Source of the DNA: Nitrospira sp.
GTDB taxonomy: Bacteria > Nitrospirota > Nitrospiria > Nitrospirales > Nitrospiraceae
Assembly: GCA_024998595.1 (NCBI GenBank)
Contig: JACOEK010000003.1
Span: 496,001-560,000, forward strand
DNA: 64,000 nt
Direction: 5' to 3'
The notes beneath the pieces were generated by a model. It worked only from the letters and a program-made list of their open reading frames with translations, had not been told where the DNA came from and searched no databases. A program made the position numbers and the translations under genes. Every line of letters begins with the position of its first letter. Within the stretch, counting starts at the first letter, position 1. This document shows, piece after piece, positions 1-64,000 of this stretch.

Positions 1-227
1 CGAGGTAACGCCTCTGCCCGATGCCGCAGCAAGAGGGGCTGCAAGCGGGCTTTGAGGACCCCCCGTTGATTGGACGTCAGGTCCAGGTAGTGGTCCAGCT
101 GCCTGCTGATAAGCCAATCGGCATGCCGATATCCGAAAGAGAGCGCACAACCGCTCACCAACAGAAGAAGTGTCAACAGCGTCAGTCCCCTGAACAGGCG
201 GGAAGCCGGTATGAAGAACGTTCTCAT
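1..227 (-). CDS. DUF6279-like lipoprotein, N-terminal part (runs off the window)
   Basis: Reverse-strand reading frame open from an ATG at 227 to the window edge, 75 codons, so the C-terminus is missing. It starts MRTFFIPASRLF, then a hydrophobic stretch ending in VSGC, a lipobox, so an exported lipoprotein is expected. The mature part (YRHADWLISRQLDHYLDLT, then NQRGVLKARLQPLLLRHR) has the pattern of the DUF6279 lipoprotein family: a W-rich start, then 'DLT..QR..L..RL..LL..HR'. The function of the family is not known to me. A GAGG lies about 10 nt before the ATG. It is divergent from the cupredoxin-like lipoprotein gene at 462. Confidence 0.75.
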   Translation of the reverse strand, partial: MRTFFIPASRLFRGLTLLTLLLLVSGCALSFGYRHADWLISRQLDHYLDLTSNQRGVLKARLQPLLLRHRAEALP

Positions 228-309
228 CGTATGAGTACCTCAACACGTGGTCACTGCAGTCCCTGATGGCTCTGTATCGATCAATAACCAGACGATCCCT
301 CTACGCATA

Positions 310-354
310 CTGGGGGTTTCCCGAGTACGTAGACGCCACGGCCCTCAGTACTGT
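310..354 (+). promoter_or_regulatory. CTAGGGG-type promoter P1 for the cupredoxin-like lipoprotein
   Basis: Palindromic element CTGGGGGTTTCCCGAG at 310-325, exactly 23 nt, then TACTGT at 349-354 as a -10 box. Transcription would start near 361, leaving about 100 nt of leader before the ATG at 462. The arrangement matches the 16 other copies in this window; operator function is inferred. Confidence 0.6.
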
Positions 355-461
355 TGGCATGACAGGCAGGATCTTCCACGCAGGAAGATCCGCGTCACCG
401 ATCAGCTCGACGACACGATGGCATTCACTCTCACATTTCATCATACCAAGGAGGACACCCC

Positions 462-899
462 ATGAAGACATTCATCCACTCACTACTGGCCCTTGCGCTG
501 GTTTCACTGGCCGCCTGCTCCAATTCGCCGACCGCGACGAAGACGCGATCAGAAATGGATGTGGGAACGAAGACGGGCATGGTCAAGAATATCGTCATCA
601 AGGACACGATTACCCCCGATGCGTTGACGGTCCATGCGGGCGACGAGGTGCGCTGGATCAATCAGCGGCAGGATTCCGTCACCGTCACGATTGACGGACC
701 GCTGGAACACAACGTGTCCTGTCGAAATGGATTCTCTAAAGCGATGGGAATGGGCGTGGACAATTCCACCAATCTGGCCAGCAATGAAACCGCAGGCCTG
801 TGCTTTAGCCGTGTCGGCACCGTGAAGTATTCTGTCAGACCATCCAGCGATACGAGGACCACGATGGCAGACACGCATGGCTCCATCACGGTTCAGTAA
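462..899 (+). CDS. cupredoxin-like lipoprotein
   Basis: 145-aa exported protein. The N-terminus MKTFIHSLLALALVSLAAC is a signal peptide with lipobox LAAC, predicting lipidation at Cys19. The body has the cupredoxin pattern of an extracytoplasmic beta-sandwich: 'ITPDALTVHAGDEVRWINQ', then a C-terminal strand pair 'GLCFSRVGTVKYSV' and 'HGSITV'. The normal Cys-x(n)-His-Met copper loop is not clearly present, so copper binding is doubtful and the fold alone may be retained. The start is fixed by AAGGAGG nine bases upstream of the ATG. It has its own CTAGGGG-type promoter (310-354), linking it to the stress set. It converges on the catalase gene. Confidence 0.8.
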   Translation: MKTFIHSLLALALVSLAACSNSPTATKTRSEMDVGTKTGMVKNIVIKDTITPDALTVHAGDEVRWINQRQDSVTVTIDGPLEHNVSCRNGFSKAMGMGVDNSTNLASNETAGLCFSRVGTVKYSVRPSSDTRTTMADTHGSITVQ

Positions 900-1083
900 C
901 CTCTGAGTACACTCGGAATCTGACTCTTCGAGTGGTGTGCGATCGTCCAACGAGTTTAGGTCGGAGATCGCACGCCACAGAGAGCATGCCGACCTTGCGC
1001 CTGACAGCCATCAGGATCTTCAAACACAGAGTTTTCCTTCAGATCGAATAGAGCCTCGGCCCGCACTGAGGGAAGGGCTAGGC

Positions 1084-1114
1084 GCGCTCCCGTCATGCTT
1101 GATGACGGGAGCGC
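1084..1114. terminator. hairpin between convergent genes
   Basis: Perfect 13-bp inverted repeat: GCGCTCCCGTCAT at 1084-1096, loop GCTTG, complement at 1102-1114. It lies 13 nt past the catalase stop, between convergent genes, so a bidirectional terminator is likely. No clear T-run follows on either strand. Confidence 0.6.
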
Positions 1115-1126
1115 TGATGAAGCCCA

Positions 1127-3211
1127 TTACGCCAAGGTGCGCACCGAGGGTTCGCGGGCAAAAAACCGTTTGGCTGCCGCATCCAGAAACGCCGCAGTCA
1201 AACCGGTCACGCCTTCGTCCGGCACCACTCCTGCCTTGTCCAGCAACGGCCGCGCCGCTTCGGAGTGGCCGATCGCCTTCAGATGGCCGAAGGCATCCAT
1301 GACGAACTGCACCGCCGCCCCTTCTTTCAGCAACAATTGCGTGCCCTTGGCTGACAGGATAATCGCCACCGCATCGAATAACTGGGACGGGGAAGCAGCG
1401 AGCTGGCCGTCGGCCTTCAATTCTTTGCCGTTATCCAGCTTCGTACCGTGGAGCTTGGGCGCCACCAGGAATACGGTGCCGCCGGCTTTCTCGACCTGCT
1501 TGGCCATCCGATCGATCTCACCACCGTTCGATCCTTCGGCAAAGAGCAAACCGACCTTCCGTCCTTTCAACGTGGCCAGCATGTTTTTCTGAATCGACAG
1601 GGCGGGACTCGGCTTCATCTCGATCGGTTCCTTCGCCGCGCGAAGCTTAGCCGGAAGCGCGATGCCGAGGCCGTCGGCGACCCGTTTTGCCAAACCTTCG
1701 TCGACATTCCGTAATCTGCCGACCATGCGAGCCTGAACATTGTCCAGATTTACCTTGGCCAATTCGAACACAAACGCCGAGGCGAGATGAGCCCGCTCAT
1801 TGTCCGTGAGGGATTTCCAGAACATACGAGCCTGACTGAAGTGGTCGGCGAAGAGTTCGGGGCGAACACGAAGCTTGTCCCCCTGTTCGTCACGATCGCT
1901 TCTCCCGGGTGCGGTTGCAAATCCAACCGGACTTTCCCGAGGGCCCCCCTCCTCGCCTTGGGACGCGAGGCTGTTCGGCTCATAATTGGCGCGGCCGGTC
2001 GGCACCCGCATTTGCATCTGTCCGTCGCGTTGGAAGTTGGCCATGGGACACTTCGGTGCATTGATCGGCAGTTGATGGAAATTGGCTGTACCCAGGCGGG
2101 ATTTCTGCGTATCGAGGTACGAGAACAGCCTGCCTTGCAGTAACGGGTCGTTCGAGAAATCGATGCCCGGCACGATATTGGCCGGACAAAAGGCGACCTG
2201 TTCATTTTCTGCAAAGTGATTGTCCGGGTTCCGGTCGAGCACCAGGCGCCCGATGCGGCGTACGGGAATCTGTTCTTCAGGAATCAACTTGGTCGCATCG
2301 AGGACGTCATACGGCTGCTTATCCGCAAACGCCTGATCGAATGTCTGAATGCCCAGTTCCCATTCCGGAAAATTCTTGGCGTCGATGGCTTCCCGCAGAT
2401 CGCGCCGGTGGTAATCGTTATCCGCCGCCTGTAATTTCAGCGTTTCTTCCCAGACGGTCGATTGCAGACCCAGTTTCGGCTTCCAGTGAAACTTGACGAA
2501 GGTCTCCTTGCCCTTCTCGTTGACAAGCTTGAAGGTATGGACGCCGAAGCCTTCCATCATGCGGAACGAACGCGGAAGGGTCCGATCGGACATGGCCCAC
2601 ATCAGCATGTGGGTGCTTTCCGGCATGAGCGACGCCCAGTCCCAGAAGGTATCGTGCGCGCTGGCCGCCTGTGGGAAGCCGCTGTCTGCCTCCATCTTTA
2701 CGGCGTGAACAAGGTCCGGAAATTTCATGGCATCCTGAATAAAGAAGACGGGAATGTTATTGCCCACAAGATCCCAGTTACCGGTCTTGGTATAGAACTT
2801 GACGGCAAAGCCGCGCACATCGCGAGGCGTGTCGACCGAACCAGCGCCGCCGGCTACGGTAGAAAACCGCACGAACACAGGAGTCCGTTCACCTTTGCGT
2901 TGAAACAGATCGGCCTTCGTCAAGGAAGCGAGAGGCTCATAGACTTCGAAAAACCCATGCGCGGCCGAACCCCGCGCGTGCACGATGCGTTCCGGTATGC
3001 GCTCATGATCAAAGTGAAAGATCTTCTCCCGCAGCACGAAATCTTCAAGCAGCGTCGGGCCTCGCGCACCGCTCTTGAGGCTGTTTTGGTTGTCGGAGAC
3101 AGGGATGCCCTGGTCGGTCGTCAAGACCGGCTCTTTAGTTCCTCCGCCTGCTTGCTGATGTAGTTCTCCGCCCGCCCCTTGAGTCGTCTTCGTCTCCTGC
3201 TTTCCAGCCAT
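1127..3211 (-). CDS. katE: large-subunit monofunctional catalase (KatE/HPII type)
   Basis: 694-aa catalase that dismutates hydrogen peroxide to water and oxygen, cytoplasmic (no signal peptide). The catalytic His is in [12 protein letters not shown] (His78) and the distal Asn in [11 protein letters not shown] (about Asn151). The proximal haem-ligand Tyr is in [14 protein letters not shown]. After the haem core (to about residue 560) comes a Rossmann-like DJ-1/PfpI-type domain ([14 protein letters not shown]), the hallmark of large-subunit catalases such as E. coli HPII. The start is supported by GGAGAGGGAG upstream. It lies 72 nt after yihY on the same strand, so both may be read from the CTAGGGG promoter at 4495-4540. 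A hairpin at 1084-1114 closes the unit. Confidence 0.95.
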
Positions 3212-3283
3212 GTGTCTTCTCCCTCTCCTTATGTAGGCTTGTTGGATGCCGCTGTAGATCTTTCATAGATCTTTGGTTTCTTG

Positions 3284-4357
3284 TCACTCCGAGCGTCGGG
3301 GGAAACGAGTCACCGCCACCCACAACAAAAGGACTGTCCCCCACCATGGCAGTTCATCCCCCGGCTGGTACTGAACTGGTTGCCGCAATGCGGAGCTCCC
3401 TGCTGCTGACTGCGGCCTGGGATGCCCCGGCGTTGGTCGAAGGCTTCCGGCCTTCGCTGGATCGGACACGACGGCCTTGTCCGTCGGAACGATCCGAGCC
3501 CCGATTTCATTGGCATAGACCTGCGTGAACTCTGCTCCGAACAGAACGATCTGCGCAGAGTAATAGATCCACACCAGCATGATGACGAGTGAGCCTGCCG
3601 ACCCGTAGGCCGAACCCACATCAGTTTTTCCAAGGTACAGTCCGATGGCGAACTTCCCGATCGTAAAAAGCACCGCGGTCAACAAGGCCCCCACCCACAC
3701 ATCGCCCCAGGCGATCCGGGCATCGGGCAGAATTTTGAACATCAAGGTGAAGAGACCCGAGATCACCAGCAGAGAAATCACAACATCCAACACCTGCAAA
3801 ACGAACTCAGGCGCTGGAAGCCATCCGCCATACCACTTCCCGAATGCCGCGAGCCCTGCACTCAGGAGCAGGGAGACGAGGAGCAAAAATCCTGTACCCA
3901 GCACCGCGCTGACCGACATAAATCGATCTCGAATGATGCCCCACAAACCGCGCCCCTCTTTCGGTTCCACTCCCCAGATCGTGTTCAGGGAGTCCTGCAA
4001 TTGAGCGAAGACTCCTGAGGCGCCAACCAGCAAGGTTGCCACGCCCAACACCATCGCAATAGTCCCAGTGGATGGCTCACTCGCATGTTCAATCATTTGC
4101 CGGATCGCGTCCGCGCTTTGAGGTCCCATCAAGTTCGTCGTCTGGTCCAGAATGTGTTTCTGTGCCGCTTCACGCCCGAATATCAGACCAATGAGTGAAA
4201 TCATCACGATCAGGAGGGGCACTAGCGACAGGACGGTATAGTAGGCCAACGCCGCTCCGTGGCGTGGAATCTTGTCGTTGTTCCACGCATCGAAGGCTGC
4301 TTGGAAGAGCTTCCAGAAAGATTGCGGTTGAAGCAGCGTTTTCCAGGTGCGGGACAT
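3284..4357 (-). CDS. yihY: YihY/UPF0761-family inner-membrane protein
   Basis: 357-aa polytopic membrane protein with about six transmembrane helices. The opening 'WNNDKIPRHGAALAYYTVLSLVPLL' and the later 'SAYGSAGSLVIMLVWIYYSAQIVLFGAEF' are signatures of the YihY family (formerly annotated RNase BN). Its role is uncertain; membrane transport or envelope integrity have been proposed. The C-terminal tail (from about residue 290) is Pro/Ser/Arg-rich and variable, ending in a Trp-rich hydrophobic segment. The first gene of a likely yihY-katE unit. Its leader of about 130 nt starts at a stable hairpin (4450-4487), and the promoter carries the shared palindrome. Confidence 0.88.
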   Translation of the reverse strand: MSRTWKTLLQPQSFWKLFQAAFDAWNNDKIPRHGAALAYYTVLSLVPLLIVMISLIGLIFGREAAQKHILDQTTNLMGPQSADAIRQMIEHASEPSTGTIAMVLGVATLLVGASGVFAQLQDSLNTIWGVEPKEGRGLWGIIRDRFMSVSAVLGTGFLLLVSLLLSAGLAAFGKWYGGWLPAPEFVLQVLDVVISLLVISGLFTLMFKILPDARIAWGDVWVGALLTAVLFTIGKFAIGLYLGKTDVGSAYGSAGSLVIMLVWIYYSAQIVLFGAEFTQVYANEIGARIVPTDKAVVSDPAKAGSLRPTPGHPRPQSAAGSSALRQPVQYQPGDELPWWGTVLLLWVAVTRFPRRSE

Positions 4358-4449
4358 ATCATTCTCTCTATCGCAAACCGGATGACCGAGGTTCGTCTGT
4401 CGGTGCCCAAGAAAATCTGGTGCTCAACCGACGTGTCAGGATCGCCCTC

Positions 4450-4487
4450 GACGCAAGCAGACACACAGATCCATCCCTGCTTGCGTC
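4450..4487 (-). other. 5'-leader hairpin of yihY mRNA
   Basis: Perfect 11-bp stem, GACGCAAGCAG (4450-4460) with CTGCTTGCGTC (4477-4487), loop 16 nt. The -10 box at 4495-4500 predicts transcription starting at about 4488, so the mRNA would begin with this stem-loop. It could protect the 5' end or regulate translation; that is inference. Confidence 0.45.
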
Positions 4488-4494
4488 CGCAGTA

Positions 4495-4540
4495 ACAGTG
4501 CCACCGTAAGTCTGGCGCGCATAACTCGGAAATACCCTAG
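4495..4540 (-). promoter_or_regulatory. CTAGGGG-type promoter P2 (yihY-katE)
   Basis: On the reverse strand the element reads CTAGGGTATTTCCGAG (4540 to 4525), followed after 24 nt by CACTGT (4500-4495). The -10 box is weaker than in the other copies. The same palindrome faces the DUF748 gene on the forward strand, where only a poor -10 (GATAAG, about 4566) is seen. Confidence 0.5.
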
Positions 4541-4701
4541 CGTGGCCGAAGCACCGTGGTTCGGCGATAAGCCTATGGAGACCAGGGGCATACCCAGTGT
4601 CCCAAATGGCCAATGGGCATTACCATGCGTACCAATGGGATTGCGAGCGCTTCGAAGTCCTTAGGCGTTGCATTTTGATCTGGCGGGCGAGGCACAGGAA
4701 C

Positions 4702-6342
4702 ATGAGCGTTCGAACCGACGATCCGCAGACGGCCTATTCACCGAATTCTTTTCCTGCCGCTTCACGCTCAAAGGTGCAGACCCGCAGAATGTGGCGATGG
4801 GCGGTCGTGGCTTGTGCGGCCCTCATTTTAGTGGCGGGGCTCGCCTTGCGATTCATCGATGAACCGTTGCGCGTCTATGCTGAACGCCAGTTGAACAGCC
4901 ACCTGGCCGGCTATACCTTTCATATCGGTGCGCTCGATTTCCATCCGATTGGTCTTTCCGTGGACTTGGAGAATGTGATCGTCCTACAGGATACGCATCC
5001 CGATCCACCGTTGGCCCACATCGCGGAATGGCATGCCAGCATTCATTGGAAAGCGCTGCTCTCCGGTCGCCTGGTCAGCGATCACATCATTGACCGACCT
5101 GTTCTTCATTTCACCCGCCCCCAGGCCGTTCAGGAGCTGAAGGAGGCACCGGCTCACAAGGAGAGTTGGCAGGAAGCCTTGTTTGCCGTCTACCCGCTGC
5201 AGATCAACGAACTCACCATCAACGACGGCGACGTGACCTATCGGGAAAACCCCGCATCCAAGCCCCTACGACTCACAAGCATTCAGGTCCGCGCGGAAAA
5301 TATTCGTAATGTGCGGTCAAAGCCATTGCAATACCCGTCACCCGTTCAGATCGAAGCCATCGTCTTCGACGGAGGCCGCTTCAACCTTAATGGACGAGCG
5401 GATTTTTTGGCCGAACCCTCGATGGGCATCGATGCGGACATCGTCCTCCGGAACATCAATCTGGCCGACCTCTTACCACTCACCGCCCAACGTCAAATCC
5501 AGCTCACGCAAGGTTCGTTGACGGCGACGGGGCATGTTGAATTGGCTCCTGCGGCGCAGGAAATTCGACTAACTTCGCTCAACCTCCATGATGTGAAAGC
5601 CGACTTTGTGCATGCGGTCCGAACGAAACCCCAGGAGCAGCGCACCGCGCAACAAGTGAGCCAGACGGCAGCCAAGGCTGCGAACCATCCCACGCTGCTG
5701 CTACGCATTGATCAGGGGAAAATCGAACGGAGTGAATTCGGATTCGTGAATGAGGCCACGAGCCCTTCCTATCGCATGTTTATCAGTGGAACAGCGATGG
5801 AGCTTGAGAATTGGAGCAACCAGCTCTCGGAAGGTACGGCGCGGGTGTCACTAAACGGCATGTTGATGGGAAGCGGCGCCATGAAGATCGCCGGAGCATT
5901 TCGGCCGGAACTCGACTCTCCGGACTTTGACCTATCGGTAAAAGTTATCAAAACCCAAGTCAAAACGCTGAATCGATTGTTGCGCGCCTATGGGGGGATC
6001 GATGCGGCAGGCGGCCTGTTTTCCCTCTTCAGCGAGATGAGCGTCAAAAATGGGACGGTGAAGGGATACTTAAAGCCTCTGTTTAAGGATGTGACGTTCT
6101 ATGATCCTCAACAGGACCGTGACAAAGGGATGCTCAATCGGATTTATGAGAAGACGATCAATGCGTTAGCGGAAATCCTCAAGAATACCCCTCGTGACGA
6201 GGTTGCGGCCAAAACCGATTTGTCCGGCACGGTTGATAACCCTCAAGCGAGCACCTGGGAGCTGGTGCTGACCCTTTTCCAAAACGCATTCTTCGACGCG
6301 GTCCTACCCGGCCTCGAAGGTAAAGTGAGGCATGAAGATTGA
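4702..6342 (+). CDS. DUF748 (AsmA-like) envelope protein
   Basis: About 546-aa protein with one N-terminal transmembrane anchor (VVACAALILVAGLALRFI) and a large periplasmic part of repeated beta-rich segments, as in DUF748/AsmA-like proteins. Diagnostic stretches are 'HIGALDFHPIGLSVDLENV', 'HWKALLSGRLVSDHIIDRP' and 'FKDVTFYDPQQDRDKGMLN' near the end. AsmA-like proteins are implicated in lipid transport or outer-membrane assembly; the exact role here is unknown. The start at 4702 was chosen because AGGA precedes it and the anchor follows closely; an in-frame ATG at 4597 is possible. It is divergent from yihY, a membrane neighbour. Confidence 0.8.
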   Translation: MSVRTDDPQTAYSPNSFPAASRSKVQTRRMWRWAVVACAALILVAGLALRFIDEPLRVYAERQLNSHLAGYTFHIGALDFHPIGLSVDLENVIVLQDTHPDPPLAHIAEWHASIHWKALLSGRLVSDHIIDRPVLHFTRPQAVQELKEAPAHKESWQEALFAVYPLQINELTINDGDVTYRENPASKPLRLTSIQVRAENIRNVRSKPLQYPSPVQIEAIVFDGGRFNLNGRADFLAEPSMGIDADIVLRNINLADLLPLTAQRQIQLTQGSLTATGHVELAPAAQEIRLTSLNLHDVKADFVHAVRTKPQEQRTAQQVSQTAAKAANHPTLLLRIDQGKIERSEFGFVNEATSPSYRMFISGTAMELENWSNQLSEGTARVSLNGMLMGSGAMKIAGAFRPELDSPDFDLSVKVIKTQVKTLNRLLRAYGGIDAAGGLFSLFSEMSVKNGTVKGYLKPLFKDVTFYDPQQDRDKGMLNRIYEKTINALAEILKNTPRDEVAAKTDLSGTVDNPQASTWELVLTLFQNAFFDAVLPGLEGKVRHED

Positions 6343-6395
6343 ACGGAGCCATGATCCCTGCCCGACTCCTGGCCCACGTCCATGGGCCGAAAGAA

Positions 6396-6440
6396 CTAGG
6401 GGAGAACCTAGTGGCCGGGCGGCATATTTTTTTTTACAGT
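6396..6440 (+). promoter_or_regulatory. CTAGGGG-type promoter P3
   Basis: CTAGGGGAGAACCTAG at 6396-6411, exactly 23 nt, then TACAGT at 6435-6440. Transcription would start near 6447, about 47 nt before the ATG at 6494. Confidence 0.7.
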
Positions 6441-6493
6441 CCGAAAATAGTCGACCGTCGGCAGTTCATTCCGGAAGAGAAGAGAGGTGGGTT

Positions 6494-6952
6494 ATGAAGA
6501 CAGAGACGAGAAAGTTTATTCCCATCTGCTGCGTCTGTGAAAACGTTCGAGGTGAAACCCTGTCGCCTGGTGCGGAGCCCGAATGGGGTCCTCTAAAGAC
6601 TTATCTCGACAGGCATCATTTAACAATTGGAGCCTACCGTCTCACTCATACCTACTGCCCCGCGTGTGCCGTACAATTCACCAAATTAGGAAGAACCCCT
6701 CGTCCGGTTGTGATCGAGGAACCTCCTGCGAGCGACAACAGTGTCACGCCGACCATCCTAGATGCCTTCGATCACATGCAACAGTGCGACCTGGACATGC
6801 TGGTAGAAGCCTGCCCGACCCTCACCTGGAATCAGGTGTTTTCTGAGGTAGACCGCCTCAGCCGTATGGGACAACTGCGATTGAGCTACCTCGGACAAGG
6901 CCGCTACAACATCGAACGGCCGCAACTTGTCGAGGTGGGTGCCGGTTCATAA
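6494..6952 (+). CDS. unknown Cys-rich protein with winged-helix-like C-terminus
   Basis: 152-aa soluble protein I cannot name. The N-terminal half has two CxxC pairs (ICCVCENVRG and YCPACA), suggesting a zinc- or iron-binding knuckle. The C-terminal half (from about residue 95, 'DAFDHMQQCDLDMLVEACP' to 'LRLSYLGQGRYNI') looks like a small winged-helix module. No signal peptide or membrane segment. GAGGTG before the ATG fixes the start. It has its own CTAGGGG promoter. Its last 49 nt overlap the end of the convergent EEP gene. A metal-linked regulatory role is possible but not shown. Confidence 0.7.
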   Translation: MKTETRKFIPICCVCENVRGETLSPGAEPEWGPLKTYLDRHHLTIGAYRLTHTYCPACAVQFTKLGRTPRPVVIEEPPASDNSVTPTILDAFDHMQQCDLDMLVEACPTLTWNQVFSEVDRLSRMGQLRLSYLGQGRYNIERPQLVEVGAGS

Positions 6953-7674
6953 CCCTTCCCTATTGCGAAGCCTGTACGGTGTACCGGTTCATACCAGACT
7001 TCTGCCTTCACCGGGAGGTGATCAGACGCAGTGAGGCTCTCTCCCGAATGATGGGCGTGAATGCCCCGTAAGGCCTGAGGGGGACATACCCAAATACGAT
7101 CCAATGCCAACATGGGCCAGACGGTGGGAAAGGTAGGCGGAGAGGCCGTTGAGCCGAACACTTCCCCTATGACCCGAAGTGACTTCCCCCACACGTGCCA
7201 TTCATTCAAGTCGCCCATGAGGATCGTCAAGTCCTCCCGTTTCACATTCAAGCATTCCAACAATCGCGTCGCTTGCAGCGGCCGCTCCTGCGGCCACAGT
7301 CCCAAATGCGTCGTCACCACATGGATGATGGCACCCTGACAGAGCAGATCTGCGGCCAGCGCACCCCGCGGCTCATGGGTCCCGACGGAGAGGTCCCATC
7401 GCCGGACTCTTCTCACAGGATAGCGCGTCAACAAAGCATTCCCGTACTTCCCTGCCTCTGAGGTTCGCACCGGTCCCCCGATCGCTGTCATGCCTAATTT
7501 GACCGCCAGCCAGGTCAAAATCTGATCGGGATCCTGGCCGGAAAAATCTACCTCCTGCAGTGCCACAATATCCGCATCCATTTCCTGGAGCACCCGCAGG
7601 ATACGATCCTGGTCATAACGCCCGTCCCTCCCGAAACCGCGATGAATGTTGTACGAGGCCACCTGTAGGCGCAT
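6904..7674 (-). CDS. endonuclease/exonuclease/phosphatase (EEP) family protein
   Basis: About 256 aa with the EEP-superfamily motifs in order: VASYNIHRG, ALQEVD, TTHLG, MGDLNEW (metal-binding Asp and Asn) and SDHLPV (catalytic Asp-His). Members hydrolyse phosphodiesters of DNA, RNA or phospholipids with Mg2+; the substrate cannot be told from sequence. The start at 7674 was chosen for AAGGA upstream; longer in-frame reading from 7923 runs into the neighbouring gene. It starts 22 nt after the phospholipase D-like gene, so the two are co-transcribed, a common pairing that suggests work on phospholipids. No signal peptide is visible. The 3' end overlaps the convergent gene by 49 nt. Confidence 0.85.
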   Translation of the reverse strand: MRLQVASYNIHRGFGRDGRYDQDRILRVLQEMDADIVALQEVDFSGQDPDQILTWLAVKLGMTAIGGPVRTSEAGKYGNALLTRYPVRRVRRWDLSVGTHEPRGALAADLLCQGAIIHVVTTHLGLWPQERPLQATRLLECLNVKREDLTILMGDLNEWHVWGKSLRVIGEVFGSTASPPTFPTVWPMLALDRIWVCPPQALRGIHAHHSGESLTASDHLPVKAEVWYEPVHRTGFAIGKGYEPAPTSTSCGRSML

Positions 7675-7696
7675 CGACTGCATCCTTTCCGAGGTG

Positions 7697-9925
7697 TCAT
7701 GGCGCGGAGACCGAGGAATCAGCGGCGGCCCGAGCCGCAGCCGGATAGACGGACTGCAGCCGTCCGGACACATACCAGACGCCCGTCCAGGCCGCAGCCA
7801 CGACCATCCCCACGAGGGTGAAGGCCTGCCAACTCGGTTCTCGAATAGCGTCTTCGAGACGCCCCACGAACGTTGCCATGATCGCGACACCGGGCAACAT
7901 CCCGAGGAAGGTCCCCAGCACAAAGTTGCGCAGTGACACAGGCGAGGCGCCGGCCACCAGATTGATCACGGAGAAGGGCGCAATCGGGAGGACCCGCACA
8001 AGGAGCACCGCCCAGAAACCTCGTTCGGCGAGGCGCCGGCTGAGATGTTCGACGCGCGAACCGGCCACTCGCCTGATTCGATAGGATCCCATGGCCCGGC
8101 CAAGGCCAAATAGTGTGATCGCACTCAAGAGTGATCCTGCCAGCGCGGATAAGGCGCCGAGCCAGGGGCCAAAGGCCACGATCGTCACAGCAAGAAGCCC
8201 GGTGATAGGCACCACGAGAATGCCGCCTACGACGTACGCGCCCATCACGGTCAACAGGCCCAGCGGGCTCCGTCCCACCGCTTGCGCGTGATCAACCAAC
8301 GCCTCAAGGTCCAGCAGTTGTCCCATGGCCGTCCATCGCCACGCCGCCGCGAGCAGACCCATTCCTGCGAGAAGCGACAGACCGATCAATGCACGTCGCA
8401 CGATTCGCGTCCGTTCGCGTTTGAATCCCACACCGGCCAGGAGGTGATCCGCAGCCATGGGGCGTTCCGGGTCAATCAACGCATGCTCAGGCATCATCGC
8501 ATCGGACGGGGCTGCCGCCTCAAAACAGCCATCGACCAACGTCCGCTCCGCCCCGCGTAACGACTCAATGGCCCTTACGAGGGATCCGCACTGCTGAAAC
8601 TGCTCTGCAACTCTGTCCGCCGCGACGCCGAGATGTTCAGCCAGCAAGCCGTTGCGGAAGGCCGCAATGACGTTTTGCAATCGCTCTTGGCCGCAGGCTT
8701 CGATGGCCAGGTTGCATTCCGTGTCGAATCCCATGGAACGGTTCGAGACATTCGCCGAACCGATACAGACGAGTTCGTAATCGACAATCAGCAGTTTGCT
8801 GTGCACGGCGACCGGTACTGCGCCCTGCTCTCCCGGAACGACAGGCGCATACACACGCAACCGTCCATAGTGATCCGCCAGTTCCAATTCGTGTAGGAGC
8901 CGAGCACGCAAACTATCCATCGTCTGGCGCTCCAGCCAACCGTCGCAATGCTGACGAAGGACCAACACGACGTCGGGACCATCTTGCTCGGAGAGCCGTT
9001 GCGCAAGCGCCCGACTCACGGCTTGGGCAGTGAAATATTGCGATTCGATGTAAATAGACCGGCGCGCGCGTTTGATCGCAGTCAGATAGGCCTGTTCAAT
9101 CTCGCGTATCTCGTCAAGCTCCTCATACCGGGGCTGAGTACGTAAGATCGCGACCGGGCACGTTGTCACGTCCTGGTTCAAGGTCGGCGGCCACAGATCT
9201 TCGACGGAACGTCTGGGCGGTGGGGTAAGTCGCCGGCCTGTAGCGCGCAACCACCGGCTGCGCGCGAGATCTCCCAAGGCGGAGGCAGCCTCGGCTGACA
9301 CCATCATTTGAACGTCATGAAACGGCGTATACAAGTCGCCGGCCGCATCGGTGCGACGCGGATCGTGTGCGAGGTGAGCCCTGGTGTCCCAGCGGGATTT
9401 ACTCAAATCCAATCCGCCAACGAACGCCACCGCATCATCGATCACCACCAGTTTTTGATGATGCGACGCACCGACAGGATGGTGGTCATCCATCTGATAG
9501 GAGAGGCGGCGATGCCGGCGCCAGCCCGGCTCTGAAGTCGGCATCCATTGCCGATCCAACGCATAGATCATGGCATAGTCCCAATTGAGGACATACACCC
9601 GCAGCTTGCGCCTACGGCGCAGCAGCGCCACAAGGAATTCCCCGAGTCTCGTCGGCATGTCCGACGAGGAATGCGCATCGCGCACCAAGTCGACCTGGGT
9701 ATCGATATCCCACCCGACGATCATGATGGAATGCGTTGCGCGCGAGGCCGCATCACGAAACGCCTTGAAGTACGCCTCGCCGTCCACCAGAAACGCCGCC
9801 CGTTGCGATGGTTCTATCCGCCAGCAGGTTTGCCCGGGCACGAGTATGGGCAAAGGGTGTTCGGGTTGCTCCGGTTTGGAGTCTCCTCCCCCCACCGCTT
9901 CCCTGTCTATGGTGGCATGCTTCAT
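7697..9925 (-). CDS. phospholipase D/cardiolipin-synthase-like protein fused to a VTT (DedA-like) membrane domain
   Basis: About 742 aa. The first 450 residues contain two PLD catalytic HKD motifs, HHQKLVVIDD and HSKLLIVDYE, each followed by a Gly/Ser signature (FVGGLD, IGSANVSNRSM). Two such motifs form one active site that transfers or hydrolyses phosphatidyl groups. From about residue 510 there are about six membrane helices of the SNARE-associated/VTT family, with 'FGPWLGALSALAGSLL' and 'RVLPIAPFSVINLVAGAS'. The fusion suggests lipid chemistry at the inner membrane. The start at 9925 is favoured by GGAG seven bases before; ATGs at 9931 and 9952 are alternatives. It is co-transcribed with the EEP gene and has a CTAGGGG element in its divergent promoter region. 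Confidence 0.88.
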   Translation of the reverse strand: MKHATIDREAVGGGDSKPEQPEHPLPILVPGQTCWRIEPSQRAAFLVDGEAYFKAFRDAASRATHSIMIVGWDIDTQVDLVRDAHSSSDMPTRLGEFLVALLRRRRKLRVYVLNWDYAMIYALDRQWMPTSEPGWRRHRRLSYQMDDHHPVGASHHQKLVVIDDAVAFVGGLDLSKSRWDTRAHLAHDPRRTDAAGDLYTPFHDVQMMVSAEAASALGDLARSRWLRATGRRLTPPPRRSVEDLWPPTLNQDVTTCPVAILRTQPRYEELDEIREIEQAYLTAIKRARRSIYIESQYFTAQAVSRALAQRLSEQDGPDVVLVLRQHCDGWLERQTMDSLRARLLHELELADHYGRLRVYAPVVPGEQGAVPVAVHSKLLIVDYELVCIGSANVSNRSMGFDTECNLAIEACGQERLQNVIAAFRNGLLAEHLGVAADRVAEQFQQCGSLVRAIESLRGAERTLVDGCFEAAAPSDAMMPEHALIDPERPMAADHLLAGVGFKRERTRIVRRALIGLSLLAGMGLLAAAWRWTAMGQLLDLEALVDHAQAVGRSPLGLLTVMGAYVVGGILVVPITGLLAVTIVAFGPWLGALSALAGSLLSAITLFGLGRAMGSYRIRRVAGSRVEHLSRRLAERGFWAVLLVRVLPIAPFSVINLVAGASPVSLRNFVLGTFLGMLPGVAIMATFVGRLEDAIREPSWQAFTLVGMVVAAAWTGVWYVSGRLQSVYPAAARAAADSSVSAP

Positions 9926-9970
9926 CGCCATCTCCAGACTTACCCGTTTCATCTACTGGTCGTGTTGCAC

Positions 9971-10017
9971 ACCCTACCCCAAGTGAAACGAGCATACCCA
10001 GCTAGTCAGACCCCTAG
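9971..10017 (-). promoter_or_regulatory. CTAGGGG-type promoter P4 (PLD-VTT and EEP genes)
   Basis: Read on the reverse strand: CTAGGGGTCTGACTAG (10017 to 10002), 25 nt, then TAGGGT (9976-9971). The spacing is two longer than usual, so this is one of the weaker copies, but the palindrome itself is excellent. Confidence 0.5.
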
Positions 10018-10039
10018 TCCGTCCCACGTTTACACGCCT

Positions 10040-10084
10040 CGAGAGGTTTCCCTAGTACTGGAAAAATCCTGGGTCCGATAGTCT
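10040..10084 (+). promoter_or_regulatory. CTAGGGG-type promoter P5 (copper-storage-like gene)
   Basis: CGAGAGGTTTCCCTAG at 10040-10055, exactly 23 nt, then TAGTCT at 10079-10084. The left half-site is degenerate. Transcription near 10091 leaves about 20 nt before the ATG at 10111. The divergent region therefore has one element per direction. Confidence 0.6.
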
Positions 10085-10110
10085 TGCTACAGATACTTGG
10101 AGGGACGACC

Positions 10111-10521
10111 ATGAAGATGGCCACATCGATTCAATCAGTGGATCAGCATCGCCTCGAATGCATTCAGGCCTGCCTGGACTGTGCACGCATATGTAATGCC
10201 TGTGGGGACGATATGATCGGCATGGAGATGCCGGAAAAGGAAGAGGAACGCGACCTGATGATTCGCTGCATCAGACTGTGTCGCGATTGCGCGGATATTT
10301 GTATCCTTGCGGCGCAGTGGATGGGAAGGACCTCCGCTTTTGCTGTCCGCCTCTGCGCGTTCTGCGTCGAAATGTGCGAGCTCTGTGCCGGAGTCTGCGA
10401 ACAACATGCGCCCCATCATGCCATGTGTGGGGATTGCGCCAAAGAATGCCGTCGCTGCGCCGAACTCTGCCACAAAATGGTCTTGGAATCCGTGCCGAGT
10501 TCGACCGGGGGCACCGCCTAG
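10111..10521 (+). CDS. four-helix-bundle copper-binding protein (Csp-like)
   Basis: 136-aa Cys-rich protein of the four-helix copper-storage (Csp/DUF326) family. Cysteines repeat with helical spacing: CIQACLDCARICNAC, then CIRLCRDCADIC, then CAFCVEMCELCAGVC, then CGDCAKECRRCAELC. In the family such Cys line the core of the bundle and hold many Cu(I) ions. There is no signal peptide, so it would be a cytosolic form that buffers copper. GGAGGG before the ATG at 10111 fixes the start; the in-frame ATG at 10084 overlaps the predicted -10 box. It is followed 29 nt later by a Pro-rich exported protein. Confidence 0.92.
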   Translation: MKMATSIQSVDQHRLECIQACLDCARICNACGDDMIGMEMPEKEEERDLMIRCIRLCRDCADICILAAQWMGRTSAFAVRLCAFCVEMCELCAGVCEQHAPHHAMCGDCAKECRRCAELCHKMVLESVPSSTGGTA

Positions 10522-10550
10522 CTGGCCTCGGGAAACACAAAGGAGACATG

Positions 10551-11015
10551 ATGTTCAACACCTTGATCGGTAGCGGCGTACTGACAGTCGTGTTGTTGAC
10601 GGGATGGACTCCGTTTCACGAGGAGGTACCTGCCCCAGTCCCGAATCCCGGACCGGGACCGACGGTGCCTCCGAAACCCAGCGATCCTATTCCGACGCCG
10701 CCGACGATGCCCAAACTGGTTCCGTCCGCTTGGGACGGGAATGAGAGGGCATCCCCATTTTTAACGGCGGATTCGGCTTCGCATCAGCCGGAGGCCGTAT
10801 CAGGAAAACTTCTCCAACTCGACTTCGATAAGAAGGAGGGCAGACTAAGCACCGATCTCGGCAGGGAGGTTCTTTTTCATATCCCAAAACCTGAACTTTT
10901 TGGTCACCTCTCAGTCGGTCAACGGGTCACCATCAAGTTGGATGCCCGTCAGCAGGCTGTCGCCGTGATGGAGACCACAACGCCTGAGCTTCCAAGCCCT
11001 TCCCCCGGCCACTAA
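10551..11015 (+). CDS. Pro-rich exported protein with small beta-barrel-like C-terminus
   Basis: 154-aa protein with a signal peptide (MFNTLIGSGVLTVVLLTGW), then a Pro-rich linker (PAPVPNPGPGPTVPPKPS) and a C-terminal domain of about 60 residues. 'SGKLLQLDFDKKEGRLSTD...REVLFHIPKPE...GQRVTIKL' resembles a small OB-fold/SH3-like unit; a comparable pattern occurs twice in the protein at 58541-59242. AAGGAG lies just before tandem ATGs; the second (10551) has the better spacing. Probably co-transcribed with the copper protein. I do not recognise a named family. Confidence 0.7.
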   Translation: MFNTLIGSGVLTVVLLTGWTPFHEEVPAPVPNPGPGPTVPPKPSDPIPTPPTMPKLVPSAWDGNERASPFLTADSASHQPEAVSGKLLQLDFDKKEGRLSTDLGREVLFHIPKPELFGHLSVGQRVTIKLDARQQAVAVMETTTPELPSPSPGH

Positions 11016-11048
11016 TTCGAGTCACCATGCAAGACCGCCATACCCTGA

Positions 11049-11094
11049 CTAGGGGTTTCACTAGTGGGGCGTAACGTCCCATTCATGCTACATA
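11049..11094 (+). promoter_or_regulatory. CTAGGGG-type promoter P6 (signalling operon)
   Basis: CTAGGGGTTTCACTAG at 11049-11064, 24 nt, then TACATA at 11089-11094. The leader to the start at 11254 is about 150 nt. The 16-mer is identical to that of P15 (57505-57520, reverse strand). Confidence 0.65.
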
Positions 11095-11253
11095 ATTTGC
11101 GCAATCTGGAGTGGTATAGCTACGTCTTGTGCCTCGCACCGCTCCGGCCATTTTCGCTGTCTCGTCGGCAGGAGATTTCCTGGGGACCAGTCAGTCTCCG
11201 CGCTGTATGATCGGCCAGCCCTCATCAACCAACAGACAACCTTGGACGGGGCA

Positions 11254-14200
11254 ATGAAGGCGACCGACATGTTTAGCTGGCTGACCGGCAGCGAGATGGG
11301 TGGCCGCATCCGGGCTTTCGACTGGAGCCGCACACCGCTAGGTCCCATTGAAAACTGGCCCCCCTCCCTGGTGTCTATTCTTGGCGTCTGCCTCACCGCC
11401 CAATCCCCCATGGCGATCTATTGGGGCGCGGAAGGCTGGCTCCTGTATAACGATGCCTGGCGCCCGGTCGTCGGCGGGAAACATCCGTGGGCTCTGGGCC
11501 GCCCAGCCAGTGAAGTGTGGCCGGAATTGTGGCCAGCCATTCGACAGTACTTTGAAAGCGTCCATGCCACAGGGGAAGCCAACTGGCGGAGTGATGAACT
11601 GCTGCCGATGCAGCGATTCGGGTATACGGAAGAATGCTACTTCGACTACAGCCTCAACCCGATTCGGGGGCAAAGCGGAGCGGTCGAAGGCATTCTCAAC
11701 ATCGTCCAGGAAACCACCTACCGTGTCTTGAACGACCGACGAACAAGTCTGCTCCGTGAATTGGCATCACTATCGGGATCGGCACAAAACGAAGCCGACG
11801 CCTGTGCCCGAATCCTGCAAACACTTGCAACCGATCCGGCCGATGTGCCCTTCGCCCTCCTGTACAATTTTGACCGAGACCGCCGTCTGGCCACGCTGGC
11901 CGGCGCTGTCGGACTGGACATTGGGAGTCCGGCTAGGCAAACGACCGTGGACCTCGCCGAGGAATCGGGTCGCGGCAGCTGGCCCCTCGCGGCCGTCATC
12001 CGCCAGGGTGACCCACTCCTGCTGGACGACCTGGCAGATCGGTTCGGTCTCTTACCCGGGGGCGCCTGGCCAGAGCAAACCAGACAGGGGCTGTTATTGC
12101 CCATTGGCACGTCCACGCAGGAAGATGGCGGCATTCTTCTGGTCGCGGGTATCAGCCCTCGCCGACCGCTGGACGACAACTATCATCATTTTTTCCGCAT
12201 GCTGGGCTCCCATATCTCCATCGCCATCAATAATGCCAGGGCCTATCGATCCGAACAGCGCCGGGCCGAGGCGTTGGCCGAACTGGACCGGGCGAAGACC
12301 GCGTTCTTCAGCAACGTCAGCCATGAACTGCGCACGCCCTTGACGCTCATCCTCGGGCCGCTCGAAGAAGAACTGCGCAACCGGCCGGACAGTCCCTCCC
12401 TCGAAGTGGCCCATCGCAACAGCCTGCGCCTCCTCAAACTGGTCAACACCCTCCTGGATTTCTCACGTATCGAGGCCGGGCGCACAGAGGCCTGTTATCA
12501 ATCGACCGACCTGGCGGCGTATAGCGCAGACCTGGCGAGCTGTTTCCGTTCCACCGTAGAACAAGCAGGAGTGACCTTCGTGGTCGATTGCCCGACCCTC
12601 CCGGAAGCGGTCTATGTTGATCGCAGCATGTGGGAAAAGATCGTGCTCAATCTCCTCAGCAATGCCTTCAAACATACCTTCCAGGGAGAGATCCGGGTTT
12701 CGATGCGACACGACGCCGCGGGGGCGGAACTCGTCGTCAGCGATACGGGGGTCGGCATCCCGGGTGAGGCACTCCCCCGCCTCTTCGAGCGATTCTATCG
12801 CGTCCAAAACAGGCGGAGCCGGACCCATGAAGGCAGTGGCATCGGCCTGGCACTGGTACAAGAAGTCGTCCGCTTGCATGGTGGCACGGTACAGGTCGAG
12901 AGTCGGCTCGATGTGGGAAGCACGTTTACCGTGAAGCTCCCCTGGGGAAAAGGCCATCTGCCTGCAGACCAGATCGGCGCAGGCGACAAGGCAACGTCCC
13001 GCTCTGTGAGCGGCGCGGCCTATATTCAGGAAGCCCTGCACTGGTTGCCCGATACGCAACAGCTCCACTCCCCGACGTCCGACCGATCGGCGGCGGCGAG
13101 CTCCCCGGTCACTCGTCCGCGCGTGCTGGTCGCCGATGACAATGCCGACATGCGTCAGTACATCGTGCGCTTGTTGAGCAGCCGGTATGAGATCGTGACG
13201 GTGGGTGATGGACTGGCGGCACTGGCGGAGATTCGCCGGCAGCCACCCGATTTGGTCCTGAGCGACATCATGATGCCGCAGCTTGACGGGATCGGCCTGC
13301 TCAAGGCATTGCGGGCCGATCCGGTCGTTCGAACCCTTCCCGTGATCCTGCTCTCCGCCCGGGCTGGCGAGGAGTCACGCGTCGAAGGGCTGGAAGAAGG
13401 CGCCGACGATTATCTCGTCAAACCGTTCAGCGCGCAGGAATTGATCGCGCGCGTCGCAACCCATCTGGATCTTTCGCGGATTCGCCGCCAGGCGGAGGCG
13501 GACATCACCCGCAGCAAACGGTTCCTGGAACGGATCGCCGCCTCCACGCCCGATCTGCTGTTTGTGTTCGACCTGCTGCAGTCACGTACCCTGTACATCA
13601 ATCACAGTTTGAAATCCGTTCTCGGGTACGACGTCGAACAACTGACGGCGATGGAGGACAACCTGATCGTCCGGCTCGTGCACCCCGACGATCTGCCGCG
13701 CGTCGAGCAATGGCTCGCCCGGTTTCAATCGGCGGCGGACGGCGAGGTGCTGGAACACCACCACCGGCTCCGGCATGCCGACGGCACCTACCGATGGATC
13801 GTGATGCGCGCCTCCGTGTTCGACCGGACAATCGAAGGCCAGGCCAATCAGATCATCGGAATCGCAAAAGACATGACGGCGCAGAAACGAGCGGAAGAAC
13901 AAATGGCCGCCAGCGAGGCGCAGTACCGCGCGATCGTCAGTCAAGCCACCGCCTCGGTCGCCCAAACTGATCTCACCGGCCGGTTTCTCTTCGTCAACCG
14001 GCGATTCTGCGACATCCTTGGATATCAGGAAGCCGAACTGCTCGGCTTGCAGATCCAGCAGATCACCGATCCCCAAGATTCACCCCATAGTCTGGAACTC
14101 TTTCATCAGCTTGTGAACGGCGGCCCTGATTTCGTCATCGAACAACGGTACCGCCGCAAAGACGGCACCGCGATCTGGATGAGCTTGAGCGTCGGCGGCG

Positions 14201-16386
14201 TGAGAGAGGGACATGACCTGCAACACATTGTGGCAGTGGGACTCGATATTTCGGACCGCAAGCGGCAGGAGGCGCGACTGCTTGCGCTCACTCATCGCCA
14301 GCAGATGCTGTACGAGCTGGCGGATGCGGTCAATCGAGCCGAGCCGGTAGCCAGCCTGTACGAAACCGCCTTGACGGCCATGATCCAAGCGGTCTCTGCG
14401 GACCGCGCCTCCGTGCTGCTGTTCGACCAGGACGGCACGATGCGGTTTAAAGCCTGGCGAGGCTTGTCGGACGAGTACCGGAAGGCCGTCGAGGGCCATT
14501 CACCCTGGTCGGCGGACCAGCGGGATCCCTCGCCGATTTTCATCCCCGACCTTGCCACCTCAAATCTCGACCCCGGTCTGCATGCCAGCATTGAGCAAGA
14601 GGGCGTGCAGGCATTGGCCTTCGTTCCCCTCACCTACGGCGGGCAATTGCTCGGCAAATTCATGTTGTATTTCGACCATCCCCATCGGATGAGCGACGAG
14701 GATGTCGGCTGGACTCAAACCCTGGCCAGAACACTGGCTCTCGGCATCGAGCGAGCCAAGGCCGACGAATTGCTTCGTTCAAGCGAAGAGCGCCTTCGAC
14801 TCGCCATGGCCGCAGGGCGGATGGGTGCCTGGGACTTCAATGTTCAAACAGGCGAGACCACCTGGGACGCTCGACAATACGATCTGTTCGGCCGCTCTGC
14901 CGATCATCCTATACGCCATGCCACTGAATTTTTCAGCGCGCTCCATCCGGACGATCTGGCACGCGTACAGCAAGCGGCCGGCCGCGCTCACGAGACCGGT
15001 GTCTTCACCTCTGAATTCCGTGTTTTCGCTCCCGACGGCAGCATACGTTGGCTGGCCGGCCATGGCGCAATTGTCGCCGATGAGCAGGGGCAGCCGGTCC
15101 GCATGGTCGGCATCAACTACGACATCACCGAACGGAAACGCATAGAAGAAAACCTCCAACGGTCGGCCGCTGAACTGGAGCAGCGGGTGGCCGAACGTAC
15201 CATGGAACTGACCCAGTCGCGCGAACACCTGCGAGCCCTGGCTACCGAATTGAATCTCGCCGGACAACGTGAGCGGCAACATCTGGCGACGGAACTGCAC
15301 GATTATCTGGCCCAACTTCTGGCCCTCAGCCGCATACGTCTGGCGCAGGCCATGCAACATCCTCTGTCGCCCGCGCTCGCGAAAACCCTCAATGAATTGC
15401 AAGACGTGACGAACCAGGCGTTGACCTACACCCGAACCTTGGTCGCGCAACTGAGTCCGCCGATCCTGAAAGAGTTTGGACTGACGATGGCCCTAGGATG
15501 GTTGGCCGAGCAAATGCTACAACGGGATCTCAAGGTCACGCTGCACCTGGGACCGGAACGACTTCCCCTGCCGGAAGACCAGGCGATGCTCCTCTTTCAA
15601 TCAGTCCGCGAATTGCTCATGAATGTGCTCAAACACGCGTCTGTCAAAGAGGCTGTCATTACCGTCCGGGTGGAGGAAGGATGCCTGCATATCACCGTGG
15701 CGGATCAGGGGGTCGGGTTCGCGGAATCAGACCACATTGCTCTTCGCGATGGCGGACGTGTCCCCGGATTTGGATTGTTCAGCATTCGTGAGCGTATGCT
15801 CGCCCTCGGCGGACGACTGGAATTGCACTCCCGGCCCGGGCAAGGAACGGAAGCGGTCTTGATCGCGCCGCTCGCCCCGCCGTCGGAGCAGGATAGAATC
15901 CCGTCACCCTCACGCAATGCCACGATCCCGCATGCCGCTCCGGAATTGGAACGGACGTCACACGGCCAGGAACCGGCAAATGGCCGCTCCCCCGACGCGA
16001 GGCAACAGATACGGGTGCTGATTGCCGATGACCATGCCATGGTGCGCCAGGGCCTCTGCGGACTGCTCGCGGGCTATGGAGACATCCAGGTCGTGGCAGA
16101 AGCCGCCAACGGGAGCGAGGCGCTCGCGCTGGCTCGACAATGGCAGCCCGACGTCGTGCTCATGGACGTGAACATGCCGGTCATGGATGGAATCGAGGCG
16201 ACCAGGCGGATCAAAGATGCGCTCCCCGACACCATCGTGATCGGCTTGTCCGTCCAGAACATCGCCCACGTAGGCCATGAAATGCGAGAAGCCGGCGCAG
16301 CAGCTTTTCTCAATAAGGAAGCGGCGGTTGAAGATCTCTACCAGACAATCCAGACCGCCAGGAGGGAGTTGCTGAGCCGTTCATGA
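11254..16386 (+). CDS. giant multi-sensor protein with two kinase cores (HisKA and HisKA_3) and two receivers
   Basis: About 1710 aa, soluble. Order: PAS-like domain (1-150), GAF (165-330), HisKA core with His357 in [13 protein letters not shown], HATPase (about 455-565), receiver 1 with Asp671 (VLSDIMMP). Then two PAS (about 755-1000), GAF (1015-1165), PAS (1180-1295), HisKA_3 core with His1349 in [13 protein letters not shown], a second HATPase (about 1440-1530) and a NarL-type receiver with Asp1638 (VLMDVNMP). It therefore holds two whole histidine kinases of different classes in one chain, with no DNA-binding output. The ATG at 11254 was chosen over a TTG at 11242; SD is poor. First gene of an operon: its stop overlaps the next start (ATGA). 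Confidence 0.9.
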
Positions 16387-19300
16387 CACGATTCCAACAG
16401 AAACCCAATCCTCTACTCTCCGGTGGTATCGGCCTCTCAATGGCGGCGGTACTCTTAGCCGATTACTTCACTCCCCTCGGCCTAGCTGTCTGGGTGTTGT
16501 ATCTCGTGCCGCTGGTGCTCTCGTATCTCACCTGGTCTCCTATGGTGCCGGTGGGCGTCGGCGTAGCGGCCTCGATCTTCATGGTCGTCGGTCTCTTCAT
16601 CAGCCCTCCCGGAGTCGATCCCTCTGTATCCCTGGTCAATAGGGCCATGGGCATCGCCACAGCCTGCGCATTGGCAACTTTCGGGTACCAATTCATCTCC
16701 AGCAGGCTGGCGCTGCGCAAAGAAGAATGGATACGCGTGGGCCAGACGAAACTCAGCGAGCGCATGATCGGCGAACAGAGTCTTCTCACCCTCGCCGAAA
16801 ACATCCTGCTCGGACTCGCGGAATACCTGGAAGCCCAGGGCGGCGCCATCTTTGTGGCCGAGAGCTCCAGATTTCATCGTCTGGCCGCGTATGGTGTACC
16901 GGAAGGCACGTCTCTTCCTGAACAATTCCAGGCCGGTGACGGGTTGTTGGGCCAAGCGCTTCACACCAAACGCCCCATCGTCGTGCAAGACCTACCCGAA
17001 GGATATTTCACCGTCGGATCCGCCCTGGGACGCAGCGCACCACGGCATTTGTTGATTGCCCCTATCGGCGTCGATGGCCTGGTCAATACGGTCGTTGAAC
17101 TGGCTTTTTTCCATGCGGTACACGAATCGGACCGGGAGTTGATCGCTCGCATGACGGAATCGATCGCCATCGCCGTTCGGTCGGCTCAGTACCGAACCCG
17201 CTTGCAGGAATTGCTCGAGGAAACGCAACGGCAGGCCGAAGAACTCCAGGTTCAAAGCGAAGAACTACGGGTCACCAATGAGGAGTTAGAGGAACAGAGC
17301 CGGGCGCTCAAGGAGTCCCACGGCAGGCTCGAACAGCAGCAAGCGGAGTTGGAGCAGACGAACTCGCAATTGGAGGAACAGGCTCAAATTCTGGAATCGC
17401 AGAAAGAGGAACTCGGCGAAGCGGCCATCATCTCTGAGGCGCAAAAACGGCAATTGGAACGGGTGAGCCGATACAAGTCGGAATTCCTTGCCAACATGTC
17501 CCATGAAATGCGCACGCCGCTCAACTCCACGCTGATCCTGGCCAAACTACTGGCCGATAACCCTCAGGGAAATCTCACGGCCGACCAGGTGAAGTCGGCC
17601 ACCACCATCGAATCAGCCGGCCACGACCTCCTGACCTTGATTGACGATGTCCTCGACCTGGCCAAGGTCGAGGCAGGCCGCATCGATATCATGCCCGGAG
17701 ATGTCTCACTCCAACGCCTGCTCGATAGTCTGCAGGCGTTGTTCCAGCCGCTTGCGACACAAAAGCATCTGCAGCTTCACACCCGTCGCGCCCCCGGCAC
17801 GCCGCCCTCCATTCAGTCCGACTGGCAGCGGCTTGAACAGGTGCTGAAGAATTTATTGTCCAACGCCATCAAGTTTACGGAAACCGGCGAAGTGTCACTC
17901 GAGATCTCGATGGTTCCCGACGGTCGACTGGCTTTTGCGGTGCGGGACACAGGCGTCGGCATTCCTCCGGCCCAGCAGGACTTGATCTTTGAACCGTTTT
18001 GCCAGGGCGACGGCACCACCAGCCGGAAATACGGGGGCACCGGTCTGGGGTTGTCGATCTCCCGCGAATTCGTCCGGTTGCTGGGCGGAGAGATCCACCT
18101 CACCAGCACGCCGGGGCAAGGCAGCACCTTCACCCTCATCCTGCCACACACACTGAAGCCGGCCACGCCGCCGTCCATCCCAGGCGCCCAGGCTCTCTCG
18201 CAGACGGTCCCGATCCCGGCTCCGCTGACCTCGCCCTATGTTCATCAATCCGCTCCCGCGCCCATGCAGACCGATGACGACCGGGAGCATTTGATCCCGC
18301 ATCGACGGACCATTCTGATCGTCGAAGACGACGAGTCCTTCTCGGGCGTTCTCGCCGACCTGGCCCGCGAGCTCAATTTCCAGGTGCTGCGCAGCAACAC
18401 CGCCGCCGATGCCTTCACCCTCGCCTCGCGGTACCTGCCGAGCGCGGTGATTCTCGATATCGGGCTGCCGGATCACTCCGGCCTCTCGGTCATCGACCGC
18501 TTGAAGACCGATGTCCGGACCCGGCACATTCCGGTGCACGTGGTGTCAGGGCACGACTATGAACAAGCCGCCCTCTCGTTGGGAGCCGTCGGATATCTGC
18601 TCAAACCGGTGCAACGGGAGCAACTCGTCGAGGCGTTCCGGCAATTCGAAGCCCGCCTGACGGACAAGCCGCGGCGCGTCTTGATCGTGGAAGACGATCC
18701 GACACAGCGCGAGAGCCTTCGACTGTTGCTCGGATCGGATGAAGTGGAAACCGTCGGCGCGGAAAGCGTCGCCGAATGCCTGACCTGTCTCAGCGAACGC
18801 ACCTTCGACTGCATGGTGCTCGACATCACGCTCCCCGACGCATCGGGTTTCTCTCTCCTGGAAACCCTGAGCCGTGAAGAGAACTTCCCCTTTCCGCCCG
18901 TGATCGTCTACACCGGGCGGGATCTCTCCACCGAAGAAGAGCACCGGCTCCGCAAGTATTCGCACTCCATCATCATCAAAGGTGCAAAGTCGCCGGAGCG
19001 GCTGGTCGATGAAGTCACGCTGTTCCTCCATCAGGTCGTGACCGCGCTGCCTCCGGAGCAGCAACGCATGCTGGAAAAAGCGCGCAAGCGGAACGCCGTG
19101 CTGGAAAACCGGCGCGTGCTCATCGTGGAAGACGATGTCCGGAACATTTTTGCCTTGAGCGCCGTGCTGGAACCTCATGGGGCGAAGATCGAAATCGCTC
19201 GAAACGGACGCGAATGTTTAAGCGTGCTCGAGCAATCGAGGGAGAAAGACAAGCGGCGTATCGATCTGGTGTTGATGGATATCATGATGCCGGAGATGGA

Positions 19301-19490
19301 CGGACTCAGCGCCATGCGCGCCATCCGTGAACAGCCGGAATGGCGCAAACTGCCCATCATCGCCCTCACTGCAAAGGCAATGAAAAACGACCAAGAGCAG
19401 GCGCTGGCGGCCGGCGCAAACGATTATATGGCCAAACCACTCGATGTGGACCAATTGTTGTCCCTGGTGCGAGTATGGATGCCGCGATGA
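16383..19490 (+). CDS. membrane-anchored hybrid histidine kinase with GAF, coiled coil and three receivers
   Basis: 1035 aa. Three hydrophobic segments (about residues 14-75; [20 protein letters not shown] and following) are followed by a Cys-free short linker, a GAF domain (about 125-270), and a Glu/Gln-rich coiled coil (about 275-355). Then come HisKA with His374 ([15 protein letters not shown]), HATPase (about 485-595), and three successive receivers starting near residues 643 ([10 protein letters not shown]), 765 ([10 protein letters not shown]) and 911 ([10 protein letters not shown]). The tail is nearly the same design as the giant kinase at 34515-41078. It starts inside the stop of the upstream gene, so translation is coupled. 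Confidence 0.92.
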
Positions 19491-20326
19491 CCCCTGACAC
19501 GACCGCCAAAACCGAAGATATCGAACTCAGGCTATTTTTGGAGGCGATGTACTCGCAGTACCACTACGACTTCCGCGGCTATTCCAAAGCCTCGCTCAAA
19601 CGCCGTCTGCTGCTTGCCTGCGAGCGCATGGGCTATCCAACGCTTTCCGCCCTTCAAGGACAACTGCTGCACGATGACTCCATGCTCCCTCAGCTCTTGA
19701 GTTATCTGACCGTGCAGGTGAGCGATATGTTCCGCGATCCAGGGTATTTTCGGGCAATCCGGGAGCAGGTCATCCCCCACCTCAAGACCTATCCCTCATT
19801 AAAAGTGTGGGTGGCGGGATGCAGTTCGGGGGAAGAACTCTACTCCCTCGCAATTCTTTTTCGGGAAGAAGGCCTGGAGGAGAAAACGATGTTTTACGCC
19901 ACCGACATCAACGCCGCGGCGCTCGCCAAGGCAGAAGCAGGAGTGTACGATCTGCAGCGCATCGCCCTGTTCACCAAAAATCATCGGCAGTCAGGCGGAT
20001 CCGGCTCCTTGTCCGAATACTACAATGCGGCGTACGGCGCCGCCCGCTTTGATAAAACGCTCCGGCGGCGCACGGTATTTTCCGACCACAGTCTGGCGTC
20101 GGATTCCGTCTTCGCCGAAGTCCACCTGGTGTCCTGCCGCAACGTGCTGATCTATTTCGATCGCCCGCTGCAGGACCGGGCCGTGGGGCTCTTCAAGGAT
20201 GCGCTCGTGCGAAAGGGGTTTCTTGGGATCGGCGCCAGGGAAAGTCTGCGCTTCAATGCGCACGTCAACTCATTCGGCGATTTCCTTCCCACCGAACGCA
20301 TTTATCAGAAACGGAGCGACGCATGA
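19487..20326 (+). CDS. cheR: CheR-type protein-glutamate methyltransferase
   Basis: 279 aa. The N-terminal helical CheR domain ([17 protein letters not shown]) is followed by the SAM-binding domain with [18 protein letters not shown] and the later NVLIYFD motif. CheR methylates glutamates on chemoreceptors using S-adenosylmethionine. No receptor gene lies in this window, so the target may be a sensor kinase of this operon. The ATGA overlap with the kinase stop places the start at 19487. Immediately followed, again by ATGA, by the matching CheB esterase. Confidence 0.93.
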
Positions 20327-20925
20327 GCGTCATGCGGCACGACACCCCAGTCATCGATTATGAAGCGATCGTCATCGGCGCATCGGCCGGGGCGATTGCC
20401 TCTCTCACACAACTGCTTCCGCCGCTGGCACCGGATTATCCGTTGCCGATTCTGGTGACGGTGCACGTGCCACCCGATTATCCCAATAGTATCCCCGCCT
20501 TGTTGCAGAGCAAATGCCGGGTGACGGTCAAAGAGGCGGAGGATAAGGAGCCCATTCACCCCGGCACCGTCTATTTCGCCCCGCCCGATTACCATTTATT
20601 AGTGGAGAAGGACCGGTCCTTGTCCTTGTCGAACGAGGAGCCGGTGAGCTTCGCGCGCCCCTCGATCGATGTCCTCTTCGAATCGGCGGCCGATGTCTAC
20701 GGAAAGACCCTGCTGGCGCTCGTGCTCAGCGGCGCCAATCATGACGGCGCGCAAGGGTCCTGCTCGGTGATCGATGCCGGCGGCACCGTGCTCGTGCAGG
20801 AGCCCGATTCAGCGGCGGCGCGCTTGATGCCGGAATCGACCCTCGCCGCCTGCCCGGAGGCGATCGCCATGAGCCTGCCCGCCATCAATAAGGTGCTGGC
20901 CGGGCGCGGACCGGGAGAGTCATGA
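20323..20925 (+). CDS. cheB: CheB-type methylesterase domain protein without receiver
   Basis: 200 aa, only the C-terminal esterase half of CheB. The catalytic triad positions are visible: Ser in IGASAGAI, His in VTVHVPPD, Asp in SGANHDGA. CheB removes methyl groups added by CheR. The usual N-terminal receiver that regulates the enzyme is absent, so control would come from a partner, perhaps the receiver at the N-terminus of the next gene. Both ends overlap neighbours by four bases, so the five genes are one translationally coupled unit. Confidence 0.92.
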   Translation: MSVMRHDTPVIDYEAIVIGASAGAIASLTQLLPPLAPDYPLPILVTVHVPPDYPNSIPALLQSKCRVTVKEAEDKEPIHPGTVYFAPPDYHLLVEKDRSLSLSNEEPVSFARPSIDVLFESAADVYGKTLLALVLSGANHDGAQGSCSVIDAGGTVLVQEPDSAAARLMPESTLAACPEAIAMSLPAINKVLAGRGPGES

Positions 20926-23018
20926 TGGCAGCCACTCACTCAAAACTGCTTCTCGTCGACGATCACGAAGCCAATCTGGTGGCGCTCAGCACGCTGCTGT
21001 CCGAAGACGGAGTGGAAGTCCTACAGGCAGGCTCGGGACGGGAAGCGTTAGAATTGCTCCTGGATCACGATGTCGCCCTCGCGATCATCGATGTGCACAT
21101 GCCGATCATGGATGGATTCGAGCTGGCCGAATTGATGCGCGGCTCACGACGCACCCAACACGTGCCGATCATTTTCCTCACCGGTGAATCGCAAGATAAC
21201 CTGCACCGGTTTCGCGGGTACCAGGCGGGCGCAGTCGATTTCTTGTACAAACCGGTCGAACCTCATGTATTGCGCAGTAAGGCCGCCATCTTTTTAGACC
21301 TCTACCGGCAGCGGGAAGAGCTGGCTCGTCAGCGGGACCGGTTCCTGACCCTCGCCGAGGAAAAAGCCCGTCTCTTGCGCGAACGGGACGAAGCGGACCA
21401 GCGGCTGCGTGACAGTGAATCCCGGTTTCGCCTGCTGGCGGACAGCGCCCCCGTCATCATCTGGATGAACGGCCCCGAGGGATTGGAATTTCTCAATCAG
21501 GTCTGCCTGGAATTCCTCGGCGTGACGGAGAAGGAAGAGCTGAACAGGTTCGCGTGGACGGACTATGTCCATCCCGAGGATCAGGCCCATGCGTCTCTTA
21601 CCTATCGGCGTGCCGTCTCCGAGCGCGTGCGATTCGAAGCCTCGTTTCGTTGCCGTCGCAAGGATGGAGTCTACCGCTGGATGCGCACCATCGGCATGCC
21701 CACCCTCTCCCCGGCGGACACGCTGCTGGGCTACATCGGCGCAAGTTTCGACCTGACGGAAAGCAAAGAAGCCGAGGATCGTCTTCAACGCTGGAGCGTG
21801 GACTTGGAGCGAGCCGTCAATCAAAAGACCGAGGAGTTGCGCCGATCGCAGAAACAACTCCGCGCGTTGGCGACCGAACTCAACTTGACCGAGCAGAAGG
21901 AACGAAAACGGTTGGCGACGGAACTGCATGACTACCTGGCGCAACTGCTGGTGGTCGTACGCATGAAATTGCGCCAGGCGATTCCCCTCGTTTCCGGAGA
22001 ACGCACCGCGGAACTCCTGGAGGATGCGGATCAGGCGCTGACTCAGTCTCTCGACTACACTCGATGTCTGGTAGCCGAATTGACACCCCCAATTCTCAAG
22101 GAGTTCGGCCTCCTGGAATCGCTGACCTGGTTGGCTGCGCAAATGGAGCGGCACGGGCTTCCCGTTGCGATGCAGCACCACATTTCCGTCCTGACGCTTC
22201 CTGAAGATCAAGCCGTACTGTTGTTTCAATCCGTGCGCGAACTGCTCTTCAATGTCCTGAAACACGCCAAAGCGAATCACGCGACCGTTGAGGTCATGCT
22301 TACGGAGCATGACTGGTTGGAAGTCGTCGTGTCGGACGACGGCTGCGGCTTCGTCTCGACTCCATCGGACAATCAAGGAGTGGGCGCCTCGCGCTTCGGC
22401 CTCTTCAGCATCAGTGAACGTATGGCGGCAATGGGTGGACACCTCGTGATCGAATCTGCGCCGGGTCAGGGAACCAAGGCCACCATCAAGGCGCCCTATC
22501 GGCGCGAGCGAGCCGACTCGCTGGAACAACCTGCCGCGCCAACCACCGCACTGCCCGCGTCTCACTCCAAAAAGCGAGACATGCCCGCGCAGACGACGCA
22601 GCCTGCCGAGTCGGCCGATCTCATCGGCATCCTGCTGGTCGACGATCATGCGATGGTGAGACAAGGGCTCAGGAGTGTGTTGGACGAGTATGCCGATGTC
22701 GCTGTGATCGGGGAAGCGTCGAACGGCAGGGAGGCGGTGGAATCTGTGACACGATTACGGCCTTCCGTTGTGGTCATGGACATCAACATGCCTCACCTCA
22801 ACGGGATCGATGCGACCATCGAAATCAAGGCTCATCATCCGGAAGTCGCCGTCATCGGACTTTCAGTACAGAACACCAGTGAAACCCGCGAGGCCATGCT
22901 TCGCGCCGGCGCCACCACGCTGATCTCCAAAGAGGCGGCAGTCGACGAATTGTATCTGGCGATCCGCCAAGCGCTGGCCGGCGAGAATGCCGGTTCCGTA
23001 TTGCCCGCCGACCGGTGA
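20922..23018 (+). CDS. REC-PAS-HisKA_3-HATPase-REC hybrid kinase
   Basis: 698 aa, soluble. N-terminal receiver (KLLLVDDHEANLVALS, phospho-Asp in AIIDVHMP), PAS domain (about 165-285), HisKA_3 core with His336 in [14 protein letters not shown], HATPase (about 430-530), a Pro/Ala linker, and a C-terminal NarL-type receiver ([18 protein letters not shown], Asp in VVMDINMPHL) with no HTH. It is a close architectural paralogue of 32352-34436, and shares the HDYLAQL core with 11254, 41989 and 44169. Last gene of the operon begun at 11254. Confidence 0.92.
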   Translation: MMAATHSKLLLVDDHEANLVALSTLLSEDGVEVLQAGSGREALELLLDHDVALAIIDVHMPIMDGFELAELMRGSRRTQHVPIIFLTGESQDNLHRFRGYQAGAVDFLYKPVEPHVLRSKAAIFLDLYRQREELARQRDRFLTLAEEKARLLRERDEADQRLRDSESRFRLLADSAPVIIWMNGPEGLEFLNQVCLEFLGVTEKEELNRFAWTDYVHPEDQAHASLTYRRAVSERVRFEASFRCRRKDGVYRWMRTIGMPTLSPADTLLGYIGASFDLTESKEAEDRLQRWSVDLERAVNQKTEELRRSQKQLRALATELNLTEQKERKRLATELHDYLAQLLVVVRMKLRQAIPLVSGERTAELLEDADQALTQSLDYTRCLVAELTPPILKEFGLLESLTWLAAQMERHGLPVAMQHHISVLTLPEDQAVLLFQSVRELLFNVLKHAKANHATVEVMLTEHDWLEVVVSDDGCGFVSTPSDNQGVGASRFGLFSISERMAAMGGHLVIESAPGQGTKATIKAPYRRERADSLEQPAAPTTALPASHSKKRDMPAQTTQPAESADLIGILLVDDHAMVRQGLRSVLDEYADVAVIGEASNGREAVESVTRLRPSVVVMDINMPHLNGIDATIEIKAHHPEVAVIGLSVQNTSETREAMLRAGATTLISKEAAVDELYLAIRQALAGENAGSVLPADR

Positions 23019-23417
23019 CCACGGTGCCGGGCGGTCTCTCGCCTCATCTAGGTATCCACTCGATAGAGCACGTATGCGTAGGGATCCCCAGCAAGCTCCG
23101 GCTTGCGAATCAGGGCAGGACACTTTCAAAATGCTCGGTGTTTCAAATAGTTTTCCCGTTTCAGCTGTAGAAACAAGCACATGGGGTACTTTCTAGGAAA
23201 TTGTTAGATTCGAGGAGAATGGTTGAATTCTGACAAGTTTTAGTACCAAAGTAGCACAAGAATGTGGGGGTGAACCCTTCCCTGAGACAGTTTGGCATTA
23301 ATACACTTTCGGTTGATCGCCGTCTTTCCTCTGCGCGACCTCTCCCGGTTTTGATTCCTGTATGGATTAAAAAAACTGCAGTCTAGATGTTCCTTGCTCA
23401 CAAGCTGTTCTCATTGG
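23019..23417. other. intergenic region, nothing recognised
   Basis: 399 nt between convergent genes. It is noticeably AT-richer than the operon before it. No open frame, RNA gene or strong terminator hairpin was recognised. Confidence 0.5.
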
Positions 23418-24764
23418 TCAGATCTTAGCATCTATTTTTACTGGGATTCGTTGAAGGATGATCCATCCACTCGATCCCGCGCCCCCCGAGGCGAGTAGGA
23501 TGCCTGCTTTCGCGGAGAGCGACAGTGCTTCATCTGAGAACGCAAGCCCAGTGATAAAGAGCGACATGGTGAATCCAATACCGGCGAGAAATCCTACCCC
23601 GATCATATGAGACCATGTCACACCCTCTGGCATCCTCGCGATGCCTAAGGTGATAGCAATCCAGGAACCGAGAAGAACACCGGCCGGTTTACCGAGGAGT
23701 AAACCGGCCATGACGCCGAGGGCTATTGGATCCGCGATGCTTGAAAAGGAATCCGCCCCGAACGGGATTCCGGCATTCGCAAGGGCGAACATTGGCATGA
23801 TCACGACCGTAACCCAGGGATGCAATGCGTGCTCCAGACGTTGCAAAGGAGTGTCCACGCCCTTTACAGCTGCGTCCAATCGTCGCGTCACATCTTCTCG
23901 CTCCTGATTCGCCAGTTCTGGCTTATCCTCCGAAGTCACTGCTTCGAAGCGTCGAAGCAGGCGCTGGCCTCGGGTGATGAATTCTCGACGGCCGAGACCC
24001 GTCCGAGCTGGAATCGTCATCGCCGCCAAGACTCCCGCTATCGTCGCATGTACGCCTGATACGAGAAATGCTAGCCACAGGCCTCCGATCCCAAACACAC
24101 AGTACACAAGCAGGTGGCGGACACCGAAGACATTTGTGAGGATTAACAATAATAAAAAAGCGGCTCCGATTCCCAGGTTCAGCCAGGAAATTGTCGAGGT
24201 ATAGAATAAGGCGATAACCAGCACCGCCAAAAGGTCGTCGCCTATGGCCAAGGCAGCAAGAAATATTTTCAGCGAATAGGGAATACGTTTACCGAGCAAC
24301 GACAAGATTCCCAAGGCGAAGGCGATATCGGTTGCCATCGGGATTGCCCACCCTCGCTGGCCTTGTCCGTTAATATTGAACGCCGTAAATAGCAGGGCGG
24401 GTACGATGGTGCCGCCTATGGCTGCCGCCAGAGGGAAGGCCGCTTGGCGAAGAGATCGCAATTCACCCACCAGAATTTCGCGTTTCATTTCTAGACCAAT
24501 CACGAAAAAGAACATGGCCATCAATCCATCGTTGATCCAGTCCAGAAACGATTCCGTCAATGTATGAGAGCCCACTGCGACACTGATTGGCGTCCTCCAC
24601 AGGGCGGTATAGGACTCGGCCCAAGGAGAGTTTGCCCAGAACAGAGCGATGAAAGTGGCGGCTAATAGCAGGATGCCTCCGGCGGACTCTCGGTGGGTAA
24701 ATTCCTGGAACGGCTCGATGATTGGTTTGAAAGGTGAACGATGTTCGCGAATGCGAGATTCCAT
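23418..24764 (-). CDS. nhaA: Na+/H+ antiporter NhaA
   Basis: 448 aa, about 12 membrane helices. Family signatures include LFWANSPWAESY at helix 1, 'WINDGLMAMFFFVIGLEMKRE', 'ATDIAFALGILSLLG', and AIGDDLLAVLVIALFYT holding the paired Asp that bind Na+. It exchanges protons for sodium at the inner membrane for pH and salt homeostasis. A charged loop of about 60 residues (RRFEAVTSEDKPELANQERE) in the middle is longer than in E. coli NhaA but typical of longer NhaA homologues. GGAAG lies eight bases before the ATG. No CTAGGGG element precedes it. The base composition is less GC-rich than the neighbours. Confidence 0.95.
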   Translation of the reverse strand: MESRIREHRSPFKPIIEPFQEFTHRESAGGILLLAATFIALFWANSPWAESYTALWRTPISVAVGSHTLTESFLDWINDGLMAMFFFVIGLEMKREILVGELRSLRQAAFPLAAAIGGTIVPALLFTAFNINGQGQRGWAIPMATDIAFALGILSLLGKRIPYSLKIFLAALAIGDDLLAVLVIALFYTSTISWLNLGIGAAFLLLLILTNVFGVRHLLVYCVFGIGGLWLAFLVSGVHATIAGVLAAMTIPARTGLGRREFITRGQRLLRRFEAVTSEDKPELANQEREDVTRRLDAAVKGVDTPLQRLEHALHPWVTVVIMPMFALANAGIPFGADSFSSIADPIALGVMAGLLLGKPAGVLLGSWIAITLGIARMPEGVTWSHMIGVGFLAGIGFTMSLFITGLAFSDEALSLSAKAGILLASGGAGSSGWIILQRIPVKIDAKI

Positions 24765-25566
24765 AAAGGTTACTTCCGTGTAAGCCGGACATGGCCGCTG
24801 TTGTTATACTCCTGCAGGGCGTTTCATGAATAGAAGAGTTGGGCTAGGAAATTGCAGAACGTTGAGTAATCTTTGTTCAGCGGGATGGTGATTCACAGGC
24901 CACTGTGGTGCGCCGGATCGGCTTAGGAATCCCTGCTCTTACTGCGATTTATGGGCTCGCCATGCGGGGCGCGACTAGGCATGGACAAATACGACATCAA
25001 AACCAAGAGCTTTACGAAGGGAAGAAATGCTACCAGTAGAAGGGTGTCGTGCAAAAAATTTTCCGTCCCTCAAGTTGCACGCTTCAATTACTGCGCTGGA
25101 ATAATTTTCTTTGACAAGCCTACCGGTTCAACGTACCTTAGCTCCACCGTCTGTCCTGGGCGGTACTCGTTCATGAGGTGAGGTACATTCTGCCTCTCCA
25201 TTGAATGGGCCCGTTTTCTCCATATCCAGTTCTCTGGTTACTGTGCTCAGTCCGGCAACTGAGGAGCAGACCCTGCGGAATCATTGTGTGTGGAGAGCCT
25301 AAATAGGGCGGGCCTGAGTGAGGAGAACCTACTCATTTGGGAGACCCGCCCCGGGCATCCATGCAGAGGCAATTCCTACCCACGCTTCTACACTACTTAA
25401 ACTCGAAGTGGCTCCGCATACTCAGCCGTGACGCTCCCCGTGGGCATGCTAACGACGGTCTCCTTCTCGTCTTCATCTTCGGCCCCTGCTGGCCTACATT
25501 GAGTTCGTCTGGATGTCGTTGGCCGAGTACAATCGGAAGGAGCAAGCGGCCACGTTAAACATCTCT
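24765..25566. other. long intergenic region with a hairpin and a possible decayed frame
   Basis: 802 nt without a supportable gene. A long-range inverted repeat, GGGCGGG (25306-25312) with CCCGCCC (25345-25351), encloses a smaller GAGT/ACTC pair. From 25370 to 25608 one forward frame is mostly open but broken by a shift; it reads 'LLHYLNSKWLRILS' and then, in another frame, 'LLAYIEFVWMSLAEYNRKEQ'. This looks like a relic of a coding sequence, possibly a mobile element, but I cannot name it. Confidence 0.35.
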
Positions 25567-26403
25567 TCAATCAATATTTCTCACGCAAGGGGATTCTGAT
25601 CGAATTGTCTGTTCTTCCAATAGCCCGTTCGCTGCACCAAGCAAGGCGGAGGCTCGCTCCAAGGGTGACTCTAGCCCATCGATCCATACGCGGGTTTCAT
25701 CTTTTCTTCCGACTCGAGTCTGCGCTGCCGCAATTTCTCTGTAGACTTTTGCTCTGGACAATCGACTTTCAATCAGACGCGCCGTCGTAAGAGCCCCCAA
25801 GATATCTCCCCCCTTCATTTGAATTAACGTTATTCCTTGAAGGGCTAGATCTCTCCGAAAATGAGATCGAATTTGTTGGGCCATCTTAATAGAAGAAATC
25901 ACGTTTCCAGATTGTGCTTTCGAAATGGCTATATGCATGAGAGCCCCGCTTCGGCTTTCTTCGACTGAGATGAGGTTGGCTGTTTGAAGGGCGCCCGTGT
26001 TATCTCCCAGAGCGAGTTGAGCCACCGCAATTGATTCCATTGCGGCTGCTCGAGCTGTTTCATCGACAATCTTGCCCGCTGTCCGAAAGGCGGTGCTAAT
26101 CCGGTTTGATTTGACCTGGGCTTCTACAATTTCCATCAAGGTCAGATCCCTATCATCTTGTTCGATAATTTCCGAAGCAATCCTGAGTGCGCTCTGTGAG
26201 TTATTGGCATTTTCCTCGGCGACCGCAATAGCCTGGAGCGTAGTTTTTCGCAAATAGTCATTTCCTATCACATTCGCTTCTTGCTGAGCTTGTGCGAGAA
26301 GACGCTCAGCAGCATCTTGGTCCGTCGAGAACACTGTGTTCGGATTTGCAGCAAGGAGAGTGATCTGAAGAAGTAGCAGGGCATTAGTTTTGGCGAATTG
26401 CAT
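25567..26403 (-). CDS. exported helical-repeat protein of unknown function
   Basis: About 278 aa. A signal peptide (MQFAKTNALLLLQITLLAA) is followed by six or so 30-35-residue helical repeats with the pattern 'A...A..I.....R..AL..IA.AQ...GD..GAL.TA..I' (for example ALQTANLISVEESRSGALMH), like Sel1/TPR-type alpha-solenoids. Such domains bind proteins; no catalytic motif is seen. The start at 26403 fits GAGG six bases upstream; ATGs at 26409 and 26454 are in frame. Not preceded by the shared palindrome. The partner is unknown. Confidence 0.7.
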   Translation of the reverse strand: MQFAKTNALLLLQITLLAANPNTVFSTDQDAAERLLAQAQQEANVIGNDYLRKTTLQAIAVAEENANNSQSALRIASEIIEQDDRDLTLMEIVEAQVKSNRISTAFRTAGKIVDETARAAAMESIAVAQLALGDNTGALQTANLISVEESRSGALMHIAISKAQSGNVISSIKMAQQIRSHFRRDLALQGITLIQMKGGDILGALTTARLIESRLSRAKVYREIAAAQTRVGRKDETRVWIDGLESPLERASALLGAANGLLEEQTIRSESPCVRNID

Positions 26404-26808
26404 TGGCATCCTCGCTTTCACTGAACGTTCTGCTCGCCTAGGGGGTTGGCGCACAATTGATCAGTTTTGCATTCAGACATCCTATCATGGATGTATGAGC
26501 TGACTTGCTGCAGTCATTTCAGAGCATCGATTCAACCAGTGCCTACAAGTTATCTGCCTGGCACCCGTACATATGTAAAGGCGACAGCAAGATTCTTGCC
26601 GAGCGGGGACCTGCAATTTAAGATCACATCCCTACAAGAATAAACAGACTTAGATGAGCGTGTTCGATCTAGTTTTGACTCTTCGGTCATCCACGGGTGT
26701 GGATGCTTTTTCTGGAATGTGCCAGTGATGCACGGTAGCTACCTACCCGAGCTCATGACTTGCAGGCGGGCTCGCGAAGATAGAAAATGGGCACCACAGG
26801 TGAATTAG
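26404..26808. other. intergenic region, nothing recognised
   Basis: 405 nt between two reverse-strand genes. It contains CCTAGGGGGTTGG near 26437, which lacks the second half-site of the shared promoter element. No open frame or hairpin of note. Confidence 0.5.
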
Positions 26809-26958
26809 TTAGTGGCCGGCCTTGCACCCAGGATGTTCGCAAGGGCAGGATCCTGATCCTGCTTTAGCCGTAGCGGCCGTAGCGCATTTGTCGCTACAGT
26901 AACTCTTTCCCTGTACCTGGCATGAGCATGCAGGATGAGCACATTTCTTCGTATCCAT
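26809..26958 (-). CDS. bacterial metallothionein (49 aa)
   Basis: Small reverse-strand gene encoding 49 aa: MDTKKCAHPACSCQV, then YCSDKCA, and near the end CPCEHPGC. The Cys/His pattern C-x-H-x2-C-x-C, YCSxxCA, C-x-C-x-HPGC is that of the SmtA/BmtA family, which binds Zn, Cd or Cu in thiolate clusters with His. It is cytosolic and buffers metal. A strong AGGAGG lies upstream of the ATG. The promoter at 27002-27046 carries the shared palindrome. A second, longer member of the family is at 47929-48117. Confidence 0.9.
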   Translation of the reverse strand: MDTKKCAHPACSCQVQGKSYCSDKCATAATAKAGSGSCPCEHPGCKAGH

Positions 26959-27001
26959 GACGGACCTCCTCACCTGACGCAGCGAGTTCGCACATTGGGT
27001 G

Positions 27002-27046
27002 CTTGTACAGGAGGCTTTCGCCTAAGGGTACTGGGGAAATCCCCAG
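27002..27046 (-). promoter_or_regulatory. CTAGGGG-type promoter P7 (metallothionein)
   Basis: On the reverse strand CTGGGGATTTCCCCAG (27046 to 27031), exactly 23 nt, then TACAAG (27007-27002). Transcription near 26995 gives a leader of about 37 nt. Both half-sites are CTGGGG rather than CTAGGG. Confidence 0.55.
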
Positions 27047-27133
27047 CGAACTATTGTGGCCAAGAATGCGGGTGGCCATATTCGATTCCTAGCCGGTTTG
27101 AGTTTAAATCAAGATTGCAGGTATTGGGAGATT

Positions 27134-28051
27134 ATGGATAGATTCAGCCGACGAGAAATGCCTTCCTCTCAGCAGTATCCTGAAGCAGCCACCCTTTGGC
27201 TATGTTGCGCGCCGGGGAAGTGGGTGTTGCTCCTGGGTATCTTGTCCTGGCTTCTCATCGTGGAAGGGCATGGGGAGGCTGGCATGACATCTTTTACGTC
27301 TGAAGAGTATGCATTCGCCGGTACGGGGCAGATGGAGGCCGGCTGGCAGACCGTGCGACTGATCAATCGCGGTCGTGATGTACATCAGATGCAGTTTCTG
27401 GGATTGCCTCCTGGCAAAACGGTCGAGGATGTGAACCAGGCATTGGCAAGAAGACCCGGATACTTACCACAGTGGCTAAAGCGCTTTGGAGGTGTGAATA
27501 GTGTCGCTTCAGGAAATGAGGCATCAGTCGTAATCTATCTTGATCCTGGAGAGTACGTGTTGCTTTGTGGAATTCCTGACGCCACTGGGCGCCCCCATGC
27601 CGCCCACGGAATGGTGCGCCCCCTCCACGTAAGTGAGCTAGGGTCACGCGTCAGCGCAGCGCCAGAATCAGACCGGACCGTGCGTTTGAGAGACTTCTCT
27701 TTCTCATGGGAAGAGCCAGTCCAGGTAGGCGACCTCATAGTCCAGGTGTCGAATGAGGGAACCCAGGCTCATGAGTTGATCGTCATTCGTCTCGCTGAAG
27801 GCGCATCCACGCAAGATTTCCTCACTAGTTATCGACCGGGAAGTGCACAGAATCCTGCTGGTGCTGAGATTGGCGGCATGACCGGTATCGATCCTGGCCG
27901 TAAGACCTATGTCCATATCGACATGCAACCGGGACGATATGGATTGATCTGCTTTCTTGCGGACCCCGTTACTCGTACCCCTCATTTTGCCTATGGCATG
28001 TGGATGGATCTGAAGGTGCAGCTGCGTCCAGGATTGCCGGATGGTCCGTGA
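27134..28051 (+). CDS. exported protein with two cupredoxin-like domains
   Basis: About 305 aa. A hydrophobic segment (VLLLGILSWLLIVEG) serves as signal or anchor. Two beta-sandwich domains follow, each with the same candidate copper ligands in cupredoxin order. Domain 1 has His in VHQMQF, then Cys in VLLCGIPD, His and Met in AAHGMV. Domain 2 has His in AHELIVI, Cys in GLICFLAD, then PHFAYGM. It may be a periplasmic electron carrier or copper protein; copper loading is inferred. GGGAG before the ATG at 27134 supports this start; the frame is open upstream to 27056. No CTAGGGG element is oriented towards it. Confidence 0.78.
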   Translation: MDRFSRREMPSSQQYPEAATLWLCCAPGKWVLLLGILSWLLIVEGHGEAGMTSFTSEEYAFAGTGQMEAGWQTVRLINRGRDVHQMQFLGLPPGKTVEDVNQALARRPGYLPQWLKRFGGVNSVASGNEASVVIYLDPGEYVLLCGIPDATGRPHAAHGMVRPLHVSELGSRVSAAPESDRTVRLRDFSFSWEEPVQVGDLIVQVSNEGTQAHELIVIRLAEGASTQDFLTSYRPGSAQNPAGAEIGGMTGIDPGRKTYVHIDMQPGRYGLICFLADPVTRTPHFAYGMWMDLKVQLRPGLPDGP

Positions 28052-28203
28052 TCTACGCGGAACCGATGGGGCCTGGCAAACGGGCATCCGAGAACCAAGG
28101 GCTCTCCAATCGCCATTCAGTAAGGTACTTTCCTAACGGTAATCGGGGGAAGCGGCAGAATGGCCGACGCATTGGGGAAATTCTGCGGGGACCACTCGTG
28201 CAA

Positions 28204-29451
28204 TCAGCAGGATGCGGACGAGGCGGTGTGGGCGGCGAGCCGGCCGTGGTACCTCTGGAGGTGTCTCCGGACTGGAATGAGTAAACGTGGAGGGATCTGA
28301 GGACAGACCTCGCGATCGAACGACACTTGACGTTGGTATCGTTTTACCCCGAGAGCGGCATCAGCCATTGCCCAATAGAGATTCTCCACCCATCGAGACC
28401 TCACCACTTGTCTGAGATGATCGTATAAAACTTTGGGCACTCGGATGGCCCCACGAAATGATTCCTTGATGTCGTTCAAGAGTCGCTCCTCTGCCGCTGA
28501 GCGTTGATAAATCCCTTCGACCATGTGGTTGAGCGAAATAAAGTCTTGGAGATCGAATCGGGCATCCACGTCTTTGGTCTGTTCCCGGTACACATCCCAG
28601 TCGGAGGTGAATTGTAGTCGTTCGAGTAGGATCAAAAAATCTTGCAAGGTAATTTCTTCCACCGTCTCATAGGCGCGAGAAACCCGCACTTTGATAAAGG
28701 TTCGACGCTCGTAGGTGTGCATGGGCAGGTAGTGCGTGCCGGAGATTTCGAGTAACCACCCTGACTGATCTCGCTTAGGAAATTGAAATGTCCAGAGGGG
28801 AGGAAATGTCACGCCTGCTGCCTGTAATGCGGCATGGTATCGAGGAAGGAGGTCTTCGAATAGAGGCCCCCCGTCTTCGTGAATGGGGGTGATGGGAAGG
28901 CCCCCTACCGCCAAGGTAAGTCGCGCAAAGGGCATTCGTGTGTAGCCATCCCCTTCCAGCACGAAGTTGAATCCACCCCACGGCCCCACGTCAAGCAACG
29001 TGTCATACCCCTGACTCGCAAGCCGGTCTTCGGTTTCGAGTGCGAGACGATGCCAGAGTTGAATTAGCGTGGCAATATGGACGTGACGATCGCGGAAAAG
29101 CGGCACAGGATTTGAGGATAACCTAGTTTCTTTGGGGCAGAGGCGGGACTGGAGTTTAAGGGTCTCCCATTCGACGGCCTGAGCCAACGTGCCTCTAGCT
29201 AGGTCGATCTTAGAAAACTCTCGTTCACAGTCCGCTCGAACGTGTGTCCAGAGGTCTGTCCCCGGTCTCCCTATGGCCGCCACATGTGCGACGTGATCGA
29301 CGAGAGAGGAAAATCCTCGCGGGGCCTGAGCCGGAGCTAGCTGGCGCAGGCTGGTCCGAAAGGTATGGATGGCGCGTACAGATCGGCGCTCTGAGATGAG
29401 ATCAAGCTCAGGCTTGGCTGGCGTATCAATGTCGACAGGACAGACAAACAG
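28204..29451 (-). CDS. unknown protein, probable non-standard start codon
   Basis: At least 359 aa from a GTG at 29283, but the frame stays open and protein-like for 56 more codons up to the stop of the preceding gene, with no ATG, GTG or TTG. AAGGAG (29460-29465) sits seven bases before an in-frame CTG at 29451 (four before ATC at 29454), so a rare CTG or ATC start is likely, giving about 415 aa. The protein is soluble and has no family I recognise. Notable stretches: 'GYDTLLDVGPWGGFNFVLEG' and a basic C-terminus 'LYDHLRQVVRSRWVENLYW'. Translation appears coupled to the upstream Cys-rich gene. Confidence 0.6.
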   Translation of the reverse strand: MFVCPVDIDTPAKPELDLISERRSVRAIHTFRTSLRQLAPAQAPRGFSSLVDHVAHVAAIGRPGTDLWTHVRADCEREFSKIDLARGTLAQAVEWETLKLQSRLCPKETRLSSNPVPLFRDRHVHIATLIQLWHRLALETEDRLASQGYDTLLDVGPWGGFNFVLEGDGYTRMPFARLTLAVGGLPITPIHEDGGPLFEDLLPRYHAALQAAGVTFPPLWTFQFPKRDQSGWLLEISGTHYLPMHTYERRTFIKVRVSRAYETVEEITLQDFLILLERLQFTSDWDVYREQTKDVDARFDLQDFISLNHMVEGIYQRSAAEERLLNDIKESFRGAIRVPKVLYDHLRQVVRSRWVENLYWAMADAALGVKRYQRQVSFDREVCPQIPPRLLIPVRRHLQRYHGRLAAHTASSASC

Positions 29452-29454
29452 GAT

Positions 29455-29670
29455 TTAACTCCTTGGTTGGATTTGACAAGGCTTACAAACGGTATCAAAC
29501 CACCACATGTCTTGAGGGCTGCCTTGGCACCTGCTCATGGCAGTCTGTTCCTCCTCCCAAGTTTCCTTGGCCTCATCCTCCATCTCAGCAACCTGAACTC
29601 GATTGCACCGCTTGCAGTGAAACCACACCGGACGACCAAACAAGGCGACTAAAGAATCGTTCTGTTTCAT
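29455..29670 (-). CDS. small CxxC zinc-ribbon-like protein
   Basis: 71 aa beginning MKQNDSLVALFGRPVWFHC. It contains FHCKRCNRVQV and, after an acidic helix (EMEDEAKETWEEEQT), FDTVCKPC: two CxxC pairs about 50 residues apart, consistent with a zinc ribbon. The ATG at 29670 is preceded by GAGGTGGG; a GTG at 29679 is in frame. Its stop TAA overlaps the leader of the next gene, which continues in the same frame after that stop. Function unknown. Confidence 0.6.
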   Translation of the reverse strand: MKQNDSLVALFGRPVWFHCKRCNRVQVAEMEDEAKETWEEEQTAMSRCQGSPQDMWWFDTVCKPCQIQPRS

Positions 29671-29855
29671 CAGTCCCACCTCATCGACCTACGGCATTTA
29701 TTGCCTTTATGCGAGGGCCCTCCACTAGGAGAACCTTGTAAGGCACCTCGCCAGATTAGGGAACTCGTAAAAGCCGATAGTTTTGGACGAAAGATTACGA
29801 GGTATAAAGATCAGCAGAAATGGTGGACGACTTATGGGAGATCATGAAAGGGGGG

Positions 29856-30500
29856 TTAAGAAGAGGCCAAAATCCCATGCGTTAGCGCATACTTGATCAG
29901 TTCCGCTGTGGTACGAAGCTCGAGTTGTTCCATGATCTGCGCCTTGTGGAATTCCACTGTCCTCGACGAAATCTTTAGCCGCAGAGCGATGTCTTTCATG
30001 GTCTGGCCTTCTGCCAACAGTTGCAAGACTTCACGTTGACGAAAGGTAAGCGCTTTCTTTTGTTGCGGTTGTCTCGGCCTGTTGGAGAGCAACACGTCGA
30101 GCAGATCTTTCGCAATCAAGGGGGTGATATAGGTATGACCGGCCCAAACAGTCCGAATTGCTTGCTCCAGCTCATCCACTGCAGACCGCTTCAACAGATA
30201 CCCCGACGCTCCTGCTTCGAACGCGGATCGCACATAGTCCGCATCGGAATGCATGGTCACAAAGATGACCTTGACTGAGGGCTGTGTCTTTTTCAACTGT
30301 GTGGCGGCATCGATACCATTCAACAGCGGCATAGATATATCGAGAATGACCATATCGGGCAGTACCCTTCGCGCCGCCTCAAGAAGTGCCCGTCCGTCCT
30401 CTACCATGCCAATGAGTTCACATTGGTCTTCCAGAATACGGCGAAATCCTTCTAGCACTAGCGAATGGTCGTCGGCCAACAATACGCGCGGTTTAGCCAT
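29856..30500 (-). CDS. NarL/FixJ-family response regulator
   Basis: 214 aa. Receiver domain with acidic pocket LLADDHSLVLEG and phospho-Asp in VILDISMPLL, Lys in YLLKRSAV. The C-terminal LuxR-type helix-turn-helix (LTFRQREVLQLLAEGQTMKD, then RTVEFHKAQIMEQL) binds DNA on phosphorylation. It follows the membrane kinase at 30503-31663 with a two-base gap, so the two form a classical pair. It is one of three NarL-type regulators in this window that carry an HTH, and thus a candidate for the factor binding the CTAGGGG palindromes, though the two orphans are better candidates. Confidence 0.95.
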   Translation of the reverse strand: MAKPRVLLADDHSLVLEGFRRILEDQCELIGMVEDGRALLEAARRVLPDMVILDISMPLLNGIDAATQLKKTQPSVKVIFVTMHSDADYVRSAFEAGASGYLLKRSAVDELEQAIRTVWAGHTYITPLIAKDLLDVLLSNRPRQPQQKKALTFRQREVLQLLAEGQTMKDIALRLKISSRTVEFHKAQIMEQLELRTTAELIKYALTHGILASS

Positions 30501-30502
30501 GA

Positions 30503-31663
30503 CTACTCCCTTACAGCGAGCGGGACGTGCACCTCGACATGGGTTCCGGAGCCCTGCGCTGCAATCACATCCAAAGTTCCCCCCACCAGGCGAACCCGTT
30601 CCTTCATACTCAGAAGGCCGAGACGCCCCCGTTCCTGTGACGCTCGTGCGAGATCGAACCCGACCCCGTTGTCACGGATCGAGAGGGTGATCATCCCTTC
30701 GTCGCAAATCAGTTCTACTTCCACCTCAGAGGCGTGCGCGTGACGAGCCACATTGGTCAAAGTTTCTTGCGCAATGCGATACACGCACGTCGCGAGGTTG
30801 GTCGGCACGGGGGCCACCGGATCACGGTGCACATACATCGCTACTAATCCCGTGCTGTCGGAAAAGTCATCGACCAGCCTCCGAACGGCTTTCACAAGCC
30901 CTAAATCATCCAATATAGAGGGATGGAAGCGGTAGGCCAGTTGTCTCACATCGTCAGAGACTCTGGTCAATCTCTCTGTAATCGATGAAATCATATGCAT
31001 GGTGGCGGTCTCATCGCCTATCTGCTTCCTCTCAATTCGTCGCAAGTCCATTGCCAACATGGCCAGCCGTTGGTTCACGTCGTCATGGAGATCTCGTGCA
31101 ATGCGGCGGCGTTCCTCTTCTTGAGCCGTCAAAAGTTGTCCCGCTAAAGCTCTGAGTTCTTCGCGACTCTGCTGCAACTCTTGCTGACTCGCCTTCAACG
31201 ACCTCTCGCTTTCACGAAGTGATCGTTCCGTTTCCATTCGTTCACCGATTTCCTCGACGAGCGTCTCGTTGACTGACGCCAGCTCGCGAGTGCGAGCTTC
31301 GACACGCACCTCGAGCTCATCATGAGCTTGCCGTAGCGCTTCCTCGCTCTTTCGCCGCTGGAGGAAATAGACGACCGGAACCCATATGGCAGTAAGACTA
31401 AACAGTCGGTTACTGATCCCCATCCAGAGTGGCACATTCGGCAGAGTGACTCCAAGAAAGACATCCGACAGGGCGAGTACTGAACAGCCACCGGCAACAA
31501 TGAGGGGAACCTTTCGGTCAGGAGAAACCAAGGAAAGCACGACGACGCCGCCGTACAGTACGCCGTTCCCAATCCCCAGGGGGAGATAGAGATCCAGGGA
31601 AAACAGTCCGATTCCCAAGACGACAATCGTGAGTAGTAGCAATTTATGAGAAGGCTGTGTCAC
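30503..31663 (-). CDS. membrane histidine kinase (HisKA_3/NarX-like)
   Basis: 386 aa with about four N-terminal membrane helices (residues 8-100), a long coiled coil (about 100-180), and a HisKA_3 core with the phospho-acceptor in RRRIARDLHDDVNQRLAML. The HATPase ends with DNGVGFD and GLLSMKERVRLVGG. No receiver is attached. The acceptor motif is HDDVNQ, unlike the HDYLAQL of the five hybrid kinases here, so it belongs to a separate branch. The start is GTG at 31663, with GGAGAT upstream. Co-transcribed with its regulator at 29856-30500. Confidence 0.92.
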   Translation of the reverse strand: MTQPSHKLLLLTIVVLGIGLFSLDLYLPLGIGNGVLYGGVVVLSLVSPDRKVPLIVAGGCSVLALSDVFLGVTLPNVPLWMGISNRLFSLTAIWVPVVYFLQRRKSEEALRQAHDELEVRVEARTRELASVNETLVEEIGERMETERSLRESERSLKASQQELQQSREELRALAGQLLTAQEEERRRIARDLHDDVNQRLAMLAMDLRRIERKQIGDETATMHMISSITERLTRVSDDVRQLAYRFHPSILDDLGLVKAVRRLVDDFSDSTGLVAMYVHRDPVAPVPTNLATCVYRIAQETLTNVARHAHASEVEVELICDEGMITLSIRDNGVGFDLARASQERGRLGLLSMKERVRLVGGTLDVIAAQGSGTHVEVHVPLAVRE

Positions 31664-31779
31664 CGAACGATATTATCTCCCTAACAGTAACAGCTTCAAG
31701 GTGAGATGCAGCGCGTCCTACGAAGCGATCAGCTTACTTCGAAAGCCATGCGTGCACGGTTCTATTGGATTAAGCGCCA

Positions 31780-31940
31780 ATGAAGCCCGCCAATGTCAAA
31801 GACAAGAAACTCCAGTTTAAGGTGACCGAATAGGAACGCGATCTCATTGAGAGGTGCGCTGAGGCAGAAAGGACAACAGTCTCGAAGTATGTGCGCGAGG
31901 GGGTCCTGATGAGAATGGTCATGCGGCAAAGCGGGCGCAA
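31780..31940 (+). pseudogene. ribbon-helix-helix (CopG/DUF1778-like) relic with in-frame stop
   Basis: Forward frame from the ATG at 31780 reads MKPANVKDKKLQFKVTE, then a TAG, then ERDLIERCAEAERTTVSKYV and REGVLM. Joined, this is the pattern of small ribbon-helix-helix proteins (positively charged start, 'V.VT..E...I...AE....S.YVR'), found in antitoxins and plasmid mobilisation proteins. The amber codon in the middle marks it as broken. It lies just before an integrase relic. Confidence 0.5.
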
Positions 31941-32009
31941 TCATGATCGTCGCGAGAGAGGAGCAGAGCCGTGGGATACGAGACATCGAACACCCGTTGT
32001 GCTGCCAGT

Positions 32010-32275
32010 GAAGCCGCCACGGAATTGGACGGCAGCAACCTTCGACGAACATTTCCCGTAGCCCTGAAGACAGGGCAGGTTCGGGATCTTCGTTTCCAGG
32101 CTCTGCGCCATATCTTTGCCACCCAGTTGGTCAAGCCCTTACGGCCTTCTGCAACGTCCAATGGTTGCTCGGGCACAAATCTCCAAGCATCACCAACGGT
32201 ATGCTCGTCACTATCTGAAAAGCTTGTGGGATGGGGTGGAGATTCTGGAGCGAGGAAGACCGTTAGCACAACGAC
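32010..32275 (+). pseudogene. tyrosine recombinase (phage integrase) C-terminal relic
   Basis: Fragments of an integrase catalytic domain in shifting frames: LDGSNLRRTFPVALKTGQ, then VRDLRFQALRHIFATQLVK (the DLRHTFAT box), then in another frame VQWLLGHKSPSIT (the LGH box), then in a third QRYARHYLKSLWDGVEILER (the tyrosine box). The catalytic Arg, His and Tyr motifs occur in the right order over about 230 nt, but at least two frameshifts separate them. This is a decayed mobile element. Confidence 0.75.
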
Positions 32276-32351
32276 CATGCACGCCAGTGACAATGTAAGT
32301 ACTTGATTAATAAATTCGACGAGTGGAATCGAAACACCGACCTGCGCCTCA

Positions 32352-34436
32352 CTAAGGAGCCTCGCCGGCCGGCAAGACAGTCCCGCTTTTTCCCGCGCGA
32401 CAGTCGGAAGAATTCTGCGGGACTGACGTCAAGATCGCGCCATAGAGATGGCTACCGGCGGCCTCTTTGGACACGTAACAGCTGGCTCCAGCCTCCAGGA
32501 GCAAGGATTCAACTTGAGTGGCGGTGGAAACTGACAGTCCCACAACCGTGATCCCGGGCCATCTGGCTTTAATTCGCCGAGTGGCTTCGATGCCATCCAA
32601 TTTCGGCATATTCACATCCATGACGACCACATCCGGAGCCAGCTGACCGGCCAGTTCCACGGCCTCTTCTCCATCAGCCGCCTCACCCACGATGGAGAGA
32701 TCAGGATAACTATCCAAAATACTGCGCAGCCCTTGCCGTACCATGGCATGGTCATCGGCGAGCACAATGCGCAACACCCCATTCTGCGCTGAATCATCGG
32801 GTACCTGGACGGATCGCTCGTCATCGTCACAAAGCGCGGATGAAAGAATCGGGGTCGTCCCCTTAGCTCTCGAGGGTGAGACGGCTAAGTCAGGCGTTGT
32901 CACCTGGTCGGGCTCAACGGGCCAATAGGGAACGATCAATGTCGCGCAAGTTCCCTGGTTGGACCGGGACGTCAATTCCAGCCTACCTCCCATCGCTTTC
33001 GTTCGCTCCCGCACACTGAACAATCCGAATCGTTTACGCTCATCGTTCTCGGCCAGCAGCGCATCTGTATCAAACCCTCGCCCCTCATCCTTCACCGTCA
33101 CGACGAGATGGCCGTCGTTGTTTCGATCGATCGTAAGAGCTGCCTGGTTGGTCCCGGCATGTTTCAAGACGTTGAACAGCAATTCACGCGTAGACTGAAA
33201 CACCAGCACCGCCTGATCAGCATCCAGCGCCACATGTTGGATGTGTTTGTGAACGGCCACCGTCAAGCCGTGGTTCTTCATTTGCTCGGCCAGCCATTCA
33301 AAGCCCTCGAGCAACCCGAATTCCTGGAGCGCCGGAGGAGCCAGTTCGGCAACCAAGGACCGCGTGTAGTCCAGTGCGTCGAGGGTCGTCCGGTCGGCCT
33401 CCATCAACAAAGCTGCTGCCGCCTGTTCTTTGACCTGGGCGGAGGTTTGATGAATTTTGATTCTAATCAGCACAAGCAGCTGTGCCAGATAGTCGTGGAG
33501 GTCTCCGGCCAGTCGGCGGCGCTCACGTTGCTCTGTGAGAGTCAGTTCAGTCGCCAGCTCCCGGAGCCGCGATTGAGATTCACGGAGTTCCAGCGTTCGC
33601 TCGCTCACTCGCTGTTCCAGCTCCACCGCGATCTTTCGCAACTGTTCTTCAGCGGCTTTCCGATCCGTCAGGTCCCGCGCGACGCGGGCGAACCCGGTGA
33701 GCTTTCCGGCCTCATCCTTCATGGCCGTTATGACGACGTGGGCCCAGAATTTCGAGCCGTCCTTGCGCACTCTCCATCCTTCGTCCTCATGTTGACCGGC
33801 GACCGCAGCCGTTTCCAACGCCAGCTCCGGATAGCTTCGCGCGAGATCTTCGGCGGTAAAAAACACGGAATGGTTTCGTCCGATCACGTCGGCTGCTTCA
33901 TACCCTTCGACCAGGTGGGTGCCAGGATTCCAACTCGTGATGAATCCTTCCGGGCTCAACAGGAGAATCGAACAATCTCTGATGCTATCCACCAGCAGGC
34001 GGAACCGCTCCTCTCCCTGCCGGACGGCTCGCAGCTTTACGCGCTCGCGCATGCGATAGAGCTCGACGAACACGGATACTTTACTCTGCAGCACCGCAGG
34101 GACCACGGGTTTGAAGAGGTAATCAACGGCCCCGCTGGCCAATCCCCGGAACACGTCTTCCTCCAGCTTGTCGACGGCTGAGAGAAAGATAATGGGAGTA
34201 TGGCGCGACTGCTCTCGTTCCCGAATCAACTCGGCGGCTTCGAATCCATCGACTCTCGGCATGCGAACGTCGAGCAGGATCACGGAAAAGTCGTGCCGCA
34301 ACACCTGCCGAAGAGCGTCGTGGCCGGAGTCTGCCGTGATAACGACCCGTCCGGGCCCCGTCAGCAAGGTCTCCATCGCCATGAGACTTCTGGCGTCGTC
34401 ATCGACTAAGAGAATCTTTGCCTGAACGTCGGTCAT
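32352..34436 (-). CDS. REC-PAS-HisKA_3-HATPase-REC hybrid kinase
   Basis: 694 aa. Same design as 20922-23018: N-terminal receiver (KILLVDDDARSLMAM, Asp in ILLDVRMPRV), PAS domain with FITSWNPGTHLVEGYEAADV and PAC tail (TGFARVARDLTDRK), HisKA_3 core in [17 protein letters not shown], HATPase, a Ser/Pro linker and a NarL-type receiver ([18 protein letters not shown], Asp in VVMDVNMPKL) without an HTH. GAGGAG seven bases before the ATG at 34436 sets the start; the frame is open to 34496. It begins 78 nt after the giant HAMP kinase on the same strand, so it is likely its operon partner under promoter P8. Confidence 0.92.
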   Translation of the reverse strand: MTDVQAKILLVDDDARSLMAMETLLTGPGRVVITADSGHDALRQVLRHDFSVILLDVRMPRVDGFEAAELIREREQSRHTPIIFLSAVDKLEEDVFRGLASGAVDYLFKPVVPAVLQSKVSVFVELYRMRERVKLRAVRQGEERFRLLVDSIRDCSILLLSPEGFITSWNPGTHLVEGYEAADVIGRNHSVFFTAEDLARSYPELALETAAVAGQHEDEGWRVRKDGSKFWAHVVITAMKDEAGKLTGFARVARDLTDRKAAEEQLRKIAVELEQRVSERTLELRESQSRLRELATELTLTEQRERRRLAGDLHDYLAQLLVLIRIKIHQTSAQVKEQAAAALLMEADRTTLDALDYTRSLVAELAPPALQEFGLLEGFEWLAEQMKNHGLTVAVHKHIQHVALDADQAVLVFQSTRELLFNVLKHAGTNQAALTIDRNNDGHLVVTVKDEGRGFDTDALLAENDERKRFGLFSVRERTKAMGGRLELTSRSNQGTCATLIVPYWPVEPDQVTTPDLAVSPSRAKGTTPILSSALCDDDERSVQVPDDSAQNGVLRIVLADDHAMVRQGLRSILDSYPDLSIVGEAADGEEAVELAGQLAPDVVVMDVNMPKLDGIEATRRIKARWPGITVVGLSVSTATQVESLLLEAGASCYVSKEAAGSHLYGAILTSVPQNSSDCRAGKSGTVLPAGEAP

Positions 34437-34514
34437 ATGCGACTCCTCAGCAAAGCGGCTAAACGATACCGTCGTATGGCAGCCATAGGCCGCCAACTCC
34501 CGGTCGAGGATTGG

Positions 34515-37500
34515 TCATGGTTTGCCCATGGCTTTCTTGCGCCCGAAGAGCCAGATTCTCAGGAGGGCCAACAATTCATCGGTATTGACCGGTTTCGCGA
34601 TGTAATCCGAGGCACCGGCCTGAAGGCAGCGTTCACGATCCCCCTTCATGGCCTTCGCGGTCAACGCGAGGATCGGCAGCAAACGATGCTGGGGATTCTG
34701 CCTGATCTGGCGCATGGTCTCATACCCGTCCATTTCAGGCATCATGATGTCCATTAAGACCATGTCCAGATCAGGATCCTCTTCCACCTGCTCAATGGCT
34801 TCACGGCCGGTCTCACATCCGGTCACCACCATGCCATGTCGCTCGAGCAGGCTGGTCAGGGCGAAAATATTCCGCATATCGTCGTCCACGACCAACACCT
34901 TCTTCCCGACCAGCGCATCATCACTTTGCCGGACCCGTTCCAACATTCGTTGTTTTTCAGGCGGCAGGTCCGACACGACCAGATGCAGAAAGAGGGTCGC
35001 TTCGTCCAGCAACCGCTCCGGGGACTGGACGCCTTTGAGGACGATCCCTTGAGAGAGTTCGCGCAAATGAATCTCTTCCTCTTCGCTCAAGTCTTTGCCG
35101 GTGGACACAATGACGGGAAGATTTCTCAAAACATCATGCTCACGGATGCGTTCCAGGATTTGGAAGCCGGACATGTCGGGCAACCGGAGGTCCAAGACCA
35201 CGCAGTCGAACTGCCGATTGGACAGCTGATTCCAGGCATCGCTTCCGTTGTCCACCGGGACGATGTCGACCTCCTCGTGTCTCAGAAGTTCGCACAGGCT
35301 CCGGCTTTCGATCTCATTGTCCTCGACGAGCAACAATTGCTTGCGCCTCGGCTTGGTGAAGTCGACCAGACGACCGAACGTCTCCCCAAGATCTTCCGTC
35401 GTGGCCGGTTTGATCATATAGGCGAAGGCGCCGTGTCCCAGTCCATGCATGCGCTCCTCCTCCACCGTGAGGATTTGCACAGGAATATGTCTGGTTTCAG
35501 GATCCTGTTTGAGGTGGCTCAAAACAGTCCAGCCGAGCATGTCCGGCAGAAAGATGTCCAGCGTGATGGCCACCGGCTTGTACTCCCTGGTCAAGGCCAA
35601 GGCCAGACGGCCATGGGCGGTGACGATTCCCTTCAGCCCCTTTTCCCGGACGGCCCCCAGGAGCACGCGGGCATAATGAGGATCGTCTTCCACAATCAGC
35701 ACGGCTGGATCGCCGGGCAAAATTGTTTCCCGGTCGTCAGGGATGTCCTCCAGGCGATGGGCCTGCTGCACCAACAACGGCGTCTGTTCCTGTAGCTGGA
35801 ATTTCGGGGAGATCATCTCCGGCGTCGCGCCCATATACGCTTCAGGCAGATATAGGGTAAAGGTACTGCCTTCGCCGGGGGCGCTCACCAACCGGATTTC
35901 CCCGCCCAACAACATGGCCAATTCCCGGCTGATCGCCAGGCCGAGGCCTGTTCCTCCAAACCGTCGACTGGTTCCCGCATCCGCCTGTTGAAAGGCCTCG
36001 AATACGATCTTCTGCTTCTCGACCGGGATGCCGATACCCGTATCGCTCACTTCAAATGCCACCACGGTCGGGACCGTGCTTAAGACCGCATGGTCCAGAC
36101 TCCAGCCGGTCACGGCGCGCCGGACCCTGAAGGTGACTTGCCCATGAGAGGTAAACTTGAACGCGTTAGAGAGAAGATTCTTCAGCACCTGCTGCAATCG
36201 TTTGAAATCCGTCACCATGCTGCGGGACAACTGCGGGTCAATCTCGATGTGAAACGCGAGCTGTCTCGCTTCGGCGACATGCCGGAAACTGCGCTCCGTG
36301 GCCTCCCGCACTTTCATGAAGAGCACTTCTTCCGGTTCGACCGTCACCGTGCCGGATTCGATTTTTGAGAGGTCCAGAATATCGCTGATGAGATTGAGCA
36401 GATCCGCGCCGGCCGCGTGAATGTTCTTTGAAAACTCCACCTGTTTGGAGCTGAGATTTTGATCCGGATTTTCTCCGAGTTGCTGGGCCAGAATTAGAAT
36501 GCTGTTCAGAGGCGTTCGTAACTCATGAGACATATTGGCCAGGAATTCCGATTTATATTTGGAGGCCAAGGCCAACTCTCGGGCCTTATCCTCCAGTGCA
36601 TGCCTGGCCTGCTCGATTTCCCGGTTTTTCCGTTCGACCTCCGCATTTTGCTCGGCCAGTTGTTGCGCCTTTTTGGCCAGCTCTTCGTTGGTTTGTTGCA
36701 GTTCTTTCTGCTGAGCCTGCAACTCGGTGGCCAGGTTCTGTGACTGCTGCAAAAGACCCTCTGTTTGCATCGTGGCCTCGATCGTATTGACCACGACGCC
36801 GATCGTCTCAGTCAATTGTCCGAGAAACGCCACGTGCGTCGGGGTGAATTCCGAAAGCGTAGCCAGTTCGATCACCGCCTTCGTTTGACCTTCAAATAAC
36901 ACCGGCAATACGATCACATTACGGGCACGCGCCTGCCCCAAGCCGGAGCGGATCCGTATGTAGTCTGGGGGAACATCCGTCAGCATGATGCGGCGCTTCT
37001 CACGCGCGCATTGCGCCACCAGCCCGACCCCGACCCGCATGTCGTCCGGCACCTCCGCTTCACCTTCACCGGCATACCCGGCCAACAATCGCAACAGAGG
37101 CTTTTCAGCAGTATCGCGCTGGTAGATCGCGCCATATTGGGCATTAACCAACGGGGCAAGCTCGCTCAGGAGCAAATCGCCGACGGTGGTCAGATCCCGT
37201 TGTCCCTGCATCATGCGGGTGAATTTGGCAAGGTTGGTCTTGAGCCAGTCCTGCTCGGTATTCTGGTCGGTCGTCGCTCTCAACGTCCGGATCATGACGT
37301 TGATGTTATCTTTGAGCTCCGCGACTTCGCCGCGCGCCTGGACTTGAATGGACCTGGTGAGGTCTCCTTGGGTCACGGCTGTCGCCACCTCTGCGATCGC
37401 GCGCACCTGGGTCGTGAGATTGGCCGCCAACAGGTTCACACTTTCCGTCAGATCCTTCCAGGTGCCGGGAACGCCCGGCACGATCGCCTGGCCCCCGAGT

Positions 37501-40500
37501 TTGCCCTCGGTACCGACTTCCCTCGCAACCCGCGTGACTTCGCTCGCAAAGGCGCTCAGCTGGGCGACCATGCGGTTGATCACGTCCTTGATCTGCAGAA
37601 TCTCGCCGCGCACGTCCACGGTGATCTGCCGGGTCAGGTCCCCGTTGGCAATGGATGTCGCCACGTTCGACATATCCCGCAATTGAACCGTTAAATTGCT
37701 GGCCATGGCATTCACGCTGTCGGTGAGATCCTTCCAGGTGCCCGCCACGCCTGGCACGACCGCCTGCCCGCCCAGCTTGCCTTCCGTGCCCACTTCGCGC
37801 GCCACCCGCGTGACCTCGGCCGCAAAGGCATTCAACTGGTCCACCATCGTGTTCGTCGTATCCTTGAGCTGCAGGATCTCGCCCCGCACGTCCACAGTGA
37901 TCTTTTTGGACAGGTCGCCGCTCGCCACGGCAATCGTCACTTCCGCGATGTTGCGCACCTGAGCCGTGAGGTTACTGGCCATGGCATTCACGCTGTCGGT
38001 GAGATCTTTCCAGGTGCCCGCCACGCCTGGCACGACCGCCTGCCCGCCCAGCTTGCCTTCCGTGCCCACTTCGCGCGCCACCCGCGTGACCTCGGCCGCA
38101 AAGGCATTCAACTGGTCCACCATCGTGTTCGTCGTATCCTTGAGCTGCAGGATCTCGCCCCGCACGTCCACAGTGATCTTTTTGGACAGGTCGCCGCTCG
38201 CCACGGCAATCGTCACTTCCGCGATGTTGCGCACCTGGGCCGTCAAGTTGCGCGCCATGCTATTCACGCTGTCCGTGAGATCCTTCCAGGTCCCGGCCAC
38301 GCCCGGCACGATGGCCTGGCCGCCCAGTTTGCCGTCCGTGCCCACTTCGCGCGCCACCCGTGTGACTTCTGCGGCAAAACTTCTCAACTGGTCCACCATC
38401 GTATTGATGGCTTCTTTCAGTTGCAGAATTTCGCCATGCACATCGACGGTGATCTTCTTGGACAAGTCGCCGTTTGCCACGGCAATGGTGACGTTGGCAA
38501 TGTTGCGCACCTGATCGGTGAGATTGCCGGCCATGAGGTTCACGCTGTCCGTCAGATCTTTCCAGACGCCACTCACATCCCGCACCTGGGCCTGCCCGCC
38601 CAATTTACCTTCCGTGCCCACTTCGCGTGCCACCCGGGTCACTTCGGCCGCAAAACTTCTCAACTGGTCCACCATCGTATTGATGGCTTCCTTCAGTTGC
38701 AGGATTTCTCCGCGGACGTCGGCCGTGATCTTTTTCGACAGATCGCCGTTGGCCACCGCAATCGTCACATAGGCGATGTTCCGCACCTGATCGGTCAAAT
38801 TGCTCGCCATTGAATTCACGCTGTCTGTCAGGTCCTTCCACGTTCCGGCTACTCCGGACACGGCGGCCTGCCCACCTAATTTGCCGTCCGTACCGACTTC
38901 ACGCGCCACCCGGGTGACCTCGGCCGCAAAGCTTCGCAACTGGTCCACCATCGTGTTGATGGCTTCTTTCAATTGGAGAATTTCTCCGCGCACGTCCACG
39001 GTGATCTTCTTGGATAAGTCGCCATTGGCCACCGCAATCGTCACCTCGGCAATATTGCGCACCTGGTCGGTGAGATTCCCGGCCATGAGATTCACGCTTT
39101 CCGTCAGATCCTTCCACACCCCGCTCACGTCCCGCACCTGGGCTTGGCCGCCGAGTTTGCCTTCCGTACCCACCTCAAGCGCGACCCGGGTGACCTCGGC
39201 CGCGAAGCTGCGCAATTGATCCACCATCGTGTTGATGGCTTCTTTCAATTGGAGGATTTCCCCGCGCACGTCGGCCGTGATCTTTTTGGACAAATCGCCG
39301 TTCGCGACGGCCGTCGTCACCTCCGCAATGTTGCGCACTTGAGCCGTCAGGTTACTGGCCATCGAATTGACGCTGTCCGTGAGATCCTTCCAGACGCCAC
39401 TCACATCCCGCACCTGGGCCTGGCCGCCCAACTTCCCGTCGGTCCCCACCTCGCGCGCCACACGGGTCACCTCGGCGGCGAAACTGCGTAACTGATCCAC
39501 CATCGTATTGATCGTGTCTTTGAGCTGGAGAATTTCGCCGCGCACGTCAGCGGTAATCTTCTTCGACAGGTCGCCATTGGCCACGGCGGTCGTCACCTCG
39601 GCAATGTTGCGGACCTGGTTCGTCAGATTGCTCGCCATCGAGTTCACGCTATCCGTGAGGTCTTTCCACGTTCCGGCGACACCCGGCACCACCGCCTGCC
39701 CGCCCAGTTTTCCCTCTGTTCCGACCTCACGTGCGACCCGCGTCACCTCAGCGGCGAACCCGCGCAATTGGTCCACCATCGTGTTGATGGCCTCTTTGAG
39801 TTGGAGAATTTCGCCCCGCACGTCGGCGGTGATCTTTTTCGACAGGTCGCCATTGGCCACGGCGGTCGTCACATCGGCAATGTTCCGCACCTGGGCCGTC
39901 AAATTGCCGGCCATGAGGTTCACGCTCTCCGTCAGATCCTTCCACACCCCGCTCACATCCCGCACTTGCGCTTGGCCACCTAACTTCCCGTCAGTGCCGA
40001 CCTCGCGCGCCACCCGGGTGACCTCGGCCGCGAAGCTGCGCAACTGGTCCACCATCGTATTGATCGTGTCTTTGAGTTGGAGAATCTCGCCGCGCACGTC
40101 CACCGTGATCTTTTTCGATAAGTCCCCATTCGCGACGGCGACCGTCACGTCGGCAATATTCCGCACCTGATTGGTCAAATTGCTCGCCATCGAGTTCACG
40201 CTATCCGTCAGGTCTTTCCACGTTCCAGCCACGCCCGGCACGACTGCCTGGCCCCCCAGCTTCCCGTCGGTCCCCACCTCACGCGCCACACGAGTCACCT
40301 CGGCCGCGAAACTGCGCAGTTGATCGACCATCGTATTGATCGTGTCTTTGAGTTGGAGGATCTCGCCGCGCACGTCAGCAGTTATCTTTTTCGACAGGTC
40401 GCCGTTGGCCACGGCAATGGTGACTTCCGCGATGTTGCGTACTTGGTTGGTGAGATTGCTGGCCATGGAATTGACGTTGTCGGTGAGATCTTTCCAGGTT

Positions 40501-41078
40501 CCGGCCACGCCGGGCACCACCGCCTGCCCGCCCAGCTTGCCCTCGGTACCGACTTCTCGCGCGACGCGCGTGACCTCGGCCGCAAACGCATCGAGCTGGC
40601 CGACCATGCTGTTCACCGTTTTGGCCGTGCTCAAGAATTCGCCTCGAAGCGGGTGCCCTTCCGCTTCTAGGGCCACGGACTGGGTCAAGTCTCCCTTGGC
40701 GACCGCGCCGATGACACGCGCCATTTCTGTCGTGGGGCGGACCAGGTCATCAATGAGGCCGTTGACCGCTTCGATGTTGGTTTTCCATTCTCCTCTCGCT
40801 TCAGGAACCGACGCGCGCTCTGATAATTTTCCCTTCTTGCCCACCGCATGGCTGACGCGCTTCAACTCCTCAGAAAATATGGCGCTTAGTTCGATCAAGC
40901 CGTTGATCTCATCAGCAATCTTTCCGGCCATCCCATCCCACTCGGCGGGCAGACGCAGGGAAAAGTCACCCTTTTTGACTGCCTGAAGAATATGGAGTAC
41001 GGCTTTGTCCTGATCGTCGTGGTACAGAACCCCGGACGGTTGTCGCTTAGCGGATCGCGAACGCGGCTTAGTCTTCAT
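34515..41078 (-). CDS. 2187-aa soluble hybrid kinase with HAMP array, GAF and three receivers
   Basis: No transmembrane segment. Residues 1-164 hold two divergent HAMP-like units; residues 165-1268 hold twelve tandem 92-residue HAMP modules (each [19 protein letters not shown] to VDQL). Then come GAF (about 1290-1430), a Gln/Glu coiled coil (1440-1520), HisKA with His1518 in [15 protein letters not shown], HATPase (to about 1750) and three receivers (starts near 1790, 1920 and 2060; [10 protein letters not shown] and [11 protein letters not shown] visible). The design is that of group III (Nik1-like) kinases, which sense osmotic or cell-wall stress, but with more HAMP modules than the usual handful. 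The downstream partner is 32352-34436. Promoter P8 carries the shared palindrome. Confidence 0.95.
37275..40586 (-). repeat. twelve tandem 276-bp HAMP-coding repeats
   Basis: 3312 bp coding for twelve 92-residue modules. Two module types alternate: type A with VVPGVAGTW (or close variants) and type B with QVRDVSGVW. From the N-terminus the order is A A B A B B A B A A A A. Modules 9, 10 and the first part of 11 (about 37700-38270) are almost identical at the DNA level, indicating recent duplication or gene conversion. The antisense strand shows long spurious open frames as a by-product. Confidence 0.95.
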
Positions 41079-41162
41079 CTATTTCCTCCGTCCATGGACT
41101 GATTGCAAACCGCCGGCCCGCTAGACTTGCGACTTCCGGGCGCAGATCGTGTAGTGCGGAAC

Positions 41163-41207
41163 ACTATAAGCCGGCGGGTGTCGTGGACGGACTAGGGGAT
41201 ACCCTAG
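41163..41207 (-). promoter_or_regulatory. CTAGGGG-type promoter P8 (giant HAMP kinase operon)
   Basis: On the reverse strand CTAGGGTATCCCCTAG (41207 to 41192), a perfect palindrome apart from its centre, exactly 23 nt, then TATAGT (41168-41163). The leader to 41078 is about 78 nt. One of the best copies. Confidence 0.75.
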
Positions 41208-41340
41208 TTACCGGGGAATCGGGGAATGCAGAGGGTCGTAGAGCTAATAGGAAATGTGGCGCAATCGACTGGCGGTGACGCGGAGTCGACACCGCTGAAT
41301 GCACTCGGACAGGGTGGACTTTTCTTAACACCACAGCGCT

Positions 41341-41374
41341 GAGCCCGCCGCTCATGGACCAAGCGAGCGGGCTC
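41341..41374 (-). terminator. hairpin after the Hsp20-like gene
   Basis: GAGCCCGC (41341-41348) pairs with GCGGGCTC (41367-41374), with an inner CGCT/AGCG pair. It lies 16 nt past the stop of the gene at 41390. No T-run follows, so termination is probable rather than certain. Confidence 0.5.
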
Positions 41375-41389
41375 AGAGAGTTCGTAGCC

Positions 41390-41785
41390 TCACCACATGA
41401 CGATGGACCGCCAGCGATGTCCTGAATCGGCCGTAGGTATGGAAATTCTGGCGATCCCGCCATCGATTGTGACTCGCGCATGCATGATAAGCGCATCGGT
41501 TGGGATCGGCAGATATCGCTGCACCGCCCCACCAGCGAGAATCATGCCCTGCTGCGCAAATTTTACGACTACCGGCGCCTCAGAGTTGTCTAGAACCGTT
41601 CGAAAATCTGCATACACGTTGAAGGTGTCATCGCATTCGGACACCTCGATAATAGGCTGTCGAGGATCAAAGCTTTCGGCCGCGCCGCTCGCGCCGCTAT
41701 GGGAATTGGAGCGCGGAAGCGGGGTTTTCCATCCGGCATGAATTGAATTCGAATTCTGAGTCGCAGGGTCGATCTCATGAATCAT
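41390..41785 (-). CDS. divergent Hsp20/alpha-crystallin-like protein
   Basis: 131 aa. After a variable Ser-rich N-terminus the chain reads IIEVSECDDTFNVYADF, later VVKFAQQGMILAG, then RYLPIPTDALIMHARVTIDG and GIARISIP. That order of strands ('.I.V.E.DD.F.V.AD', G-x-L-like turn, 'R.. P.P.DA....A...DGIARI.IP') is that of the alpha-crystallin domain of small heat-shock proteins, with the long loop shortened. Small Hsps hold unfolding proteins. The assignment is moderate. GGAG precedes the ATG. It has a probable CTAGGGG-type promoter (41831-41874) and is divergent from a kinase gene. Confidence 0.55.
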   Translation of the reverse strand: MIHEIDPATQNSNSIHAGWKTPLPRSNSHSGASGAAESFDPRQPIIEVSECDDTFNVYADFRTVLDNSEAPVVVKFAQQGMILAGGAVQRYLPIPTDALIMHARVTIDGGIARISIPTADSGHRWRSIVMW

Positions 41786-41830
41786 GTTGAGCTCCGTATG
41801 TAGGACATTTTCCGATCACCTCTGGCCCAT

Positions 41831-41874
41831 ACGATACATGATTATTGAAAATAGGTTACTAGGAACCTCCCTTG
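41831..41874 (-). promoter_or_regulatory. CTAGGGG-type promoter P9 (Hsp20-like gene), weaker copy
   Basis: On the reverse strand CAAGGGAGGTTCCTAG (41874 to 41859), 22 nt, then TATCGT (41836-41831). The left half-site is degenerate and the spacing is one shorter than usual. Confidence 0.4.
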
Positions 41875-41892
41875 GAATTTGGCGGATGTGCG

Positions 41893-41937
41893 CTAGCGCT
41901 TTGCCTAGTTGTGACACGCTGCCGAAGTCCTTATAGT
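41893..41937 (+). promoter_or_regulatory. CTAGGGG-type promoter P10 (PAS-PAS kinase)
   Basis: CTAGCGCTTTGCCTAG at 41893-41908, exactly 23 nt, then TATAGT at 41932-41937. Transcription would start near 41944, which rules out a start codon at 41872 and supports the ATG at 41989. Confidence 0.7.
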
Positions 41938-41988
41938 GCCTTTGACAACGACCTTGCTCTCCACCGTAAGCGACATCAGGGACTGTCC

Positions 41989-43965
41989 ATGCCCAGCCCA
42001 GAAGACGCATTTCCCTCCTGTTCAGAGGCCGGATTTCCGGTGGATTTCATGTTGGCGCACTTGGCAGCCATCGTCGAGTGTTCCGACGACGCCATTATCT
42101 CCAAGGATCTCAACGGAATCATCACGAGTTGGAACAGGGGTGCCCAACATCTCTTCGGCTATACGGCCTTTGAGATGGTCGGGCAGCCGGTGCAACGCTT
42201 GATCCCCGCCGATCGGTCGAACGAAGAGCCGCGCATTTTGGAACGGCTCAGCCGGGGGGAACGAATCGACCACTATGAAACGGTGCGGAAGCGTAAAGAT
42301 GGGACATTGATTGAAATTTCGCTGTCCGTTTCGCCAATCAAGGATCGGGGAGGACGGATTGTCGGAGCGTCAAAAATCGCACGGGCGATTTCGGAGTTGA
42401 AACAGGGCGAAAGAAACCTGGCCAATCTCGTCGAGGCCCTCCCCGCCGCCGTCTATACCACCGATGCCGAAGGCCGGATTACGCGATGTAACCAGGCTGC
42501 CGTAGACCTCTGGGGCTGCCCTCCGACGCTCGGTGTCACCCGCTGGACCGGTTCTTGGCGTCAGTACTGGACGGATGGCCGACTCATGCCGTCGGAAGAA
42601 AGTCCCTTGGCGCGATCGTTGACTCTCAATCGCCCGGTGCGTGGACTGGAACTCATCATCGAACGATCGGACGGTACCCGCCACCCCGTCGCCTCTCATC
42701 CCACGCCGCTTCGCGACGCGTATGGCGCTGTAGTGGGCGGGGTGGACATCCTCGTCGATTTAACCGAACAAAAACGGGCTGAACGGGACATGCAGAATTC
42801 CGCCGTTGAACTCGAGCGCCGCATCGCCGAGCGCACGGCGGAGTTGCTCCTCTCGAAGGAACGCCTGCGAGCCTTGGCCTCCGACCTCACTCTGACGGAG
42901 CAACGCGAACGCCGGCACCTCGCGACTGAATTACATGATTACCTCGCCCAGCTTGTGGTGGCCAGCCGGATCAGGCTTGCGCAAGTCATCCCCACCATTC
43001 AAGACGCGTCCGCATCGGCTGCCCTCTCGAAGATCGATGGGATGCTGGATCAGGCGTTGACCTATACCCGCTCGTTGGTCGCCGAATTAAGTCCTCATAT
43101 CCTGTACCAATTCGGCCTGTCGCAATCGTTGGTCTGGTTAGGAGAACAGATGAAACAGCACGGCCTCGAAGTGGCTGTCAAAACGATGGCGCCGTCATTT
43201 ACCCTGCCGGACGATCAAGCCGTGTTGTTATTCCAATCGGTTCGCGAACTGCTGTTTAATGTCATTAAACATGCCAAGGTCGACCGCGCCGCCATTACCG
43301 TTAATGTAGATGAGGATCGTCGAGAACTGTGGATCTGTGTGGAGGATGAGGGTGCCGGCTTCGATGTGACAGAACTGGGCCTCACGAAAAACACCCGCTG
43401 CAAATTCGGTCTGCTGAGCATCAGGGAACGAATGGAGTTGCTGGGAGGCGAGTGTGAGGTGTCGTCCCTTCAGGGAAGCGGCACGGTGGCGATACTCCGC
43501 CTGCCGATAGCGACCGGCTCCGTCCAGCCTCCGTTCGCACGCACCCCGGAAGTCACGCACACGCTGCCCCCTCCCATGGAAGCCTCATCGCGCAATATTA
43601 CAATTCTTCTCGTAGACGATCATGCCATGGTCCGGCAGGGACTCCGCAGTATCTTGGACGCCTACGACAATTTGACGGTGGTGGGAGAAGGCGCCGACGG
43701 TCAGGACGCCGTCATCATGGCCCGTTCGCTGCATCCGGATGTCGTCATCATGGACGTGAATCTGCCCCTCATCGACGGCATCGAGGCGACTCGTATCCTG
43801 ACGCAGGAACATCAATCCATCACGGTTATCGGCATATCCGTCCGCAATGACCCTCAGGTTCATGACGCGATGACCGCCGCCGGGGCGGTGGCCTTCTTAC
43901 CCAAAGAGTCCGCAGCCGACCAACTCTACGAAACGATCCTTCGCCATTTTTCCGTTCAAGCCTAA
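41989..43965 (+). CDS. PAS-PAS-HisKA_3-HATPase-REC hybrid kinase
   Basis: 658 aa, soluble. Two PAS domains (about 20-140, with 'ISKDLNGIITSWNRGAQHLF', and 145-270), HisKA_3 core with His316 in [19 protein letters not shown], HATPase (about 410-510), a Pro-rich linker and a NarL-type receiver ([18 protein letters not shown], Asp in VIMDVNLPLI) without an HTH. The start at 41989 (MPSPEDAFPS) is chosen because the predicted transcript begins at about 41944; the frame is open to 41872. SD is weak (AGGGA). Paralogue of 20922, 32352, 44169 and the second half of 11254. Confidence 0.9.
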   Translation: MPSPEDAFPSCSEAGFPVDFMLAHLAAIVECSDDAIISKDLNGIITSWNRGAQHLFGYTAFEMVGQPVQRLIPADRSNEEPRILERLSRGERIDHYETVRKRKDGTLIEISLSVSPIKDRGGRIVGASKIARAISELKQGERNLANLVEALPAAVYTTDAEGRITRCNQAAVDLWGCPPTLGVTRWTGSWRQYWTDGRLMPSEESPLARSLTLNRPVRGLELIIERSDGTRHPVASHPTPLRDAYGAVVGGVDILVDLTEQKRAERDMQNSAVELERRIAERTAELLLSKERLRALASDLTLTEQRERRHLATELHDYLAQLVVASRIRLAQVIPTIQDASASAALSKIDGMLDQALTYTRSLVAELSPHILYQFGLSQSLVWLGEQMKQHGLEVAVKTMAPSFTLPDDQAVLLFQSVRELLFNVIKHAKVDRAAITVNVDEDRRELWICVEDEGAGFDVTELGLTKNTRCKFGLLSIRERMELLGGECEVSSLQGSGTVAILRLPIATGSVQPPFARTPEVTHTLPPPMEASSRNITILLVDDHAMVRQGLRSILDAYDNLTVVGEGADGQDAVIMARSLHPDVVIMDVNLPLIDGIEATRILTQEHQSITVIGISVRNDPQVHDAMTAAGAVAFLPKESAADQLYETILRHFSVQA

Positions 43966-43986
43966 CGGGAGGAAGACTCTCCCAGA

Positions 43987-44031
43987 CTAGGGAGTCCCCT
44001 AGTAGCGACCGGCATCCGACTGGCCTATGAT
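43987..44031 (+). promoter_or_regulatory. CTAGGGG-type promoter P11 (membrane PAS kinase)
   Basis: CTAGGGAGTCCCCTAG at 43987-44002, exactly 23 nt, then TATGAT at 44026-44031. The leader to the ATG at 44169 is about 130 nt. One of the best copies. Confidence 0.75.
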
Positions 44032-44168
44032 TCGGCCGGCTCGAGTCCATGGGGAAAGACCGTCCATGGATGCTCTCTGCCCGCTCGCCCTTGTTCTACC
44101 CTGAGTCGCTCTCGCAGAAAGGGTCACGCTCCTCAAGGCGGTAAGACCCGGAGGCTTGTCATTCACGC

Positions 44169-47100
44169 ATGACTTCGGTGCTGCTGACGCTGCAACGCCT
44201 GGTCCCCTCGGCCGCCGGATTAGCGATTGCTTTTCCGATCATCGCCTTCCTGTGCTGGTCCTACAGCCCGACATTGCTCTACAATTTGTGGCCTTCCGCA
44301 GGGACGGTCACACCAACGACGATGGCGGCGATCTTTTTTTTCGGGCTCTCTCTCTGGCTCCAAGCCGACGAGCAGACCGTCACATGGACGAAGCGGCGTA
44401 TCGCGCAAGGCTTCGCAGGTCTCGCCTGCCTTCTGGCAGGGCTTACAATGCTGGAATACTTGCTGTCCATCGACTTGGGTATCGATCTCTGGCTCGCCTC
44501 TTTTCCAGATAGAACATTGGATTCCCATCCCGGCCGGATGGCTCCCGCCACCGCCTTCGCCATTCTCATGTTGGGGTTGGCCTTGCTCCGGCTCGACTCC
44601 GAAAACAGCGGCCACGCCGATGCCAGTCATTATCTTGCATTGCTCGGGGGAACCGTCGGCGCCATTGCCCTCGTCGGTTACCTCTATGGCGTGCAAACAC
44701 TGTACAAAGTCGGAACCGCCAACACTATATCCATCTACACCGCCGGGCTTCTATTGGCACTTGGCCTCGGCATTCTCAGCGCCCGCCCCACCCGTGGATT
44801 CATGTCCACGTTGACGAGCGATGATCTTGGTGCCGTGATGTTGCGCCGCGTCCTGCCCTTCGCCATCACCTTACCGATTCTCGCCGGATGGATTCGTATC
44901 GCCGCTCAGCGGTCCGGCCGCTACGATTTCAATTTCGGGGTCGCGCTGGCCGTGGCCGCGGTGATGCTGATCATCCTTGCGTTTCTCTGGGTCCTCGCCG
45001 GCAACCTCAATCGCACCGACGCACAAAAGAAACATATCCTGCAAATACTCCAGCAACGCGAAGCCCGGCATCGTCTGGCGCTGAAAGCCGGCCGCATGGG
45101 CACGTTCCACCAAGATCTGGATCGTCATACATTGGTCTTTTCCCCAGAACTGGAGAGTATTTTCGGTTTGCCTGCGATGACCTTCGGCAGCACGTTCGCC
45201 GCGTTCCAGGATCTGATTCATCCCGAGGACCGGGTGCGTGTGCTGCTGACCATCAACGACGCTATCCAAAACCGGAGCGCCTACGACGTGGAGTGCCGCA
45301 TTCTCCGCCAGGTTCCTCCCGGTGAAGCCTGGATCGCGGTTACCGGACAGGTTCTTCCGGATTCAACCGGTCATCCCCGGCAAATTACCGGCGTCATGTT
45401 TGATATCACGGATCGCAAACAGTCCGAAACCGCCCTCCGACAGAGTGAACAGCAGCTGCGCGTCATCACCGATGCCCTTCCCGGCCTCATTGCATCCGTC
45501 GATCGCGACGAGCGCTATCGGTTCGTCAATGCAAGGTACGAGCAACAATTCGGATTACCTCGTGAACAGATCGTCGGCCTCTCGGTGAAAGATCTTCTCA
45601 AAGAAGACTATCGAATCGTTCAGCCGTTCATCCGACGGGTGCTGAGCGGGGAACGCATTGCCTTTGAAACCACTCTTCTCGGAGAAGGAGGCGAACGCAC
45701 CCTGTTCTCCACCTACGTACCCGATCGGACTCCCGAGGGAATGGTGGCGGGATTTTATGTACTCATCACCGATATCACGGAACGCAAGCGCACCGAAGGC
45801 GCCCTGAAGGAAAGCGAGGAGCGGTTTCGTCATCTTTTTGAGCAGGCGTCGGACGGGATCGTCACGGCGGACATGAGCGGACAGTACCTCGATGTGAACA
45901 GCCGCGCCTGCCAGATGTTGGGGTATTCCCGCGAAGAGTTGTTCGGCCTGCGGGTTCCCGACCTCTTGGACCCGCATGACTATCCACGCTTGAGGGCGAT
46001 CAAGTCTGAATTGATCCAGGGCCATCGCCACTCGGGAGAATGGAAACTACGGAGAAAGGACGGAGAAACGATTTCCGTCGAGATCAGCGCCAAATTGCAG
46101 CCGGATCGGCGCTGGCATGCCATTGTCAGAGACATTACCGAACGCAAGCGGGCCGACGCGGGTCTGCGCGAAAGCGAAGCCTATTTTCGTATGTTGGCGG
46201 ATGCCACACCGGTGCTGGTGTGGAAGGCCGGGACGGATCGGCTCTGTTCCTGGCTCAATCGATCCTGGCTGGAGTATACGGGACGACGTCTCGATGATGA
46301 GCTGGGGACCGGACGGACCGACAGCATTCATCCCGAAGACCGGGCCAATTTCATCAGGGTCTACAACCAGCACTTTTCCAGACAGGAACCCTTCGAACTG
46401 GAATACCGGCTGCGTCGTCAGGACGGGACCTACGGATGGATCTTGGACCGAGGGGTTCCCCTTCTAGGTGCGACCGGAGTGTTCAGCGGATACCTCGGGG
46501 CGGCGCTCGACATCACGGACCGGAAACTCGCCGAAGAACAGCTGCAGCAGTGGACCGTGGAACTGGAGAAACGCGTGGATGAACGCACGCAAGCGCTCGT
46601 GCATTCGCAAGCCCGCCTCCGGGCCCTGGCTTCCGATCTCAGCGCCACGGAACAGCAGGAGCGCCGACGGCTCGCCACAGAACTGCACGACTATCTCGCA
46701 CAGTTGCTGGTCGTCGGCCGCATGAAACTTAGTCAGGCCAGGCCGCAAGTCCGTAATCCGAAAACGGAACAACTGTTGAGCGAGGCTGACGACATGCTCA
46801 CCCAATCGCTCAACTACACGCGATTTCTCGTGGCCGAATTAAGTCCACAGATTTTGTATCAATTCGGTTTGCCTGCCGCCCTCAAATGGCTGGCCGGCCA
46901 AATGAAAACGCATGGACTGTCTGTCGCCATGCGCTCTGACATTGACCAGCTTCAGATCGCCGAACAGAACGCCGTCATTTTGTACCAGAGTGTGCGGGAA
47001 CTCTTGTTCAATGTGGCAAAACACGCGGGTACCAGCGAGGCAACCATCACGCTTACACAGAGCCCTGCCAATCAGGTGCTCATTTCCGTGTCCGATCAAG

Positions 47101-47714
47101 GGACCGGGTTCAATCCGGACATTCTTCTCGACACCGATCGGCATCATCCCGGACGATTCGGCCTCTTTAACGTTCAAGAACGCGTCGAAGCTGTCGGCGG
47201 GGCGTTCAGCCTGAAGTCGTCAGTGGGTTCCGGAACCACCATTACGCTCAGCGCACCTCTCAACCCGACTCCGGACGCGACCCCGGAGACGAGCATGGGG
47301 ATATCAGATCAGGTTCCCGGAGTGCCCCAAACTCCTTCGCATCGCTTACGAATTCTCCTGGTCGACGACCACGCCATGGTACGTCAAGGATTGCGGAGCG
47401 TCCTGGAAAGTTACAGCGATCTGGAGGTGGTGGGAGAGGCTGGCGACGGAGGTGCAGCCATCGGTATTGCCGCGGCCCTCAAGCCGGATGTAGTGGTGAT
47501 GGACATCAACATGCCTAATATCGACGGCATCGAAGCCACTCGCCATATTGTCAAAGAGCACCCTGATGTCGTAGTGATCGGGCTTTCAGTCCAGAATGAA
47601 CGGCATATTGAGGAGGCTATGCTGAAGGCCGGGGCGGCGGTCTTTGTGACCAAAGAACGCGCCGCCGGCCAGCTCTACGAAGCCATTGTCAGCACAGTGC
47701 GAACCAGAAGGTAG
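44169..47714 (+). CDS. membrane multi-PAS hybrid kinase (HisKA_3) with C-terminal receiver
   Basis: 1181 aa. About eight N-terminal membrane helices (residues 10-285) form a MASE-like sensor. Four PAS/PAC units follow (about 300-420, 430-545, 560-670, 680-800), then HisKA_3 with His840 in [20 protein letters not shown], HATPase (about 935-1030), and a NarL-type receiver ([18 protein letters not shown], Asp in VVMDINMPNI) without an HTH. It is the only membrane-bound member of the HDYLAQL family here. GGAGG is rather far (14 nt) from the ATG, but no other in-frame start exists. It converges on the small stress operon with only 14 nt between stops. Confidence 0.92.
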   Translation: MTSVLLTLQRLVPSAAGLAIAFPIIAFLCWSYSPTLLYNLWPSAGTVTPTTMAAIFFFGLSLWLQADEQTVTWTKRRIAQGFAGLACLLAGLTMLEYLLSIDLGIDLWLASFPDRTLDSHPGRMAPATAFAILMLGLALLRLDSENSGHADASHYLALLGGTVGAIALVGYLYGVQTLYKVGTANTISIYTAGLLLALGLGILSARPTRGFMSTLTSDDLGAVMLRRVLPFAITLPILAGWIRIAAQRSGRYDFNFGVALAVAAVMLIILAFLWVLAGNLNRTDAQKKHILQILQQREARHRLALKAGRMGTFHQDLDRHTLVFSPELESIFGLPAMTFGSTFAAFQDLIHPEDRVRVLLTINDAIQNRSAYDVECRILRQVPPGEAWIAVTGQVLPDSTGHPRQITGVMFDITDRKQSETALRQSEQQLRVITDALPGLIASVDRDERYRFVNARYEQQFGLPREQIVGLSVKDLLKEDYRIVQPFIRRVLSGERIAFETTLLGEGGERTLFSTYVPDRTPEGMVAGFYVLITDITERKRTEGALKESEERFRHLFEQASDGIVTADMSGQYLDVNSRACQMLGYSREELFGLRVPDLLDPHDYPRLRAIKSELIQGHRHSGEWKLRRKDGETISVEISAKLQPDRRWHAIVRDITERKRADAGLRESEAYFRMLADATPVLVWKAGTDRLCSWLNRSWLEYTGRRLDDELGTGRTDSIHPEDRANFIRVYNQHFSRQEPFELEYRLRRQDGTYGWILDRGVPLLGATGVFSGYLGAALDITDRKLAEEQLQQWTVELEKRVDERTQALVHSQARLRALASDLSATEQQERRRLATELHDYLAQLLVVGRMKLSQARPQVRNPKTEQLLSEADDMLTQSLNYTRFLVAELSPQILYQFGLPAALKWLAGQMKTHGLSVAMRSDIDQLQIAEQNAVILYQSVRELLFNVAKHAGTSEATITLTQSPANQVLISVSDQGTGFNPDILLDTDRHHPGRFGLFNVQERVEAVGGAFSLKSSVGSGTTITLSAPLNPTPDATPETSMGISDQVPGVPQTPSHRLRILLVDDHAMVRQGLRSVLESYSDLEVVGEAGDGGAAIGIAAALKPDVVVMDINMPNIDGIEATRHIVKEHPDVVVIGLSVQNERHIEEAMLKAGAAVFVTKERAAGQLYEAIVSTVRTRR

Positions 47715-47728
47715 CAGGTCCGTAGGCG

Positions 47729-47896
47729 TCAGATTGCAGGCGGGCGTTTACCCATCACCATCCCGACCACCGCCAGAATGAGAAAGACCACGAACAGCAC
47801 ATACGCAATATGGGTGGCAGTTCCTGCCACTCCTGTGACACCGAGTACGCCCGCGATCAGCCCGATGACCAAAAATGTCACAGCCCAGCTCAACAT
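47729..47896 (-). CDS. DUF1328 small membrane protein
   Basis: 55 aa, [19 protein letters not shown], then [18 protein letters not shown] and a short basic tail. Two membrane helices with the MLxWA start and GxxGxA motif are diagnostic of the DUF1328 (YtjA-like) family, often found among stress genes beside CsbD. The role is unknown. GAGGTG precedes the ATG. It is the last gene of the eight-gene run driven by promoter P12. Confidence 0.88.
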
Positions 47897-47928
47897 GATG
47901 ACACCTCATCTATAGGTGAACACAACGC

Positions 47929-48117
47929 TTATTTATCAGGAGCCCCCGTCGAATGGTACGCGTGTTGCGTCCCACATCCTTTGTGCCCGCACGAACAACT
48001 CCCGGTCGGTGCAGTCGCATTCCGACAGGCATCGGAACAGAATTCACGGCCCTTTTCGGCCTCACACGCGCATGAAGGATGTGCGCATGATTTTTTTCGT
48101 ATCGTTGCCTCCGCCAT
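47929..48117 (-). CDS. bacterial metallothionein (62 aa)
   Basis: 62 aa with CAHPSCACEAEKGREFCSDAC followed by CSCGHKGCG; the Cys/His layout C-x-H-x2-C-x-C, FCSDAC, C-x-C-x-H-x2-C matches the metallothionein at 26809-26958. The C-terminal tail GTQHAYHSTGAPDK adds two His. Binds Zn, Cd or Cu in the cytosol. AAGGG precedes the ATG. It lies inside the stress operon between DUF1207 and DUF1328 genes. Confidence 0.9.
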   Translation of the reverse strand: MAEATIRKKSCAHPSCACEAEKGREFCSDACRNATAPTGSCSCGHKGCGTQHAYHSTGAPDK

Positions 48118-48179
48118 TGCTCACCCTTTCCGGCGGCAGATTCCGCCTTATCCTGATTGTCCCTCCATTCGGCAAGGGC

Positions 48180-49325
48180 TCAAAACCAGAGATGGATACC
48201 CATACCGATCCACTCCACACGCTGCGTAAACAGTTGGCCGTCCGGACTGGGACCGGAGTAATATTCTCCCAACACCTGCAACTTTCTGTCGCCGATCCTG
48301 GCATTCTCAAACTGCAGTCCGGCCATAATCGACTGCCCGACCGACCAATTGGTTCTCGCATGGGTTTGGAAGTCTGCATAGGCCACGGGCCTGACTTTTC
48401 CGCCCCAGAACAGCCAGGGACTCTTTAGCTCGACCCCTCCTTGGGTCGTCTCACGGCCTAGGGTGCTGGGTTCTTTTCTCACGATCGTCCCGACGCCACC
48501 GTAGACCCGCAACCAGGTCGTCAGGTCATACGAGAGCTTGAGGTCGATCTCCTCATAACTCAGATTGATGCGGACGACCTGAGGATTATTCAGCAAAAAT
48601 TCGTCGCCCAAGTGTGAACTCTGGTGACGAATACGCAGGAACCCGGATAATTTGTCAGCCCTGTAACTCGCCACGATGCCAAAGGTGTAGTCGGCGTTGA
48701 TGAGATCGATGGAGCGTTTTTCCGTATCGAACACGCCGAAGACACCGGCCTGGATCCCTAATTCCCATTCGCCTTGAAAGGGTGCGGCATCCCGATACAC
48801 TGCGAACGACTCGCCGAATGCACTGGCAAACTCGCGGCCGCCGGATGAAAGGGAATGATAGGATGCCCCGAAATGGGGCCAACGCAAATCCGCATGCATC
48901 GGATCCACTAACAATCCGCGCGGAAGAAATTTTGAGTCGGACTCAGGGGTTACGGCCTGGACCACTCCCGGACCAGGTGCGCCACTAGTCCCGGTTCCGG
49001 TGTGCACTTCCGCCTGAACAACTCCTGGAATGGCCTTCAGGGCGGTGACGATCTTCGCCGGGTCTTCGGCAGCGAGTCGCTTCGCATAGACGGCCACGCG
49101 CCCTTGCTCGACCTGAACGACCGCTCCTGAGAGGTGGAACTCGTGTTCCAGCAGCCCGGCGGCATACCCGGCGATATATTCATCCGAAGCGGCAGCCGCC
49201 GTCACCGTCAGCCCCCCGGTCAGCCCTACCAACAACAGGAGCAACCGAATGAGCCATCCGCTCCCTCTCCTGAATTCTAACGAACTCCTGTGCCACAATC
49301 CGTTCCACCTCACAGCCTCGTTCAT
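48180..49325 (-). CDS. exported BON-like/DUF1207 outer-membrane protein
   Basis: 381 aa. A signal peptide with a long basic N-region (up to VTAAAASDEY) is followed by a BON-like or heavy-metal-associated-like domain of about 60 residues (VVQVEQGRVAVYAKRLAAED to VVQAEVH). The DUF1207 part (about 140-381) is a beta-barrel rich in aromatic residues, ending DGQLFTQRVEWIGMGIHLWF with a C-terminal Phe as in outer-membrane proteins. The fusion of a phospholipid-binding-like domain and a barrel suggests an envelope role; the function is unknown. It starts six nt after the stop of the other barrel gene. Confidence 0.8.
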   Translation of the reverse strand: MNEAVRWNGLWHRSSLEFRRGSGWLIRLLLLLVGLTGGLTVTAAAASDEYIAGYAAGLLEHEFHLSGAVVQVEQGRVAVYAKRLAAEDPAKIVTALKAIPGVVQAEVHTGTGTSGAPGPGVVQAVTPESDSKFLPRGLLVDPMHADLRWPHFGASYHSLSSGGREFASAFGESFAVYRDAAPFQGEWELGIQAGVFGVFDTEKRSIDLINADYTFGIVASYRADKLSGFLRIRHQSSHLGDEFLLNNPQVVRINLSYEEIDLKLSYDLTTWLRVYGGVGTIVRKEPSTLGRETTQGGVELKSPWLFWGGKVRPVAYADFQTHARTNWSVGQSIMAGLQFENARIGDRKLQVLGEYYSGPSPDGQLFTQRVEWIGMGIHLWF

Positions 49326-49331
49326 CCCAGC

Positions 49332-49931
49332 CTAGAAATGGAAATTGACACCGACGGTCACCATGTGACCGTTGTCCTGGAACTTCTTGTCGACGATGTT
49401 CTGGTCTCGCGACTCGATTTTCTCCAGCCAGATGTATCGGTAGGTGCTATCGATCGAAACATGCTTGTTGAAGAAAAATTGGAGTCCCCCGCCCGCATGA
49501 GCGCCAAATCGGTTTTGCGTGTCGTCGAAACCGCCCGGCCCCTTAACGGTCGTGTAATACCAGCCGCCGCCGCCCAATAAAAACGGTGCCAACCTGGTGG
49601 TGCCCAGTGGATAAATCAAGGCGGAGACTTGGACAGGATACGAATGGACGCGCGTATCACCGATGTCGTTACGGCGATAGTCTGCGGATCCTTCGAATGC
49701 CAGATAGCGCCAGGGATGCAGGCGCACCTGCCCGCCCCCGAACCATCGGCTGGAACCATCCTTAGGGTCGATATAGGTGGCACGACCACCGATCGACAAC
49801 AGCCCGATATCCATCTGCTCAAAAAGCCCTTTATCGTCCGCCGCCAAAGCGGGGGACGGCATACCCACGCCGCCGATCATGAGAGCGGATGCACACAAGA
49901 ACAATACTCCCCCAAGGACCCCTCGTGTCAT
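49332..49931 (-). CDS. small outer-membrane beta-barrel protein
   Basis: 199 aa. Signal peptide to PSPALAADD, then eight or so amphipathic strands with turns (GGRATYIDPKDGSSRWFGGG, APFLLGGGGWYYT, GAHAGGGLQFFFNKHVSID) ending VTVGVNFHF, with the C-terminal Phe recognised by the Bam complex. The fold is that of OmpA/OmpW-like eight-stranded barrels. The role is unknown. Within the stress operon, 31 nt after the exported CsbD gene. Confidence 0.85.
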   Translation of the reverse strand: MTRGVLGGVLFLCASALMIGGVGMPSPALAADDKGLFEQMDIGLLSIGGRATYIDPKDGSSRWFGGGQVRLHPWRYLAFEGSADYRRNDIGDTRVHSYPVQVSALIYPLGTTRLAPFLLGGGGWYYTTVKGPGGFDDTQNRFGAHAGGGLQFFFNKHVSIDSTYRYIWLEKIESRDQNIVDKKFQDNGHMVTVGVNFHF

Positions 49932-49962
49932 TGTTCATCTCCTCTGTGAAGGTGGCCTGCCG

Positions 49963-50316
49963 CTAGGATTGATTTCCCTTGTCACCATGGCTTTCCCCAT
50001 GGCTTTCAAACCAGTCATCAACCCAGCGTTTTACCTCTTCCCGGCGATCGCCATACCGTTCCTGAATTTTTCCTTCCAAAGTATCGATCCGCCCTTCGAT
50101 CAGCATCAAATCGTCATCCGTGAATTCAGCCCACTTTTGTTTCAACTCGCCTTTGAATTGCTTCCACTTGCCCTCGACCTGATCCTGGTTGACCACCAGT
50201 AGGGGCTTTCCTTGTGTGCCGCGTGGGGACAACGTTTCGCCCGCGTGTCCCACTCCCGTGATGGTCAGCATCACCGAACCGGTGAGGACCAGCAGATTCC
50301 AACGTCCGAGTGTCAT
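49963..50316 (-). CDS. exported CsbD-like stress protein
   Basis: 117 aa. Unlike normal CsbD, it begins with a signal peptide (TLGRWNLLVLTGSVMLTITG, cleavage after VGHA). The mature part carries the CsbD core 'VEGKWKQFKGELKQKWAEFT', then DDDLMLIEG and IQERYGDRREEVKRWVDDW, strongly like the cytosolic paralogue at 50709-50954. GGAGGA upstream of the ATG at 50316 sets the start. CsbD is a stress-induced protein of unknown mechanism; a periplasmic form is unusual. Confidence 0.85.
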   Translation of the reverse strand: MTLGRWNLLVLTGSVMLTITGVGHAGETLSPRGTQGKPLLVVNQDQVEGKWKQFKGELKQKWAEFTDDDLMLIEGRIDTLEGKIQERYGDRREEVKRWVDDWFESHGESHGDKGNQS

Positions 50317-50382
50317 CGTCGCTCTCCTCCGAGGCCATGACAGGGCGTGCCGGCCAATCCGTTGCCGGCACGCCCGCATCGA

Positions 50383-50661
50383 TTAGTGATCGATTTTCGC
50401 CTGACCGCTCTGCGCATCGACATAGACCTTCTGGGTCTTGTTGTTCGAATCGACGATTTCGATCTCATAGACGGTGCGCCCGTCTTCCTTCCCGATCTCA
50501 GCCTCCACAGCCTTTCCCGGAACAGCCTTCAACGCATGCTTGACGGCATCTTCCAGGGTGACGGTCGCTGTTGCGGCCAGCTGTTTGTTGGACTCGAATA
50601 ATGCCCAGGCCGGGCTTGCGAGAAGTCCGGACATCAATGCGATCGCAATCATTTTTTTCAT
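50383..50661 (-). CDS. PepSY-domain exported protein
   Basis: 92 aa. Signal peptide MKKMIAIALMSGLLASPAWA, then a PepSY domain: 'TLEDAVKHALKAVPGKAVEAE', ending 'YEIEIVDSNNKTQKVYVDAQ' and SGQAKIDH. PepSY modules are thought to inhibit or modulate peptidases outside the cytoplasm. AAGGAG eight bases before the ATG at 50661. Part of the CsbD operon. Confidence 0.9.
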   Translation of the reverse strand: MKKMIAIALMSGLLASPAWALFESNKQLAATATVTLEDAVKHALKAVPGKAVEAEIGKEDGRTVYEIEIVDSNNKTQKVYVDAQSGQAKIDH

Positions 50662-50708
50662 ATCAAGCACTCCTTGGGTAAAGTTGGATTCAATCAACAC
50701 ATTCGCGT

Positions 50709-50954
50709 TCAACGAGGAGGCTGCGCCTCTCGATGTGGGGTGCCCGGCTGCGGTTGCCCCTGCCGGGAGTGCCAATCATCTGCCCAGCGCATCACTTCTT
50801 CCTTCTTATCGCCATACCGTTCCTGAATGCGTCCGACAAACTTGTCGTAGTCGCCTTCGATCTGCGTCAGATCGTCGTCCGTAAATTTTCCCCACTGTTT
50901 CTTCACTTCGCCCTTGAACTGCACCCATTTTCCTTTAAATTGATCGCTATTCAT
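50709..50954 (-). CDS. csbD: CsbD family stress protein
   Basis: 81 aa, cytosolic. MNSDQFKGKWVQFKGEVKKQ, then WGKFTDDDLTQIEGDYDKFV and GRIQERYGDKKEEVMRWADD are the CsbD family core; a Gln/Pro-rich tail follows. CsbD proteins are induced by general stress regulators (sigma B or sigma S) in other bacteria. GGGAGG sits before the ATG. It overlaps the stop of the preceding gene by one base, so is coupled to it. Confidence 0.93.
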   Translation of the reverse strand: MNSDQFKGKWVQFKGEVKKQWGKFTDDDLTQIEGDYDKFVGRIQERYGDKKEEVMRWADDWHSRQGQPQPGTPHREAQPPR

Positions 50955-51184
50955 TAGAATCCTCCCTGTTGATGTGTCACCGCCGCGGAAGCCTGCGCTC
51001 CTACAAACGCGCCTTCCTCCCGGCTCCGATGCCGGACAGCGTCTTTTAATAACCGATGGGACGGAGATCGAAACGCAAGACCGTTTCTCCCACCTCGGTA
51101 CAGCACGACCGTATTTTCCTCATCGCTCTCTCTCAGTGTCACGACGACTTTGGCTTTCACCCCTGATTCTCTCTGGTGCCTCAT
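50954..51184 (-). CDS. unknown small basic protein, first gene of the CsbD operon
   Basis: 76 aa: MRHQRESGVKAKVVVTLRES, DEENTVVLYRGGRNGLAF, then a basic helix (RLLKDAVRHRSREEGAFVG). No family recognised. It is real by context: GGGAGG six bases before the ATG, and promoter P12 with its -10 box only 29 nt upstream of the start. It leads the reverse-strand run 51184-47729, in which gaps are never larger than about 66 nt. Confidence 0.6.
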   Translation of the reverse strand: MRHQRESGVKAKVVVTLRESDEENTVVLYRGGRNGLAFRSPSHRLLKDAVRHRSREEGAFVGAQASAAVTHQQGGF

Positions 51185-51678
51185 GTACGCCTCCCGACGA
51201 TTGTCTGTATTTGTTATATATCCGAAGAGGAATATGGATGACTGGACATACCCCTAGTTTTAAAAGGCACGGCCCCCGGAGTTATTCCTTCTACGTAATA
51301 GTTCTCTTTGGTAAGTGAAGTGAGGCGAGGGCGGAATAGCGCGCAATGAGGGGCACAAAACGCAGGACGAGTACTGAGCTACGTGGCGAAGAAAACGTCT
51401 TGTAGGGAGAGGACTGCTAAGGATGGCTACGGATGAAGCCTGGGATCGTGCAAGAGCATCTTCCCAGGCTTCTCCGGTCTGTTTACGCGGCGTCCATCAT
51501 GGAGGCCGGGGCGCCCCTCCGGCAGATACAACACCGACGTGGAATATTCAACACACAGGGCAACATGCAGCCCTTCCCCATCCACGTAGCTCCCGGCGGT
51601 ATAGGGTCGGCCCGGCCATGCCTTCATCTCCTACACACTAAACGGGAGTGAGGATCGAACTCTCATCGTCGCGACATA
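51185..51678. other. intergenic region with promoter P12 and a hairpin
   Basis: 494 nt between two reverse-strand genes. The part next to 51184 is promoter P12. GAAGCCTGGGA (51435-51445) pairs with TCCCAGGCTTC (51462-51472), a perfect 11-bp stem with a 16-nt loop, perhaps the terminator of the ferritin-like gene. Short frames on both strands at 51427-51651 have no supporting features. Confidence 0.5.
51213..51257 (-). promoter_or_regulatory. CTAGGGG-type promoter P12 (CsbD operon)
   Basis: On the reverse strand CTAGGGGTATGTCCAG (51257 to 51242), exactly 23 nt, then TATAAC (51218-51213). Transcription would start near 51206, leaving a leader of about 22 nt. Confidence 0.7.
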
Positions 51679-52212
51679 TCACTTCAACAGACTGACCAGA
51701 TCCTCAGCATGTTCTTCTTCCTTCATCAGAATTTTCTCGAGCATTCGCCGGGTCGTGGGATCGTCACTGCCGACGAAGGCGATCATGTCGCGGTAACTTT
51801 CGATCGCGATCCGCTCCGCAATGAGATCCTCTTTGATCATGTCTTTAAGGTTCTCGCCCTCCACATATTCCGAATGGCTGCGGGTCGACAACCCCTCTGG
51901 GGAGAGGTTTGGTTCTCCGCCCAGCTGCACGATTCGCTCCGCGAGTGCATCCGCATGCGCCTGTTCCTCCCCTGCATGGGTAAGGAATTCAGCCTTCACG
52001 CTGTCAGCATTCATTCCTTCTGCCATAAAATAGTGCCGTCTGTATCGAAGGACACAGACAATCTCCGTCGCCAACGCTTCATTCAATAACTTGACGACGG
52101 TATCGCGGTCCGCTTTGTAGTCCGCCGTTAAGGCACCCTCTTCGATATGTTGTCGAGCACGTTCCCTGATGGTCTTCACATCCTTGATGATAGACGGCTT
52201 GTCTGCTTTCAT
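51679..52212 (-). CDS. ferritin-like (bacterioferritin-type) protein
   Basis: 177 aa, helical. The di-iron ligand pattern is visible: Glu in LLNEALATEIVCVLRYRRHY, ExxH in HAGEEQAHADALAER, Glu in EDLIAERIAIESYRD, and ExxH in MKEEEHAEDL. It would store or detoxify iron, or scavenge peroxide. It is close to bacterioferritins but has no obvious haem-binding Met. Start at 52212 (AAGGAG upstream), the frame is open to 52242. It follows a small exported protein under promoter P13. Confidence 0.88.
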   Translation of the reverse strand: MKADKPSIIKDVKTIRERARQHIEEGALTADYKADRDTVVKLLNEALATEIVCVLRYRRHYFMAEGMNADSVKAEFLTHAGEEQAHADALAERIVQLGGEPNLSPEGLSTRSHSEYVEGENLKDMIKEDLIAERIAIESYRDMIAFVGSDDPTTRRMLEKILMKEEEHAEDLVSLLK

Positions 52213-52257
52213 ATCTGCTCCTTTCAACGCACGTAAAGTCACAAATCTGGCGGTCGT

Positions 52258-52449
52258 TCAACGCGAGAAGTCTACGCGCACATGGGGCCATGCCGATTCC
52301 AACCCCAGTTCCGTCGTCAACCCTTGATCATCCCCCCTCTGCGCGACCGTGCGTGCCTGGGTCCCGATCACAACCGCGCAGGCGGCGATCGAGAGAAGTA
52401 GTCCGAGGTGCTTGCCGAGGTGTTGGCGAATCACGAAAAGCGGCATCAT
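52258..52449 (-). CDS. small exported or membrane protein
   Basis: 63 aa: MMPLFVIRQHLGKHLGLLLS, then IAACAVVIGTQA, one hydrophobic helix, then a polar tail (VAQRGDDQGLTTELGLES). Likely exported or anchored; no family recognised. GGAGGAGA precedes the tandem ATG. It sits 45 nt before the ferritin-like gene with promoter P13 directly upstream, so it is the first gene of that unit. Confidence 0.55.
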   Translation of the reverse strand: MMPLFVIRQHLGKHLGLLLSIAACAVVIGTQARTVAQRGDDQGLTTELGLESAWPHVRVDFSR

Positions 52450-52483
52450 GTGTCTCCTCCTCCTCTCACATCAATCTGTGCTC

Positions 52484-52528
52484 ACACTAGTAGAGAGGCC
52501 CGGTGGGACGTACTAGGCAGACCCCTGG
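52484..52528 (-). promoter_or_regulatory. CTAGGGG-type promoter P13 (small protein and ferritin-like gene)
   Basis: On the reverse strand CCAGGGGTCTGCCTAG (52528 to 52513), exactly 23 nt, then TAGTGT (52489-52484). The leader to 52449 is about 28 nt. Confidence 0.65.
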
Positions 52529-52556
52529 CGGTCGTGCGGGAATCCCCCGGCGGGAC

Positions 52557-52588
52557 TTGAGCACTCTCTAGGTTGAGCACTCTCTAGG
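52557..52588. repeat. 16-bp perfect tandem repeat at the end of the CBS gene
   Basis: TTGAGCACTCTCTAGG occurs twice head to tail (52557-52572 and 52573-52588). The second copy contains the stop codon of the CBS gene. It arose by a short duplication; no function is evident. Confidence 0.9.
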
Positions 52589-53072
52589 AAGGAGGGATGT
52601 AGATGGACAACACCCCAGCGAGGCGTCCAGTACGGTCGAGCACCGGCATCCAATCCACTTCGGACACGCGCATGAGCGCCTGCGCATCGGTGAGCAGGTC
52701 GTCTTCATGGCAATAGGGAATGTGGTCACGCATGACGTCCCCGACAGTCGAGATCTGGAGATTCTCTCGCGACCGCCGGGTTAAGGCGACATCCCGATCG
52801 GTGATCATCCCCACCAACCGTGTTCCTTCATACGCCACAATGACCGGCACATTCATAGCCGTCATGAGCGAGACCGCATCCTCAAGGCTCGTGTCCGGAG
52901 ACACGACGGTCAGGGCAGAAGACATGACATTTTTGACTTTGCGAACCTCTCCCGGCAACACACCCAAATCCTCATCAATTCTCGACTCGAGATATAGATG
53001 CGTCCGGGGCCGCATCAACCCGGCCTCCGCGATCGTACGAGGAACCTTCGATTTCCTGGACGCGATATTCAT
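52584..53072 (-). CDS. CBS-domain pair protein
   Basis: 162 aa with two CBS domains: 'VKNVMSSALTVVSPDTSLED' with VIVAYEGTRLVGMITDRDVA, and 'TVGDVMRDHIPYCHEDDLLT' with DWMPVLDRTGRLAGVLSI. CBS pairs bind adenine nucleotides and sense energy state. No other domain is attached. It starts 20 nt after the gene at 53093-53389 and is likely the end of the SOD unit. Confidence 0.92.
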   Translation of the reverse strand: MNIASRKSKVPRTIAEAGLMRPRTHLYLESRIDEDLGVLPGEVRKVKNVMSSALTVVSPDTSLEDAVSLMTAMNVPVIVAYEGTRLVGMITDRDVALTRRSRENLQISTVGDVMRDHIPYCHEDDLLTDAQALMRVSEVDWMPVLDRTGRLAGVLSIYIPPS

Positions 53073-53092
53073 AGCGTCGACCTCATCTCGCG

Positions 53093-53389
53093 TTAGACAG
53101 CCTGCGGACGCGCTTCATGCACGGTGATTCGAAGGCGTCCGTAGTGAATGGGTTTGTCGGGGTCTCTCGTGTAATGACTTTTATCTTCTCCGACCGAAAT
53201 CATGCTGAGCGGAAGTGTGAGATGTTGTTTGTAATGAGGAAATGCCGTTTCAAGCAGGAGGGTCACAGTTTGACCATCACACTCGATCACCTCGGCATTC
53301 AGATCATGCTCGTCCTCAAAATCTACGGTCACGCGCTCTTCAGGATTGATCCACTGGCGAATGCTCGCCGCTTTCTCTGGAGAGTCCAT
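53093..53389 (-). CDS. unknown small soluble protein
   Basis: 98 aa: MDSPEKAASIRQWINPEERV, then a beta-rich part (VTVDFEDEHDLNAEVIECDG, QTVTLLLETAFP, RLRITVHEARPQAV). The pattern is reminiscent of PilZ-like barrels but lacks the RxxxR c-di-GMP motif, so I leave it unnamed. GGGAGG lies six bases before the ATG at 53389. Followed closely by the CBS gene. Confidence 0.6.
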   Translation of the reverse strand: MDSPEKAASIRQWINPEERVTVDFEDEHDLNAEVIECDGQTVTLLLETAFPHYKQHLTLPLSMISVGEDKSHYTRDPDKPIHYGRLRITVHEARPQAV

Positions 53390-53536
53390 GCGTTGCCTCC
53401 CTGTCGCAGCCTGCCGACAACCATCCCTGCGATCGTCTTTCGCTGCCGACACCTCGTTTCTCTCATGGATTCGAGCGCTCGCCCACTGGCAAAGTCTCTA
53501 GTCTCGCCAACGTTCGAAAGCCGGTCAGATCAAACA

Positions 53537-53722
53537 TTAATCCGGGTTTCCCGTCGCAGTCAGTTGCGGAATAGGCGGCTTGACTGGTTGCGGGGGAATG
53601 GGCGGAGGAAATGGGTCCGGTGGAAAGGGACTTGGACCCGGATCCGGATTGGGGTTCGGCTCTGGAAATGGCGTCGGCTCGGGCTGGCTTGGATCTATAG
53701 GATTCTGAAGACACACATTCAT
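53537..53722 (-). CDS. Pro-rich 61-aa peptide
   Basis: 61 aa starting MNVCLQNPIDPSQPEPTPFP and consisting mostly of Pro, with PNPNPDPGPSPFPPDPFPPP in the centre. No signal peptide. AGAGAGG before the ATG and only 14 nt after the SOD stop make it a likely downstream gene of that unit. Function unknown; compare the Pro-rich exported proteins at 10551 and 61634. Confidence 0.5.
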   Translation of the reverse strand: MNVCLQNPIDPSQPEPTPFPEPNPNPDPGPSPFPPDPFPPPIPPQPVKPPIPQLTATGNPD

Positions 53723-53736
53723 AGAAGGCCTCTCTT

Positions 53737-54366
53737 TCACCGTGGAACCGCTACGGAAGACAGTCCCGCTTGAAGACGCTCTTCGACCACGCTCCACCCG
53801 ATATTGCTGAAAAACGATTCGACGTACTGCTTGCGTTCACTCGGTTGGTAATCCAACAGGTACGCATGTTCCCACACGTCCATCACAAGGATGGGCAAGA
53901 ATCCGGCTACGTTCCCATGTTCATGCAACGACACCCAATGGTTGGAGACCAGGCCCCTCGAAGGATCCACGTTACAAATCGCCCAGCCTACTCCGCGCAT
54001 CGTACCCACACTGCAGAAGTCCGCCTTCCAACGCTCATAACTGCCGAATGTTTGTTCCACGGCCCGATGAAAAGCCGAGCCATTAGGAGGCTGGTCTCCC
54101 CCTCCCCGGCGGAGATTTCCGAAATAATATTCGTGGAGCACCATGCCGTTGAATTCAAATCCCAGCCTCCGCGTCAGTTCGGAATAGGCCGGCATTTGCT
54201 CGTGATCGACTTTTCCCTGTTTCATAAAATCGGAAAGTTGATCGCGCAACTCATTGGCCGCTTTCACATAGCCTTCATAGAGCCCGAAATGGACCCGGAG
54301 GGTTTCATCGGAGATACCCGACAGACCAAACAGATCGTAGGCCTTCGCCTGATAGGGCTGAGTCAT
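53737..54366 (-). CDS. sodB: iron/manganese superoxide dismutase
   Basis: 209 aa, cytosolic. Metal ligands are visible: His in VHFGLYEGYV, His in FNGMVLHEYYF, and Asp and His in VMDVWEHAYLLDY. It converts superoxide into peroxide and oxygen, feeding the catalase of this window. The second and third signature positions (GVGWAICN) vary from typical Fe or Mn enzymes, so the metal is uncertain and the symbol is tentative. First gene of a unit with the Pro-rich peptide and probably 53389 and the CBS gene, under promoter P14. Confidence 0.9.
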   Translation of the reverse strand: MTQPYQAKAYDLFGLSGISDETLRVHFGLYEGYVKAANELRDQLSDFMKQGKVDHEQMPAYSELTRRLGFEFNGMVLHEYYFGNLRRGGGDQPPNGSAFHRAVEQTFGSYERWKADFCSVGTMRGVGWAICNVDPSRGLVSNHWVSLHEHGNVAGFLPILVMDVWEHAYLLDYQPSERKQYVESFFSNIGWSVVEERLQAGLSSVAVPR

Positions 54367-54424
54367 GGGCGGTCCCTTTCATCCGTCAATTGGACGCTGA
54401 GTTGTAAGAGGTGCCTCGTTCATC

Positions 54425-54470
54425 ACCTTACTTCCACTCTGATCCCATTCCCAACTAGGCGATGCCCTGG
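54425..54470 (-). promoter_or_regulatory. CTAGGGG-type promoter P14 (superoxide dismutase unit)
   Basis: On the reverse strand CCAGGGCATCGCCTAG (54470 to 54455), 24 nt, then TAAGGT (54430-54425). The leader to 54366 is about 52 nt. The rest of the 305-nt divergent region 54367-54671 has only a weak second copy (54487-54502, see rejected). Confidence 0.6.
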
Positions 54471-54671
54471 CAACCTTTGGACAATGCAGGGGGCTTTCCT
54501 AGGCGCCTTCGTGTATAGAATCGGGCAAGATCTACCTAATGCCAGAAGAGCTCTTGAAGGAGAGAGGCTCGCGGTAAACACTAGACAAGACTGCTACGGT
54601 GAGATTATTTTGAAGGTATCGACAAACACGAAACCTGTAGACTCGAGACGACCGTAGAGGGAAGGAGTGAC

Positions 54672-55328
54672 GTGGCCAAAGCGCGCATTGTCATCGCCGA
54701 TGACCATAGTTTAGTGCTGGAAGCATATCGACAATTGCTGGAGCCGGATTATGAGGTGGCGGGCACGGCTTCCGACGGACAAGAACTGCTGAACATCGCG
54801 CCGGCGCTGAACCCCGATATTATCCTGCTTGATATTTCCATGCCGAATATGAACGGATTGGAAGTCACTAAGCAGCTGCGTGCCGCGGTGCCTCATGCCA
54901 AGATTATTTTTGTCACGATGATGAGCGAACCCTTCTATATCTCGCAGGCCTTTCAGATGGGCGCATCAGCCTATGTATTGAAACAGTCTGCTTCTACGGA
55001 ATTATTGTCCGCGTTAAACGCCGCGCTCAAGAATCAACGATACATCTCCCCGCAGCTCTCCCTTGAGGTGCAGGATGCCATCGAAACTCCCTGGGTCAAA
55101 CCGGAGGGGTTTTCCTCCAAATTGACTCCTCGTCAACAGGAGGTTCTGCAGCTGTTGACGAAGGGCATGTCCACGAAGGAAATCGCGACGACCATGCAGG
55201 TTTCCACCAAGGCCGTGGAATTTCACAAAGGCAATATCACGCGCCGCCTCGGTATCCGCACCACTGCGGAACTGACGCGCTTCGCCCTGTCGCAAGGCCT
55301 CACAAAACTGAGCGATCAACACCCGTAA
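54672..55328 (+). CDS. orphan NarL/FixJ-family response regulator A
   Basis: 218 aa. Receiver (IVIADDHSLVLEAYRQLLEP, Asp in IILLDISMPNM) and LuxR-type helix-turn-helix (LTPRQQEVLQLLTKGMSTKE, then KAVEFHKGNITRRLGIRTTA). The start is GTG at 54672 with AAGGAG ahead. No kinase gene is adjacent, but five kinases with NarL-type receivers lie within 45 kb. It sits in the SOD promoter region and faces regulator B tail to tail with 4 nt between stops. A prime candidate for binding the shared palindrome (inference). Confidence 0.93.
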   Translation: MAKARIVIADDHSLVLEAYRQLLEPDYEVAGTASDGQELLNIAPALNPDIILLDISMPNMNGLEVTKQLRAAVPHAKIIFVTMMSEPFYISQAFQMGASAYVLKQSASTELLSALNAALKNQRYISPQLSLEVQDAIETPWVKPEGFSSKLTPRQQEVLQLLTKGMSTKEIATTMQVSTKAVEFHKGNITRRLGIRTTAELTRFALSQGLTKLSDQHP

Positions 55329-55332
55329 CGGA

Positions 55333-56016
55333 TTAGGGCTGAGAGCCGGGAACCGTGGGCTGCTGCGGCATGGCAATGAGCCCGATTGAAATGGCGTGTT
55401 TGGTGAGTTCAGCGGTGCTGTGGACACCGAGTTGTTTCATGATGCGGGTTTTATGGAATTCAACGGTCTTGATAGACACATTGAGGGTCGAGGCGATTTC
55501 TTTCGTCGATTGGCCTTCGGCGATCAGCTGAAGCACTTCCCGCTGCCGGCCGCTGAGCAGGTCGTTAGTTGGCCCCGCACCGGCCGGAGCCGGCGCAACC
55601 GGATGAAGCGCTTGCGCCACCAGATTTTCCGCCACGCTGGGCGACACGTACAGGCGCCCTTTCAACACTTCCTTAATCGCGAAGACGAGCTCTTCTGCTA
55701 CTGATTGCTTCAAGACGTAGCCTGATACGCCGGCGCGAAACGCTTCCGTCACGAAATATTGCTCGCTGTGCATGGTCAGCACGAGCAGCTTCACCTCGGG
55801 AACCGATTTTTTGATTTGTCGGCACGCATCAAGCCCGTTCAACAGCGGGAGTGCGATGTCCACCAGCGCAATATCCGGCTTCTCCTTTTCAACCGCCCGA
55901 ACGAGCGCGCGCCCGTCTGCGGCTCTGCCGCATAATTGGAAATCATGTTCCAGCAGCTTTTCGACACCCTCCGCAACGAGGGTATGGTCGTCGGCTATAA
56001 TGACTCGTGGTTTCAT
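55333..56016 (-). CDS. orphan NarL/FixJ-family response regulator B
   Basis: About 227 aa. Receiver (RVIIADDHTLVAEGVEKLLE, Asp in ALVDIALPLL, Lys in YVLKQSVAEE), a Pro/Ala linker, and LuxR-type HTH (LSGRQREVLQLIAEGQSTKE, then KTVEFHKTRIMKQLGVHSTA). The start at 56016 fits GGAG seven bases ahead; ATG at 56022 is also in frame. Convergent with regulator A and similar to it. No dedicated kinase next door. No shared palindrome found upstream. Confidence 0.93.
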   Translation of the reverse strand: MKPRVIIADDHTLVAEGVEKLLEHDFQLCGRAADGRALVRAVEKEKPDIALVDIALPLLNGLDACRQIKKSVPEVKLLVLTMHSEQYFVTEAFRAGVSGYVLKQSVAEELVFAIKEVLKGRLYVSPSVAENLVAQALHPVAPAPAGAGPTNDLLSGRQREVLQLIAEGQSTKEIASTLNVSIKTVEFHKTRIMKQLGVHSTAELTKHAISIGLIAMPQQPTVPGSQP

Positions 56017-56104
56017 GGACATGCTCCAGGCTAAAGGAAAAAGCCGAGTAGGAAGTGATGTGGAATCCTACCATTCTCTCCACATGATTACGAGTGGCCT
56101 TCGG

Positions 56105-57421
56105 TCACAATTCTTTTGACCAGAAAAAAATGATCCCATGCCCGCCCTTGGTGGGCGGCGCGCCGCCCGGGTCCCGATAGATACCGAAATTATAGGTGTA
56201 ATTCAGCTCGATCTGCGATTTCCAGGGGGCCCCGGTCACCAGTCCGCCACCTAAAGCCGGCATGGAGTCGGTGATATTCTTGACCGCAGTGCCCGACGTA
56301 AAGACCGGACGCTCGACCAACCCCCATGTCGCTTCCAGATAGGGATACATAAAAAATAAGGCTTCATAGCGGTATTGCAAATTGGCGACGGCATAACGGG
56401 TCGGAAATAATTCGTTGAAGGCCACGCCGTGGATCATCGGAAGCGAGATGGCCTCCCATTCATACCCGGTCGGTCGGCCAGGAAGCCGGAAGGCCGAAAA
56501 TCGATCCAGGTCCTTTCCAATTCCTCCATGAACACTGCTTAAGAGCCGGTGTTTGTCACTCTCGATAAACGGCAATCCCGTTGCCAACAACGCATAGGCA
56601 CTGGCTTGAAGGTAGGTCCGTTCCTTATTGAAATCCGGCGTGTTGAACGGGGCGCCTCCCCATTGGTCCCACTTCGCTCGGTGGCCGTGCAACAGATCGC
56701 CGCCCATGGTGAATCCTTCGTGGGGAAGTTCCATCAGATTTCGCTTGAGAGCATCGGCGCGTATGCGGAAATGAATGCGGCCTTCATAGGTGTCCTTCGG
56801 CACGCCATAGTCTGCGGAGGTGTGGCCGGTGCCTTTGAACCAGCGATACCCTGCTTCGTACGTGAGCGAAATGTTGACCGCACTGTCCTGGCGAAAGGGA
56901 TGGACCGGAAGCCGGTAACCCAGTCCGGCGCCGGCAAAAGCGTAGCTCCACTCCAACTCCGTGCCACGCTGACGTTGCCCCTGAACATATTCTGAACGGC
57001 CGAATGGAAGGATAAAGTTGTCCCACGTGAATAAGAGCGACCAGTTCGGGTACTCGCGCAGCCCGATCGTGTAGTCCACGTCGTTGACGACGCCCGAAAA
57101 GGTGCCGCGCAGTCGACGGTTGTCGTCATCCCAATTCCGCCAGATGTATAAGGCGCCGAATGGGAGCACTTCCTGCTGGGTCGGCCCGTTGGGAATGGCC
57201 TGAATTCCGAAACTGATGGCGGTGACACTCCGCCGGTCCCTGGGCGGCACATAGATTTCTTCCCCGAACAGTGTGGTTCGAAAGGGTTCCCCGGCAATCG
57301 GCGTGGGTTCTTCAGCCAGGACAATGTCTTGTCCCTCGCCGAACATGCCCCCACCGATTGCCCAGCCGCATAACAGGCTGCAACTCAAACAGAATAACCA
57401 TCGATACGGACTCCTGCCCAT
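56105..57421 (-). CDS. large outer-membrane beta-barrel protein of unknown function
   Basis: 438 aa. Signal peptide (RWLFCLSCSLLCGWAIGGG) then a mature chain rich in aromatic, Gly and amphipathic strands (YIWRNWDDDNRRLRG, YANLQYRYEALFFMYPYLEA-like strands, ELNYTYNFGIYRDPGG), ending FFWSKEL. It looks like an outer-membrane barrel without a plug. No family recognised. Promoter P15 with the perfect 16-mer is upstream. Separated from regulator B by 88 nt. Confidence 0.7.
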   Translation of the reverse strand: MGRSPYRWLFCLSCSLLCGWAIGGGMFGEGQDIVLAEEPTPIAGEPFRTTLFGEEIYVPPRDRRSVTAISFGIQAIPNGPTQQEVLPFGALYIWRNWDDDNRRLRGTFSGVVNDVDYTIGLREYPNWSLLFTWDNFILPFGRSEYVQGQRQRGTELEWSYAFAGAGLGYRLPVHPFRQDSAVNISLTYEAGYRWFKGTGHTSADYGVPKDTYEGRIHFRIRADALKRNLMELPHEGFTMGGDLLHGHRAKWDQWGGAPFNTPDFNKERTYLQASAYALLATGLPFIESDKHRLLSSVHGGIGKDLDRFSAFRLPGRPTGYEWEAISLPMIHGVAFNELFPTRYAVANLQYRYEALFFMYPYLEATWGLVERPVFTSGTAVKNITDSMPALGGGLVTGAPWKSQIELNYTYNFGIYRDPGGAPPTKGGHGIIFFWSKEL

Positions 57422-57474
57422 CGGTTCTATCGCTCCTACGTATGAACGTTCAATTCGTTGACGGCTGGTGTCTT

Positions 57475-57520
57475 CTTATATGTCAGCCATGACACACCTG
57501 ACCCCTAGTGAAACCCCTAG
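57475..57520 (-). promoter_or_regulatory. CTAGGGG-type promoter P15 (outer-membrane protein)
   Basis: On the reverse strand CTAGGGGTTTCACTAG (57520 to 57505), identical to P6, 24 nt, then TATAAG (57480-57475). The palindrome may also serve the divergent gene at 57670, where TATTTC lies 22 nt beyond it (57543-57548). Confidence 0.65.
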
Positions 57521-57669
57521 GAGGCAGGCGTGGACAACCGAGTATTTCTTCGCGCTCCGGCGAAGACATCCGACGCATGGGTCGCGGCCCATCCAGATCT
57601 CCCGTATACGCCGCGAACCAGGCACATTCCCAGTATTCGTCCCACGGTCGACGAGGTAAGGTGAGTCCA

Positions 57670-58533
57670 ATGAAAATCTATTGCCGATCGCTACTGCGTC
57701 CCTTCCGAATGGCTTGCCAACGGCGAATCTATTGGCAATCGAGTCTCGCCATAGCGGCTTTCTACCTCCTGACATCGACGCCGCTGCTTGCCAAGCCTGT
57801 TGAGGTGGTCTATCCAGAGGGGGTCAGCGAGGGGTTTGTCACCCTCAAAACCTTGGATGGCAAAAAGCTCGCCGATGGTGAGCTCAGCCAGGTGACCACA
57901 GGCGCCGATCGGTTGGCCAGCCGGCTGACCTTTCGCTTCGCTGACGGATCGCTGTACGACGAAACCGTGACGTATTCTCAGAAGAAACACCTCACCATGC
58001 TGAGTTATCAGCTGACTCAGCGGGGGCCGACTTTTCCAGAGCCACTCGTCATTTCGCTGAATGGAGAAACGGGACAGTATCAAGTCAAACAGCATGAAAA
58101 AACGGCGGAGGAAAAGCTGATCACCGGTCGCATCGATCTTCCATCGGACGTGTATAACGGAATGACCATCACCGTCCTAAAAAATCTTCGTGGGCAAGCC
58201 GGCGCAATCGTGCACATGCTGGTGTTTAATCCGGAGCCCAAGCTCTACGAAGTCGAGTTGACTCGCGTCGATGAGGAAGACACCCGCAACACTACTAGAA
58301 AAGATACCAAAGCCACCGCGGTCCACTACAGTTTGAAACCTCGCCTGGGATGGTTCACGTCGGCACTAGCTCGACTCATTGGACGAACTCCGCCTGATTA
58401 CCACTTCTGGTTGATCAAGAAGGATGCCCCCGCCTTCGTGCGGTTCGAAGGAAGTCTGTATGCAGGCGGACCGAGCTGGAGAATCGAACAGGTCTCACCG
58501 CGAGTCAAACAGGCTCGAGCCACTGAGCCCTAA
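57670..58533 (+). CDS. exported protein of unknown function
   Basis: 287 aa. A basic N-terminus (KIYCRSLLRPFRMACQRR) and hydrophobic helix (SSLAIAAFYLLTSTPLLA) form a signal peptide. The mature part is beta-rich, opening 'KPVEVVYPEGVSEGFVTLKT' and ending with a basic tail. 'RLTFRFADGSLYDETVTYSQ' and HLTMLSYQLTQRGPTFPEPL resemble strands of lipoprotein-carrier-like folds, but I cannot name the family. AAGGTGAG before the ATG at 57670. Divergent from the barrel gene; convergent with 58541 with 7 nt between stops. Confidence 0.75.
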   Translation: MKIYCRSLLRPFRMACQRRIYWQSSLAIAAFYLLTSTPLLAKPVEVVYPEGVSEGFVTLKTLDGKKLADGELSQVTTGADRLASRLTFRFADGSLYDETVTYSQKKHLTMLSYQLTQRGPTFPEPLVISLNGETGQYQVKQHEKTAEEKLITGRIDLPSDVYNGMTITVLKNLRGQAGAIVHMLVFNPEPKLYEVELTRVDEEDTRNTTRKDTKATAVHYSLKPRLGWFTSALARLIGRTPPDYHFWLIKKDAPAFVRFEGSLYAGGPSWRIEQVSPRVKQARATEP

Positions 58534-58540
58534 CGGCCTG

Positions 58541-59242
58541 TCAGGGTACATTCTGCAAAGAAGCGTCCAGCGGCACCAGCGACCCAGAATTCCTGCCGAT
58601 GGCCAAGGCTTCGACCGCCCGGCCGTACCGATTGGTCGTGCCGTTCCCCCTGACCGTCAGCTTATCTCCGATGTGGAAAGAGCGCCGCAGCTTCTGACTG
58701 GCGTCAGGAGGAAAACGAACCTGCGTCTCATCTGACAGCAACATTCCATGGATGATTTTCTTCAGGGGATGATAGAGGAATGCGCGCACAGTTCCCGCCG
58801 CACTCATTTCCGTCATCGACAATCGATGTTGCTCCTGCATGGGAAGATCCAGGCGCATGGGGACGGTGAACGTCGTTCCCGTGCTCATGTTGGCCACCAC
58901 ATCCGCTTGAACCAATCGTTCCTCGGCCGAGAGCCGGCCGTATACCCGCACGAGATCTCCCGGTTTGAAGGCGCTGACCAGTTGGTCCTCGGCGCGAGAC
59001 GTGACATACAGATGCGTTCCATCAGTGAGGAGTAATCCCTCCACTTCTCCCCGTGGATCCAAAATAAACCGGTCCACAGTGCCCTGTGCGGCAAGAGTCC
59101 CCTGCCTCTGTTCATGGGGCGTCGCCTCAGCTGAAAGGGTCAGCTCGGTCGCCCTGGCGAGCAAAGGACCAGCCGGGCTGGATAGGAACCAGCCGATCAC
59201 CGCCCCGACGATGACCATGCCTCTACCGTTCAACATCCGCAT
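58541..59242 (-). CDS. exported protein with two OB-fold-like domains
   Basis: About 233 aa. Signal peptide to about SSPAGPLLARA. Two similar domains follow, each about 75 residues: 'GTVDRFILDPRGEVEGLLLT' with FKPGDLVRVYGRLSAEERLV, and 'GTVRAFLYHPLKKIIHGMLL' with FHIGDKLTVRGNGTT. This is the pattern of small OB-fold proteins that bind nucleic acid or sugar. The start at 59242 has GGGGAG upstream; a TTG at 59275 overlapping the GH15 stop is an alternative. Co-transcribed with GH15. Compare the protein at 10551. Confidence 0.7.
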   Translation of the reverse strand: MRMLNGRGMVIVGAVIGWFLSSPAGPLLARATELTLSAEATPHEQRQGTLAAQGTVDRFILDPRGEVEGLLLTDGTHLYVTSRAEDQLVSAFKPGDLVRVYGRLSAEERLVQADVVANMSTGTTFTVPMRLDLPMQEQHRLSMTEMSAAGTVRAFLYHPLKKIIHGMLLSDETQVRFPPDASQKLRRSFHIGDKLTVRGNGTTNRYGRAVEALAIGRNSGSLVPLDASLQNVP

Positions 59243-59271
59243 CGTGACCATCTCCCCGAATCCTCGATGGT

Positions 59272-61068
59272 TCAACTCCGCTGCCTGCGCTCAGCGGGAC
59301 TTTCCATCCGAGAGAATCCAAAGGCCGAGTCGATCAGAGACACATGAGAAAATGCTTGCGGGAAATTCCCGACCAGTCGTTTGCGTTTCAGATCGTATTC
59401 CTCTGAAAGCAACCCGACGTCGTTGCCCAAGCCGATCAAACGATCGTACAACCGGCGAGCTTCCTCCACGCGCCCGGAAAGAAGCAGATTGTCCACCAAC
59501 CAGAATGAACAGGGCAGAAACATGCCCTCGTCACCGGGAAGCCCATCCAACTGCCCCGAAGGCTGATACCGCATGACTAATCCATCCACCGTCAGTTCCC
59601 GTTCAATCGCGTGTAGCGTCCCCTGCACACGCGGATCGAACGCGGGCAGAAATCCGACGAGCGGAATCATCAACAAACTGCCGTCGAGCGAGGTTCCGCC
59701 ATAATATTGGACGAACGTTCCCCGATTCGCATCGTACCCCTCGCGGCAGACCTGTTCGTGGATGGTCGCGCGGAGAGCCTGCCACCGCTCCAGCGGTCCC
59801 TCCACATGACAACGCTCGATGGCCTTCACCGCTCGATCGACCGCCACCCAGGCCATGACTTTTGAATGGGTGAAATGCCGGCGGGGACCCCGGACTTCCC
59901 AAATACCTTCGTCGGGACGATCCCAGGCCGATTCGAGAAATTCCATGATGGCATGTTGCACTCGCCAGGAATCTTCACTGGCTGCCAGGCCCAATTCCCT
60001 GGCCTGGTGCAAGGTGTCCATCATCTCTCCATACACGTCCAATTGAAACTGTTGGGAGGCCGCATTGCCGATCCGCACGGGGGTAGAGCCTTCGTAGCCA
60101 GGCAGCCAGTTCAGCTCAAGCTCCGTCAGTCGCCGTTCTCCGCCGATGCCATACATGATTTGCAAGTCGGAAGGTTTTCCCGCCACTGCGCGCAGCAGCC
60201 ATTCACGCCAGGCCTTGGCTTCACTGTGGTATCCGGCGGCCAGCAATGAATACAGGGTGAACGTCGCATCTCGAATCCAGCAGTACCGATAATCCCAATT
60301 CCGCACGCCTCCGAGCAATTCCGGAAGTGAGGTGGTCGGCGCGGCGACAATGCCGCCGGTGGGAGCATAGGTCAGCGCTTTCAGAGTAATCAGCGAGCGG
60401 ATGACGGCATCCCGCCAAGGGCCCTGATAGGTGCATCGCTGCGACCATTTCATCCACCAGAGCTCGGTCTCAGATAGCGCTCGTTCCGTAATCAGCGGCC
60501 TCGGAGGCAGGTCATGAGACGCTCGCCATGTGAGGGTACAGGGTATTTCCTGCCCTTCCGAAACGGTGAAGTCGGCGACGGTCGAAAATCCCTCACCCCG
60601 CAATTCGAGCTCAGTCTCTAAGTAGACCGCATCGGGACCGGCCACCGCCTTGAGAAAACGGCGATGATGGCTGACCCAGGGTATGATCGATCCGTAATCG
60701 AATCGCAGAGTCAGCTCCATCTTCATCCGCACCGTGCCCTTGACTCCCACAATGAGACGCACCACATTGATGTCGCGATCACGCGGCGGCATAAAATCGA
60801 CGACCATCGCCGTCCCGGTTGGGGTATCAAAACACGTCTCCAGCACCAGGGTGTCTCCCCGATACCGTCGACGAATAGTTGTGCTATTCTCCCGTGGCGT
60901 AATGAGCCATCGGCCATGCTCAGGCGTGCCCAGCAGCGCGGCAAAACAGGCCGGTGAATCGAAGCGCGGAAGGCAAAGCCAGTCGAGGGACCCCTGGCGC
61001 GAAATCAGGGCCGCTGTATGGGTATCTCCGATCAGCGCGTAGTCTTCGATTTTTGTTCCAGCATGCAT
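59272..61068 (-). CDS. GH15-family glucoamylase/trehalase-like glucanase
   Basis: About 598 aa, cytosolic. N-terminal domain opening 'KIEDYALIGDTHTAALISRQ' (GSLDWLCLPRFDSPACFAA) and an (alpha/alpha)6 barrel with 'GVRNWDYRYCWIRDATFTLY', the family signature. Acid residues at DEGIWEVRG and ENSxxTI-type strands fit GH15. Such bacterial enzymes hydrolyse alpha-glucans or trehalose; the present substrate is unknown, perhaps trehalose or glycogen as stress compatible solute. No good SD; GTG at 61074 and ATG at 61068 are both possible. The downstream OB-fold gene follows after 29 nt. Confidence 0.9.
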   Translation of the reverse strand: MHAGTKIEDYALIGDTHTAALISRQGSLDWLCLPRFDSPACFAALLGTPEHGRWLITPRENSTTIRRRYRGDTLVLETCFDTPTGTAMVVDFMPPRDRDINVVRLIVGVKGTVRMKMELTLRFDYGSIIPWVSHHRRFLKAVAGPDAVYLETELELRGEGFSTVADFTVSEGQEIPCTLTWRASHDLPPRPLITERALSETELWWMKWSQRCTYQGPWRDAVIRSLITLKALTYAPTGGIVAAPTTSLPELLGGVRNWDYRYCWIRDATFTLYSLLAAGYHSEAKAWREWLLRAVAGKPSDLQIMYGIGGERRLTELELNWLPGYEGSTPVRIGNAASQQFQLDVYGEMMDTLHQARELGLAASEDSWRVQHAIMEFLESAWDRPDEGIWEVRGPRRHFTHSKVMAWVAVDRAVKAIERCHVEGPLERWQALRATIHEQVCREGYDANRGTFVQYYGGTSLDGSLLMIPLVGFLPAFDPRVQGTLHAIERELTVDGLVMRYQPSGQLDGLPGDEGMFLPCSFWLVDNLLLSGRVEEARRLYDRLIGLGNDVGLLSEEYDLKRKRLVGNFPQAFSHVSLIDSAFGFSRMESPAERRQRS

Positions 61069-61172
61069 CGGCACATCGCATTGAGAGCAGTGAAGTGACG
61101 CTCGCGATCACTTTGTTCTAGACTACAGACCGGCACTGGGCTAAACAACCCCTATCACCCCAAGGAGGAACC

Positions 61173-61511
61173 ATGCGAAAAGTTCTGGCAAAAAAAACGC
61201 AGCCCCGCAAAGAGGCGCCCATTCCGAAGAAGCGCGGAAAAAAGCGAGAGATCGAGCCTTCCGCGCATGTCATAGAAAGAAAAACCAAGAAGCGGCCGTC
61301 GAAACCCACCACAACAAAAAAAACCGCCCCCAAAACTGTTCGCGTAAAAAAGAAGACGTCGAAGCCGAGTGCAAAGCGGCCTTCCAGTTCAAGCCGTAAG
61401 GCGAAAAGCGTCGGCCGGGCCGTGGGCAAGGTCCTGGGCCGCGCCATTGGAACAGTCGAGCGGGCCCTCACCAAAGTCATCCCGAACACGGAAATACTGA
61501 ACAAGAAGTAG
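61173..61511 (+). CDS. Lys/Arg-rich histone H1-like protein
   Basis: 112 aa, strongly basic: MRKVLAKKTQPRKEAPIPKK, KKRPSKPTTTKKTAPKTVRV, then KSVGRAVGKVLGRAIGTVE and a short C-terminal helix. The Lys/Ala/Pro composition resembles bacterial histone H1-like DNA-binding proteins, which compact the nucleoid. A perfect AAGGAGG lies eight bases before the ATG. Function by composition only. No palindrome was found just upstream. Confidence 0.65.
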   Translation: MRKVLAKKTQPRKEAPIPKKRGKKREIEPSAHVIERKTKKRPSKPTTTKKTAPKTVRVKKKTSKPSAKRPSSSSRKAKSVGRAVGKVLGRAIGTVERALTKVIPNTEILNKK

Positions 61512-61538
61512 ACGCGATGCTGCCAGCGATGGAGCTTG

Positions 61539-61583
61539 CTAGGGGGACGCCTAGTACGTATTCTGAAGGGAGACCTTTAGGAT
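61539..61583 (+). promoter_or_regulatory. CTAGGGG-type promoter P16 (Pro-rich exported protein)
   Basis: CTAGGGGGACGCCTAG at 61539-61554, exactly 23 nt, then TAGGAT at 61578-61583. Leader to the ATG at 61634 is about 44 nt. Confidence 0.7.
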
Positions 61584-61633
61584 GACGGAGTCATGCGGAT
61601 GACGACAATCCCGCAGGGCTTGGAGGTGTTCCT

Positions 61634-61966
61634 ATGAGCGTTCAGCCTAGTCTTAAATCGATTGTTCTTGCGCTGCTGTTAGCCACGGCGATCCCTGTCG
61701 GTGTACTGGCTGCTGATCCCGGCCGCCAATCGGCGGAATCGGGACAGCCTCAGGTTCCCCAGACCCCACAACCACCGACTGCCGCGCCTCCTTCGAAAAT
61801 CGATCCGGGGATTCAAAAGGCCCCGGATACCGTTCCCAATCCCAAATCCATCGTGCCGCCACCGGTGGTGGATCCGAAAATGGCGATCGATCCGGAACGA
61901 CCAGGGGGACCGGCTCATCCCAAGCCACCCGCGACGCCGGACAAGTCACCCGCCCCTCCACGATGA
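61634..61966 (+). CDS. Pro-rich exported protein
   Basis: 110 aa. Signal peptide (SLKSIVLALLLATAIPVGVLAA) then a chain of Pro, Gln and Ala (QPQVPQTPQPPTAAPPSK, KPPATPDKSPAPPR). No folded domain is visible. GGAGGTG before the ATG. Similar in style to the Pro-rich part of 10551 and to 53537-53722. Possibly a periplasmic spacer. The gene ends before a hairpin (61979-62010). Confidence 0.7.
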   Translation: MSVQPSLKSIVLALLLATAIPVGVLAADPGRQSAESGQPQVPQTPQPPTAAPPSKIDPGIQKAPDTVPNPKSIVPPPVVDPKMAIDPERPGGPAHPKPPATPDKSPAPPR

Positions 61967-61978
61967 AATCGGTTCGTT

Positions 61979-62010
61979 GCCCACGCGCTGGTGGTCCCCG
62001 GCGCGTGGGC
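61979..62010. terminator. bidirectional hairpin between convergent genes
   Basis: GCCCACGCGC (61979-61988) pairs with GCGCGTGGGC (62001-62010), loop of 12 nt, with outer GTT/AAC extension. It sits between the stops of the Pro-rich protein and the NADH dehydrogenase. A weak T-rich stretch follows on the forward side. Confidence 0.65.
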
Positions 62011-62017
62011 CAACATC

Positions 62018-63289
62018 TTACGGTTCTTTCGTGCGGCGTTCTTTCCAGTAAATCAGCCGGGCGCCGGGTTTAAAGGTCACGTAGTACCAGATCCATTCGA
62101 ACATGACCCTGACCCGGTTTCGAAAACCGATCAGAAAAAAGATATGAACGAAACACCAGGCCAGCCATGCCACCATTCCGGACAATGACACCGTCCCGAA
62201 TTGCGCCACCGCCTTAGCACGCCCTATCGTCGCCAATATTCCACGATCCCGATACACAAACGGAATGCGCCGTTCCGCAGGAATACCGCGGGCAATGATT
62301 TCGGCCACGTATCGGCCTTCCTGCATGGCGACCGCCGCCAATCCAGGCAATGGTTTGTCTTCTGACGACAGACAGTGCGCCGCATCACCGATCACGAAGA
62401 CCCATGGATCACCACGGAGACTCAGATCCGGCCCGACCATCACCCGTCCCGAGGAGTCCAAGGGAACTCCGAGTGAGGTGAGGATGGGTGATGCCACATT
62501 ACCCGCGGCCCAAATCACATGAGCGCTGCGGATGAACTCTGAGCCGGCGAGCACTCCTTTCGAGTTGACCTCCTGAACCCGACGATTCAGAAGCACGGTC
62601 ACCCCGAGGCTTTCCAGCGACGCTTGCGCCCGACGCGACAGCGCGGGAGGGAACGATTCAAGAATACGCGATCCTCCTTCGATGAGCAGGATGCGACAAG
62701 CTGCGTCCTGCAACACCGGAAAGTCCGGCGTCATGGCCTTTCTCCCGATCTCCGCCAACGCTCCCGCCAATTCCACACCCGTAGGGCCGCCTCCCACGAT
62801 GACGAAGGTGAGTTCATCACGCGCATCCGGCGTGCCGTTCAATCGTTGGGCCTTCTCGAAGGCCATGAGCATGCGGTCGCGAATCTCCAACGCATCCGGC
62901 AGGGTTTTTAACCCGGGTGCGTCCTCTTCCCATTTATCATGGCCGAAATAGGAATGGCGGGCGCCTGGGGCGAGAATCAAACAGCCGTAAGGAACCGGAT
63001 CGCCATTCCGTAAGTCGATGCGGCGGCCCGCGCGATCGATCCCACGCACTTCATCCAGCATAATCCGGACATTCCTTTGGGATCGAAATAGGGTTCGAAG
63101 CGGCCAGGCGATATCGGCCGGGGAAAGCGCTGCCGTCGCGACCTGATACAGCAACGGTTGGAACAGGTGATGGTTCACTCGGTCGATGAGTACAATGTCA
63201 CCCTGCATCCGGTGCAGCGCCCGGGCTGCCGCCAATCCGCCGAACCCTCCACCGACAATGACTACAGGGTCTCGACAATGCTGTTGCAC
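62018..63289 (-). CDS. ndh: type II NADH dehydrogenase (NDH-2)
   Basis: 423 aa flavoprotein. FAD-binding GxGxxG in VVIVGGGFGGLAAARALHRM, NADH-binding site in VIVGGGPTGVELAGALAEIG, and the FAD contact VIGDAAHCL. The C-terminus has a hydrophobic/amphipathic helix (MVAWLAWCFVHIFFLIGF) and a Tyr/Lys tail, which attaches it to the membrane. It passes electrons from NADH to quinone without pumping protons. The start at 63289 is supported by frame and the early GGGFGG motif. It converges on the Pro-rich gene and is divergent from the glycosyltransferase. Confidence 0.93.
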   Translation of the reverse strand: MQQHCRDPVVIVGGGFGGLAAARALHRMQGDIVLIDRVNHHLFQPLLYQVATAALSPADIAWPLRTLFRSQRNVRIMLDEVRGIDRAGRRIDLRNGDPVPYGCLILAPGARHSYFGHDKWEEDAPGLKTLPDALEIRDRMLMAFEKAQRLNGTPDARDELTFVIVGGGPTGVELAGALAEIGRKAMTPDFPVLQDAACRILLIEGGSRILESFPPALSRRAQASLESLGVTVLLNRRVQEVNSKGVLAGSEFIRSAHVIWAAGNVASPILTSLGVPLDSSGRVMVGPDLSLRGDPWVFVIGDAAHCLSSEDKPLPGLAAVAMQEGRYVAEIIARGIPAERRIPFVYRDRGILATIGRAKAVAQFGTVSLSGMVAWLAWCFVHIFFLIGFRNRVRVMFEWIWYYVTFKPGARLIYWKERRTKEP

Positions 63290-63374
63290 GATTGCGCTCC
63301 ATGAATCGCTGCCCGCGAACGAATACTACATTTCGACACTGACGCATCGTTCCTGAGCGGCAACGTGAGTGCTA

Positions 63375-63420
63375 CTAGGGAGCCGCCTAGTTCTGGAGAC
63401 TTAACGAGCATCGTTATGAT
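63375..63420 (+). promoter_or_regulatory. CTAGGGG-type promoter P17 (glycosyltransferase)
   Basis: CTAGGGAGCCGCCTAG at 63375-63390, 24 nt, then TATGAT at 63415-63420. The leader to 63552 is about 125 nt. The reverse direction (ndh) has no good -10 at the same spacing. Confidence 0.65.
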
Positions 63421-63551
63421 CCATCTCGCAGGAGCGGCTCCCCGTATTCAGTCCTCAGTATAGGAACATACACGCCCGCTACCTGTCCTTCACACACTCA
63501 CATGTCCGAGGGTCACACACACATCCAACATGCCGGCAAAGGAGCTTAGGT

Positions 63552-64000
63552 ATGAAGATCGCTCAGGTCGCGCCCTTGTGGGAAAGTGTTCCGCCCGTCT
63601 TGTATGGTGGGACGGAACGTGTTGTCTCATTCATAACGGAAGAGCTGGTTCGCCAAGGCCATGAGGTCACCCTCTTCGCAAGCGGAGATTCTACGACCCA
63701 AGCCCGGCTTGTGCCAATGTGCGCCGAAGCACTCCGCACGTCCAAAGTCGTCATGAACTACGAGGCCCCCTTGACTGCCATGATCGAGAAAGTCTTCGGA
63801 TCGGCGACGGAGTTTGATCTCATTCATTCGCATCTCGAATTCATTCCCTTTCCGTTGGCAAGGCACTGTCGAACGCCGATGCTCACCACGCTCCATGCCC
63901 GCCTGGATCAGCCTGAGCTCGTCCCGGTGTTCAGGAAGTTTGCGAACCTCCCGCTGGTCTCCGTTTCGGACGCGCAGCGCGAGCCGCTTCCTTGGGCCAA
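63552..64000 (+). CDS. family-4 glycosyltransferase, N-terminal part (runs off the window)
   Basis: 149 aa visible of a longer protein. MKIAQVAPLWESVPPVLYGG is followed by TERVVSFITEELVRQGHEVT and LFASGDSTT; this is the GT4 N-terminal donor/acceptor domain with the PPxxYGGxExV motif of bacterial sugar transferases. Later FDLIHSHLEFIPFP and MLTTLH also fit GT4. It would act on a nucleotide sugar; the acceptor cannot be told. AAAGGAG before the ATG. Promoter P17 upstream. Confidence 0.9.
   Translation, partial: MKIAQVAPLWESVPPVLYGGTERVVSFITEELVRQGHEVTLFASGDSTTQARLVPMCAEALRTSKVVMNYEAPLTAMIEKVFGSATEFDLIHSHLEFIPFPLARHCRTPMLTTLHARLDQPELVPVFRKFANLPLVSVSDAQREPLPWA

Follow-up and report, generated by a model that had tools for sequence, protein, structure and literature searches.

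A tail-to-tail pair of NarL-type regulators as probable readers of an 18-bp palindrome in a putative stress-gene island of Nitrospira

The solved response regulators of the NarL/FixJ type (VraR, DesR, DevR/DosR, NarL and RcsB) consist of a full-length receiver followed by a GerE helix-turn-helix (HTH), and their operators differ, NarL reading heptamers and DosR a palindrome of ~20 bp. LuxR, with an HTH of the same family, activates transcription from the lux box in the class II manner, the site being centred near -42.5. Alternative-sigma stress responses (RpoS, SigB, EcfG–PhyR–NepR) are another point of comparison for the locus described here. We analysed a window of 64,000 nucleotides (C15:496001-560000, on contig 15) from a 4.23-Mb Nitrospira genome, which encodes two regulators, A and B, that have the domain organization of the solved proteins and differ from them in having no cognate kinase gene beside them and in forming a conserved tail-to-tail pair of paralogues (Table 1). 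Regulator A has a GTG start and 218 aa; regulator B has an ATG start and 229 aa, position 56016, formerly taken as its end, being a second ATG. Their stop codons lie 4 bp apart, so the two genes are convergent. Pfam detected Response_reg (6.9e-29 in A, 1.3e-23 in B) and a C-terminal GerE HTH (2.2e-17 and 3e-20), and the phosphorylation residues are intact in both: DDH at residue 10/11, the Asp of LLDISMP/LVDIALP, T(M)xS and the Lys of YVLK. A receiver with the Asp, Thr and Lys residues and a GerE HTH place both proteins among the NarL/FixJ-type response regulators, and the best PDB match of B is VraR (6.4e-28), followed by DesR, DevR and NarL. The best NCBIfam profile for A, B and a third regulator of the window is MctR (NF052445), but they are not MctR because they score 168–190 bits (A 168, B 169) against an equivalog cut-off of 300. 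The autoinducer-binding domain of LuxR is missing in A and B, which have receivers instead and fall outside the quorum-sensing regulators. The pair is flanked by a superoxide dismutase (SOD) gene and a gene for a 438-aa protein; no histidine kinase gene adjoins A or B, the nearest (44169-47714) being ~7 kb off, and both are orphan response regulators. The initial annotation had described A and B in these terms, with which Pfam and the coordinates agree. The tree supports the clade of A orthologues at 100/98 and that of B at 100/99, the latter also including family f3. A is 80–96% identical in 18 congeneric genomes, and the matches of B at 85–97% identity are, among named relatives, almost only Nitrospira MAGs, one of them labelled N. 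defluvii. One contig titled 'Nitrosospira' (L194) carries B at 97% identity, and this title is probably wrong for a Nitrospira.

Table 1. Features of the window, in window coordinates; a dot marks an unstranded feature
Feature	Position	Strand	Remarks
Regulator A	54672..55328	+	NarL/FixJ-type, receiver + LuxR-type HTH; recognition helix KAVEFHKGNITRRL; Pfam
Regulator B	55333..56022	-	NarL/FixJ-type; recognition helix KTVEFHKTRIMKQL; tail to tail with A; Pfam
Third NarL regulator with its own HisKA_3 kinase	29856..31663	-	VEFHK helix; Pfam
Palindrome ACTAGGCGATGCCCTGGC	54454..54471	.	between SOD and A, oriented to SOD
-10 TAAGGT toward SOD	54425-54430	-	belongs to the 54454 palindrome
Second, degenerate palindrome GCAGGGGGCTTTCCTAGG	54486..54503	+	oriented to A
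-10 CAAGAT, putative A promoter	54526..54531	+	22 bp past the degenerate palindrome
Fe/Mn superoxide dismutase	53737..54366	-	candidate target of the 54454 site; Pfam Sod_Fe_C 2.2e-22
438-aa protein	56105..57421	-	no Pfam match; upstream of B, same strand
Palindrome CCTAGTGAAACCCCTAGG	57504..57521	-	-10 TATAAG at 23 bp; before 56105-57421
Exact palindrome	43986..44003	+	-10 TATGAT at 22 bp; upstream of hybrid kinase 44169-47714
Exact palindrome	41191..41208	-	-10 TATAGT at 22 bp; upstream of 2187-aa HAMP-array kinase 34515-41078
Palindrome	41892..41909	+	-10 TATAGT at 22 bp; upstream of/at start of hybrid kinase 41872-43965
Palindrome	11048..11065	+	upstream of hybrid kinase 11242-16386
Exact palindrome	63374..63391	.	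between NDH-2-like gene 62018-63289 and gene starting 63552
Palindrome	61538..61555	+	-10 TAGGAT at 22 bp
Palindrome	52512..52529	-	-10 TAGTGT at 22 bp; upstream of ferritin-like gene 51679-52242
Palindrome	51241..51258	-	-10 TATAAC at 22 bp; toward PepSY / CsbD genes 49963-50775
Palindrome	4581..4598	+	-10 TACCAT at 22 bp; at DUF748 gene 4597-6342

The palindrome, for which the initial annotation gave no spelling, was recovered de novo by dyad counting as ACTAGG-N6-CCTAGT; an earlier search, limited to perfect arms of 7–10 bp, had turned up no recurrent family. Exact matches occur 4 times in the window, single-mismatch copies 2 times and double-mismatch copies 13 times; the corresponding values in Markov shuffles are 0.0, 0.1 and 0.4. 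A PWM applied to 164 kb of contig 15 found 35 sites compared with 1–4 in shuffles; they span C15 470,975 to 572,458, and almost all fall in ~100 kb (C15:471-572 kb). Five of the six exact copies in the whole genome lie inside this ~100-kb island, which holds A and B (p=5e-8, an optimistic value because the bounds of the stretch were drawn after the sites had been seen). The palindrome is real and not a product of chance. To our knowledge it matches no operator of NarL/FixJ-type regulators, and a literature lookup of the motif sequence returned nothing relevant.

The distance from the palindrome to the promoter is fixed. When the -10 score was taken at every distance in an unselected scan of 397 flanks, it had a single peak 22 bp past the palindrome (mean -2.95 versus about -6.2 elsewhere), where 10.8% of the flanks exceeded 5 bits, versus about 0.6% at other distances. 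In all four locus groups, a -10 scoring 0 bits or more lay 21–23 bp away on one side in 92–100% of the sites, compared with a mean of 30–47% at control distances. The logo of aligned promoters, in which positions 22–27 were selected, has no independent weight; the 397-flank scan carries it. No -35 box was seen in the aligned promoters, its place being occupied by the palindrome, and placing the -10 at -12 to -7 puts the centre of the palindrome near -43. Judged from sequence, this is the geometry of a class II activator promoter, with an operator at fixed distance near -42, a -10 and no -35 box, and the class II site near -42 proposed in the initial annotation is thereby borne out by the 22-bp spacing and the missing -35 box. 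The lux box is similar in length and in its distance to the -10, likewise overlaps the -35 place and is read by an HTH of the same family.

In the region between SOD and A, the 54454 palindrome is kept in all 19 congeneric A loci together with an SOD-ward -10 at 22–23 bp, and the 3' half of the degenerate palindrome (CCTAGG or CTAGG) is likewise kept in 19/19, usually followed by a -10-like hexamer at 22 bp; both elements are thus conserved in 19/19 species, within a stretch that has otherwise mostly diverged. The 57504 palindrome, conserved in several congeneric loci, would drive 56105-57421 and perhaps B too, with which that gene is possibly co-transcribed. For the 63374 palindrome the best -10 is TATGAT, at 23 bp toward the gene at 63552, and the true start of kinase 41872-43965 is probably later than the ORF start. 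Site-associated genes of the island include those for catalase, BrkB-like, DUF748, PLD/VTT-domain, CsbD, PepSY, ferritin, SOD, trehalase-like GH15 and NDH-2-like proteins and sensor kinases, and those of the flanks encode YtxH, hemerythrin, Ku, LigD, glycogen debranching enzyme, GlgC-like and alpha-amylase-like proteins, peroxiredoxin and PRC-barrel proteins. By its gene content, the target set looks like a general stress response.

As the initial annotation had it, the third NarL regulator has its own kinase and five kinases end in NarL-like receivers without an HTH: a HisKA_3 kinase gene (30503-31663) immediately precedes that of the regulator (29856-30500), and domain and receiver comparisons showed that the end receivers of five HisKA_3 hybrid kinases (11242, 20922, 32352, 41872 and 44169) have no HTH, are 50–58% identical to one another and most resemble NarL-type receivers. 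Separately, the 2187-aa hybrid kinase, preceded by the exact palindrome at 41191, contains 12 tandem 276-bp repeats (a HAMP array) and three C-terminal receivers, and CheR and CheB genes (19340-20925) stand between hybrid kinases, an unusual chemotaxis-type insertion in a cluster of stress sensors. At the island edge lies a gene for an NtrC-type sigma-54 response regulator (L019 9242-10624; C15:569242-570624).

Our sample comprised 197 genomes, 25 of them congeneric. A and B are present in 19 of the 25 (80–97% identity), and each of these 19 has one to six exact palindromes, whereas the six congeneric genomes without A and B have 0, 0, 0, 0, 0 and 1 (19/19 versus 1/6, Fisher p=1e-4, optimistic because the compared genomes are related). 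Allowing one mismatch, the counts are 9–22 with A/B versus 1–7 without. In a protein tree built for 11 of these genomes, those without A/B are not one group (at least two changes, at best four), so their scatter does not reflect one single event. The species without A/B have only 32–43% homologues of GH15, no Ku, and the 44169 kinase absent or only distantly matched; a test of whether orthologous targets lose the palindrome in these genomes failed, those targets being absent there. A, B, the hybrid HisKA_3 kinases, the targets and the palindrome are co-inherited, and since the module moves as a block, presence and absence cannot separate A, B and their kinases. Outside the genus but within the family, an exact site occurs in 20 of the 31 genomes with the A–B pair versus 21 of the 80 without. 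The co-occurrence rule is therefore strong in the genus and looser outside it: the expectation that the palindrome tracks A and B stood in the congeneric genomes and in its enrichment in other genera, but sites also occur in genomes lacking both regulators, taken literally the very result that the initial annotation had said would refute its proposal, and exclusivity fails.

In the 31 family genomes outside the genus that have both regulators, A and B are adjacent and convergent in 30 and on separate contigs in one. Twenty A–B loci of other genera (6–20 kb each) contain 95 sites at a PWM score of at least 10, with 2–8 per locus, against an expected 0.23 per 20 kb, so that the palindrome is enriched about 20-fold. 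A and B are common to all 20 loci and every other island gene to at most five, cross-matching kinases and receivers excepted; as the loci were picked for A and B, the weight rests on the motif density and on the absence of another shared gene. A palindrome with a -10 aimed at A was found in 15/20 of these loci, versus 5% of random stretches of the same loci, while a palindrome promoter of B's own was found in 0/20.

We infer that A or B binds the palindrome, the co-occurrence itself tracking the whole module. The two regulators very probably read it, perhaps alongside close paralogues. The recognition helix of B, VEFH[K/R], is almost unchanged across families f1 and f3, as is the motif core, whereas that of A has changed to VLFHK or VAFHK in one subgroup, and in family f3 B converges on a regulator of another clade (VAFHK). 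B is thus the likelier constant reader, and A would be its autoregulated partner; A–B heterodimers are possible. In L116-L118, loci of family f3 where B faces such a partner, a palindrome about 1.2 kb upstream of B precedes what appears to be an SOD gene; in six loci of this family, a frame lying antisense to SOD finds matches beside B. SOD beside the regulator pair seems older than the genus. Another f3 locus (L129 9803-11274, G044) has two tandem regulators, each followed by a near-perfect palindrome (10492 and 11326) with strong -10s, which is a cascade of related regulators in another family.

The VEFHK helix occurs in six regulators of the same genome, and 4/6 of these have a palindrome within 2 kb, versus 1/19 of the others (p=0.005). 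Other members of this clade (the C10-type kinase–regulator system, the C14 regulator and the third NarL regulator, which shares the helix) might then be the main readers, with A and B as targets or minor readers. C10-type regulators do have a palindrome behind them, with a -10 at the right spacing and directed at the next gene, also in species without A/B, and several of the residual exact sites in A/B-less genomes of other genera (G088, G111 and G195) lie 109–480 bp behind similar regulators. However, motif counts drop sharply without A/B though the C10-type regulator stays, the third NarL regulator has no palindrome within 2 kb, and in other genera there are about 5 sites per 20 kb at A–B loci versus 0–3 at others; we thus regard this arrangement as rather unlikely. 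Because several residual sites lie close behind paralogues with the same helix, the specificity is probably that of a small clade including A and B, and the palindrome is probably an operator of the whole clade. An example in the genome itself is a kinase–regulator pair on C10 (L022 11082-11802), behind which a palindrome promoter points at the gene that comes after. In distant B homologues of Rhodoferax and other Betaproteobacteria the helix is different (VETHR/VDTHR) and no palindrome was found nearby. Regulators with an IEYHK helix have a palindrome nearby on two planctomycete-labelled MAG contigs and one Nitrospirae contig; near-identical IEYHK regulators with the same palindrome CCTAGGAATTTCCCCAGT under Nitrospirae and Planctomycetota labels (L209, L213 and L223) may reflect misbinning or transfer.

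The reader may also be a regulator encoded outside the island. A globally encoded transcription factor of a non-NarL type, with A and B as mere members of its regulon, would suit the inferred status of A/B binding, and the palindrome promoter of A in most loci could be explained by any activator. We nevertheless consider it very unlikely: site numbers collapse in the congeneric genomes without the module, the residual sites lie behind NarL-type paralogues, and the only DNA-binding regulator other than NarL-type ones among the scanned island proteins is the NtrC-type protein at the edge, whose sigma-54 mode is incompatible with a -10 hexamer at 22 bp and was rejected. That the palindrome, being palindromic and recurrent, is a repeat, terminator or structural element and no activator site is scarcely credible, given its fixed -10 spacing, its position before genes, the variable N6 core and flanks, and its conservation in syntenic promoters of diverged species.

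We therefore consider it likely that ACTAGG-N6-CCTAGT is the operator of a NarL-type activator, read by B and probably A, that would drive a clustered stress regulon. The five hybrid kinases would feed A and B, directly or by phosphorelay, and phosphorylation would promote dimerisation. A dimer of B, and probably also of A, would bind the palindrome near -43, next to a sigma-70-type RNA polymerase, and activate the promoter in the class II manner, switching on the stress regulon clustered around A and B. A, itself a target, would amplify the response, and B, with no palindrome promoter of its own in the 20 loci of other genera, would be the more constant reader.

The target list (catalase, SOD, ferritin, Ku/LigD, glycogen/trehalose enzymes, CsbD and YtxH) is like that of alternative-sigma stress responses, but control here looks two-component, with an ordinary -10. 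NepR was not found in the genome, which sets the system apart from EcfG–PhyR–NepR, and the best-scoring sigma factor of the genome reached 326 bits against an RpoS cut-off of 378.7; a group-2 sigma factor may act as a helper. Our literature searches found no description of the operator or of a Nitrospira stress regulon, most subscription papers lying outside their scope. Each part is of a known kind; what is new is their combination, with this operator, a tail-to-tail pair of regulators and a two-component activator in control of a stress regulon. Opinion is evenly balanced on the wider reading, in which Nitrospira and its family would have a general stress response without the usual alternative sigma factor, running from many PAS/GAF/HAMP hybrid kinases, which would converge on the tail-to-tail NarL-type pair, to an 18-bp palindrome at -43, in a clustered module gained or lost as a unit between close species.

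Nitrospira are dominant nitrite oxidisers, and their species differ in having SOD and catalase. In strain ND1 the genes for both enzymes are listed as having no N. defluvii homologue (PMC5767232). The operator, the promoter geometry and two named candidate activators make the control of stress genes directly testable, and, if the wider reading is true, these bacteria would use a two-component activator where others use an alternative sigma factor.
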